Shown piece by piece: positions 1 through 64,000 of a stretch of DNA of 64,000 nt. This stretch comes from Styela clava. Lineage: Eukaryota; Chordata; Ascidiacea; Stolidobranchia; Styelidae. The translations under genes and the position numbers were made by a program. Location: positions 9,248,974-9,312,973 of the forward strand of contig NC_135259.1 in NCBI RefSeq assembly GCF_964204865.1. The letters are read 5' to 3'. The notes under the pieces are model-generated. The model saw only the letters and a list, made by a program, of their open reading frames with translations. It was not told the DNA's origin and searched no databases. Position 1 is the stretch's first letter, and each line of letters starts with the position of its first letter.

Positions 1-180
1 CATTCGAACCCATAATTTGAACCCATGACATTTGCACCTGCATGCTATTGCACCTATGAAAATTTGCACCTACGGATATTTGAACCCATACCAATTACCA
101 ACCCTAACCCATGAATTTAAGCACCCACATATAGCTTAAACCCGCGGATATACGGGTGCAAATGTATGGGTTCAAATGTG
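1..180. repeat. Degenerate GAACCCAT / TTTGCACC minisatellite
   Basis: The first 180 bases repeat short variants of TTTGAACCCAT and TTTGCACCTA about every 12-25 bases, with no reading frame. It is probably the edge of a longer degenerate array that starts outside the window. The unit is too diverged to fix a period by eye. Confidence 0.6.
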
Positions 181-2850
181 CTGTCACCGCTTAATCTCAT
201 CAAGACATTCTCATAGAATTCAGTTACTAACTCTAACACTGTCATGGTTGGTTTGGGCCTAGGTTAATACTGATATCACTGAGATCCCACACGCTGAGAT
301 CGAATACCAGAGTGACACAAGAAACTTTTATAGTTGTCTATCTTGCACTGATACACATACATATTAATACAATATCAGTTCATTTTAGGATTTTATCGCT
401 TTCCTTGATTGGCCACACACTGGGTACGCGGTGATGTGAGAATTAGTCGGTTTTCTTCATTTTTACACGTGTGGTAGTAAAAATAAGTTAGTTCTCTCAA
501 AAGCTTGCGTGATTCAAAATCTAGTGTAACTGCTGTGACTCATTGAACTATCGTGTCACTATTGTGTGCAGCCCATTTACATTGCCATGCAATGTAGTTG
601 TCTAAAAAGTAAGCATAATTCCCCTCAAGTAGGCAATTTTTAAAATGAAGTCATCACTAGCGTATTGTGTGATGTTACATGAATGGCTTTCTGTGCGGTG
701 GGAATTTTTTCATAGTATCACATATCTAGCAAACCTGATGTTGAACCAAAAGCGAAATCACGCATTATTCTAAACTTAAATAACTGCTGTATTAATGCAA
801 AAATACCGAAGATGATCTGCAAATAATAATATTGCATTACAAATCGTATTTGCATTTATTATATATTACATCCTATTTACGAATAAATTTTTTGATAACA
901 TAAAATATCACATAATGACTGGCTACAAAGAAAGCTAAAGGATGATACTTTGTTGTGTTGGCCTCTGCTGAGTTTTAAATATTTAACCCTACCAATATTG
1001 TTCTATCCATCTAATAATTCCACGCTATAACCTCAAAATATGCATGAATGTGGCAAAAGCAAGAATGATTTTTGTTACCGTAAAACATTAGCAATAATCA
1101 GAAACAATCTATAAAAATACGCTATATTGAATTTCATTTGCGAACGGATTATACAAGCAGAAACTGAAAATTTGTGGCCCATATTCCTGACAAACCATCC
1201 TGCCAATAATATTCCTACTTATACGACAGTGTGAATTATCCAAAACTTATGATAATACATTTCTCTGAGCATATGTCTCGAAAGTTATAACAAAGACGGA
1301 ACTCCCACACGACAAGTAGTCTATTCTGCGACGCATCATATCTCGTCGCACGTCTGAATTCCCGATGTTAACCGGAACTGAGTTAGCTGGTGGTTTCTAT
1401 GTGCTCACAAGACGCTTATAAATAGACTGAAAGGTTCGTACTGACTGAATCAATGCTTCAATGGCTTCATCTTGCTACGGTTGGTTGCGCTGTTCAAATA
1501 TTTCTGTGTAACTAAGGGTATCCATTATTTTATAGCTGACTAGATGTCATGTTACGAACGCATTATCAATTGTATAATGATTTGTATGAAAATTTATTAT
1601 TGGTTTTCTGTCGCTCTGCCTGCTGTGGTGTGTGTCTCAAGTTACATTTCAAAATCAAATATATATATCATGACGGATAAATCATTATTAACATATTATC
1701 TTAATTTGATATTACATTCGTTGCCCTTTCGTCTGCTACAATTTGAGAACATAGTTCTTTTGTATCAAAATTGGATACGTATTGCTCATTATCCACTTAG
1801 GTTGAACTGGTTAAAACATTGTGGATTGTTCCAATGAGTTTCCGGATTTTAATGTAAATCTTCGTCATCTATATCAAATTCATAATCAGTATTATATAGT
1901 TCAATATGGGTTAAAAATATACAGACTATAATATATTTTGTTCAGTTATATACTTATATTAATATATATATAGAAACTACAATATAGTTAAATTTACATG
2001 TAGAAAATAGAAGACTTCATTTCCGGAATAAATACATATTGTTGTACCTGTAGTAAGCTCTATACGAGAATATGAAAAATCGACCATATATCATTTCGAT
2101 ACTTAAATAATAATTCCTATTGAATATTAATTTTAGTGAAAAAGTTCCAGAAAATATTTTAAATAAAACATTGCAATTGCTATTCAATCTCTAACGTAGA
2201 ACATAAAAAAAGAATAATTGCCATTCCACAAATTAAAAAGTAACCACATCTGTATTTGGTACATCTTAATTTGCGTATTTACTTGTTTCGACGTCATTAT
2301 TTAAGGATTCAAGAAGTGCCTGGCAAATCATCGTCTGGCAAATCATCGGAGTTTCCAATTTTTTACCAAGCTTTTAGGATTCCTCATAGTTATTGTACTT
2401 ATGATCACTTCAACTTTTTCATCACAATGTCTAAAAGACAGTTCTAGAAAACACAAGAAAATAATGCCAAAATGGTTGTAAAAGAAAAGGGAGATGCTTA
2501 TGAATTTTCTTTGAAAAATTCCAGATCAAGCAATGTTCAAACCTGCTTAAGCTCATGTTCTTTTCATTTATATTTTTTTTTTCATATTTAGTTGAAGTGA
2601 CGTTTACTAAATATCGGATTTGTTAATTTTGCCCCGGATGAACAAAATCCGCCAAGGCAAATTTAATGTTTCATAATGTACAGCTATTGTAAATAAAAAT
2701 ATTATCCCAATGCTTTTTTGCTGATGGCACTGTAAAAAATTCAAAGTACATATAGAAAACAATGGTTACTTCTACAGCGTGGAAATTACTGCATCAACAG
2801 TCAGTATAGTGATAGAGCAAGTGTTCCCTTTTTAGTTTAGAAGCGAGAAA
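181..2850. other. Intergenic, no gene seen
   Basis: AT-rich DNA with only short unconvincing open frames on either strand, the longest about 97 codons at 1544-1837 and without family resemblance. I see no splice-bounded coding exon, RNA gene or clear transposon end here. Confidence 0.5.
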
Positions 2851-3185
2851 AATGAATCTATGTAAGTTTTTGACAATGTTTATATTGTGTATTGATTATA
2901 ATATTTCATATTTTACTAAAAATAAATGTGGAATTTTCATGCAAAATCACTTGGAATTTTTTCCATATTCATTGACTGACCAAATTTCTATTTGAATATC
3001 TATGGTAAATTCAACAATGAATCAATGTAAGTTTTTGACAATGTTTGTATTGTGTATTGATTATAATATTTGATATTTTACTAAATATAAATGTGGAATT
3101 TTCAAGCAAAATCAGTTGGAATTTTTTATATATTCATTGACTGATCAAATTTATATTTGAATATCTATGGTAAATTCAACAATTT
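2851..3185. repeat. Two-copy tandem duplication, 165-bp unit
   Basis: Copy 1 runs from 2851 to about 3015 and copy 2 from 3016 to about 3185. Both begin AATGAATC and end GGTAAATTCAACAAT. They differ at roughly a dozen positions, so the duplication is fairly recent. Non-coding; it lies about 500 bases upstream of the lipocalin start codon. Confidence 0.85.
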
Positions 3186-3704
3186 CATTTTAAATCTATT
3201 GAAGTACGAGCGATTTAGTCTTACAATTCCTAATTTAGAATGTCATTGCGACATATAGTTGTTTGCAAAAAGAGCAAGAAACGCGTCAAGAAACGCGTGA
3301 CACGTTTTCTTTTATCAATTGTTTTGAATTATATGTAATATTGAGAACGAAAAAAACATAGAATTTCGTCACTCCAATTGATATGTTTTGTGTATCGCAC
3401 TCATTATTCTTGGGATGTAATAACAAATATGAAGTGAATTAATTAAATTGAATTAAATAGATAACTGAAATCTCAAACAAATATATATTTATATGATCCA
3501 GTCAGGTTTCAGTTGTATCGTGAAAGTCACTCACAATTAAGCCTAGAGGTACAACATGCATCTGAAGCACGTTCGCTTCTCACTGAATATGACATACTGC
3601 TTTATGACAGATACATACAAAACAATGTTACCTTTTTGCGGTTATAATCCGGTTAAATTGGCAGATGAAGCCTGTACTGTGCATGTATACTGTGAACGAT
3701 CACT

Positions 3705-5660
3705 ATGTTGGAAGTTTTTGGATATACATTGCTGGTCATTCTGATAAATTTTACAAAAAACTGTGCGTCATGTGGAGATACACAGTGTATCAATATCAAT
3801 TGGACGAAGGTAATAGCTATATATAAAAATAAAATAAAAAGATAGATATTTGTACTTGAAGCCATTTTTGCACTGATATAGATTCAAATAGGAGTAAGTT
3901 AATTTTAGATGCAGAGTTCTCATGCTTTCGATCATAAACTTTGATTATATTTATTCAGATTCATGAGACGCAACCATGGTACGATGTTATAGATGTTCCA
4001 ACTCCTGAAAAGACCGTAGGTTGCTGGGACTTCGTTAACTTCACATTTACTGAAGGCGGCAGCTCTTTAAAATTTACCACGAAGGAAATTAAATCCGGGT
4101 GAGTAGTTGGTTATACAGAAGAAAAAAGTCGATTATGGCATTTTCTGAAGATAGAAAATTAACTTTTATCATGAAATTATCCTTTTATCGTTCTATGTAT
4201 ATAAGATTTATTGATATCACATCTTAATAAAGCCAGTTGAAACAGCTCCAAAGATGAGCTACAAAAGATAAATATTTAAAGCTTTACCAGCACTTATTTG
4301 AGCCACAACCCTCTGTATCTGACAGTAGACAAAAGAAGAACCTCCTGAAGTATGCGCACCAAGATGGCGCACATCCTGAACTCAGGTTGAGTACCAGGTT
4401 AGGGTTCAGGTTATGCGACATCTTGGTGCGCATACTTCAGGAGCACCCAAAAGAAATATATGACGTTAGTCTTCAAACTTCCATCGTATTTGTTGAACAA
4501 TAATAAGCTTCTCGATATTTTAAGCGAAGAGCATGATCTTCACCTCCAGAGAAAAGAAAATGATTGCAATTACCATATACAAAACAGTGATAGTAAGTTA
4601 AAATATTTTGATGAGTACAACGTCAACGGAATTGATTTTTTTGAAAAATTGTAGAACCGTGAAAAAATAAAAAATTTCATTATTTAAATTATTTTATTGT
4701 ATTTTAATGCAGAAATCACTACACTTCACGCTTGCCTATAATCATATAATATTGCTCATACTGGATATGCATGTATGCATCATATATTTTCTCAGGCTGC
4801 ATCTTGAAATTTAATATTATTTCTGCAGAAAGGCAGTTTAAACAGATTTATCAAGAATTCAATCAGGTACAATCGGTTTCAACATCAATTCAAGGTTGGT
4901 AGATGTTATATACTCTTTGCGTCACCATCGGAGAATAGTTGTAAAACCTGCAATCAAGACTCAATCAGAGTACTTACAAACAAAAACAACAAAATTGAAT
5001 TTGTGAAAAACTTTGAAACAATTTAAAACAGAATTTTCAAAATTTTGGAATGCAAGCGATGGAACTAGTGGTGCAGAAACCCATTTGCGTTTGTTATTGG
5101 ACACGAAATGTACATATAGATCGTTTTGTTGTGATGTTGTTGTTAGAATTATTTTTCATTTTATTATTGTTATTTTCAGATATTAACGTAGAAGCGCAAC
5201 AAAATTTGGAAGCGGGATTTTCGTTCATCACTGACTACCAAAATTACTTTATTATAATTAATTGTCTTGAAAAAGGTAAATTATGCATACAAATTTTAGT
5301 AAATATTGCTAACCCTAAGTCTGCAATGCCAAATTTTAAAAAAGTTTAATAAATACTATTAATGTATTTTTCTTTTGTTAATTGTGCTGTACTAATTAAT
5401 GGTGGATCTCATTGTTGCAAATATATTCGAATTTTTTTTTAATAATTTCTCTAGATACTTCGCCAATAAAAATTAACTCATCGTGCATTTATTTTAAAGA
5501 TTGGACAGCCTTTGTGAAAGCAAGAACTCGTCAAATCACTGCACTCCAGCTTCAAATGATCTCAGATGCTTTGGTCAATCGTGGTTTTTACTCCCCAATC
5601 ATGACATTGAAAAATTTATGTGTTGATACAAAGGACCAATCAGATTTGGTTATTGTTTAA
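3705..5660 (+). CDS. Apolipoprotein D-like lipocalin, five exons, secreted
   Basis: Exons: 3705-3809, 3959-4098, 4441-4592, 5180-5275, 5455-5660; 232 residues. Every intron is GT...AG and reading phases (0, 2, 1, 1) agree at each junction. Residues 1 to about 20 form a signal peptide with a hydrophobic stretch (FGYTLLVILINF). The mature start is Cys-rich (CASCGDTQC), followed by the lipocalin first conserved region QPWYDV at 41-46. The second region, ITDYQNY (149-155), matches the TDYENY motif of apolipoprotein D and insect Lazarillo proteins. The third, KARTRQI near 186-192, is the conserved Arg region, followed by a C-terminal helix and a Cys. Length is normal for the family. Lipocalins are extracellular beta-barrel carriers of small hydrophobic ligands; the ligand here cannot be read from sequence. 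The exon 3 acceptor lies in a MITE arm. The start codon is inferred from the signal peptide. Confidence 0.87.
4342..4443. mobile_element. Palindromic MITE abutting lipocalin exon 3
   Basis: The left arm 4342-4366 and right arm 4419-4443 are perfect 25-bp inverted repeats (left arm begins CTCCTGAAGTATGCGCACC). The centre, with AGGTTAGGGTTCAGG, is also largely self-complementary, so the whole 102 bp can fold into a hairpin. I see no clear target-site duplication. The right arm contains ACTTCAG|GAG, which is the splice acceptor and first bases of lipocalin exon 3. Confidence 0.85.
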
Positions 5661-6441
5661 AGAATTAGAATTTGCATTCAGAAATTTTCATTCGTGAAAG
5701 TTAAATTTATTACTTTACTTTTAAAATGATATTCAGCTGCATTTTTTGAAACAAATATATTTGCCTGATTTATTGGCATAAATATTTTATTGAATTAATT
5801 ATCGAAAAATCGGTTTTGGGTTTGAACTTTCAACTTGATTAGTAATCGATATGTCGGTACATTATCATTTATACACCAGTCAATTTGATCGAACTTCCAT
5901 CGTAGAAGCCATGGTTGGAGATAACCTACTGCTTATTTATGCTGCAACGATGGTTTGAACACTCAAATAGAATTAATGCTGGCAGATAATTAAGTGCGGT
6001 CCCTTGCAAAATCTACTATTAGTCTGACCCTGAATTAGTCTCAATTTCACTAATTGCTAATGTTATTGATGTATAGAAAGATTTTGCTTCACGGATGCTT
6101 TATAAACTATTCCTTATATAACTATCTGTTCAGTGTGATATATGGGAAGTTTATAACATTGTTGTCCATGCCGATAGTGTTTCCCGGACTTTCCGGTTTC
6201 CTTTACCAAACACACAGCTCTGTTAACCCATGATGAGAACCTCTAAGGACGAAATACCAATAATCCAGTATTGTAACTTGGATAACACGAATTCTCACTA
6301 AAAACAATACTTTTTACTTGACATTCAAAAAACATATAGTGCTATGTAGTTTTATTAGAAACATTTTTTTATAATTTTCAGAAGTTCACATGAAAAAGTG
6401 TGATTTGACTAGCAAGTTATTGCTTTTACTTAAACTAAAAT
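5661..6441. other. Spacer between lipocalin and transporter genes
   Basis: The 3' ends of two convergent genes face each other across about 780 bases. No coding exon or transposon end is seen. Several AT-rich stretches could serve as polyadenylation signals, but none can be assigned with confidence. Confidence 0.4.
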
Positions 6442-9400
6442 CTACATTTTTGTTTCCGTATAGTAATCATTTTCTTCTAACGTTTTACCTCCTTTCGTGT
6501 GATGCCGTTTCGCTTCTATTATCATTGCTCCGAAGAATATTGCGTTGGATACTGTGCACCCAAGTATCAAATACATAACATTGAAAGGATCTAGTTGAAA
6601 TAAGAATCCTCCAAACGGCAGAAGTATCATGCTACCCAAGGCTTGTCCTGCTGAGAATATAAAAATGTAATGGCCAGACATATTGGTGTATTGTGAAGTC
6701 CACGAAACTCCAGCAGGGTAGATTGTTGCTTGAAAAAATCCGAATAGGAATGTTACAGCCCACGTGATGCCAGCCACCCACTCTCCAAATATACATACAA
6801 TTATCATAGAAGCTATAGTTCCACACAAGTCTACAATAATTATAGTCTTTGGTTTGAATTTCGTCATCAGATATATTCCAACCAAACGTCCAGATCCAAA
6901 TCCAAGCCAATAGAGAGAGTTTATCCACGTTCCGTTTGTAGGCTAGAAAAGAGAAATAATGTTTTGTTTTTAAACTAAATGTAACAAGATTTTAGCTAAA
7001 AGGCAGTAAAAAGTATACGGTTCAGACTGAAAAAGACCTGAAAAGGGTTATATCTTATTTCAAAAATGGTCAAAATATTGAAGTAAAAATAAAACACCGT
7101 GTTACTTTTCATATTTCTATACTTTTATTTTTAATCACATTGTGTCAAGTCAATAATATTTTTATAAAATAAGGGGTGTCTCAAAAGTAAGTATACACTT
7201 TTAATTTTGATTTACTTTTCAGGTACTCATCATAGAGTGTTTATTTCTTCATAAAACTTAGTATGGATAAATGGTAAAATTTTGGTATTGTTTGCATTTT
7301 TCATCAACCCGTAGAATGACAAGAAGATTACCCCCAAGAAATGACGTGCAGGATTGTTGTTTGGCAAAAAGCATATAAATCGGTAAGGAAAACTCAGCGC
7401 CTCTTTAACGGAGAATTTAGAATTCATTCGGCTCTGAATGTTTTTCTCAGAGCGTCTTCCTGATATTTATGTATCAACTACAGATCCAGTATCCATAAAT
7501 TTACGATGAATTGCATGTATTGTTCGTCGTGTAGGGGCCAAATTAATTCCAAATTCTCTGTTAAACAGTTTGCCTTACTGATTTATAGGCTTCTTGTCAA
7601 TTTTGCACCTCATTTCTTGGGTTGTTCTCCTCGTCATTCTGTGGGATGATAAAGAATGCAAACAATTCCTAAATTTTACTACTCATCCATACTATGTTTT
7701 CTTAAGAAATGAACGCTCTATAATGAGTACCCAAAAGGTGAATCAAAATCAAAAGTGTATACTCACTTTTGAGACAACCTTTATTTTAATAAAATACTAA
7801 TTATCCTGAAATATTCCAACTTTTATATTTACCGTGAAGCATAGTTCCGAGCAAATTGAAACCGAATAGATATAGCTTTGATAAGCAGTCTCTCCAGCCA
7901 CACAAAAAAAGTAGTAGATGCATACAAGAATAAATAGAACAAGAACTTTTGATACTCCTTCTTCTTCCCGATCTTCTGTTACTTCATCTTTAGTTTCCCT
8001 GAACCCGATTATTGATAAATTAAATTTTCAGTTAATAAAACATAAAGATATCAGGAAAAATATTTGAAATTGTGTAACAAATTTGTTTTCTAAGTTAATT
8101 TCGATAAGTTAAATAAATTACAGCACTTGCATCCATATTTGCCTCATTTACACTTCTATGCGTATATGGGCAAATAAAATATTATAGTCTCGAGTGGATG
8201 TAATAAATTATGAATGCTTGAGGTACGTATTAATGACCACACAAAATTTTTAATCATAATCAAAAAATAAGTTATTTCTAAAAAGTCTTCATCTATCATT
8301 CGAGCTTGTAATCAAAGTTTGTATTCTCATTTAATGAAAGTAATTTAGAAATTCGGATACATATCGTTTTATTACCATCGAGTTATTTTTAAAAGCATCT
8401 ACCTGACTCGATCTTCCACTTTCAACAATCCCAACACAACAAATATTATAGTAACAACCACAAGAACAACTCCACATATTAGATATGACCAAACAATTGG
8501 ATTGACCCCGCTCGTTTCCGCATCTGTCGACTATCCATAAAAAAAATTGTTTGGTATCATTATAATAGCACGTCAATATAAGACGAATGATATATATTTG
8601 TTATATTTAATTCGACTAATGAGATGGAAAAGTTACAAAAAATTGAACTATAAATCCAGCTTTTGTTAAAAAGATAAAATGAAGAAAAAAGTTCACTGAC
8701 GCGAACTTACCCCATAATTTGGTACTGTGCTGTTATTTGCTATTGTCTGTACAATTTTGCAATTGTCGCTATCTTCAGGACATATCTCTTGCTGGTCTTG
8801 CTCTTTCAGAAATGGTTGTGCTACGTGAAAAAAAAACAATAATAACAGGTACACTTCTGGCTAATTCATTATAAAATAACGTATTGAAGAATATTGTCTT
8901 GTAGAAAATACACGATGTTACTTTAGTGGAATTTTCTTTTCTTTTTCCTGCACAAACTTTGACTCTCAACGAAAAAATATTTTTCTTCATTTTATATATG
9001 TAAATGATAATGTTACATTTACTTTGGTTCAATATATTAATTCGAGTTTATTTCTCATTTAATTGTTCAGCTCAATTAAAATTACTTCTTTGAAGTTTCT
9101 ATACCGAGTATATATAAATATCATATTATATTACCTATCAGAGGGGCAAAAAACGCTCCCACTGCTATTGTAAAATGGTATGCTGCAATATGTGGTCTCG
9201 ATTTTTCTTCTCCCCAAATTTGTAAAACCAATGCTTGCATTCCTGTGAAGTATAGTCAGTTTTTCTTACTTTTGAAGGAGTATACGGAAAATACTGCGGA
9301 ATTTACCCCAAATCTGAGTTTGCAAATTGTAAAGTATTACAAATTTTGTTCATTTCTCAGATTAGTTGAAAATGAATAGGATATTTTTATTCAGTTAACC

Positions 9401-10939
9401 TATTTTAACTGGATGAATTTAAAAATATATTCAGAGTTAAAAGATTGTTGCACTGGCCAGTTCTTCTATCCACTGTTTATGGAAGACAAAATACTTTAGT
9501 GTCGCCAGAATGTATATTGGTATAGGGTTAAACTAAAATTTATCAAATAATATTATTTTTACCTGCATCCAAATATCCGAATGTTATGCCTCCTATTAAC
9601 ACGACTACGACAAGTAGCCATAGATCAACGACCCATGGTGTTGCAGTTACCATCAATGCCAAAAGAAAGCAGGTCGCACCTATAGAAACAAATAGCAAAG
9701 TTTCAAAATATGTGTATTCTGTGAGCCACGTAACCCAGGTCAATATAACACACTTATACTAAAAAGTTTTCTTTTGACCGAAATCAATTCAATACTTAAA
9801 ATCTTAGAATATCGAGATTATATTTCTCATTCCACGACGAAAAGAAACGTAAATGATCTATTACTTGATCTATTTTTACACATGCCCTATACATGCAGCC
9901 TGTAAACACTTGCAGGCATTCGCTTTCTAAATTACGATCCAACGGTACAGATTGTTGCTGTTTGTTCTAACTGATGCAATAGAGATAGCCTCGATGTGGT
10001 GTGTAATTGTTTCGCTCAAAACAGAAAACTTGGATGTCAACCTGTTTAGTCTATTAAACTTGCCAAAAAGTGAGAAGTTAAATGTTATAGTTTCTCTTGA
10101 ATAATAGAAGCACCCTTTCGATACATGGTCGAGAAAACTCACATTATGTATCTTCAAAGGAAGTTGTAGTTATGATATCTGTTCCAGGCGAAAGACTATC
10201 ATCTATTACATCTTTTAAAGGTACAAAACTTGAAAATACATTCAAATTTTGAAAAAGTTTTTATTCTTTTTTTAGCGTAATACTGGATGCAATTGTCAAA
10301 AATATATTTACCAAAACTATACACAGCGTTCACTCTTTTCATTATAAACCCGGTAGCGATTCCTCCTGCCAATACGCCAGCAGATCGACCAGCAAATAAC
10401 CATGATACTGTGCTAACCTCTTCGCCAACGTTATCCGCAAGAGAAAGAAGTGTTGGTCCGTGTATGGAGATAAAAAGTCCCTGTTTCGACATGTTGAAAA
10501 CATTAAATCAAAATATTGCAAATTTTGCCATCGACTTTCAAACAGAGCCTTGTCAAACCTTACTGGTATCAGAACAAATTATCATTGCTTACTTAATTAT
10601 AAAAACCAAATTCAATATCGAAACAAAATTTTACATGAATGATACGTTTGAATAGAAAAATTCAGAATAAGAATATAATCAATTATTCAGAGGTTCGAAT
10701 ACTTCATTTGTCAGTCATTACCGCATTATGTATATACAAATGACATTTACCATAAAATAAAAACTATAACTTTGAAATTAGTGTATTTTTGAAAATTTCA
10801 GATAATTTCTGCATGGGACATATGTGAATCAAGAACATTATATAAATAGCTTGTTCACTTTATTTTTTCCTATGTTGTTACTCATGTTCGTCACTTATTT
10901 CTTAGTATTGTTATACATATTTATGCATACATCATAAAT

Positions 10940-10978
<39 letters not shown>

Positions 10979-11473
10979 CAACCATAGATATCACAAAATA
11001 AAAAATAAACATCTCACACTTCCGATTCTTGCCAACGAAATTGCCATGACTAGAGACCAAACCCATCCCCAGTGTGTTTTCAAGTCATTTCCGTTTTCAT
11101 CTGTTTTCCCATCTTTATCAGATGAAGTATCTTAAAAAAGAGCAGCGTGATTCACCAATTCAATAAACCATAAATACATTTGACTTATTCGAAGCGTGTG
11201 ATATGTACAGAATAAAAACTTAGGATATATATGTATATGAATATTAAGCATGCTTTGTTTTAGGTGGAATTTTTACCAAGATAAAACTGAATTGATACAA
11301 TTATAGAATATACTGCATTGATAGCGACCATCACTACCTCTTTATTAAACTGGCACTTCATTTAAATATCATCAATGGAACTGTCATAAACAATTCAGAA
11401 AACTACATTCTGAATTTAGTGGAGTTATCGGGGGTAAATAATACAATCAAAACTCACTTTTTTGTGTGTCCAT
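6442..11473 (-). CDS. MFSD4B-like major facilitator (sodium/glucose-type) transporter, nine exons
   Basis: Exons in reading order: 11473-11458, 11130-11018, 10480-10312, 9718-9563, 9242-9135, 8820-8711, 8530-8403, 7998-7833, 6942-6442; 488 residues. All junctions are GT...AG and all phases agree. The N-terminal half has a short acidic cytoplasmic start, then a first helix leading into HGPTLLSLADN and the SWLFAGRSAGVLAGG loop, the pattern of MFSD4A/MFSD4B (NaGLT1). IWGEEKSRPHIAAYHFT and VGAFFAPLIG correspond to the conserved helix 4-5 region. A Cys- and Asn-rich extracellular loop lies in exon 6, and an acidic cytoplasmic loop (EVTEDREEEG) in exon 8. The C-terminal helices end in a hydrophilic tail, EENDYYTETKM. 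About twelve membrane segments are expected. NaGLT1 carries glucose with sodium, but substrate here is inferred from family only and MFSD4A is an alternative. The last intron holds a fold-back transposon. Confidence 0.88.
7172..7781. mobile_element. Fold-back Tc1/mariner-like element in transporter intron 8
   Basis: Two arms of roughly 250 bases each are inverted copies (about 75% alike by eye). They start AGGGGTGTCTCAAAAGTAAG on the left and, reading inward from the right, AAGGTTGTCTCAAAAGTGAG. Flanking TA dinucleotides fit the target duplication of the Tc1/mariner group. On the minus strand, around 7573-7450, the core encodes a helix-turn-helix remnant with REFGINLAPTRRTIHAI followed by DTGSVVDT and then a stop, resembling the DNA-binding start of mariner-type transposases. 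No catalytic domain remains, so it is non-autonomous. Confidence 0.7.
10944..10977. repeat. (TA)n microsatellite, 17 units
   Basis: Uninterrupted TA dinucleotide run within intron 2 of the transporter gene. Likely length-polymorphic. Confidence 0.95.
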
Positions 11474-14030
11474 TGTTTGCAATCCGTGTTATATGAAATT
11501 ATTATGGTAGTTAAACTAGAATAAGTAAATTAATATTAAATCCCATTGAAAAATATCATTACAAAATCTTAAAAATGGGAGAAGATATGCAAACGAAAAC
11601 AAAGTTTTAACTTTAGTAGATGTAAAAGTGACATACATCGTACGTTTGTTTCACTTATCTCCTATACCCGCTATGCACTAGCATAGTTCGTGACTGACTT
11701 TCCCTATGCGATTTTGCATTCTGACTTAAATGAGATTATCATGTTTATTTAAATTAAATGAGCAAATATCATAATACCCATTCCTAGAAATTCAAAATAT
11801 TATAGTCACAAGGGAAATTGTTACGGTTCTTGATGACTTGCAGCACTCTTTCAATCCAAACTCCCATGAGGTCATTTGTCTGATTATCTACAATAAATTT
11901 TATTACAATAGCAAGATGCCGTGATTTAATTTAATCATGTAGTATGCCACAACGACGAATTCTTTTCGTCATTGAAACTAATCATTGCATTGCACTACAA
12001 CTATAAAACTCACGACGAATCCCCAACAATGAACAAACTTCCGAGCACACATATTAATAGTGAAATATTACGAGAATATAACAATGCCTATACATGCAGG
12101 TTTGGCAAAGATGGCTTTTATGTTTGACTAGCATGAGTCAATATTGCCCTATGGTTGGAGTGTTTGGAGATGTTGAATCTTGTTATATAAGCCAGTAGGA
12201 TAAGATAATCAAAAATCAATGAAAAATTCGGCATGGATTTTGACGAAAATATTTTACACGTGCCAGTCACAGTCCTATATTGCGACGAGTATTTTCGGCC
12301 CAGGTATTATCTTTCATTTTAGGCTCTAACATCTGTTTCACATTCCGTTTCTATTAAATATCAACTCCAACACTTCGGCAATCATGATTAAAATATAGGA
12401 GAGCAATGCTTAAATATACGTAAACGAAGTAATACGGGTATGCAATCTGCCACAGTAGACTACCGGTATCGCAGTCTTCACGATTTCGCCTGGCCACGAG
12501 ATAGCAACGAATTCGAACCAGGAACAGCAACAAGGTGCGCAATTTTCAATTTTGATGACGTCATCCCACACACAAAATATTAATCCCACAGATCTCACAA
12601 AAATTTTTGAAATATATAAAAGCAATAACGACAAATACAGTTTTTAATCTCTAACCACTGAACTGAACACATTCTTCCGGTCACTTAGGGCTAGTTTAAG
12701 ACACAAGTAAATATTTTAGTCTAATGAACATAGCACCTAATTATTGCAATACAGCTCTTTTTTTGGCCCTTCTATTAATCAGCAATTAATGAGTATTGTA
12801 TGGATCACCTCAAAAGAGATTTCAAATGCTTCATACATTATAGTTGGGAATGCACCAAATATATTGCCTAGTTATCTATCCATAATTCAAAAATTTTCAT
12901 AATAATGTCTGTTTATTATCTTCCAATCACTGTGGAGTCAGTTGGTTATTGAAAATACTTTACCGAGAATTTTCAATATTGTCTCGAAGCATATTTGTTC
13001 AACGAAAATGAATAAGGCAAAATGGACAAACATGATAATTCAAACAACAAGTATATAGATAATTTAAGATAAAGCTTGAAATGTTTTCTTGTTTCCGTGA
13101 GTAGATTTTAGAAATTTTTTATCAGCAGCTCGTATTTAGTCAACGGGTAGTGATGTTATTACCACAAAATATCAATTAATTTTTGTTGGTGCTTGAATCT
13201 CCACCAGTTAATGATTGAAAAACTGCTTCGTTTACGTATTAATTGTCTCCACGCTGTCGCCATATGAAAATATTTAAGTGAATAGCAAATATTGGTTTGG
13301 CGATGTGTCCGTATTCTTCAATTTGTTTAAATATATGCACAGAATTGCTTGCGTGTGCAGTAAATTTCAAAGCGTTTTGTAACAATAGATAAGCTATTCA
13401 CAGCTGAATGCTCATGCATTTTCGAGCAAGCGAATCAGGCAATGATCTCTTAAAAAACATGCGTGACAAAGTGAATCAAAGTGGGTATTGCACTAATTGT
13501 TTAACGATCTATAGATTCTTAAAATAAAATAAAAAGCAAACAAGAGATTATGTTGTTTGAAGCTGATTACACAGTTCGCATTTTATCAACCGATATATGC
13601 TTAACCAGCAACTGTGAATGTTAGCTTATCAAAATGCCCTTTTAGAAGCTATTTTTGAATTCACATAATTGGCAGCTTTGCGCAGTTTAATTTTTCCACC
13701 CTCTAATTCTCAGCGATATTTAGATGTATTCCCGATAATTCAAACGATATAAACGCCTAATTCAACTTTAGGTTGATAGTAATCATTACAAAATAAGTTG
13801 GTTCTGGTGAAGGCACGCTACTCGTAAACTTTAATTCTTCAGCTTATAGTGACGTTCGCAAGAGTATGTTAGGCGCTATTAACGGCTGCACAACTTTGTA
13901 TAACAAAGAAATACACGATACTTATAGTTTTGAATATGAACTGTTAAATGGAATACCAATCCCCACATCATACCGCTTTTCTCAAACTCCTGTACAAAGA
14001 GATGCGTCTTTTCCGACGAGCTACTTAGTT
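11474..14030. other. Intergenic, no gene seen
   Basis: AT-rich DNA upstream of the transporter start and downstream of the TIL gene. Short open frames around 12354-12634 show no family features or splice-bounded exons. The transporter promoter must lie near the start of this stretch, but I cannot point to a clear TATA box. Confidence 0.4.
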
Positions 14031-14473
14031 TATTCTTCGAAAATTCATCATAAGGATACAACGAGGCCTATATTTTTTTTTTCTATTGTATGTGGTCAAT
14101 TCATTACTTTAAACATCGTTCCTCAAAAACTACCCTTCGAAACACAAAAGAAAATTGAATCAAGCATTTGAGCTTTATTTTCTACATTTATTTCATACAT
14201 CTATCACCGGTAATGAAAACACCAAATAAACTATTCCAAACAACGTTATATCTGTGACTTGTCAGAAGCAGAAATGAATAGATGTTATTATACTTGTTTG
14301 AAATATTTAACGAAAAAATCAAACTTTAATTGCAAGAGGCATGCACTGAATGAGTTATTTACTGGTCGTAATTATTAATTGTTCAAGTGTATTTAGCGGG
14401 GAGAAATCAAACATCATAAAGTTTTTTTTCTGGTGATAAGCATCTTTCTTTATCTGGTTTAAAATTAAATTCT

Positions 14474-17400
14474 TCACATCGTCTTGTGATGATAATGGTG
14501 ATGATGATGTGTAAAACATCTATTGACAACGTCCTTTGTAGAAACGATATCTGAAAAAGGGGGAATTCACGGTTAACACAATTATATTTTCTTATAAAAA
14601 AGAGTAATCTGAAGTAAAATTCATTGTCGGAGACAAACGAGGAAGGATAAATATGACAAGTTACTTTTGCACATCTTGAGTGTAATCGACCGTTGTTGCT
14701 TAAACAGAAATTAAATGAAATACTGAGTTGATGAATTTCTTATGAGTGCTACAAGTTTCTAGGAAGAAAAATCGTTGCTTAAAATGAATTTTGATACTAA
14801 ATCTCATGTTGAAAATACGCGGTTTCAATATTTTCAAATTTCATATTACTTACGTTTCACTTAATGCGCAATGCATGCATTTATTTGCTTCACTCTGGAA
14901 CAGAATCTCTCCGTCTTCTAAAAACCCTGTAGCAACGCATACTGGATCAAATTCTCTAGTACAATGTCCCCTTTTCTCCTTTTCATTGCAGTTCTGTGTC
15001 AGAAATAAATGTTTGTAAATTTTTGTTAGCCTGGATTACTGCACCTAATTGTTCCGATTCTGATTGCTTTGTAACAATAAAAAAAAACAGGAGAGACGAA
15101 AAAAACAAATATCAGACTTTGTCACTTTCACAACGTAAGACAGGAGTAAATTATCTAATTAGATATTGCTGTTTTGTGGGCTGGTACATACCAGCTGCTG
15201 TGTTTTTAACAAAATTACCAAAAACTTTTTTTTAAATCATCTTTGACTTATTGTCTGATTGAAAATAGGCCGAGGAAACCCTTGTGCAATAGATTAAATG
15301 TGTTTTATTATCTGAATTGCTTTTAAGTGTAGCAAGTTTAATAACAGTCAAAAATCTAATATCTATTTGATAATATTCAAACAATATGCAGACACTTGCG
15401 CCAGAACCCTAGGGTGACGCGGAACACCGAATGGAAATCATTGTCCAAACAACTCTGATTATTATTTTTCGATATGCGTAATTAAGAATATCATGACTAA
15501 GGTATTGAGTAAATAGGCGCGAACGAATATAAGAATTACGAATTACTGAGATCGAATACCATATGCAAATAAATCAAAAGTTCCATGCCAGAAATAAAAA
15601 TTTAATAATAAGTATCTTACATAAAGCTCAAGGTGTTCCATCATTTCTAAATGAGAATTAAAGGAATAAAAAAATCATTAGAACAACAATACTATATTTG
15701 ACATTATGCAAGCAGATTTTTCATATTAAAAATATTACGAAACAAATAGCAAATAGGTCGGGAGAAAAGGCAGTGAAAGCTATTTATTTATTGAATAGTA
15801 AAGTATTCAAATATGTTCAAATGTAAAATATTTTCTCTGAGTCATTGCCTATTCATCATAAATTTAATCAAAATCTCTGCCTACAATTAAAAATTGTAAC
15901 ATTAAAAAAAGTACCTTTCTTTTTTGCCTCAATGCATTCGGCCTTGGGAACGCAAATACGTTCATTTGGACTCTTTTGCATCTGTCCTTCTGGGCACGAG
16001 CAGTAATCCCCAAACTTGCATTGAAGTGTGCAGGGTGAATTTTCTCCTTTCATATTTGGATTATCGCATGTTCCTTCACATGGTTCGCAATCAGAGTATG
16101 TACTTCCAGCAGGACACATTTCTTAAAGTAAGGTTTTGGCACATAAATATTGTTACAGAAGTATGGCAATATTTTATAGCTGATTTGAATTAATGATATG
16201 AGTTTTAATATGTCAGCCACACATAACCACAACATGATATAAATTCCAGTATATTGATGTTTTAGAACAACATCATTACAACAATCATTAGAACAACAAT
16301 ATTATATTTTACATTATGCAAGCAGATTTTTTTTATAAAAAAATATTACGAAATAAATAGCAAATAGGTCGGGAGAAAAGGCAGTGAAAGCTATTTATTT
16401 ATTGAATAGTAAAGTATTCAAATATGTTCAAATGTAAAATATTTTCTCTGAGTCATTGCCTATTCATCATAAATTTAATCAAAATCTCTGCCTACAATTT
16501 AAAATTGTAACATTAAAAAAGTACCTTTCTTTTTTGCCTCAATGCATTCGGCCTTGGGAACGCAAATACGTTCATTTGGACTCTTTTGCATCTGTCCTTC
16601 TGGGCACGAGCAGTAATCCCCAAACTTGCATTGAAGTGTGCAGGATGAATTTTCTCCTTTCATATTTGGATTATCGCATGTTCCTTCACATGGTTCGCAA
16701 TCAGAATATGTACTTCCAGCAGGACACATTTCTTAAAGTAAGGTTTTGGCACATAAATATTAATACAGAAGTATGGCAATATTTTATAACTGATTTGAAT
16801 TAATGATATGAGTTTTAATATGTCAGCCACAAATAACCACAACATGATATAAATTCCAGTATATTGATGTTCTAGAACAACATCATTACAACAATCATTA
16901 GAACAACAATATTATATTTTACATTATGCAAGCAGATTTTTTTTATTAAAAATATTACGAAATAAATAGCAAATAGGTCGGGAGAAAAGGCAGTGAAAGC
17001 TATTTATTTATTGAATAGTAAAGTATTCAAATATGTTCAAATGTAAAATATTTTCTCTGAGTCATTGCCTATTCATCATAAATTTAATCAAAATCTCTGC
17101 CTACAATTAAAAATTGTAACATTAAAAAAAGTACCTTTCTTTTTTGCCTCAATGCATTCGGCCTTGGGAACGCAAATACGTTCATTTGGACTCTTTTGCA
17201 TCTGTCCTTCTGGGCACGAGCAGTAATCCCCAAACTTGCATTGAAGTGTGCAGGGTGAATTTTCTCCTTTCATATTTGGATTATCGCATGTTCCTTCACA
17301 TGGTTCGCAATCAGAGTATGTACTTCCAGCAGGACACATTTCTTAAAGTAAGGTTTTGGCACATAAATATTATTACAGAAGTATGGCAATATTTTATAGC

Positions 17401-17996
17401 TGATTTGAATTAATGATATGAGTTTTAATATGTCAGCCACGCATAACCACAACATGATATAAATTCCAGTATATTGATGTTCTCATTTATAAATAAAACA
17501 TACAGTGTAAAACCCAATGCAAGTAAACTTAGTCAGTCTCTAAACAAGATTGTAAATCATACTTGCTTGTGCTTCCGCAATGCAAGTTGAAATCTTGACA
17601 CATTCAATATCGTTTTCGCTTCTTTGCATGTAACCCTCCGGACAAGAGCAGTAATACCCTGTCAAACAAATGAGAGGACAAGGTGCTGGGTACCCGTTCT
17701 GCAATGCTTTGAAATAACCTAAATCGAGACTGTCACATGTACCACCGCAAGGTTCGCAATATTGATTAGTTCTTCCATCAGGACACATAGGTTGACTCTC
17801 TGTAAAAAAAATCAAGATGCTGACCAGTTTGCATTACATATTTTTTGTTAATCTTGTCATATTATTTCGTTTGAGTATGAAATATGTGAAACATGGATGC
17901 TCATAACAGACATCGTTGAATTTAATGATTTTCCATCAAATACTTACCAGCAGAAACTGAGAGAAAGAAGCAGAATGAAATTAGATAGAAATTCAT
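14474..17996 (-). CDS. Secreted protein with four TIL domains and a His-rich tail, six exons
   Basis: Exons in reading order: 17996-17948 (signal peptide MNFYLISFCFFLSVSAG), 17799-17563, 17341-17135, 16731-16525, 16121-15915, 14550-14474; 327 residues. Each intron interrupts at phase 1, so every TIL exon is symmetrical (1-1). Exons 2-5 each encode one trypsin-inhibitor-like domain with ten cysteines, ending in a CSCPEG core and a final CV/KxxxC pair. Domain 1 differs from the others and has a longer loop with PAPCPLICLTGYYC. Domains 2-4 are essentially identical (domain 3 has Ser for Pro in the loop before Cys5). The last exon encodes THHHHHYHHKTM and a stop. TIL domains typically inhibit serine proteases outside the cell, but some are structural, so protease inhibition is likely, not shown. 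A decayed duplicate lies next to it (21747-22435). Confidence 0.85.
15681..17482. repeat. Three tandem 610-bp units, each carrying one TIL exon
   Basis: Units run 15681-16290, 16291-16900 and 16901-17482 (last one cut short). Each begins GAACAACAAT and holds a whole 207-bp TIL exon with its flanking intron. The copies differ by only a handful of bases in 600, including intron, so the amplification is recent or maintained by gene conversion. The first copy differs a little more at its left edge. Confidence 0.95.
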
Positions 17997-20330
17997 CGTG
18001 TTCGTGAGAAGGCAAACTATTAGTTGTCCTTGGTTTATGAGAATTGAATAACTGAAATATGCAAAATTAAACATTTTTATTTTAAACATAAATACACTTT
18101 TTAAAAATATGATCTCATTGGTTCAATTGATATAGAAAAGCATCAAAAGTTCTTGAACCAGTGGTAAAAATTCAGATAGAGCCACCTCGTTGTTTGAAAG
18201 TATACCAATGATGCTAAACAAGGATATTGCAACATGTCGAATTGGCAGACAAGAGTACACAAGTCTACAAATGCTAACTGCATATAGATGCTTATATAGC
18301 TTTCGCACATCATTTCATTCCATAAAAAATCGTAACTGGTTGACACTTCTAGGAAAAGGCCAGGAAATAAATTCAGAGAAGAAAATTGAATTGTATTCAA
18401 TAAGCAAAACTAGTCGTCTTTCTTTCTGACCACTTTAATTTTGAAAGAATAGAAATCGATTCACACGTTCGGGTATTAATAATATAAACCTTTTAAGTAC
18501 TTCCACAAACTTCTTGGAATTTGGAACACTAATCTCCTGCCCTAAGAAGCGTACAATGGGCTGTCTAAGATACTATAAAGTAACAGGAAATTATAAGGAT
18601 TTATGTAGTTAAATGGAACAATGGACCAGCAAATTTCTTACACTTTTTGCAAAACACTTTCAAGAATTAGAATAAAAAAGAGAAATTCTATGAGTTCATT
18701 GCGTTGTCATTTTTCTAGGAATATATATTCAATGAATGGCTTGTGAAACCCATATTCTTAAAACCGAATCACACGACCGCTTACAATTAACTCAGCTGAA
18801 ACTAATAGGTGTATAACGCTGCACTTTTTCAAAGCATGCTCAAGACAACGTCCTGATATTTCAACTGAAGGTGGCCATAGTACTAACGGAAGAGTTACAA
18901 AGAGCCAATAGCTCTCGGAAGACACGATAAATAAAAGCAATTCAATGCGACACGTTCGCGTAGGGTTTTGTAATTCATCAATTCTAAAATAGCATCACGT
19001 TTTAAAACAAGGGCCTGTATATTTTGTATTTTTTTTGAAATTCGTTTTGAACAAATCCCTACGTTCGCGTAACTCTTTTCGATCGGGAAATGCAATTTTA
19101 AATACGTCCTGTATTTCCAGAAAAATCAAATTTGACACAACAAGATATAGAGGAAAACATAAATAATATATTATACTGGTTTTTGTTATATTCGGGAGAA
19201 AAATGAATGCAATTGCTTGTCAAATTTTTTACACTTTGAAATAGCTTGAAGAAATTTATTGCCAGTGACGAAAGAACTTTATTTAAAATTTATTCAATTC
19301 TGCTCATTAAAAATAATAAACATCAATATAAAGCTGTTGAGGTTTTATATTTCGTTGAATATCACTGCAGCTTGTGGTAATAATATTTGGAATTAAAGTC
19401 TAATTAATATATTATAATGACTTTTTGAACTCAACTCACTTCTTATTGCATGTGCATTGTATAAAATACGAGGAATACGGAGAAAGTAATAGAAGATAGA
19501 GGGTATAATAGGAACGGATCAACTTTCCAATTGTTAAATTATATATATTTCCTATGTCATAAGTTGTAAATTTTCGAAGTATGAACGAGCGTTTGGTAGT
19601 ATAATTCAAAGAATATATTATAATTTTACAAATCCCTTCCGTGGAGTACTATTCCCAGACACTTGGCTGGTAGGTTGGATTCAAAAGGTTTGTATTGAAC
19701 TGTCTAAAGTCTACCCCACATAACGAAAAATCGTGTTTCTTCATTAAAATACGGCCTATTGCGCCATATTAAAGTTTTGCTTCCAACCAAACATGTATCC
19801 ACGGTTGCTGTTGTGTGTGATTGTTCCATATTTAACATATTCATGAGTCCACACTCATATATATAATATTTGTTAAGCTTAGGTAATCAAAAAATGAGTC
19901 ACGTTTTATATAAAGTTATTCTGATTGTTACCACACTCTACTCTTACTCAAATCTACTCATTACCATTAAACTGTATCGTTGCCGTGAGTGACCATTAAT
20001 GGATTACAAAGATCAGACACTCCAGGCCTGCTCATACGACTATAGAAAAGTTGGGGTGAGAAGTAACTCGCGCGTATATTTTACCGCAACCTTAAAAAAC
20101 GAATAGTACTTCACGTACAAATGTTGCTCATTTCATTTAAAACAAGCCGTTGTGATAGTACCGAAGAAGCTACGATTAGACTTAAATATACAACGCGAAT
20201 TTTTAAAATAGGTAATTCGAATTTATAAAACCGAATGACATTTACGCTTCGCTGAGTGGTACCAGGGGGCACAAAAATAACATTGGTATTTAGATCACAT
20301 GATATGCACATTGCATGATACACTTATTAT
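17997..20330. other. Upstream region of the TIL gene, duplicated at 22.4-24.5 kb
   Basis: No coding exon is seen. The segment matches 22436-24480 along its length in the same orientation, for example TTGAACTCAACTCACTTCT at about 19427 and 23600, and CACGTACAAA near 20113 and 24285. It probably holds the TIL gene promoter just above 17996, but no clear TATA box is visible. Confidence 0.6.
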
Positions 20331-20440
20331 CGATTGGGAGTTTGGAGCCATTCTCATGTACCACGAAACGTTCTATGCAAAGAGATGCATCTTTTCTGTA
20401 GAGCTACTTTATTTATCAAAAAATTATCATTACACTGCAA

Positions 20441-21296
20441 CAGTGGTTCTTAAAGTCGCTGGTCGCGGAAGGTATAAAAATGGGTCGCGCCAAGGTCGTC
20501 AATGCAAGGGCGATCCAAGAGGAGGTGGCCAAATATTTGAGCTGGTCCAATGTCTCAATTTATCTTCTTATCTTTGGTATTTAAAAACAATGAAATATAC
20601 AGAAAGAACTGTCTTGAGTTCATTATTGCATCAAAATTTATATACCAGTCACGTGTCACGTTGTTTTATGGATGTCAGTAAACTTTCACGTGGCTTGTTG
20701 TTGTGTTGACCGTGCGGAATATCATCTCTTTGAAGCAAAATAACGAAAAATGGATCCCTTCTTTGATAATGTGAATCCTAATAGACAAGGCAAAAAGAAG
20801 CTCGCCTGCCAACATCAGCTAATTCAAGACCTAGACAGAATGTGGCTTTAGTTCGAGGCCCCATCAACGGCGAACAAAGTACAGTGAGCACACGTGATGA
20901 GTAAAAATTTGCGAGAGTGACCGAAGGCCTAGCTAGGATGTCATGTTTGCTACAAACAGCGGTATAGATAGTTGGGAACGAAGAAATAACTTTTCTCCTA
21001 CCATTCGCAACCGCGTATCTATGCGAGCAATAATTTTCGCACTGACGGTTATTAAAAATAAAGGCTCGCAATCGAGCCTCGATTCGAGTGCTGACTTCCA
21101 CATTGAGCTCAGTAAAATAGAGCCGTGTATGGGAGATTTAATAAATAAAGGACTGTGTCAATGTACTGTTTCTGATAAATCGTTGACTGTATTTGAGTCG
21201 CAGAAAAAATACATTTTTGCAAAATTAAGGATGGGGTCGCGAGTATTCATAAATCTTAGATTTGGGTCGCGATCAAAAAACTGTTAAAAACCACTG
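20441..21296. mobile_element. Non-autonomous hAT-type element
   Basis: Ends are CAGTGGTTCTTAAAG on the left and CTGTTAAAAACCACTG on the right, an imperfect terminal inverted repeat of hAT type. It is flanked by CACTGCAA (20433-20440) and CACTACAA (21297-21304), an 8-bp target duplication with one mismatch. GGGTCGCG-rich subterminal DNA is typical of these elements. Internal frames up to about 110 codons exist on both strands but I recognise no transposase motif in them. Confidence 0.85.
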
Positions 21297-21746
21297 CACT
21301 ACAACGAGTCGTATATCTTTCTCATGAAACACATTACAAGACCCATGCATACTTTCAGTTGGGGGGTGACAGCATAATATTTTTAAATAATGTAGCTTTG
21401 TATGTGGTCAATTCATTATTTTTTACACCTCTGTCTCAAAAACTACACTTCGAAACAAAAAAGGAAACTGACAAATGTATATATGGTATATTTAATACTT
21501 TTATTTTATGTATTAATCATAACATCGGTCGAAAATACAGCATATATATATATATATGATTCCGAACAATGATATATCTGTTTTTAAATATCTGTGAATG
21601 GTCAAAAGCAGCAATGAATAGATGTTATTTTACGTGTCCCAAGATACAGACTATAATTGGAGCCCCAATCAAACTTTAATTGCAAGAAACGTACACTATG
21701 AGTTGTTCAAAGATCTTTTCTCATAATTTTATGAGTCTATTTTTAG

Positions 21747-22435
21747 TTATTTTTCTGGAGATAAGCATCTCTCTTTATCTGGAGTAAAATGGAATTCGTC
21801 ACATCGCCTTGTGATGGTGCGTAAAACATTTAAGTTATTTACAACGTCCTTGATAGAAACAAAATCTGGAAAAGAGAAATTAGTGGTAACAAAAATTTGT
21901 AATATGAAGTACAATTCATTCTCGAACCAACATGATATAAATACCATTATGATAATAAAATATACAATGGCAAATCCAATGCAAGAAAACCTGCTAAATC
22001 ATACTTGCTTGTGCTTCCGCAATGCAATTTGATTCCTAACACATTCAATATCGTTTTTGCTTCTTTGCATGTAACCCTCTGGGCAAGAGCAGTAATGCCC
22101 AGCCCTACAAACAAGGGGACCAGCTTCTTGGTACCCGTACTGCAATAATTTCAAATACCCTGAATCGGGCCTCCTCTCATGTGCCACCGCAAGGTTCGCA
22201 ATATCGATAAATTTTCCATCAAGACACGTAGGCTAAAGTTCTGTAAAATTTAAGATGCTGACAAGTTAGCATTACATATTTTTCGTTAATCTTGTCATAT
22301 CATTTTATTTGGGAATGAAATATGTAGACCATAGGTGCTCATAACATTCGTCGATAGATTTTAATAATTTTCCACTAAATACTTACCAGCAGAAACTGAC
22401 AGGATTCAACAGAATTAAATTAGATAGAAATTCAT
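21747..22435 (-). pseudogene. Decayed single-TIL paralogue of the 14.5-18 kb gene
   Basis: It keeps the layout signal exon (from 22435), one TIL exon (about 22240-22003, matching exon 2 of the intact gene) and last exon (from 21865), with splice sites still visible. It is broken in several places. The signal exon has a stop (MNFYLI then TAA), and the TIL exon has an early TAG plus a one-base loss just before the IANLAVAHE stretch that shifts the frame. The first TIL cysteines are therefore lost from frame. The last exon has lost the His run and reads on to a later stop, ending CLSPEK. Only about 120 bases separate TIL and last exons, so the three amplified units were never here or were deleted. 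Confidence 0.85.
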
Positions 22436-24699
22436 CTTGTCGTTAGAAGGCAAATTATCAGTTGTTCTTTGTTTATGCAAATTGAATAACTGATATATAT
22501 ATATATATGAAATTAAACATTTTCGCTCTACTTTTACTTTTAGGAAGCACCTATCCTAAATCAGTGGTAAAAATTCAGATATAGCCACCTCGTCGGGTAA
22601 ACGAAAAAGTATACCAATGCCAGGGCAATGATGTTAAACAACAATATTGCGACATGTCAAATTTGGTAGAAAAGAGCACACAAATCTACAAATGCAATCT
22701 GCTTATCTTCTTTTCTGACGACTTTTTATTCCAAAGAATGTAAATCGATTCACACATTCGGGTATTAAAAATATAAACCTTTTAAGTACTACCACATATT
22801 TCTTGGAATTTGGAACACTATACTTCTGCCCTAAGAAGCGCACAATGAACTAAGCTTAATTTGACCACAGAGTCACAGGAAATTATACTATAAATTAATA
22901 GGATTTCCGTAGTTTCGTGGTTCATAGGCACAATGAACCAGTAAATTGTGTACACTTTCCACAAAACAGTTTCAAGAATTAGAATAAAAAAGGAGAAATA
23001 CTATGAGTTCATTGCGTTGTAAATTTTCTAGGAATATATATATAATGAATGGTTTTTGAACCCATATTCTTAAAAATAATTTACTCAACTGAAACTAATA
23101 AATGTATAACACTGCCCTATTTATAAAAAAAAATCCTAAAACCATGTTCTGATATTTCAACTAAATGTGGACTTAGCACTACCGGAAGAGTCACAAATAA
23201 CTAATAACTTTAAATTAAAGCAATTTAATTCAGCACTCTCGCGCAACAGTTTTTGTTCGCAAAGTGCTCTATTTCAAATACTTCCTATATGTCCAGCAAA
23301 AGTAAATTTGACACAACAAAATGTATAGGGAAAACATTGATAATATATATATTTTGGTATATTCAGGAGAAAAATTGAATGCAATCGTTTGTCAAATTTT
23401 AGTTATAAGAAATATTTTTTAAGAAATTTATGGACAACTGGCGGATGAACTTTATTCAAAACCGATTTTGATTCTGTTTATTAAAAATAATGAATAGAAA
23501 AATAAAGCTATTAAGGTTTTATTTTTCTGTGAATATCAATGCAGCTTCTGTTAATAATATTTAGAATAAAATGTCCAATTGATATATTATAATGACTTTT
23601 TGAACTCAACTCACTTCTCATTGTATGTACATTGTATAAAATACGAGGTATACGTGGAAAGTAATAGGATATAGAAGGTATAAGGGGAGCGGTTCAACTT
23701 TCCGACTGTGCATTCAGTTATTATAATTATTTTTCCCATGTCATAAGTTGTAAATTTTCGAAGCATGAACGGGCGTCTGGTATAGTATAATTCGATAAAT
23801 ACATAATAATTTTACAAATTCGACTCGTGGAATACTATTCCTAGATACATGCCATGTGGGTTGGATTCAATAAGTTCGCATTGAACTGTCAAAAATCTAG
23901 CAAAAATAACGACAAACCATGTTTCCTCAATCAAATACGGCCGATTGCGCCGTAATAAAGTTTTGCTTTTAGCCAAATCTGTGTCTACGATTGTTGTCGT
24001 GAATGATTGTTCCATATTTAACATATACACGAGTTCACACTCATATATTAATTGTTTTGGTTGCCCAATCAAAAAAAATGAGTGACATTTTATATAAATT
24101 TATTCTGATTGTTACCACACCCCAAAATCTAGTCATCATTATTAAACTGTACCGTTGCCGTGAGTGGCCATTCATGGATTCCAATGAGCACGCACCTTGC
24201 CCAGGCCTAGTTGGGCCGCTATAGAAAAGTTTGGATGGGAAGTAACTGGCGCGTACACCACCTCAAAAAACCGAAACGTACTTCACGTACAAAGGTTGCT
24301 TGCTTATCTCATTTAAAACGAGCCGCTGTAATAATGGCGAAAGATCTGAAGTTAGATTCAGATATACAACGAGAATATTTAAAAAAAAATCCGAGTTTAT
24401 AAAACTGAATGACTTTTACGCTTCGACGAGTGGTGCCAGGTGGCACACAAAATACAAGTGGTACTTGAATCACATGCATTGGTGTACTTTAGAAATCTGT
24501 GAGGGTCAAAAATATTCAAAATTGCTTCTGTTAAATTGATTTCAGTAATCAAAAAATATAGGATAAATATTTTTTTACCTTTTTGAGTATCGAACCGGTA
24601 TCAATGTTGTAGCAGGACATTTTCTATAATCGGTAATCCGTCTGCCTATAAAATATAATATGATAGATATTAGATAACAAATATACCGATAGCTTGAAT

Positions 24700-24935
24700 T
24701 TATAGTTGAACTTAAAACGCCTGTCTGACGCAAGTCTGCGAAAGCATTCAACAATATGACTCAATTCTCTTGAGGTCAAAAAATGCTCCAATAAATCTGG
24801 ATTTGATTTAACTTCCATTCATTTATTTATCGTTATCGTACCTATTTATAGCTTGCAATCGTATAATATTGATTGATTGATTCACAAGGGAATTTTGTAT
24901 GCGGTCACTTTTATTAACTTCGGATAATTCGAACT
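24700..24935. repeat. Diverged direct repeat, copy 1
   Basis: Starts around AACTTAAAACGCCTGTCTG and continues to TATGCGGTCACTTTTATTAA. The second copy lies about 780 bases downstream in the same orientation. Roughly 75-80% alike by eye; non-coding. Confidence 0.75.
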
Positions 24936-25484
24936 AATTGATTATTCAAAGTGAGTAAACGCTTTTAAATGTTCCATGGAAACGACGGCGAAAACGTTAA
25001 TCATTTATTAAAAGTAAATAATGTTCAATTTATTTTAGTCTACTGACATCGCATATTCTTGATCTCAACCGCTGTGCTTGGTAAGCTATTTCCTTTGATT
25101 AATTTTTGTGATGTAACATGAATTTCACATATATATCTTGTAAAGAAGATGAATACATGGTGAATATTGCAACGATAAAGCAATAGGTTTAATTGAGGTT
25201 GAAGTATGTACGTTTCTATATGAAAACGATCAATACAGCAGGCGGCGCTATTAGACAAGTAATTTCATCTGTACACTTTTCATAAAGCGGTATAGATTAT
25301 ACGCTTGTATTTTATGAGTTAAATTATTTATTCTTCTCAATTACAAAAATGTCGCAAAGTTTAGAACTCGAGTGAGCGAATAAGCAGATGGCGCTATTTG
25401 CTATTCATTTAAATGTCCATATTGTACAAAAATCAGGTCGAAGAAAATTGTGCAAGCTTCTCACAGCGCGGTTGCATTCGTGTT

Positions 25485-25700
25485 TGAGTTTAAAACGCCT
25501 GTCTAAGGCAGGTCTGTCAAAGCAATCAACAATATGACTCACCTCTCCGTGGTCAAAAACGCTTCAATGCATCTAAATATGATTCTTTTGATTTAAATAT
25601 TTGTTGTTATCGCACTTATTTCTAGATTGTAATCGATTTTACTGATTAATAGAGGGATTTTATATGCGGTCACTTTCATTAACTTCATCACTGACGTTAG
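25485..25700. repeat. Diverged direct repeat, copy 2
   Basis: Matches 24700-24935, from GTTTAAAACGCCTGTCTAAG to TATGCGGTCACTTTCATTAA. No target-site duplication or terminal inverted repeat recognised. Confidence 0.75.
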
Positions 25701-26119
25701 AAGAATTCTCTGAACTAAATATCCAATTTAGAATTTAATATTATATAACTCATTCTATTTATTGGTTTATCATTTTTGTCAATCAAATCTCTTCAGGTCA
25801 TCGGCTCGATCGTTGTCCTCCTCTTTGGGTGTTGTGGTGAAAAAATGATTGAAGATGGCAAACGGGGAAATTCCAATAGGGAACAATTCGTAAATGACTC
25901 AAATGTCAAGCAAACCTCAATCCCTAGAAATAATAAAACTTTTAACAGGAACTAAATGAAAAATTGTAAAACACGAGTATTTGCTGCATCCGAATCACAC
26001 GCTAGGGTATCAACTGGAAATGTTTTTTTTTTTCACAAAACAGCAGCTGAGTGAATTTCGAAAATCCAATTCTTAGCGTTAATCATTGACTACCTTTTAT
26101 GTATGTTGGTTCACTTATC

Positions 26120-26265
26120 CGCTGTCCGGCTACGGCTTTCTGCATCATCAAGTGCATGCATCTGAAAAAATAACTGGCTAACTAATCCCATGCCCGATAT
26201 TGACTGGAAACCGTACGTGATGTCGTGGTTCGCCATTTGATGAAGCCGTCTTATCGACTTTCCTG
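26120..26265. repeat. Dispersed repeat, copy 1
   Basis: Contains GCATGCATCTGAA, TAACTGGCTAACTAATCCCA and GTGGTTCGCCAT in order. The same string of motifs recurs in the same orientation at about 60960-61090, 34.8 kb away. Class of element not recognised. Confidence 0.75.
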
Positions 26266-29200
26266 TCCCCGGGGATAATAATACGTAAATCCGATCCTAA
26301 TTTGTACTATTTTAAAACGACTGGCTGTTTTCCCCAAATGCTCGTTGCAAACCTAAAGGTCGCGATGCTAATCTGCACCCATGCATTGTTTGACCTTGTA
26401 TCGATTTTTACGTCGACGTATTTCGATGGTTACATAACTAGATGTTACGTTACGTCGTTCATCCATAAATTTCTCCCAAGTGTATGATATGACTAATTCC
26501 AGGAATCATTTCGTATTCATGCTATCAGTGCTCATGTCCAAAAGATTTGGTACTCGAAAACAGCAGATACCTTACCTTGTAGAAAACCGCAGATACCTTG
26601 TACAAATTTCCAAATTTTAGAAACCAAAAAGCTAGTTTCAACTAAACATTGAGGCCACGTGAAAGTGGACGTAAAATTAAGTTGAAGATCAAAAACAGCC
26701 GAAAAGTTGAGAAAACGGGTAATATCCGAATGCGGGCGACGTTCTGTTTTTACAAATATTGAACATGAACACATAGAGTGTTTGATCATTCGAATTAAAA
26801 TACGAGTCTGGCTCATCTTATTATCAATCCTGCAGCGAGTTCTTGAAATTTTTCAATACTCCAGCCAAATATAGGTGAATACTTATCAATATAACATAGC
26901 ATCAACCAAACTTTCCGATCAAAATTTTAAACGACCTAAATTTCCGTGTTTACTAAAACACTTTGATGTAGGTTTGATGGGATCTAAATTATATAAGGCA
27001 TCATATTTATTGCGAGAAAAAACTGGAACTATCATCAAAAGTATATTTTTTGTACTTTCAGATAAAAATTCCAAGGGCTTAGAGAAAACATCATAAAAAG
27101 CGCAAAAGTGACCATCCGCGAAAGGTAGTTGGAGTGACCGGAAATATCCTTGTAACTTGAGAAAATAATTTATTTATCTTGCAAATATTTTGGCTATATG
27201 TGTTGCAGACATGATATTGCATAGATTCTTATTGTAAGCAGATAAATTGTAATATTTATATCATATATGTACATTTCATTCTATTTGATCACACTTTTAC
27301 CAAAAATAAATATTTTCGTTTTTTTTACCTCATTCTTTAATGCGTGGAAAAGATTATCTTCACTTTTTACATGCGGACATCAAATATAACCAATCACAAG
27401 ACGTTGAATTCATATGCGAATGCAACATTTCAAGAAGTCAACAAACCCATATATCATTTCTAATTCCAACTCGATATCAATTTAGATCGCGTAATCCCGA
27501 GTCTGCGAGTTTGAAATATCAAACTTTAAAATAGAAGGATAAGCACACCAATTGTTAAGAAGGCATCGACTCCTACGCCGCTAATAAGATACTATTTTTC
27601 GTCTCGTCACAAAGACTGCATAATCTAACGAAGTTTTCGAAAGTAGAATGAACCTTCAGTTTTATGAATAAATTAAAGCTGTTCAAATAATAAGTCAAGA
27701 TTAAGATTTATTCAATTAAGTTTAACAGTAATCAAATTTCGCAAAACTATAATATCCATGCGATCAGCGCAATAAATATCAAACGAAATAAAAATGACCT
27801 AGCTTCAAAATGAATAGGTGCAACTACTAACAACTATCGAGTAAATGATATTCCTACCTTCTTGATTAAGTCATTTTATGCCTGTGTTTATATTAACTTC
27901 ATTTATGGCATTATAAAAATAAACAGTGCAAGATAAATTATTTTGAAAACAATCAAATAAAGTTCATATTCTCTATAGATAATGGTTTCAAATATTCTAA
28001 TTTGAACGGAGTTACATAGGAAAGAACATAGTAAGAGATCATTTTTCGTTTTAAGAAAAAAACATAACGTAACTCGTAAGTCGTCATCCAAAAACTTGAT
28101 TCACGATGAGAAAATGAATGGTTTTGCATTTTAAGGAATGCATAAAAAGCCAGGAACTTTCGATACACATAAAATACTTGCAAAAATATCGCATGCATAC
28201 TTAAACTTTCATTTGGAGTATACATTTTAAATTTGACTCTCTTTCGTTTTCTACAAAGCCTATTGTGTAAAATTCCTTCAATTATTAATATCGTGGAATT
28301 TGTTAGCAAAACATGAAGCGTTACTAAACTGAAACCACTGCGAACCATGTCACGATATTACCATATATGTGGCAAACTTCCATATTTTAATTGCAATTAC
28401 CAAGTCAATTCACTGTCATAATTAGCAACTGTTTCGTATTTGAGCATACATTTAAAGTTTAATGAATGGGAGAAGTTTATCGGCGTTCACATTTGTTTAT
28501 CATATCATGAAAATTGGCCTTCAAATTTAAATGAAGTTTTGATGTTTCTCAAAAATACCTAAGAAAACATAAACAAAGCATAAACTTCGATTGAACTTTT
28601 AAATTGGTCATGAATATTATCGTAGTTCAAAAGTTGATCGAAAACTGCAAAATCACGGAGATCATTTGCTTCGAAGATATTGAGGTCAACAACAGGTCGA
28701 ATCGGGATGTTGGCCAGTGGACATCGAGGTTTTCAACTTTTCACTTCATTATCCTGGTTTTTACCTGCGTATGAACCCTTGTTGACCGCGATACAATACT
28801 AAAGCATGGTACATAATATCTAATCCCAACTAAACCGAAGCAAACGAATTTCTATAAAAAGCTAATCATTGTGCGTGCAGATGACACGTTTCTCGGATTT
28901 GTGAAATAGTAATAAATATTATGGAGACTTCGGAAATGGTTTCAAGTCTTGCCAGCAATAACGATAATACATAGTGATTGAACAAATTTTTTGAATTCGG
29001 TCCAGATGACGATACGTGACAATTCGCAGTGCGCAACTCCTTAATTAAGTTTAAACGTACATTATGATTATGACGCAATAAAATTAAGATTTAATAATCG
29101 ATGAGAGGTTAATAGTGCATTTCCATACTTATAAAAGTAAACGCAAAATTTGGTACAAATTGCATGTATAACAATTAAAACGAAGCATATATTAATACAG

Positions 29201-31430
29201 ACCTCGCAAATGAAACTCCTACCGTACATTTTTATTGTAGAGTCAAGGCAGACCAATAGGACGGTAATTTTGTTTTAAATAAAAAAAAATTATACAAAGT
29301 TGCAAGAGAATATTTCTTTTTTTTGATTATTCATTTTATCTTGTGGGATAACTACAAAAAATGTTTCTCTTTGGATTAGATAGTTGGTATATCACGGATA
29401 CTCCTTCCGTACGAACGCGAATTGAATAAATGTCCAGCATGCAGTTGCAAGTGCTTATCAGCAGATATAACAAATTTTTTCGTGAATGTTTCAAAACAAA
29501 TATATAATTCCATAAAACAGACTTTTAGTTTTAATAGATGTTTTCATTAAATGGAACAAAACTAATTGCAAAATGTAAAAAAGGAGGTTTTAAAAAACAG
29601 TGCCAATGATAAGATGCCAGGAAGGATTAAAATAGTACATAAACGTAATATGAACTATTTGCCGAGATTGGAATTCGGGTAGATTCTGGTTCAAAAGTTC
29701 AACAAAAATAGCTACTCATTTATATGAAAATATGAAGGTCACGATAAGGACAATAAATTACGGACATGCCACTTTTGAAAACTTCATTTGATGTGAATAA
29801 AAATGTCATTAAGCAAATCTATTTGAGAGTTCAATTTAAACGGTATTTATGTTCGAATAATAAATCTTACCAATAATAATTTTTTTTAGATATGAATTAA
29901 TGCGATAATTCAATTAACGATAAGGCAAGAATTGCCTTCATGCAGATGTTTTATACAGATCGTTCCACCAAAAAAATAAAAGTTAAATAGACTGAAATAT
30001 GTGCCAAATTCTCTTTTTTATATATATTTATTTTTTTTTACATTTTCAAAGAAAACTCAATTTTCACTTGTTTTCGGCATGTCATAGACATTGCCATTGA
30101 TAATAAATCAAATCGCTGCCTGTGAAATCTTGTCACGTGACTCGGTGTTCCCTTACATAATATATGGATCGATATTTTTCAAGTCGATTGGATTTAATTC
30201 TTCCAATTGACCTGGCCTATATGGGTAACAGACTGATCAAATGTTTTTTGTCTAAGAACAAACGGAATTGTGTATTGCCTATAGCTATAGCCCATGACTA
30301 GATCACCAATCCCATAGACGCAATTTATTGCGACACGGCCCTTGGTGACCTTTATGTTCACATACACCATATATTTATGATGTTTCAATTTCAGAGAAAA
30401 TTCATTGTATTATAATGGCAAACTCTGAAGTGTCATCAATTAATTTTTTCCAATTGTATCACGTTTGCTTGCCTTGAATAGTATTTATCAACGTCAATAA
30501 CCAGGAAACCTAGGTGGAAGTGTAGTATTAATAATTTTGGCACAATGAAGCCTGGTGCAAGCGCAAATGTCTTCCATGCAATGTTGAAGGGGTTATTTGT
30601 CAAATATTACAGGCCTAGTATTATAAAAACTTTGCTTCGTGAGTTCAATATATTTTTAGAAATGACCGCGTCCTCTGGGAGTGATTGGTATTATCAATTG
30701 TTGAGCGAATTACAAGCTAAAAAAAGACTTTCGTTTTCAACATTCTCTCAAAGACACTATCACGTTCACAATGTATGATAAATGTCATTAATAATTGTTT
30801 ACTCTTTTGAATTAAAATTCTATGAAAATCAAATAGCCGGATCAAATAGATGTGTGTGAAACTACCGTCACGATTGCGATGGGATACAACATATTCTTCA
30901 ATGCAAAACTCCAATTTCATAGTAGTTGAATGTATTCAAATGCATTTTGCAATTTCGGTACTTGAATGGCTAAATTACTGAAAGCCTTTATGAGTTTATT
31001 TTGTGTGCCAGTCATTGGGTCATGTGTGAATTGTTTACGTTTGAAGACGCTGAAATTCACTTTCAAGTGGGTCAGATTCTATTATATAATTTGTTTCAAA
31101 ATATTTTATTTTATTAATATTTCACAAATACTAAACAAATTATATGAAATAACAAGGCTAGGTTACGTGGAACGTCAGAGCATACGAACTGTTATCTCTA
31201 TTGCCGTGATGAATGACCTGTGAACGTATGCTTTTCACTCTATTTTACTTATAATTTACAAACCGCGCAACATTTTAAATAATTAGTTTTAAAATCACGT
31301 TCTTCACACAATTATAGTCTAAACGGATGATAAATCGAGTGACCTACTGTCTTATTGTTGAACCACTGACCTTTTTATGATTTTATAAAATAATGCGTCG
31401 TTAAAAACAGAATACTATAATCGATGGCCT
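26266..31430. other. Long intergenic stretch, no gene seen
   Basis: About 5 kb of AT-rich DNA with only scattered frames under 135 codons, none with recognisable domains or convincing flanking splice sites. I found no RNA gene, tandem array or transposon terminus. Confidence 0.45.
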
Positions 31431-31437
31431 TTCCGTC

Positions 31438-31445
31438 TATAAAAG
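31438..31445 (+). promoter_or_regulatory. TATA box of the methyltransferase gene
   Basis: TATAAAAG lies 50 bases before the ATG at 31488. A start of transcription about 25-30 bases downstream would leave a 5' leader of only about 20 bases. Confidence 0.6.
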
Positions 31446-31487
31446 CGAACACGCAATGTGAGGATCGTGTATAATTCAAATACCAAC

Positions 31488-32342
31488 ATGACGAAACAAC
31501 TTATCAGATCATATGAAGGAAAGGAGCTCGCGTTGGACTATCTCAAATATCGTCCCTCGTATCCACACCGAATATCAGAAACTATTATGAAATATGTGAG
31601 GTCGAACTTGCCGAATAACTCGAACGATAAATTGGAGAATATGCTAGATATTGGGTGCGGAAGTGGACAAGCTACTACACTTTTTGCCTCCTATTTCAAG
31701 TCCGTAGTGGGAACAGATATTAGTAGTCAGCAAATTGAAGTAGCAAATGAAAATAACAATCACCAAAATATTGAATATCTGGTGGTAAGTGATGGAAAAT
31801 TTCCTGTTGAAGACGAAAGCGTAGATTTTGTGAATTGTGCCACAGCTGCGCATTGGTTAAACATTCCCGAATTTGAGTCCGAGTGCCAAAGAGTTTTGAA
31901 ACCAAATGGCTCAGTTGCTATTTATGCCTACTTGCAAAAGCATATAATGGATGCAGATTCAGGCGAGAACTTGAGCCTGGGAGACAAATATCGTGGAGCT
32001 GTAATGGAATTTTTTATTACAATCAAGGCGCACCCCAACAATTTCATATTAGTGCAAAAATATCAGCCGATATTTGAACAAATGGTTAATCCAACAAAAA
32101 AATGGATTGAAGACATCACTTTCAACAAGTACAGTACATTCGAAACTTTTCTCGGATTTTGGGCGACTATTGGGGAATATCAAGCCTTGATGCGAGATGG
32201 AAAGCCCAAAGTAGACCCTCTGGAAGAGCTTAGAAAAAAGTTGAAAGAAGCATGGGGATATGAAAATTGTAAAGACAGCGATATACGTCTAAAAGTGACA
32301 TATGAAGTATTTATGATAGTGAGCACCAAAACGCCGAGTTAA
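31488..32342 (+). CDS. Class I SAM-dependent methyltransferase, single exon
   Basis: 284 residues from ATG 31488 (context ACCAACATGACG) to a TAA stop. The frame extends upstream to a GTG at 31458, but a eukaryotic start and the TATA box favour 31488. Motif I LDIGCGSGQAT at 53-63 binds S-adenosylmethionine. VVGTDIS at 73-79 gives the acidic residue of strand 2, SVDFVNCATAAHW at 111-123 is motif post-II, and VLKPNGSVAI at 136-145 is the strand-5 region. The fold belongs to the Methyltransf_11 group, which includes fungal Tmt1/Crg1-type trans-aconitate and small-molecule methyltransferases; substrate unknown. No membrane segment or signal peptide is seen, so cytosolic. Being intronless contrasts with the intron-rich neighbours and suggests a retrocopy or horizontally acquired gene. 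ATTAAA near 32387 may signal polyadenylation. Confidence 0.92.
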   Translation: MTKQLIRSYEGKELALDYLKYRPSYPHRISETIMKYVRSNLPNNSNDKLENMLDIGCGSGQATTLFASYFKSVVGTDISSQQIEVANENNNHQNIEYLVVSDGKFPVEDESVDFVNCATAAHWLNIPEFESECQRVLKPNGSVAIYAYLQKHIMDADSGENLSLGDKYRGAVMEFFITIKAHPNNFILVQKYQPIFEQMVNPTKKWIEDITFNKYSTFETFLGFWATIGEYQALMRDGKPKVDPLEELRKKLKEAWGYENCKDSDIRLKVTYEVFMIVSTKTPS

Positions 32343-34425
32343 TCTGAGTTGGTATTATAACGAGAGAAGTGCTTTGTTTCCCGTATTAAAATTTAGTGCG
32401 TTCATAAGTATCATCCTAAAAGGCATTTCAATTTAACATATTTTTAATTTGATCAATACTTACATCTTTATAAACAATTTTAGATATATGTGGATAGGGA
32501 TATTTATCACCATGGTATTTGTATGAACTATTGGCTATTGTGCCAGACGATGTGTTCCATATTTGATTTATGAAGGTACTGTTTTTAGAATAACTTTTTA
32601 TTACTTCATTTACTCGCATTTAAAATTACTATTATTATGATTTTCCGTTTTCAGTGTTTATATTTTCATATTTTATGGACATTCCTATTTTTACTAACGT
32701 CGTGAGTGTAAATAGAAAATCATTACATTAACAGTATCAAACCATTAAGTATGCAGAAATTTCCACAGATCGTTAATGACCTGGTAATTACTATGGAACT
32801 GTTCTTGTTTTTGTGTAGTGTATGGCAATTTATATAGGTAGTATAAATACCGGAAGATGCTACAAAGTGTTAAATATTTTCATAAATGTACAATATTTAT
32901 GTTCCTCTTAATAATATTCCTCAAATGTAATTTTTGTTTCAGTTTTCAATTTTGGTAATATTTTGCCGAATTTAAACAATTATCAGCAGAAATACCGCGA
33001 AGCATATTCATTAAATATACTATATACTTTCTACTGCCACTGATCGAGTTAGTATCTTACTTGTCGCGACCCAAATTGCAATGTGTACATCAGTTTAGTA
33101 ATAGCACGGAGGGCATTCAGTTTTAGTAAATTTAATTTGCTTATATATTATAAATTTAAAGCAGCGTCATTTCTTAATGAGTTTGGCTCATTAATAACAT
33201 ATGTACAGAACTTATGGCATTTACTTGGAATGCAGTATAAAACAATTTACATACATCCCAAACCGACGCAATCGTTCGAAAAAATAACTATATTATATAT
33301 CAGAACAGAAACAGGTAAAAATTCAGAAAAGTGTATTGCTGATTGTTCCACTAACAAACAACTCATTGAGTATCATCTTTGCAACTAAAAATTGTATTGT
33401 CCGATACTTAGTTATATATACGTAGCATAAGATACATAACGACAAATTTGATAGCGATCGATGAGCTCAAAAAATGTCAAACTATAGTTTCGGAATACCG
33501 AGATTAATATGTAATGCCCTTTGTAATTTATTCCTATGTAATTGTGAATTGTCTAGTACAGGACAAGGTGGCATTGGTTAGAAACCAATATTGTCACGAT
33601 TCAAACAATATGTCTGCAATCACAGACAAAAGAGATCAATAAAGTTCATTTGTGGATAAGTGGAAATAACCCCTTCGCATAATTGTTTGTTATTAATAGC
33701 ATGTACACCTTAATAGTTTAAGAAGATTCGGAATTAGTCAGTAGAAGTGTCAATTTCCATACCAAAACGTGAATGGAAGGACAATCACAAAAAGCAAAAA
33801 AATATATTATAAGTACATTATACTAAAACAAATATTTTTCGGAACATTTTTAGACATACAGGGTGTTGAAAAAGTAAGGCAAAATTAACAGAAGTTACGA
33901 TGAAATGCTACTTGAAACATTTACCGACTGACACCTCTTAACAGTATTGAATTTAAACATTTCACAACAGCCGTTTTTTAACAGTTACTATTTTAACGTT
34001 GCTATGACGAAAAACTTTACTTTAATTTTGTGTAACTTTTTAACCTGTATGTCTAAAAATGTTGTGCGGTGTTCGAGATTAGAGCATAAAGCGACCAGAT
34101 TTCCGCGCAATGGATATTCTCCGACTATTTTAATATTTTGAGAGTATTTTCGCAACTTGTCGCGTATAAACTGGTCTACTTTTTTAACCTCGTTCTATTT
34201 TCTCAAAATATTCAACCATTTTCTAAAATAGACAGTCAATTTCCAAAGGCTCAGTTCATCTCGTTTCCCAGGCCTTAAATTTTTGGGAACACAGTACTGA
34301 GTCTTTAATCTCAACAATAAGCTGAATGATTGGGATTCTTAGAACAGCAGGAAAAGGGAATTTGTTGAATACATCGGCAAATCTGCCATTCAATGCATTT
34401 TCAGGATGCAAATTGAAATCTAACC
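32343..34425. other. Intergenic; possible transposon end near 33860
   Basis: No coding exon is seen. ACAGGGTGTTGAAAAAGTAA at about 33857 resembles one terminus of a mariner-type element, but no matching opposite end was found, so it is not called as an element. Confidence 0.35.
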
Positions 34426-37309
34426 CAGGGGCGGACACTTTCCATAATTTGGGGGGGGGGCGAACTTGGATCGCCTACCGAAAAACACCGCGCTGTGTAT
34501 CGTCACGTACCAATAACCTGCCGATGTCAGTCTCTGAGCATTAGAATGTCATTTTGCTACTCATATATCGCGTACATAGGCTGCTTCGCTTGGACACGGA
34601 ACTACTTGCGCGTCACTGAACCAATTTCTTGAATTCCGGGAGAATTAGCCCACGGCTCTTGCTAACAAACAGAAACGACAAATTTGAGGAGTCGTATTGG
34701 GCTATTGTTTCAATTCCTAGTTCTGCATAAAGCGCACTAACGCTGTTTCGTAAAATTAGAAATGCAAAACAAGGTAACTAGCTATTGCGCGAATTTTTTC
34801 AAAAAAATGTAACCAGGGAATTATCATTTGACTAGTAAAATTGCCATTATTGTCGATTTATTAAATCATCATTTGAACTCGTAATAACATTCAGGATTCA
34901 CGCAAAGACTTTGCAGGGTTTTTATTCATAATTTAACACGAAAGTAAACAGGCACAAGTTCAGGCACGAGATTTTCAAAAAAAAGGGGGGGGGGTCAAAA
35001 TTCCCATCGGAAATCGGTCGGAAATTCCCATCGCCATCTGTAACAGTCACCGCGATTACGCGCTCGTTGAAAGTGTCGCCTTCTTAAGCGTTTAATGATT
35101 TTTCTGTCGGGTAAAATATCCAATCCATGACAGCCACGAGATTCTTAAATGTCCTTATATATTAATTTAATTGTGTGCAACTTAACTCGCGGTTGCGACT
35201 TCTTACGTCCAAACAAAAATATTACGACACTAAAATACCACGGCGATCTGTAGACATAAAAATATAAGATAAGCTGCCTGATGTATTCAATTTTATCACG
35301 TACTCGTTATCACGAACTCGTTATCGCAGTTACAAAAATCTCGATATCTGATATAAAATCCCATATAGTACAATTTTACTTCATACAATGAAAATACTTA
35401 TAAAGTATACTAGTAAATTAAAAATACAAATTCAACGCCCCGAAATCCACGCCGAACAGTCGCCGCAATTACGCCACTTGTTGAAAGAGCCGACTTTTCA
35501 ATGAAAAATGATTATTCACTTGTGCAAAGTAATCAATCAAAGACCGATACCGGCATATTTAAAATGTCTTGATTTATTAATTTAATTGTCTTCAATTTAA
35601 ACTGCGTTTGTGTCGACAAAACAAGAGCCACACTAAAACACCACAACAATCCGCGGACATAAAAATGTGTGGTAAACTGCCCGTTTATATATTGTTCTGA
35701 TCCGTATTTTTGCTATTTTGCGAATTCGATAAATTTGAGATGTACTTGTAACACTGACTCCGCTTAATCGCAATGTTGCCATTCCGATTATTTTTAAAGA
35801 TAAAACCATTCGAAAAATCCGTAAATATTCTGTCAATTCTCACGGAATAAAATTTATTTCAGTACAATAAAAATTGATCGAATATACTTTAAATATCTTA
35901 TATATCATCACAACCCGGGAAAAAGTCGCGTTCTCAGCCTTGTTCAATGTTAACACGAAAATTTTCGACGTCAATTTAAGTAATGGATAAAAAGGCAAAT
36001 CCCGCCCACAATTAACCGTGTTTCGATTTTAGTGACAAAATGTTTTTATGTCTGCCGCAGGCACACGAAATTTTGCGATTTTCGATGCCTAAAAAAGCGT
36101 TTTTAGACTGTCGCGGGCCTCAACAAAACTTATATTGTTTACGGTTTTATTTTTAGTATTTTATATTGCCGCCTTTCAATCAAAAAATACAGGTCTCGGA
36201 TTTTATTCCTTCATTTGTCTTTAGAATCTCACCGCCGATGAACTTATAAGAATTCTCGCCGGGCTCATAATTTCGTGCTAGTACAGAAATAAAATAATTA
36301 TCATAGTCATCGTGTCACAAATTTGTGGAAAATTTGTGATTTAGAGAGAATAAACGCCAACGTAAAGGCGTTTACGGCCTAAATAACAGGTCACAATGAT
36401 GGAAACAATTGGCGATTTCAGCAAAAGGCAATTGCACGTGTTATTGGCGACTTATTCGGTTTTCAAAAATAATTCAAAAGATAGTTCCTGTGGCCTGGAA
36501 AGTCGAATAAGCGTATACGCTACGCTACGCTTATTCGACATGTAAATGCTTTGATATTTGCCCGCAAATTATGCTGGGCCTTACACGAAATCCATAACGT
36601 TAAAATATACGTCCAGCGGTGAAAATTGTTTATACCAAGTTTAAATCTATTTAATGTTTTAGCGATAATAATTAATTGCTGTAAATGTAATGAAATACAG
36701 TTTGCCTCTTTCACTTCTCTCGCAAGTGCCAACAATAACACTATTGAAAGATTTTGACAATGAGAAAACCATATTAAATTGTACAAAAATGAATTAGTTG
36801 TGCAAGACCGTGGCGTGTGATCGTCGGTGCGTTTGAAGAAGGAGTACTACCCGTGCGGGCGCGCATGTTTCACAAAAATGTGAGGTGCTCCGAAGGCGCG
36901 CTGGTCCACTTGACGTCAGATCATATTGGAAGATATTCTGAACTTGGATAATTATTACATAGACTGCCGCTACGCTACACATCTAACAAAAACGCTATTG
37001 TTGCACCATAGTTACATGATGTTCAAAGTATGTAGATATTGATCGAGAGTAAGTACTACAAACTAGAGCTGTTGTTCAGCTTTTCGTGTTACGAGTATTT
37101 CGTGTTGTAAAAGTGAAAAATTATATCAGGGGTTCCACAATAACAAAAAGGTTGAAGATCACTGCTTCAAATGTCGATCAAGAATTTTATGTAAATTATC
37201 ATCTGGTTCTTGTTTGGGACGCCCCCAAATTACAATATCATCAAGTATAGCCTACATTTAACACCTTCAAGAACAGATACCATTATCTTTTGAAAGGCAC
37301 TAGGAACAG
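34426..37309. other. Transposon-rich DNA with higher G+C and poly-G runs
   Basis: Runs of ten or so G follow CCCAGGGGCGGACACTTTCC (34430) and an A-run (34985), an arrangement often seen at ends of decayed DNA transposons. No intact frame or paired terminus could be defined. Base composition is clearly less AT-rich than at 24-34 kb, which fits inserted material. Confidence 0.35.
36502..36539. repeat. Perfect 14-bp inverted repeat around a TACGC tandem
   Basis: GTCGAATAAGCGTA at 36502-36515 pairs perfectly with 36526-36539. The 10-base loop is TACGC twice, and a third TACGC opens the right stem. It could be a transposon subterminal structure; function unknown. Confidence 0.85.
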
Positions 37310-39151
37310 TGGCTATATTTTTATTGCCTACTTTTTGCTACCGCCCGTGACTCACGTTGGTGTAAATTTGGTTTTAGAGATCTTAAACATCTTTCCGAGC
37401 GTACCAGGGATCATCAATCTTCTATGGAGCATCTGGACAATGCAGTAAAATACCGAACATTCGGAAATGTTAATATTGCAGCACAGTTGGATGAAGGACG
37501 CGCGGTTTCTATTCGTCGGCACAACCAAACGTCGAGAAAAACCGCCATGTTCTAGGTCGATTGATAGATGTTTTGAAGTTCATTGGTTGTCACGAGCTGT
37601 CCCTCCGTGGGCACGATGAACGGGCTGGCTCTTCTAATAGAGGGGTATTTTTGGATATGGTGGAATACACCGCATCCCTAGATACAGTATTGAGAGATCA
37701 TCTTGACGCCGCAACTGTTTCGAAAGGGACATCTAAGGATATCCAAAATGATTTGCTCGACTCAATGTATAAAATGTATTTACAACATTTAGCTCTGGAA
37801 ATTGGGAATTGCCAGTTCCTTTCGATTCAGTCTGACGAGACAACTGACATCACGTGCGTTTCCCAACTGGCTGTGATTTTTCGGTTTGTGAAAGATGGTA
37901 AACCTACCGAGATATTTCACAGCTTTGTACCAATCGTTGATCGCACGGCTTGCGGGATATCGGCTGTACTGAAAGAAGTGTTAGAGCCTTACAACGCGAA
38001 GTCAAAATTGATAGCTCAAACTTATGACGGCGCGGCAGTCATGAGTGGGTCGAAACATGATGTTCAAGTTTATATAAAAGAAGATTTACCTTATGCGCAT
38101 TTTTTACATTGTTATGCACACCAATTTAACCTCGTTATTAAAAATATGTGTCTTGATACTCTTGATACCCCTCTCGTCCGTATATTTTTTGCAAATGTTT
38201 CGGGGTTTTCTTCATTTTTTTTCCGTTTCGCCGAAGCGCTCTGACCTCCTTTGCCAGATATGTAGCCGCCGTCTCCCAGCTTGTGCACCAACACGTTGGC
38301 ACTTCCAATCACGCGTGGTGCAGGGCGTGTCCGAAATTAGGTCTGAGCTCATTGAGTGTTTCAATGGCATTCAGAGCTCTCCGGTTTGGGACGAACGCTC
38401 TGTGAGGGAGGCGGTAGGTCTAAAGCGTCTGCTAGAAGATGGTGAGTTTTCATTTTTTCTCGCGTTTTTCTCCAGAATATTCTATCACGTGGATGTATTA
38501 TACGGCGCATTGCAGTCAAGGCTATTGGATGGAGCGTCTGTGCAGTCGTGTATTTCAGACTTCTGCGATGCTGTATCTCGTATCCGGGAAACAATAAAAT
38601 ACGACGACACATGGAGTGCTTCTTTACGCCGCGGGCAAACAACGCAGCGTTTGATTTTGTCTGCAAAGGGATGCTGTGACATTCTGGTGAATCAAATAGG
38701 CGATCGTCTGCGCACTGAACACCTTGCCGCGTTCTCTTTGATGAACCCCAAAATTTTTTCAAAATTTGCGTCAATTTCCCATCCATTTGTTGGCTACTGT
38801 CTCCAAATTTTACCCCATGATAAACGTGGGTAAATTGGAAAATGAATTGCGATGTATATACACCAATCAAACTTTTTTGAACATCACATCAACTTGCGCG
38901 CTCTATGGGTTCCTCATAGATAACACTCTAGTAACTACCTTTGCGGCGTCTGCAAAATTTTCAGCACGCTGAAGCGTAAAAAAACGTATCTCAGAAACAC
39001 AATGAAGCAAGAAAGATTAAATTCCTTGGCTGTTTTATCCATTCACAGAGACGTTATTTCTGGGATGCATGACTTTAATCAGCGCGTTATTGAGCATTTT
39101 GCTTCCAAGAAACCGCGGCGTGTTGCATATGTTCAAGCAGTAGAAGTCTAG
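37310..39151 (+). pseudogene. Broken hAT transposase, ZMYM1/TTF-finger type
   Basis: Frame pieces in order encode a TTF-type zinc-finger remnant (LYFYCLLF, then WCKFGFRDLKHLSER, 37310-37535), the DUF4371 core (LIDVLKFIGCHELSLRGHDE, QSDETTDITCVSQLAVIFR, AQTYDGAAVMSGS, LHCYAHQFNLVIKN, to 38244), and the CAPTRWHFQSR region to 38833. The C-terminal end NTMKQERLNSLAVLSIHRDV stops at 39151. At least four frameshifts separate these, near 37535, in the T-run at 38212-38222, near 38815 and near 38960. The enzyme cannot be made as one chain. I could not pair terminal inverted repeats. Confidence 0.85.
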
Positions 39152-41330
39152 CAGCATATATATCTATGAGTGAGCGACGCATGTCCTTATCTTTGCATTA
39201 ACTTTCCTTTCTTCATAGTAACGTTTCAAACCTTATTTTAGGTTTTGTCTGCTTTCCCGAAGTTTCTGTTGATATGTCATTGTATTTATCTGGGTAAATA
39301 TTGCCTTTCCTTTTGAAAGAGGTTTCAAAATAAACTATGTCTATATTCATTAATCCCTTGGCTTGGACCGGTTTCAAAGACACTTTCTTATCGTTAAAAA
39401 TTGTCGCTTTTGCCGATTGGTTGTTACCGATGGAATGGTTTTTATACTCATAAAATGATGGGAGAACGTACAGCGCTCATCCTGTCCCCGTAGATGGGGG
39501 TGACTTGGTCCCGCAGTAGCTTGCCCCGGTTGTCAAAATGACCACGCGCCGCCACTGCCTTTGTCCTAATGCAAAATTACACAGACGAGTTCTCAGTAGG
39601 CTACTACGTCATTAACGGGACATACTAATTTGTGTTCGAATTCGGCAGGGTGGACTTCCGATTCGAATCTCACACAAACGTAATCCACTTTATGCAAGCG
39701 GAAGACGCCAAAAATTGTATAGAATGAAACTTTCCACAAGTTAAGCTTTGCCCACTGGAAGTACTTGTGGTACCAAACTATACTAGACCCCAATTTCTCT
39801 CGTTTTCTCGTCACAACGATCACGATAGGAGAGAGATCGCCGGCTTTAGCAAGTTCGTCATCGGCGGCGCAGATGATATTTCGGGCGATCGTAATTATAC
39901 TTTGGCAATCCCAATGACGTGTGGTGACGTCGTAGTGACGTAATTTTTGGATGGCATAGTCAGGTGGGGGTTAGGAATAACACATGCAAAATTCGTTATG
40001 ATGCGCCCACCGGAGGTACCTGTGGTACTAAACTATACTAGACCCTACCAAGGCATTCTGGCATAGTTCGTAAGCTTGGTACCGTAAAAGCAGGTAACTT
40101 CGGATGATTTCACTATATTATGAACAATTTCTCCGCCGTTTATTGTTCAATTAAAGCCAAACTTGGAATATAATACATTGAAGCCTTTCTCCTCGCGATA
40201 AACTCGGTTTCATATCAATCAATACTTTTTTTCATTCAAATTATTGACTTTATTTGCCTGCCGATCTGTATTCCAAATGTTTATAACTTCGGATGGCCAC
40301 TTTTCGCTTTGCGTCACTTCGTCGTGAGAGAGAAATGTCTGCGTGATCAGTGACGCGTGATAACGTCGCTGCGTAGAACTTACGACGCCGTGATCCGTTT
40401 TGCGTGTCGCACACTGACGTTCATCTATGACGGCCGTTTTTGTGATTATTAATTCTTCCGGGTCGGCGGACATCAAAGTTTTATATATCTGGTGTACCCG
40501 TGTGTTTACATCGGCAACAGCTCTTGAAGACAAGAAGGACTGATATCAAAACCCAAATTAATTTTGTTCTGATTTAATCTTATGTGTTGGCTTTGATCTT
40601 ACTTATCACCGTTTGTATACTATTAATCGTTCGAGTTTAAAGCGAACGGTGATATTATTATCGTCGCCGAGATGGAGATATTTATTAAGACGATGATTGA
40701 TGTTGTTATGCTTTGCACCCGCGATTGTGCGAATACTGAATTTTTATTTATAATAATGATTGAATAAATCGGCCGTTATGCATTTATACTTGTCATAAGG
40801 CTTTTGGTCCTGATAGCGGGTCGGACACTAATTATAACTATTTCCCTCCAGTTTTAACTTTTTTTTTGAACAAAACAATACCCCAACGGTTATTATAGCT
40901 AAAACCGTTACCGACTAATTCACAATTTTATCTGCGGAATTTGCGAACTCAGCACTTTACTCGACGATTTTGACAGTGTCGCGCCATAATTATTACCGCT
41001 AAATGCTTCAAAATACAACGCATGTAATAATTTTGCCCAGCCCTATTCCTGACGTTTCGCAAAACTAAACCATTTATCTCTTGACTATTCTTAATTTCAT
41101 GAAAGTGCTATATCTTGCTATTATGATCGTTTCAATACGAAACAAAAATGAGACAACATGGGACAAATGAAAATAAAAAACGGACGAATAAAATAAGTCG
41201 TGAAAGTAAAAATGGAAAACAATTTTTAATACAAAACAAAATAAAACGAATGAGAATAATAAAAAAGAAAAATGGATGATGAATTACGGTAGGTAGTAAA
41301 AGTAAAAAAAATGGAAGTGGACAACAATAT
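39152..41330. other. Non-coding, with fragments of the 42.3-kb MITE family
   Basis: Copies of the MITE right end occur in the same orientation at about 39757-39793 and 40012-40048 (each ends ACTAAACTATACTAGACCC or close). Between them lies DNA matching 42321-42767, including TTCTCTCGTTTTCTCGT and GTCGTAGTGACGTAATTTTT. A 104-codon minus-strand frame at 40219-40533 has no recognised domain. Confidence 0.5.
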
Positions 41331-41334
41331 GGAA

Positions 41335-41702
41335 CAGTGTAGCTTGTGGCCGTGTTGATAATTCAGATATAATGTATTCACAGGCAGATAGACATGAAAC
41401 GGATAAAAACGCCAAAAACCTCCAACCTCCTGCTGTGTACACCTGTGCAGAGTTTCATGCTCACCTGTGCAACATTCTACTCTTAATATATTATCATCGC
41501 CGATCGTAAAACCTTGTCATTGTGATAGTATAGATACGCGTATCTGGCTGTTCATCAGCCTTACGTATCAACAACATCTATACGGTCGAAGAATGCCGAA
41601 ATGTTAACACACAAATTTAATGTGCATTAATCGGATTCACAATAAATAAACAGCATATGACCGGGGCTATAATTAAGTTTTTGTAGGATTTGGTGACGAG
41701 GA
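41335..41702 (+). mobile_element. Possible solo LTR with primer-site remnant
   Basis: The segment begins near TGTAGCTTGTGG, contains AATAAATAAA near 41643, and is followed by TTTGGTGACGAGGATCAGG at about 41689. The last string resembles the LTR edge and primer-binding start of Ty3/Gypsy-type elements (GGCGACGAGGAT). No second LTR, coding region or clear TG...CA pair was found, so this is tentative. Confidence 0.3.
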
Positions 41703-42320
41703 TCAGGTAGGAGTTTTCACTTTATATTTAACTACACGTGGCGCCACATAGTCTGGCGTTCAAATGTCGCAGCGAGTTACGCACGAGCTACGCAATGTGA
41801 CGTCGGCCTTAAATGGAGCGAATTTGAATCACGTTGTTGACGTCACGTTCAGCGTAAGCACCGTAACGTCGATATTTTGACGAAATTTTTAAATCAAAAT
41901 AATATATTTTACTTGAATCTCGTACGACATCTCGTGATCACTGTAATTTTCCTTGTACATTGTGTATGCCCTCTAGCGATTGACGGTCTTTTAGTGAAGT
42001 TAGCGTCGATAGAAGTCGCTATTTTAGCCGCTCAAAAGCGAGGTGTCAATTTTTGGCAAAAAGGTGATTTTTTGTGTCAAAAAATAAATCCTATTAGGCG
42101 ACTGAATATGATAAGAGATTAAGATATATATGGACTCTCTATAGAAACTGCCAGAAGCAGAATATGACGTAATTTAGTCGAGATATAAACGATTGAAAAT
42201 TTCATCCGAAGTTATAAACCATCCGAAGTTACCTGCGTTTACGGTACCGGTAATAGAAAGGTTTCATGATATCCAACGGTTTCAGAAGCTCTTTGTCAAA
42301 CCCCTAAACATCCTCCATCC

Positions 42321-42767
42321 GGGTCTCGTGTAGTTTCGTACCTAACGTACTTCTAGTAGGTGTAGCATAACAATTTTCTGACATGCCAATTGCCAATCCT
42401 AACCCTCACCTGACTACGCCATCCAAAAATTACGTCACAACACGTCATAGAGCTTGCCAAATACTCGTACGATCGCCCGAAATAGCATCGGCGCCGACGA
42501 TAAAGAACTGACTAACGTCAGCGATCTCTCTCCTATCGGGATCGTTGCGACGAGAAAACGAGAGAAATGGCTGCTCGATTTCGGGTTCTCGTCTGCGCGT
42601 CTTGGATGACAGTTCGCATAGTTTGAAGGGCTCTATTACGTCACTGTGACGTCGTAGTGACGTAATTTTTGGATGGTGGGGTCAGGTGGGGGTTATGATT
42701 GACATGTGAAGAAATTGTATAGCTACGCCTAGTAGAAGTACGTTAAGTACGAAACGACATGAGACCC
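42321..42767. mobile_element. hAT-size-duplication MITE, 447 bp
   Basis: Ends are GGGTCTCGTGTAGTTTCGTA and, reading inward from the right, GGGTCTCATGTCGTTTCGTA. Similarity continues for about 46 bases. The flanks CTCCATCC (42313-42320 and 42768-42775) are a perfect 8-bp target duplication. The interior contains TTCTCTC / GAGAGA complementary segments and CCATCCAAAAATTACGTCAC repeated inversely near both ends. No coding capacity. Confidence 0.88.
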
Positions 42768-43565
42768 CTCCATCCTGCCATCTGATTCCAGGGGTTCGAT
42801 TAAACCCGGGTCACTGGGTTCAGAAACACTGCTTCAAGTGCTTCCGATACAGCGATAGCAGGATACGGTAGGGAGCCATCATAAATCTGTAAATGGCAGT
42901 TTCATGGTACCGTAATCGAATGGCTGAATGGGCCCTGCCAGATTGAGTTTTCGTAAGAAGTGAAAAACGTCCCAAGCAAATTAGGTATGCGGTCCTTGTT
43001 TTGATATCAAGGCAGATTGAGGAAAATAGGAAAATATTTTAAAGAAATAATAATCCCCATATTAATTTCTTTGACAACTTGGACTTGCTGCAGTTCAGCA
43101 GTTGCAGATTTAGATAATTCAGTTATTTTTCACCCCATCTGCTCGTCTTTTTTGCTGTTTTTCATGAACAAATTGTGTTGATCTTTCATGGGAATGTAGA
43201 TCAATAGATGTTAATGACCACAGAATGTAATGAAAGGCGAAAGCCTCTTGTTGAAATCGGGATGTAAGGTTCAATCATTTCCACCATAGTTCCGTAGTTC
43301 ATTGTTTTGTTATAGTCTATCCTATTGCAGTATTGGATTGTCATAGAATCAGCCTTATTCATTCTCTTTTCACAAGATGGGATTGGTGGGGTACGGTAAC
43401 TGTTTCATCAGACTGCAAGATAAGAAAAAAGCATTAACTTAAGTATTTTTCAGAGACTAATACTACAGGACTACAGGTTAAACCAAATGTACTACAGTAC
43501 TAGTACGACTAACTGTGCCACCCTGTTCATAGGCAATACTATAATGTGATATAACAAATGTCAAT

Positions 43566-46500
43566 ATGGGGAATGGATCATCAAAATTACCATGGCGTCG
43601 GGACAATGCAAAAAAGACCATGAAAGTCAAAGCTACCCATAGATCCAATAGCATGTCCGGTGCTGTAGATTCAGACAGAAGAGGATCAGGGATGCAAAGA
43701 GTATGTATACGTTTATACTCTAGTTTGGTCTAGTCCTTCCTCCTTTAACTTATCATTCAAGTTTTTTGTATATATCATATATGTGATAATAGAATTACGG
43801 TTAAGTATTACTGTTTTACAAATTCAATTTAGTTCAATGTTTTATCAGAGCAAAGTTGGCCATGTGTGCAGTTTTTATCAATGCTGACAATTGTGCTTGT
43901 CTGAAGAAAGAGTCTAGAATGAACTTTTATTTCACTATTTTAGCATATACATTAATATATGCAAGTTACATATAATACATTGTTTTTCATTGTTCTTACC
44001 AATCTTGCACGCTCCAATCAAATCACACAGTACTACAGAGTTTTGGCTTTAGCCAATCGAAAATCTACAAATTTGGATTATGGGGGAATTTCAATGTGAG
44101 ACTTTAGAACCATTATTAAAGAATTCATAAATCAATCATTTTTTTCTATGTTTTGTGAATTTGGCACCATTCTAATATTAGTCAGAAAACTCAGTTTTGC
44201 TAGGTTGTAAATATCATCATAAGAATTGACGTTAGGCATTGAACAAATTTGTAATTGTATTCATCATCTCAAGATTTCAAAAATTTTCACCAATACCATT
44301 TTGTTGGGATTCATATATAAATTTCTAATCTTTAACTGAGGCCACTTTTATCATTTTATGTCAATAATAATGGATCTATTGCGTAGGTTGTAAAATGTTG
44401 TTTACTTTGGAGTATTATGACAACCAGGTATCTTTTTGTCCAGCCAACTTTTATATGCGTGTGGTTTCATATTCTTTATGGATCAGCAATAAGCCAGCAT
44501 CAATGTATTTATTGAATATGATCAAACCTAAACTTGTTATACAAATATTGGTTCATGATAAATTTCATTTGTTTAAATATGAAAAATCAAGCATGATTAC
44601 TGATGATTCTTATCGCTAGGAAGTAATCTATTTAGGTCCATGTTTGGGAGTTTCATTATTCAACCACCCATTTTTGTTGTCAGTCCCTGTACTTGTACTG
44701 CTATGCTAAGTAATTTATATTAATTGATGTTTCTATTCTATTCCAAACAGACGTGAAATATCCTATTGTTAGTAGAGGAAATAACCATACACGCCTTATT
44801 CAAACTTAATATAAATTTTCTTTTGTTAAAAGGGGATATTTCACCCATCCGCCGTTTCATCTAATTATTTGTATCTTGCCCTCTTGTATTAAAGGTTGCA
44901 CACCCCTGGTGCAGCAGGGCACACTAATTATATTTTTGTGAATAATATTCCTACTATTATATATTACTGATTGAAGCTTTTTTATCATCATTGTAACTAG
45001 CCATAATTTGAGCGATTATTTTCGTTTCTCATTTCAATTGCACTTATTTACCATGCACAGTGCTGTATTGGCAAATTATTTTATTTATTCTTCATTCTTA
45101 GAGGTGACTTGACCAAATTCTATGCTACGCTATGATTTTGTGTTGTAATTTCATTTTTTTTTTAAATAATTCTAATATTTGTTTTCAGGCCATGACAGAT
45201 GGTGCTCTCCAGGTCAATTTTAAAGAGAGTTCATTTCTTGAATCTGTGGATCAAAAATTGAATGGAATATCATTTGATTTAAAAATAAATGACCTCAATG
45301 GTAACGCAATGTCCAATGCAAGCAATAATACAGATGGAAGCGGTTTGACTCTCCTCCCTACTGTGCAACGAAAAAATTCTGATATCAAGGTTTCTAAATA
45401 CAGAGATACAATTTCTGATTTAGAATTGTACAATCTTATTATTGCTGAAACATGGCAAGGCCACCCTCAGATTCATGATACTGGATACTTGCTCTTGCTA
45501 GATTGCAGGTAACTTCCTAATTTAAATTATGGTTATAATTAGAGGTAGGCACTTAGTATATTTATCAAAAATTCGTTACGTACATGTTGAGGCGAAAGGC
45601 TTTATTAATAGAGTTTATATGACCATTCGCTCCAGCCGATTTAAATTAAAAACATATTTACCTATCTTTGATTAGAAATTTTATTCGAATTTGTAAATCA
45701 ATAACCACTAGAAATTAATGACTATTTTTTGGGGAATATAAATAGATCAGGAAATATTTTCACATTTCGAATATAGCATATAAGACAACTAAAGGTCTTA
45801 ATTTCCAATCATAATGTTTTCTTTCTATTCATCTTATTCTCATGTTGTTGAAAATGTAACCTCTGTACTACATTTCTGTATAGCCTTCCTTTTTATTTTT
45901 GACTACTTGTCAAAATAATCTTCTTCAAATTCATACACTGCCAGATTGAACAATATATCAATGGTAAATTGAAATTTTTGTAGGGAAAAATCTGAGTACG
46001 AAGCTGCACATATCATCACGAGTCGCCATCATTCAGCTTTGTATTCAGAATATGGACTACTCATGCCAAGTCAACTCAAGCTTTTTCAGATTATTATTTT
46101 GTGAGTACATGAGCGACATGCCATCTTCATTTCACTCATATTTGTACAGGAAATTGATCAATCTAGAAATAAAATGTCAATTTCTGACTGAATATTTTGT
46201 ATTTTTTTTAATTATACTCAATTAGCATGCTGGAATGTTATAAATGAATTAAAACTCTTATAAAAAAAAAAAAATTTTTTGAATGTAAATAGGGTGCAAC
46301 TAAGTTATTATATTATAAATCATTATTGTGATTAATTACAACATAACAATAGATTACTAAATAATGTTTTTATAGTTGTTTATTTAACTCGTATTTATCA
46401 ACTTTGTATGGTATTTGAATTCATTTTATTCTATAACTCCATTTTCGATTTTTTTTTGAAGTATTCAACCCTTCTGTATGCATCATACTTTTCAAAGTTT

Positions 46501-48319
46501 CAATGAAATGTTTTAAAATAATCAGGTACAGCAATTCATCTTTCTGCAAAAATATTCTGGAGATAAGTAAGAAATTATCAGAAGACGAAGTTGAACATTT
46601 TCTTCTACAAAGCGGTTCATCACAATTTTTTGAAAAATATCCATTTTTATCTACTCAAGGACATTATTTAACCAGTGATATGAGAAACACATTACAGGTA
46701 TATAGGTTTTTATCAAAACAGATAACAAAACATTCCATAGTCAGATATTTTATCAATTCTTCATTGGTTTATAAACATATTCGAATTCTGTATTGTATTT
46801 TCTTTTTCTTTCGATAGTTTTTGTCGCTGTTTTTAATGATGGCTAATAATATTGAAAATTTGATTCTCCTATATTAAGATATATTCGAGTCTGTATTGTT
46901 ATTGTTTTGTAACGAATTACCCTTCTGTTTTAGGCAAATCCATAGTTTCATAATTGTACATATCCCAAATAGTATAGCTCAGGGTGGTCCAAGGTTGCAA
47001 GATTGAAGGGCTGTATTGACAAGTACCGATAACGACCTCTCAAATCGATCACAGGACGTCATTCCCATAGGCCTTGTTTTGACAGTTTCAATTACAACCT
47101 TGAAATTTCGTGATTTTAGCAAATATCATTCTCGACATTGGTATTAGGAGAAGGGTTTGAATCTCGTAACCCAACTCCAGCACGGGACGTGTTGCGGCCC
47201 GCATGCTAGGGTTCGGACCACCTTGGTATAGCTGGTAACATGCTGGTTGAGTGAAACATGGTCGTTGCTATATATCTGTAAAATTAAATTTGTACGCTTT
47301 GTTTAATAAATACCATTCGGTTCAGACCATGCCATCAGAAATTCTACCAGGACGATTATACCAGGGTAATGCAAAACATGCATTGGATTCATACATCATA
47401 ACATCGCTAGGTAATTATCGAAGTTTTAATCATGTTACTCTTAATTTTAAAATATCCAAGTGGATCTATTTTGCAGCAGAATTTTGGTAAATAACGAACA
47501 ATCACAAAATTTAGCATAAATCATGTTTTACATATAACATTGGTTAATTTCACAGAAGAGAAAAAATATTATCTACCTCAATCTTTTGAAGCTCAGAATA
47601 GAACCTATTTTGGTTTTGGTTTTCTGGACTTCTCTATTCAGTTTAGTCTAGGTATAAATATTTTTGATCGAAAGTAGGTACTTCATTGAAATAGACCCAT
47701 TTTTTCATCAAGATCCATGGATATTGAATAAGTTGACCAAATGAAAGAATTGAATCAGCTGTAAATCAATGTTTGTATACTAGTTGGCTTCAGAATGAAT
47801 GCTTGCATTGCCTTCTTTAAATGAGTCTGTCATATACCTTCTATTTCAGGTATCTCACATATTGTTAATGTCACTCTGGAACATCCAAACAGATTTGAAG
47901 ATACTGTAAAATACTTGCGGATTCAACTTGATGATCGACCTCAAGTTGACCTTCACGCTTGGTTGCCAAGAACCAGTGAATTTGTGCAGTCAGCTATTGG
48001 TAGAGTGAGTATTAAAAGTCAAACAACTGAAAAACATGAAAATGGAAAAGACTCCGGTGACAATCGAACTCCTGGTGATGTGAGCAGTAAAAAAGAAGTA
48101 GTACTTGTTCACTGTAATTTAGGTAGAAGCCGCAGTTCCACTGTAGTTTTAGGATATCTGATGCAAGCGTGTAGGATGACTCTGAAAGATGCAAGTCGAT
48201 TACTAAAAGACTGCAGACCAACTGTCCGCCCTAACATCGGTTTTCTTGAACAGTTACTGCAATATGAAAAAGAGGTGTTTGGTAAAAATGTATCTGATTT
48301 GAATGATCTGCCTTTTTAG
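43566..48319 (+). CDS. STYXL1: STYXL1-type dual-specificity phosphatase with rhodanese-like domain, six exons
   Basis: Exons: 43566-43700, 45189-45508, 45984-46100, 46526-46697, 47326-47410, 47850-48319; 432 residues. Introns are GT...AG with matching phases. It starts MGNGSSK, an N-myristoylation signal. A rhodanese-like domain spans about 115-235, with YLLLLDCREKSEYEAAHI around 143-160 and FEKYPFLS later. The catalytic domain starts with MPSEILPGRLYQGN (about 250) and contains YLRIQLDDRPQVDL (general acid Asp304 or 305), VVLVHCNLGRSRSS with nucleophile Cys365 and Arg371, then MTLKDASRLLKDCRPTVRPN. The order of domains and the EKEVFGKNVSDLNDLPF end match STYXL1 (MK-STYX), whose human form lacks the catalytic Cys and is inactive. 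Here HC-X5-R is intact, so activity is expected. Longer than the human protein (313) through the N-terminal extension and a hydrophilic insert at about 330-357. A second possible start is the ATG at 45192. Confidence 0.88.
46980..47225. mobile_element. hAT-type MITE in STYXL1 intron 4, 246 bp
   Basis: Termini are CAGGGTGGTCCAAGGTTG and GGTTCGGACCACCTTG. The flanks GTATAGCT (46972-46979 and 47226-47233) are a perfect 8-bp target duplication. The GCGGCCCGCATGC stretch near the right end is typical of these elements. Non-coding; splicing of the host gene appears unaffected. Confidence 0.92.
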
Positions 48320-49617
48320 GTTATAAGTACAGTTCATTTATGCTTCTGTTTAAAAACCTTAATAAAATTTCATAACTGAAAAAAAAATTTCCGCTCAAAT
48401 TTATATAATTTGTACAGCATACGCGCATTCTTGGTTTCACCACAAACATTGGTACCACAAAGGCCTTCCTGGTCTCCCTGATATGCTAAATTTTTGTTCT
48501 AATCAAAACTGAAAGAAATAACTGGTCATTCTTCAGAATTTTGAATCCATAAATCGAAGCTCAAAAATTTCATGTTCAAACTAAGGATTTTAAATAGCAG
48601 ATACATTGTGTCAAATACTACATAGTTGGACTTGGACACACTCCATTGTAACAATATTTTTTATACCAATGCATAATGCGCACTCCTTTTTCGGAAGACT
48701 AAATTTGACATTGGAAATTTGTATTATACATGGAGAAATACTCATTTTGAATCAGAAATTTTTCACTCATGCATACATAATATGTCCACGTTTTCAACAA
48801 TTTTTTTTATATTCATATCAGTAGTATCACTGTTAGCAATGTTTTTATTTGTTACTGTTTTGTTTTTTTCACTTTAGTTCCATTTGCACATGCAGTAATT
48901 TTTTTTTATTCTTCAAAGAATATCACTTTATATACTTAGTGGACTTACTAGTGATCTTTATATATAGCAATATGTCTGTTGGTACGTTTTTTTATTTCCA
49001 CCCATAATATCTTGGTCAATTTACATTTCAAAGTTTCGTCAGTAATGTGTCAACTCTATAAATAGCGTTTTGTTGATACATTCGGTATTTAATTTTAACC
49101 AATCCTTTTTCTTTTCCAAAATTTTTTCCCATCTGGTCTGCAATCTTTCCTTCCATGTTATTTCTTTAATCTGCTTGTGTTCTGTTTTTGGCTCAAGTTG
49201 TTTTGTGCAATTATTCAGTAACATAAATATTACGTTAGACTCGTGTATGTCATTCCAAAATGCTGAAGCACTAATACTAAATAATCTGATTTTAGACTAG
49301 GTTATCACAGTAATCAATTTTTATGTTAATTTAAATTGCTTGGTGTTAATTTAGATTATGTTTCTAGAAATTGGAAGTAAACTCTAAAATTAAATAGCAT
49401 GGTAGTACATTTTTAGTACATATGTGATGGAAAGATGATAAGATGCCATAATAAAGCAGTAAATAGTACATACAAGTGTTTCTTTGCCAGTATGGATATG
49501 ACAAAAAAACATTTGTTTCAACTAGCTATAATGCAAAATGTACAATTCATGCCAAGTAGATTTAATTATTCAACAGAAAAACACGAAAAATCAGTTCTGG
49601 TATTTAAATTAGTATTT
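48320..49617. other. Intergenic downstream of STYXL1
   Basis: AATAAAATTT at about 48361 is the likely polyadenylation signal of the phosphatase gene, about 40 bases after its stop. The rest is AT-rich with no convincing exon or transposon end. Confidence 0.5.
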
Positions 49618-49866
49618 TTATTGTGATTTTGCCGCTTTAAGAAGATCTTTGCCCTTGCTGATAAACCCATCATTGCATGACATATGAAACATCAGTTCAG
49701 CTTTAACGAGATTAAAGTTTAGTTTGTTTTTACTGTTGGTCCAAAGCGCATTCATATTACTAAACACTCTTCCACAATTAGCGTTTGACACTGGAATTGA
49801 CAGGACAAATGACACAAGACGTAAGAGTTGTGTATCGCCTGGCTGCCGTGTAAAAAAGAACTTCAC
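49618..49866 (-). pseudogene. hAT transposase C-terminal dimerisation fragment
   Basis: 82 codons encode the hATC dimerisation region, with LRLVSFVLSIPVSNANCGRV and KNKLNFNLVKAELM, as in ZBED/KIAA1586-type hAT transposases. Nothing of the catalytic core lies upstream in frame, so it is a remnant. Confidence 0.8.
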
Positions 49867-50308
49867 CCATATATTTGAACGTTAAGCGTAAAATTTCAGT
49901 GCGAACCTTTTTCATCGCACATCTTCTCACAATTTACCGCAGTGAAAACTTAAGCCTGACCATTCAATGTCATTTTTAAAAGCAAGTGGGGTTATGAAAA
50001 ACGAATGGTCATAATCGTACCATTTGTGTAAGTATGACAAACCACGTTGAAAGTTAGCCCAGCCCGGGACACTGGAAGCCAAACGTCAATTCCGGGACGG
50101 TTGGTAGCACTATCCTTGAGGCGTCGACGCGCTCGGGGGTTCGAGCACCGAATTTCCGTATTTTCACTAGAATTTCTTGGTCGACTAGCCAAAGAGGTAC
50201 CTCACGGAAAGAAGGATAAATCAGAAATATTTTACATACTAAACTTTTGAAATGATAGGCCTCTGATGTTTCCAAGTGTTTGGGTATTTGACAAACCAAA
50301 CTTATCTT

Positions 50309-51345
50309 TTTAGTGTGTGCATTGATGGTGCTCCAGCCATGCTTGATTCTAACTCTTTATTGGCTCCCCTGGCAAAGCAGAAAATACGCAAATCCAGGTA
50401 ACGCATGGCATGATTTGGAAAAACGGCACTGGTATTTGAAACCACCTGGAAGAGACTTCACTGGCATTGGTCTATCGCAGTGTTTTTCAACCGGGGTGCC
50501 GCGGCACACCGGTGTGCCGTTAAATATTGTCAGGGGTGCCGTGGGAAATTCTCCAAGTTGTGTGTCTATGCGGTGTAGCGTCCGGCAGAGTAATCGTGTG
50601 GTACTGTTCTATATCAGACCGTGGCAGCATCTGGTGGCAATTTTTGTATTTGATTACTATTCAAGATGTCCAATTCAACATCTTTCTTCAATGTTAAAAA
50701 TCTTATATTTACAATATAACACTTATATTGTGAATATTAGGTATTTTTGCCATATTTTCAGCTGGTGGTGTGCCGCGGGATTTTCTCACTTAAAAAAATG
50801 TGCCTTGGCTCGAAAAAGGTTGAAAAACACTGGTCTATCGTGATAAAAGTCCTTAAATATTTAAAAAGCTTAGCGCTCAAAACTCACCTCTGCGGAAAGA
50901 TTTGACAAGATATGGATGATGATCATAATGCACTTCTATATTACGATCGAGTTGGTCGGCTATCAAATGGAACGTGCTCTTCTGTTTTTCGAATAAGGCG
51001 ATGAAGTAGCCTAATGTTGGATTTGATTGTTCAAAACTTGTTCTATTGTCAACATTTGGCGGAAACAGATATTCGTGGTTCTCATCTTGTTGGCATATTT
51101 GAATATTACATTAACTAAACATAAAAATGCAAATAGCAAACATAAAGTACCATAATTGTTCACACTGATGCCATAAAGCTCATGATAGGGAGACAATTTA
51201 TTGTTTCGCCGCTTGGTGGAAATAATTGGAGGATGTTCCTGAAACAATTCAAGAAGAATTTATAGCATCAACAAAACTTATGCAAAGGATGAATTTAATA
51301 CCTGGGTTAAAATGCAATCACATATATATCAGAATACATGCTCTG
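50309..51345 (+). pseudogene. Fragmented hAT transposase (SCAND3/ZBED5-like)
   Basis: Pieces on the plus strand read VCIDGAPAMLDSNSLLAPLA (about 50312-50372), then degenerate sequence, then LEDVPETIQEEFIASTKL (51222-51280). CIDGAPAMLG-like and QEEF-like strings occur in this order in SCAND3/ZBED5-type hAT transposases. Frames are interrupted and a younger hAT MITE (50478-50832) splits it. A related end fragment recurs at 54886-55000. Confidence 0.6.
50478..50832. mobile_element. hAT-type MITE, 355 bp, inserted in an older hAT fragment
   Basis: Ends are CAGTGTTTTTCAACCGGGGT and AAAAGGTTGAAAAACACTG, a clear inverted repeat. The flanks GTCTATCG (50470-50477 and 50833-50840) are a perfect 8-bp target duplication. 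The GTGCCGCGGCAC subterminal palindrome is characteristic of this widespread MITE type. Confidence 0.93.
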
Positions 51346-52087
51346 AATATTCAGATTCCGTTTTCTTCGGTTTCGTCACGGATAATCTACTACTTCACTA
51401 GACATTAAACAGCAAGTCAATCGAACAATTCGTTTTTTATTAGTCATTCAGGAAAACCACAATAAAATTGAAGCAAGAGAGATCACGAACTATTTGTATA
51501 TATATATTAATGCCGGATGAACAGGATAACCGCCAGATGACCATTTGGTCTACTTGTCAGCGGCAACCTTAAAATAGCTTAAAGGAAATACAGATAGTAG
51601 CCTATTATATATTATTTATCTGTGTTAATTGTGTTCATTTTAGACAACCCTACCCTTTAGAAATGGAATATCATAAAATATGTTGAAACCCACGATGACG
51701 TAGGCGCTACTCGTCAGTCGTCACACATGAAGCACAATAATGGCCAGTAAGAATTAACATCAGACCCTCAAAGGGTTTTTAGCACACAGTACGGTACCAC
51801 GCTTTATATTTTTAAAATGTTGTAATGTAATTAGTTAGAATAGGGAAAATACGTTGAACATCGTTTTCACATCCAAACTTTATAATTTATTAGGCATTTA
51901 TTTATTTGCTATTTGTATTTATACGATGTCAAGTGGATAGGAGGAAAAAGTAGAGAAAAAAAACATAAAATTAAGGATTCCCTAAAATATAAAAGAAAAT
52001 TTCCTATTTTTATGTTCCAAATATCTAAACTGTAAATTAGACAGCTCGTAGAGCTACATAAGTATGATGTACCGCGATTTATATATA
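51346..52087. other. Spacer between hAT debris and the pogo element
   Basis: AT-rich, without coding or structural features that I can support. Confidence 0.4.
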
Positions 52088-54777
52088 GTGCGGCGGGGGA
52101 GGATGGCCCCCCTTATTATTTATATTTTGAAAATTATCTATATTTCGATAACCTTTCTTTGAATATTCCCAAAACTTAGCCAGTACATACATAAAGGGCT
52201 AAACTCTATATCCACATGGCGGCGTCCGCCAGTCGCCAACCATTGCAACAGCACAAACGTTTTTATGCAAAAAAAATGAGGGGAAGTTAAACATATGGTC
52301 GGATATGACGGACATGTGATAAAATCGCATCAAAATACTAAAAATGCTTTCCGTTTCTCAGCAGAATATCAAAATAAACAATGTATTAGAATTTTTTTGG
52401 CCAATTCGAAAATTTCCCCTATGTCCATCTTACCCCACAAATTTTTGAAGTTGTGAAGTTTATTTTCTTTTTTCCTCCTAGAAGCTGCAACTTTCTTAGA
52501 CGAGCTAGATGAAATTATTTCTACAAGCGCTGTAGCTTTCTTTGACAAGCTAGATGGCATTGTTTTTGCGAGAGCTGACAGTTCGGCTACATATTTCTCA
52601 CTAGTTAATACTCTAACTCCCGTCTGAATGGCTTTCTTCCTTCGCTTCTTGGCTCTCTGAGTGGCCACTGGAAGAGGAAAAATATCTTCAAATGATTCAT
52701 CTGATAAACTGGTGCTATCAGGTTCTTTGCTATTTTCTTGCCTCAAAGAATCACAAATTTTCTCGGAAGCTAACTGAACTCCTGATGAAGTTCTACTTGA
52801 CTTCGGTAGAGAGCAGCATGGTTCACCAGTGACACTTTCTACCTGTGTCGTGGTGTTAACTTCATGAGATGGTATGTCGTAATCTCTATTTGTTATATTA
52901 TCTGACTCACCAGATCTCACTATTGCTGGCGCAAATGCATGCTCTGGAATTTGCTCAATATCAAGTGGATACAGACCAGTAACACAGAAAGATGTTACTG
53001 CGTTGCCGACTGTGTCAACTTTGTAATAAGCTCTGCTGAAGAGTGTAGGGAAGTCAATTCTGGATATCCCTGCTCCAGGGTTGTTTTGATGATGAACTCG
53101 AACTGCTTTTTTGAAATGATTCTTTAGTAGTTTAAAATGCACTTTGTCCAGAGGTTGTAAATAGTGACTCGTATGAGGCGTCATACTGACTATCTCAACA
53201 TTGTGGCTTTTAGCATATTCCAATACTTCAAGGCTGTGAGTGTGGGAGTGATGCTCATCCACTACAAGAAGTGTTTTTCCGCAGTCACTTCTCTTGCTTG
53301 TGCAAGAATGTTCCATCCACGCAAGGAATAAATCTTAATTTATGTATCCCGATTCACTGTACTTCACTATTGAACCAGCAGGTAAGCCACAATCCAGTGC
53401 TGGGTTCACTCTCTTTCCTTTATGTATAACCATTGGAGGGATATAATCTCCAATAGCATTCACACCCACAACGATAGTTTGAGACAGCCCACGCCCTCCG
53501 GTGGTTATTTGGGTTGATGACTTCGATCCCTTTTCTCCGACGATATTTTTGACACCAGGAACGATGCTAAGACCAGTTTCATCAACGTTATAAATTTTGC
53601 TGGGCTGATCATAAAGACAGAGGTCATTCATGACACTTTCTAACATGTCAAAATATCTTTGAACGATCGGTTTGTTCAGGTGGATTGCTCTCTGAATAGA
53701 AAGTGGCTGAGGTTCTCTTATTGGTATAATATCATTGTGCCGAGTTCTGAAGCCAGCCCACCAATCTTTACCGGACATTTTCAGAGACTTTAAAAAGTTG
53801 TTTTTGATGCCATTGCGTATAGCGAACTCGTAAGCTAATTGTCTTATGACCTTTACTGTTAGTGGAAATCCTCTCCGCTCGAAATCCAGAATATGCTTAA
53901 CAAAATTTTCTTCTGCATTTCTTGTAAGTATAGAACTAGGACCAAGATGTTTTGATGCCACCATCATCTTGACAGAGCTGAACACATGCCTCAGTAGAGT
54001 TGTTCTGGGAACGCTGTGAGTTCGTGCTGCACTCTTCAACCCCTCGCCTTTTTGGACAGCTTCCACTGTCATTCTCATGTTAGAATTTGACCAGGAGCCT
54101 CTGTTTGATATTCTTTGGTATATTCGGGCCATTCTTTTAGATTTTCTTTTCCCATGCATCCAAATCTTGCATCTGGTAAAAACATGACAGTACAATGGGG
54201 TAAGATGGCCACCCCCAATAACTTTTTTGATAAGATTATTGAAATTCTCCCAGAGGTGTTTAGACAAGTAAAAGCAATAACAAAATAAAAGAGAAGACTT
54301 TCAAGTATATTATCACGAAAAACGGGCTTGAATGGTCAAATTGAATAAAAGACCCCAAAAAACGCAAAAAATTTATTACCCCTCATAACCCCCCCATTTT
54401 TACATGATCACTTGCTGAGGGCCATAGTTAGTTGCTAACTGGCACTAGTCGCACAGTTAGTCCTAAATCATACAAACTTACCAACAAAAGCGCGATACCG
54501 AGTTCCTTGCCTGAAAATGAGCATATAGTGCTTCCTAGAAAAACGTGTGCTTGCTAAATGCCCTTTTTTCACCCTTCAAAAATCACAAGCCACGTGGAAA
54601 GATACACAACTGACAAACCACGCCAAGCGCCCAACCGAAATGGCTAGAACGAATTCTCTCCTTAGCAACGAACTCACCAATGGCATTTGCACAATCAAGC
54701 CTCATAAGATGTCACCAATAGGTCAATTTGAAAAAAGAGTCCATCTAACCCCGTGTGTCTATCTTCCCCCGCCCTAC
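52088..54777 (-). mobile_element. Pogo/Tigger-type DNA transposon, 2.7 kb
   Basis: Left end GTGCGGCGGGGGAGGATGG and right end, read inward, GTAGGGCGGGGGAAGATAG form terminal inverted repeats, and TA flanks both sides (52086-52087, 54778-54779). The single encoded protein is a Tigger-type transposase on the minus strand. Repeated GATGG and CCCC tracts near the ends fit subterminal binding sites. Length is typical for a full-length Tigger element. Confidence 0.85.
52369..54135 (-). pseudogene. Tigger/Jerky-like DDE transposase with one premature stop
   Basis: Reading from Met 54135 (MARIYQRISNRGSWSNSNMR), the protein has an N-terminal helix-turn-helix (GLKSAARTHSVPRTTLLRH), a CENP-B-type DNA-binding region (GKDWWAGFRTRHNDII) and the DDE domain. 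Catalytic acids are visible in IYNVDETGLS, LLVVDEHHSH and SHYLQPLDKVHF. A lone TAA at 53335-53337 interrupts the frame between GYIN and DLFLAWMEHS; otherwise the frame is open to 52369, ending in a Ser- and Lys-rich tail. An earlier in-frame start at 54267 exists. Related host genes (jerky, TIGD) are domesticated copies, but the inverted repeats, TA flanks and stop argue that this is a recent transposon. Confidence 0.88.
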
Positions 54778-54885
54778 TAATATATTAGTAACTCAACCAT
54801 GCAGAATAGTTTTGAATGATATTTTCCCGAGATATATACTTCAAGCACTTTGATAAAGTTAATTAGAAATCTTTTTCATTGTAAA

Positions 54886-55000
54886 TTGGAGGATGTTCCA
54901 GAAGCAATTCAAGAAGAATGTATAAATTAACGAAACTTATGCAAAGGATGAATTTTATACCTCGGTCAAAATGCAGTCACATATATATCAGAAGAATACA
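54886..55000 (+). repeat. Second copy of the hAT end fragment at 51222-51345
   Basis: TTGGAGGATGTTCCAGAAGC and CTTATGCAAAGGATGAATTT recur in the same order and orientation as in the first copy. The reading frame is broken by a stop soon after QEEC. The pogo element lies between the two copies. Confidence 0.75.
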
Positions 55001-55103
55001 TGCTGATATATACATGCTATACATACATGCTATATACACATGCTGACATTCATAATGTAAAAATATGCATATAAATATATATTTTTTCATTGTGATTAGT
55101 TCT

Positions 55104-56665
55104 ATTATTCCCGACAGGGGAAACAGTGAATTGTGCTATGAATTTGTATTTCTTTGTTATATCAGGAAACAGCAATTTAACATATGACAGTATTGTATAG
55201 TTTAGCCATCACCAGATTCGTAGAAAATAATTTTAATAATACGCATTGTCCAGCTTTTTATTTTTTATTTAGTTAAACAAAGTATACAGACGACAGATTA
55301 GTTCCGTCAAATCCTTAACATCAACAATACGATCGGTTTGGACGATGTCATGCGAATCACACCACAATATAAAATCAGAATAGCCCACTTGGTTTGTCGT
55401 GCAATGGAGTTTTAAAACTACTAAACTATGTTTGTAATATATCTTTTATTTTGCGCTATATCGATTATCAATGACAATGTTTATTTACATAGCATTTCGT
55501 GTCTTGACAAACAATGACGTTACTAACAAAGTCGAACAATGAAAATGTGATGAAATATCAAAATTTCAGATAGATATTGGGATATCATATTTACACGAGG
55601 AACGAAGGAGCTAGTATAGAATACTCAAGACCAAATGTTCAACAAATTCGGGCATCCTAGTAAAGAGAAACGCATGTCGTCATGTATTGAGGCTAAATGT
55701 TGCCACACGCAACGTTGAATTTTAATGGCAAAAACTCGGGTCAACACCCTAGTTACCAGTATATTGTTTGTGTTTGTTATGATGGATAAAACATGCATCT
55801 AGGAAAATACCACGAAGTATCTGACATTTGGGCCCAAAACCAAAAAAATTACCACAAGTTAACGCATATGAAAAATACACTTATTTGGATATGTTTCAAA
55901 CATCTATATACATCTATTATCTATCTATACATCTATATTTATTAAATTCTATTACTATATGTAAATACTTCATTCTTAGGTGACGTTATATCATTTTTTG
56001 AATGCTAAACTGTATTTTAGGACCATTAATTAAATTACAAATCAGTCGTGAAACCATACAATACAGAGAAATATTCATTCAACCCCGACAGAAAACTTGG
56101 TTATATTTTGCAACAATTTTATATTATGAAGAAATATCTATGTCAAGGCAAACATTAGTCAGTTTCTAATAACACACTCTATATATAACTAGACAGGTAC
56201 GTGACATTCACTGATGAATAGATCAAAATTTAAGCCCCCAATATCGCTAGAAAACTATAATTAAGATAAGAAAAAATAACATTTTGCGTCAGACAGTCTT
56301 GAAATGTTGTGACAAGGCAATCAAAATTTCATTGTGGTTGGTTGTTTGTGTTATAGACAATATGTCAGTCGATAATGTGTTTCTTAAAGAATATTGGAAT
56401 AAAAGCATTTTGAAACAGAACGTGTATTGAAATATAGTGCTAATTACATTCGACCAAAACGTGAAAGTGACATTTCTAAATGTAATGTAACATTGACCAG
56501 GCAAAAATTGTGAACAATAAATATAATTTTAAATTGATGAAACCATAAGGTTGTGATACAACACCAAACTTATTGATTGACCTCCATTAAACACAGCAGA
56601 GAATTCCGTAATTGTACGATTGTACATATTGTTAAATTGTACATATATACATAAAATTATTATTA
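55104..56665 (+). repeat. Left arm of a large inverted repeat
   Basis: This arm matches the reverse complement of 62466-64000. Checked anchors: GTATTGTATAGTTTAGC (55190) with its complement near 63895-63915; CAAACACAAACAAT-type string near 55770 and 63330; TCAGTCGATAATGTG (56362) and 62727. By eye about 85-90% alike. No coding frame is seen. The inner limit is near 56665, just after TATATACATAAAATTATT. Confidence 0.85.
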
Positions 56666-57022
56666 AGCCTTTAATACTAACGTGGTGTAATTTTAGGGGC
56701 CGCAAACAGAACACCAATTTTACACAAGTACCTCATCTATTATACTTTTTGAACTCTTGATTCTAGTGTAAAACAAAAACCTCACGATTCTGAGTGGATA
56801 AATCAACATATCGTGTTTCCCAAAAAAATGAGACAGTGTCTTTAAGTTTTTTTTTTTTCGAAAAATAAAATACAAATTAGAGAATTACGAGATTTTTGAA
56901 TATAAAAAATATGAAAACCGATTTTCATTTATAAATAACACGTTTTTATTTAAAATAACTTCTAAACATAGATTATTAACCATTTAACACGAGTAGGAAA
57001 GATTTCTTGTTATCGACTAGGT
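56666..57022. other. Unique spacer inside the inverted repeat
   Basis: AT-rich; nothing recognised. Confidence 0.4.
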
Positions 57023-58709
57023 CAGGGGTGGGCAACCTTTTTCGGCTCGCGTGCCAAAATCGGCTAAATTTAACTACAAAATTCTTCCGCGTGCCGACCA
57101 AAATTAAAAACAATGCTTTGCTACTTTCAAAGCAAAAATACATAATAATAAACTATTTAAACATGTACAGGCGGATTCACTATTCGGATAAATATCAGTC
57201 CGACAAATAGATTTGATTACTTTTCTTATTCTATCAGCGAGACTTCTGCTGCTGCATTACCGCTGATGGAGATTTTACATTGGGTTTATGTTTTGTATCT
57301 TTCAAAGAAATACACGAACTATTGGTTTCAACTTCCAGGCTTCCACTGTTACGAGACTTAGTAAATAGTAAAGACTTAGTAAAAAGACTTAATAAAGTTC
57401 CTATCATAAGCAAAACTGAGAACAAAGATTCACAAGCATATGCAGATGATGTAGAGCAGGGGTCGGCAAACTTTATGTACTCGCGGGCCAAATATACACA
57501 TTCCCTGTAGCGCACAGGCCGCAATATTTCCGCCTTCGAACAATCGCTAGATTGAATTTCAAATTGTGGCGCATTCACACCTTCTATTATTGTGTTAAAA
57601 GCCTGCTGCTATGAGATGTGTATGTGCCGTTTTTGAATATATATATAAGTTATCCAACAACATATTATTTTTATTTACTTGTTATTAATGTGAAGGATGA
57701 TGTTTTTATGCCAACTTTCTTACGGTACGTCGTCCAACGAAGATCTGACATACGAGTACGAAGTTTATTCCGAGTGTAATGCATTTTAGATGAAGCTGTT
57801 CGCAGCAATATGTTTTTCCGAACGTGCCCATCACACACGTTTGCACTGTCGCATAGATCAGCTGTGGCGCAGTCCTGGCTCTCGGGTCGAGTTTCTCGTC
57901 GAAGCCCATTGGAATGTTCGGCCCTCGTCGCGAGCTACCCTGCGTTCCCCAAACATTTTTAAATTTTAAAAATCACAATTAACTCGAACGACATGCAACT
58001 GACGCTACATATTACAAAACAAGCGCCATACAGCAGAAATTGTTACCACATGAATCCGCGTTCAGACAATAATAAATTTGGGATCAATTTTTGTTTCATT
58101 CAATAAATGTCGGGTTGTTCGAGGGCCGCGACAAATTAGCTCGCGGGCCGCATATGGCCCTCAGTTTCCCGACCCCTGTTGTAGAGTAATGTAGTTGCAT
58201 TGTTTTTAGGTTTTAAAAAAATTCTCGGGAATGGCATCCCAATCATGTAATAGTTCGTTTTCTGCACTTCTCTCTTGTATTCCCTTCCCCATTAGTTTAT
58301 ATTTCTTTCGAAATCAATTTATAACAGTAAGTTAGCAAGTAACACTAAGCAACAGGAGCTGCACAACTTCATAAATCAATCAGAAATATATATTACGTAA
58401 CAGTGTAGTCAAATGAACGTTGTGTTCATCCCGATAAAATTCGTCGAGAGCTCAGTTGTTACGCCATAATATATATATTTCTTTGAAGCCATATGTCATG
58501 AAAAGACAAAGAGAGTTTAAATAAATAACAGATTGTTAACAAACGATAATGAATAAACGAACACCGAGTTTTATTAGATAATTCAGTCTCGATAATTCAG
58601 TCTTTTTATCTGAAATGGGACGATCTCGTTTCTGAGGCCTCGCTCGCGTGCCAAAGGAATGGGCTTGCGTGCCAAGTTTGGCGCGCGTGCCAGGGGTTGC
58701 CCACCCCTG
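57023..58709. mobile_element. hAT-type element interrupted by a second hAT-type element
   Basis: Termini CAGGGGTGGGCAACCTTTT and GGGGTTGCCCACCCCTG form an inverted repeat. Flanks GACTAGGT (57015-57022) and AACTAGGT (58710-58717) are an 8-bp target duplication with one mismatch. GCGTGCCAAA subterminal motifs occur at both ends. Without the inner insertion the element would be about 956 bp. A short frame near 57280-57450 has no recognised domain. Confidence 0.88.
57457..58179. mobile_element. Nested hAT-type element, 723 bp
   Basis: Termini CAGGGGTCGGCAAACTTTA and CAGTTTCCCGACCCCTG. Flanks ATGTAGAG (57449-57456) and TTGTAGAG (58180-58187) are an 8-bp duplication with one mismatch. Subterminal CGCGGGCC / GGGCCGC motifs occur at both ends. 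It lies wholly inside 57023-58709, so it inserted later. Confidence 0.88.
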
Positions 58710-60185
58710 AACTAGGTAAAAAAAAATTCCCATTTTATATGAAAGGGCTCATATTAAAATATTTTTTAAAATTCAGGTTAGGTCTTATTTTCAGGGAAAT
58801 AAGGTAGAATCACCGCTCTTGCATAACAATGCCGGCTTTAATCGTTAAGCCATCGGTTCCCGAAGGCGATTAGCTAAGTGTGTCTCGAAATTTGTGTTAA
58901 ATATTAACTAATATATGATTGAATTTATTTCATATTTTCTTTATTCTAAATGTTTTATTGTTTCTCACTGTTGTAAATAATGTGTATATGAATCAATAAA
59001 TTCATTTCATTACTTTTCTATGTTGTTTACTTTTTGTTAGGTAGGGTCCAATGTTATGTAATATTAGATGTAAACCCTACTTGCTACAATTTCGTAGGCT
59101 GCAGTTTATTCATTTGCCGAACTGAGTTTAGCGAAACCAGGCAGATATAAGGAAGAGAAGTTAACTTTTTGTCTTTATTCCATAGGCATACATGTCTATA
59201 AACTTTGTAAGGCATAAAGTACACATTAACGATAACAAATATGCGTTTTATTTGAAGGCGGCCCTTTTTTCGTGTATGTGCGTCGTGAATTTTTTCCCTG
59301 ATAATTTGGCATCACACGAACCGCTGCCTTGCGCTAAATTTGATCATTAAGAGTGAGTAACAATGCCGGAGCGGGATCATGCAGTCGGTGGCCAGACATC
59401 GTAATTCATTTTCATTTGGGCCTGCATTTACAAACATTCAGCCACAGGTGCCCTTGTTATACCGCGAAAAGAATTCGCACCCATCACACCGAATAATCGA
59501 GTAACCTTAATCTGAGTAAATGTTTGTTTGTTTTTGTTATTGAATAAGCCTACCAAAACTTAGAATTAACTATGTGAATTAAAATCAAAAATGCATATAT
59601 AGAACTGTTTAGCATTATTAACTTGAACAGGGACCGCAAAAAATAATAATATATATATTGAAAGTGGGCCGCGAGCTCAAAAGTTTGGGAAGCCTTGCCG
59701 TAAACTACCCCATTTAGGGACGGTTTAAGACAATGAGAGGCCCCGGGCTATGTGAAATAGGAAAAAATATAATAACTCATAGATTCGTTGTTGCTTAGTA
59801 TAGTAGTATAGATCCTCTTATCAAACTTCAATCACAAAAAATGCGAGTTGTTGAACTTGCAACTATTTGAAAAAAAAATGGCACGACTTGTACAGATATA
59901 TATATAAATATATAGATATATAGATAATGAACCATTGGTCTCCAAGGGTCAATTCACTGACCATCATTGTGCTATATGTGTGACGAGTATCGCCTGCGTC
60001 ATCGTGTAATCAACAAATTTTATGATATTTCATTCCTAAAAAGTAAAGTATTCGAAATCACAATTTTTCTTGAAGGGTTGTACAAAATGATTACAAATAA
60101 ATGGTTACCAAATTGATATTACTAGATACTTCGACTGCGTAAAAACAGAAATATAAGTCAAATATGAAATAAGCAAGTGGGGTTG
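58710..60185. other. Spacer with a decayed hAT end and an inverted-pair segment
   Basis: No gene. GTGGGCCGCGAGCTCAAAAG at 59667 followed by TTTGGGAAGCCTTGCC looks like the right end of another hAT-type element without a visible partner. The segment 59699-59800 matches the complement of 62270-62365 (shared TAAACTACCCCATTTAGGG). Confidence 0.5.
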
Positions 60186-60189
60186 GTAA

Positions 60190-60320
60190 CGTGATATACT
60201 AATACAGCCAAAAATATGCATATACAGCCAATTCATATACATATAGCGCCAACGCCATATGTACATACAGGGTACAGCCAACTCAATATACATATTTAGC
60301 CATTCGGGCGATATGTATGC
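60190..60320. repeat. Degenerate CATATACAGCCAA satellite, block 1
   Basis: Variants of ATATGCATATACAGCCAA recur about every 30 bases. A much longer block of the same motif lies at 61315-61690. Confidence 0.8.
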
Positions 60321-60959
60321 AGGGGGCATATTAGGGAAATCTTGAGTGTATAAAAAGGAGAAAACTGGAGACGTATGTTATTCAGGCAAAAATTAAACGT
60401 TATGTTGTTTCAGCACTCCGTACACCACACTTCACGAACTTCCAGAGGTCGAAGTGTGTATAAAACCATATGATATAATATGCATTCATTCAAGTAATGT
60501 ACATCCGCAGCGAATATATACATATAGCAGTGGCGGGCAAAATGTTTTAGAATAATAGAGCCGCATGCAGCAAGTCAGAAACATGAAAAAGACGCGTAAT
60601 TTTTGAAATTATTATTGTTAGAGCTCATTAAATCCTTTTTCATTGTGAATGAAACATTAGTAGTACTAATTTGGGAGATGCGCCTTTGTGTAGTGCGATG
60701 CGAAACCAGCGTTTGTGCTATTACTCGCTTCGTGTTGTTGAGATCCAAGACTGCGACAACATCAGCAATATTTTTTTCACAAAATCATAGTCAGAGCATG
60801 GGTGTTGAGTACGAGAAATATTCCATGATATAACAAAACTAGCTTCAATTGTTGCATCGGATTTCTTGCCAAATGATATATATCGTAAATTTCTGCCATG
60901 CGGGTTTGGTTATGTGCGAGAAGATTGCTGGAGTCCTCGCCGCCGTGAGGTCGTTCACG

Positions 60960-61090
60960 TAACCGCTGGTCGGTTGCGCTTCCTCCACCATCACCATGCA
61001 TCTGAAGACAAATAACTGGATATCTAATCCCATACCCGACATTGACTAGTAACCGGGAGTAGTAACGGCCTATCCGTGGTTCGCCATATG
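60960..61090. repeat. Dispersed repeat, copy 2
   Basis: Shares CATGCATCTGAA, TAACTGG, TCTAATCCCA and GTGGTTCGCCAT, in order, with 26120-26265, same orientation. Non-coding. Confidence 0.75.
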
Positions 61091-61314
61091 ATTAATTGAC
61101 CATTTGACCATTGTGATGTAAGATATGTCGCTGATTTTAAATTACACCCCACAACGATTTTTATATCGAAACATAATTTGTCCTAATCGTTGATGAAAAC
61201 TTTTTCTACCGCTTAATAAATCAAAAAATAAACTGATACAGTTTCTCTTAGTTGAATTTGGATAATAATGCTAGCGAGAAGAGCCGCAGTTTGCCCACCG
61301 TTGGCATATAGGAT

Positions 61315-61690
61315 CAACAACATGCATATACATATACATTCATTTAATTAGTATACACACAAAAGTCAATACCATATATGCATATACAGCCAATTCATTA
61401 TTCATTAACAGACATTCAAGTACTGTACATACACAGCCCATCTCATATGTCCATATACACAATTAAATATACATATACAATCTTTTGAGTAATATATAAA
61501 TAGATCCAATGTCATATGCATATGTAGCCAATTAGTGATGTAGATACAAAAGCCAACGTCATATGCATATGCAGCCAACTGATATACGTATAATAGTAAC
61601 AAAATATTTATATACAGTCAATGTCAAATGCAGATATCACCAATTCACATACCAATAGATCCAACCAAAAATGCATATACAACAAATGCC
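61315..61690. repeat. Degenerate CATATACAGCCAA satellite, block 2
   Basis: At least ten diverged units containing CATATGCATATRCAGCCAA-like sequence with intervals of about 30-40 bases. Non-coding. Confidence 0.85.
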
Positions 61691-62465
61691 ATTTCGTAAC
61701 CGTCAGAATTTTCAATGTGGTCGCTTGTTTAGATTGCCCATAGGTAAAAGGGATTAGATACAAAACGGTATACAAAATTACAAAATTAAGACGTTCAAAA
61801 TAAAATATGAAAATACTCAAAGTGCAAAGTTTTGTGATTTCTCTTGGTAAGATCAAACCAAACTAGACGAAACAGAAAAAATGACTTTGAATGTAAAATA
61901 CATCAAAGTTTAAATTAGTATAGAATATTTTTTTATATTCTAGCTCTTTTTAATATTCATAGGTCGTTCCTACTGGCTGTGTAGAAAAACTTATCTACGG
62001 GGCGCTATCGCATCATCTTTGAATTCCTAATCTGTATGCTTAATGGGTCAGGGCCGGATTTACCATTCGTCAATGTAATTTTAAGCATAGGGGCCTCGAC
62101 ATTGTTCATTTTTGGGTCGTTTTTTTTTATTAGTAAAGGTATTTTTCAGTGAATAACTAATTCAAACTTTTATAAAACTGATATTTGTTCAATTCAACCA
62201 TAATAATGTCTTTGTTTTTTTCAAAAAATAAGAAAATATCGATATACAGGAAATATACCTGCTAATTAACCTGAGCAACAATGAATCTAATAATTATTAT
62301 ATTTTTTACTATTCCACATAGCCTGGGGACTCCCATTATCTTAATTCGACCCTAAATGGGGTAGTTTACGTTTACACTACCTTAGTACTCAAGACCTAAT
62401 AATATCGGAGCCAACATTCAGTAAGCGTTAGTTGCCATAAGTCCTCAACCTAAATAATTTTATGT
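61691..62465. other. Inner right spacer of the inverted repeat
   Basis: No gene. Includes 62270-62365, the inverted partner of 59699-59800. Confidence 0.5.
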
Positions 62466-64000
62466 ATATAGGTACAATTTAACAATATGTACAATTGTGG
62501 GATTCTCTGCTGTGTTTGACAGAGGCTAATCATTAAATTTGATGATGTATTACAACTCTTTGATTTCATGACTTTACATTTAGATTTATTGTTCACAATT
62601 TTCAACTTGTCAATGTTATATTACATTTAAAAATGTCTTTTTCACAATTTGGTTGACTGTTATTAGCACTGTATATCAATACACGTTATGTGTCAAAATC
62701 CTTTTATTCTAATATTCTTTAAAAAACACTTTATCGACTGACTGACTGATATTGTCTATAACACAAACCACCACCCACAAGGAAATTTGAATTTCAATAG
62801 CTTTTTCACAAAATTTCAAGACTGTCTAACGCAAAATGTTATTTGTTTTATTTTAATTATAGTTTTCTAGCAATATTGAGGGCATAAATAATGATCTAAT
62901 CATCAGTGAATACCTGTAGTTATATATTCAGTGTTGTATTCGAAAATGACTGATGTTTGCCTTGACATAGATATTTCTTCATAATAAGAAAATTGTTGCA
63001 AAATATAACCAAGTTTCCTGTCGGGATGGAATGAATATTTCTCTATATCGTATGGTTTCACGTCTGACTTCAAATTTAATGGCCATAAAATATAGTTTAG
63101 CATTTAATGAAAAAACGTCATCTAAGCATCCATGAAGTATTTACATATAGTAATAGAATTAATAAATATAGATGTAAATCGTTGTAACATATTATGCTAG
63201 ATTTTAAAAACATTTCCAAAAAAGGTGTATTTGCCATATGCGTCAACTTGTGAGAAAGTTGTTTGGCTTTGTACCCAAATGTCAGATACTTCGTGGTATT
63301 CTCCTAGTTGCATGTTTTATCCATCATAACAAACACAAACAATGAACCGGTGACTAGGGAGTTGACCAGACTTTTTGCCATTCAAATTCAACGTTGCGTG
63401 CCACAGCATTTATCCTCATTACATTACAGGCGTTTCTCCACACTAGGATGCCCCAATTCGTTAAATATTCGTTCTTGAGCATCCCTATACTAGCTCCTTC
63501 GTTTCTCTTGTAAATATCACATCTTAATATCTATCTGAAATTTTGATATTTCATCACATTTTCATTGTTCGACTTTGTTAATAACGTCATTGTTTGTCAA
63601 GACACGAAATGCTATGTAAATAAACATTGTCATTGATAATCGATATAGCGCAAAATAAAGGATATATTACAAACATAATTTAGTGGTTTTAAACCCAATT
63701 GCACGACAAACCAAGTGGGCTATTCTGTTTTATATTGTGGTGTGATTCGCATGACATCGTCCAAACCAATCGTATTGTTGATGTTTAGGATTAGATGGAG
63801 ACTAATCTGTCGTCTGTATACTTTGTTTAACTAAAATAAAAATAAAAAGCTGGAATATGTGAATTAATTAAATAATTTTCTAGGGATCTGGTGATAGCTA
63901 AACTATACAATACTGGCAGATGTTAGATTGTTGTTTCTTGATATAACAATTAAATGTAAATTCCTACCATAAATCATTGTTCCCCTGCAAGGAATAATAT
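62466..64000 (-). repeat. Right arm of the large inverted repeat, runs off the window
   Basis: Reverse-complement match to 55104-56665 (see that entry). The similarity reaches the last bases of the window (ATTATTCC and CAGGGGAA strings on both arms), so the true outer edge lies beyond 64000. Confidence 0.85.

Follow-up and report, generated by a model that had tools for sequence, protein, structure and literature searches.

Three Tandem Copies of a Frame-Neutral, Putatively TIL-Type Exon in a Predicted Compound Protease Inhibitor Gene of Styela clava

Introduction

Inhibitors composed of many TIL domains are known from moths, where the compound proteins BmSPI43, 45-49 and PxSPI26-33 carry from 3 to 17 such domains (PMC3278429, PMC5309989). 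The locus described here resembles them in the number of its predicted TIL-type domains and, for some of the moth proteins, in Leu at P1; in BmSPI48 and PxSPI32, however, the domains differ at P1, whereas here three near-identical domains are accompanied by a Kazal-like one (PMC3278429, PMC5309989). Tandem multimers engineered from BmSPI39, also an inhibitor of TIL type, displayed higher activity against subtilisin and proteinase K than before multimerisation (PMC10000547). Natural addition of a domain was described for brasiliensin and infestin of Triatoma, in which the added inhibitor domain is near-identical to its neighbour and has the same reactive site, exon duplication being invoked; unlike the present case, these domains belong to the Kazal rather than the TIL type, and only one extra domain is concerned (PMC2653937). 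Symmetrical exons gained or lost singly, with unequal crossover as the proposed mechanism, are also exemplified by the zinc-finger exons of piccolo b in teleosts, although these are frame 0 exons present in 8 to 16 copies and belong to a synaptic protein (PMC3484663). A different use of tandem exons in an inhibitor gene is represented by serpin-1 of Manduca, where they are alternative (PMC5691223). Exon duplication as a way of building inhibitor arrays is already established, and the locus considered below adds a case with an unusually legible joint between the copies.

Here, we analysed a stretch of 64,000 nucleotides of the Styela clava genome (hereafter, the window), for which an original prediction, made from the letters alone, had proposed a very recent tandem amplification of a symmetrical TIL exon within one gene. 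In the 1.8-kb stretch in question, traces of a founding joint with its filler, of a subsequent homologous step and of homogenisation would all be preserved, offering what may be a snapshot of the growth of a multi-domain inhibitor.

Results and Discussion

Layout of the Tandem Array

On the minus strand, three head-to-tail copies of a 589-bp segment, which comprises one exon and flanking intron, occupy about 15675-17483. In self-BLAST of the window, positions 15667-16873 match 16277-17483 with 97.7% identity over 1209 bp, and positions 15667-16261 match 16887-17481 with 98.5% identity over 595 bp; comparison of the junctions with both flanks places the true edges of the array at about 15673/15675 and 17483. 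The 610-bp period is made up of the 589-bp copy and a 21-bp filler at each of the two internal junctions, so that self-BLAST together with junction reading gives the following units and joints:

16895..17483, minus strand: tandem unit U1, first in transcript order
16874..16894, no strand assigned: 21-bp filler between U1 and U2, similar to segments of the sequence at the left breakpoint
16285..16873, minus strand: tandem unit U2
16264..16284, no strand assigned: 21-bp filler at the U2/U3 junction, identical to the U1/U2 filler
15675..16263, minus strand: tandem unit U3, last in transcript order

The tripled exon array is thereby confirmed as observed: the three near-identical units had been predicted with the right period, and their near-identity does extend, as was claimed, over intron as well as exon. 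An array that extends over 1.8 kb, with head-to-tail units about 98% identical to each other, is not explained by chance. The array is absent from the list produced by Tandem Repeats Finder because the longest period there was 500.

Predicted Gene and Its Exons

The predicted coding sequence of 1104 nt is distributed over eight exons and forms an open frame with a single terminal stop, GT donors, AG acceptors and phases that agree throughout. In the predicted order, a signal peptide is followed by one TIL-type domain, three further copies of a TIL-type domain, a 26-nt exon and a Kazal-like domain:

17948..17996, minus strand: exon 1, with ATG and a signal-peptide-like start (MNFYLISFCFFLSVSA), ending in phase 1 at a GTAAGT donor
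17563..17799, minus strand: exon 2, first TIL-type domain (TIL1), 237 nt, 10 Cys, phase 1-1
17135..17341, minus strand: U1 exon, 207 nt, phase 1-1, TIL-type domain with 10 Cys
16525..16731, minus strand: U2 exon, 207 nt, with one synonymous and one Pro-to-Ser change relative to U1 and U3
15915..16121, minus strand: U3 exon, 207 nt, same sequence as the U1 exon
15621..15646, minus strand: predicted 26-nt exon, phase 1 in and phase 0 out, linking the TIL-type array to the Kazal-like exon
14854..14993, minus strand: Kazal-like exon, with five of the six Cys
14520..14550, minus strand: last coding exon as modelled, supplying the sixth Kazal Cys and the stop

All three unit exons are enclosed between TTTAAG and GTACTT, and the domain encoded by them is 50% identical to TIL1 at the protein level. 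The proposal that each unit holds one symmetrical exon agrees with the model, in which this exon enters and leaves in phase 1 between AG and GT sites; since its phase is 1-1 and its length a multiple of three, any number of units would keep the frame, as had also been anticipated, with the splice sites taken as predicted.

Less certain is the 3′ part of the model. The interval between the array and the Kazal-like exon contains 13 stop-free exon candidates of fitting phase, five of which, having a commoner donor, were compared; the 26-nt exon has a GTAAGA donor and 14 of 17 pyrimidines before its acceptor against at most 8 in the other four. This exon, and hence the link of the array to the Kazal-like domain, is a prediction only. 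Direct splicing of the last TIL-type exon to the Kazal-like exon was rejected because their phases, 1 and 0, disagree. As to the last exon, its acceptor was picked so that the Kazal-like domain ends with Cys and stop, and another acceptor further downstream, within a stretch also conserved in the pseudogene described below, could serve instead.

Identity of the Repeated Domain

All 10 Cys are retained in each of the four TIL-type domains, with the spacing 8-2-3-11-3-5-1-13-5 in the unit and 8-2-3-18-3-5-1-13-5 in TIL1. Corresponding values are 8-2-3-7-3-4-1-13-5 for the chymotrypsin/elastase isoinhibitor 1 of Ascaris (C/E-1; 1EAI) and 8-3-3-8-3-3-1-13-5 for BSTI. The Ascaris protein is thus alike in having 10 Cys, in a spacing that differs from the unit in two loops only and in Leu within a Cys-X-Leu-X-Cys motif, and unlike in being a single domain, with a weak sequence score to the unit. 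A phmmer search against PDB (E up to 10) returned two matches only, 1eai_C and 1hx2_A, both TIL-type inhibitors and both weak (E 0.084 and 4.2). When sequences were shuffled 3000 times with Cys fixed, the score of the unit was reached with p 0.001 against Ascaris C/E-1 and 0.003 against BSTI, and that of TIL1 with p 0.008 and 0.002, respectively, which points to a likeness not confined to the Cys.

Profile searches were less favourable. The Pfam TIL model, searched up to E 10, gave no match to any of the four. TNFR_nem matched all four (best E 0.001) and the EGF-type models one (cEGF, E 0.0015), in both cases below the cut-off. No improvement over the single query was obtained when a profile of the four domain rows was run against PDB: an unrelated hypothetical protein came first (E 0.38), and a MASP-related chain also stood ahead of 1eai_C, in third place of 10 (E 1.0), and of 1hx2_A, in sixth (E 1.2). 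The two inhibitors were surrounded by MASP chains, whose matched stretches we take to be EGF modules. Comparison of the unit protein with viral contigs gave no match. Judged by its Cys pattern and its closest relatives, the repeated domain is probably of TIL type, the best matches being weak; its original naming as TIL is in keeping with the Cys spacing and the closest solved structures, yet goes unmatched by the Pfam model of that name.

The loop between Cys5 and Cys6 reads Thr-Leu-Gln in U1-U3, Pro-Leu-Ile in TIL1 and Pro-Leu-Met in the Ascaris inhibitor, and its Leu is presumably the P1 position of the TIL family. Leu at this presumed P1 would imply a chymotrypsin-, elastase- or subtilisin-like target and not trypsin. 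Since the Cys-Thr-Leu-Gln-Cys loops of the units are identical, the extra domains most likely add the same inhibitory head, changing valency or dose rather than specificity.

Kazal-Like Domain

The Kazal pattern consists of six Cys with a core of C-x7-C and C-x2-C. All six and the core are present in the Kazal-like stretch, which reads CNEKEKRGHCTREFDPVC...KCMHC in one exon and receives its sixth Cys from the next predicted exon. Its score with Pfam Kazal_1 stays below the cut-off (E 0.017; 15.5 bits against 21), and the best PDB match is a Kazal inhibitor (E 0.012, in two short pieces). Predicted together with four TIL-type domains in one gene, the domain at 14520-14993 would make the product an inhibitor of mixed type. 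No protein combining TIL and Kazal domains is found among the inhibitors listed in the Bombyx table of PMC3278429, nor among the rows listed in the tables of PMC5309989 (Plutella, rows to PxSPI52) and PMC5691223.

Filler and Origin of the Array

Along the plus strand of the window the 21-bp filler has two occurrences only, starting at 16264 and 16874, and neither flank of the array contains it. The whole filler (21 of 21 bases) can be covered with 6-mers taken from 80 bp around the left breakpoint (p 0.0003-0.0007 by shuffling and 0.002 against random 80-bp contexts), weaker measures of the same similarity giving p 0.002-0.011 for the local score and 0.012-0.049 for the longest common word. 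For the right breakpoint 13 of the 21 bases are covered (p 0.06-0.13 by shuffling, 0.04 against random contexts). A filler of this kind would be expected if end joining or template switching had made a templated insertion. Both joints carry the same filler, which implies a single founding joint copied when the third unit arose, most simply by unequal homologous exchange; one founding duplication followed by such exchange is therefore the order of events suggested by the joints themselves.

The proposed mechanism includes three steps. (a) Break repair or a template switch would have duplicated the 589-bp intron-exon-intron segment and left the 21-bp templated filler, as the joint itself suggests. 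(b) The third unit would then be the product of unequal homologous exchange involving both copies. (c) Further exchange or gene conversion may have homogenised the units, for which the evidence, given below, is moderate. In C. elegans, helq-1 mutants build up tandem duplications that range from about 100 bp to 10 kb, and patchwork templated insertions are met when HELQ-1 is lacking (PMC8654963). Duplications of this kind, attributed to polymerase theta or template switching, are comparable with the present one in size class and in the templated insertions, although the insertions there lie at deletion junctions, while here the pathway is deduced from one old joint (PMC8654963).

Taken as a whole, the locus is probably the gene of a secreted serine-protease inhibitor of compound type, in which the second TIL-type exon was tripled through steps a-c, and we hold this reading with good confidence. 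The proposed protein would consist of a signal peptide, four TIL-type domains and one Kazal-like domain, as predicted from the modelled exons.

Divergence and Homogenisation of the Units

Over the 592 columns common to the three units, substitutions number 8 between U1 and U2, 8 between U1 and U3 and 14 between U2 and U3, and two indel columns are private to U2. Variable sites fall twice in the exon (2 of 15; 207 columns) and 13 times in the intron (385 columns), and greater conservation of the exon is not supported, since Fisher p is 0.10. These figures fit the earlier view that duplication or exchange at the DNA level, and not selection on the protein alone, accounts for the near-identity. 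Both exonic changes belong to U2, and the encoded domains differ at one residue.

The differences are unevenly distributed. Between U1 and U3, which are not adjacent, a run of 408 columns that takes in the whole exon shows no difference (permutation p 0.00065), the other two of the three pairs tested for the longest identical run being unremarkable (p 0.62 and 0.27). Five of the eight U1-U3 differences are concentrated in the last 72 columns, beside unique flank (5/72 against 3/520, Fisher p 0.001), the 72-column window having been picked after the data were seen; a scan for the densest window gave p = 0.26, 0.015 and 0.09 at 30, 60 and 100 columns. Private changes of U1, U2 and U3 amount to 1, 7 and 7, a poor fit to a strict clock (p 0.07 each). 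If the inside of the array is homogenised by exchange more than its edge, an identical U1-U3 interior and a divergent edge are what should be expected, and homogenisation of the units is likely, few as the variable sites are. Mean identity may accordingly understate the age of the first duplication, and the founding event may be older than the "very recent" one originally assumed: that term draws on the mean identity of the copies, but their divergence is uneven, from 408 identical columns to 5/72 at the edge.

A more far-reaching version, which we put forward tentatively and at less than even confidence, considers the array as an active coding minisatellite, in which the number of 610-bp units varies between individuals by ongoing unequal exchange. 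Inhibitor valency would then be set by copy number at no expense to the reading frame, and the domains would be kept uniform by this very exchange. The frame-neutral exon means that copy number could vary in populations.

The array might also be an old triplication in which gene conversion has maintained uniformity, a reading that is compatible with the three-step one in everything except age and possible though on the unlikely side. The identity of U1 and U3 over 408 columns next to a 7% divergent edge, and the uneven private changes, would both be accommodated by it. Against it are a divergence of just 7% even at the edge, the small number of sites, the post hoc choice of the window and the A/T-rich composition of the edge, where mutation may be faster.

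Other Explanations of the Three Copies

The three exons might serve as alternatives, either mutually exclusive or cassette, as in Manduca serpin-1, so that one unit or a variable number of units would enter each transcript. Precedents in inhibitor genes are provided by Manduca serpin-1 and PpSPI1 (PMC5691223), and skipping of any unit exon would leave the frame unchanged. Choice among three exons whose products differ by one residue would, however, yield almost no diversity, and the splice-site sequences are identical in U1, U2 and U3, so we regard alternative use as improbable.

Little credence is also given to an assembly artefact, according to which the true chromosome would carry fewer or more units and the three would be alleles or a collapsed array as rendered by the assembler. 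Near-identical tandem repeats are a well-known source of assembly error, and 610-bp units of this kind are prone to it. Against this, the window contains no N, the copies differ at 15 sites and 2 indel columns over 592 columns, and the joints are precise, with a filler foreign to both flanks that would not arise if alleles had been falsely joined.

Pseudogene Duplicate

The inhibitor gene and its upstream region take part in a segmental duplication recognised in pieces, 14086-20301 against 21398-24476, with identity of 79-83% in the three longest pieces and 78-94% in all. The second gene copy, located near 21.4-22.5 kb, is represented by a decayed sequence:

21755..22439, minus strand: pseudogene copy, in which the signal-peptide exon contains a stop, the TIL1 exon is frameshifted and a deletion is present

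The stop is a TAA inside the signal-peptide exon, and the TIL1 frame is shifted by two deletions, each of a single base, and by an insertion. The intron that precedes U1 (to about 17450) continues there directly as last-intron sequence, starting near 14653 with an ambiguous overlap of 16 bp at the join, and the last-exon stretch follows; the end of the Kazal-like domain was found weakly by protein comparison (E 0.018). A deletion that begins in the intron before U1 and reaches the last intron seems the simpler reading. The older duplicate does lack the amplified exon, as originally noted, but this is no argument for recency: because the pseudogene deletion spans the region, absence of the exon cannot date it. 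Use of the duplicate as an outgroup for dating the array was rejected on the same grounds.

With the neighbouring copy already a pseudogene, non-functional amplification within a decaying gene may be envisaged, and it is very unlikely given eight modelled exons that form one open frame with GT/AG sites, and four TIL-type domains that all retain their 10 Cys.

Other Features of the Window

A separate tandem duplication occupies 2851-3183, where a 165-bp unit is present in two copies with 94% matches. Two 1.5-kb stretches, 55103-56661 and 62453-63999, form an inverted pair with 85% identity, perhaps a mobile element. Transposase-like pieces at 37495-38244 and 52369-54300 correspond to DUF4371 and to DDE_1 with a Psq-type HTH, the latter just below the cut-off; we assume the DUF4371 piece to be hAT-like and the DDE_1/Psq-type HTH piece to be pogo-like. 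Other recognisable coding stretches are an open methyltransferase frame of 299 aa at 31443-32342, a dual-specificity phosphatase stretch at 47825-48319 and a major-facilitator transporter stretch at 6442-6942. Over the whole window the observed/expected ratio of CpG is 1.01, and G+C content ranges within 0.29-0.43 in 2-kb steps.
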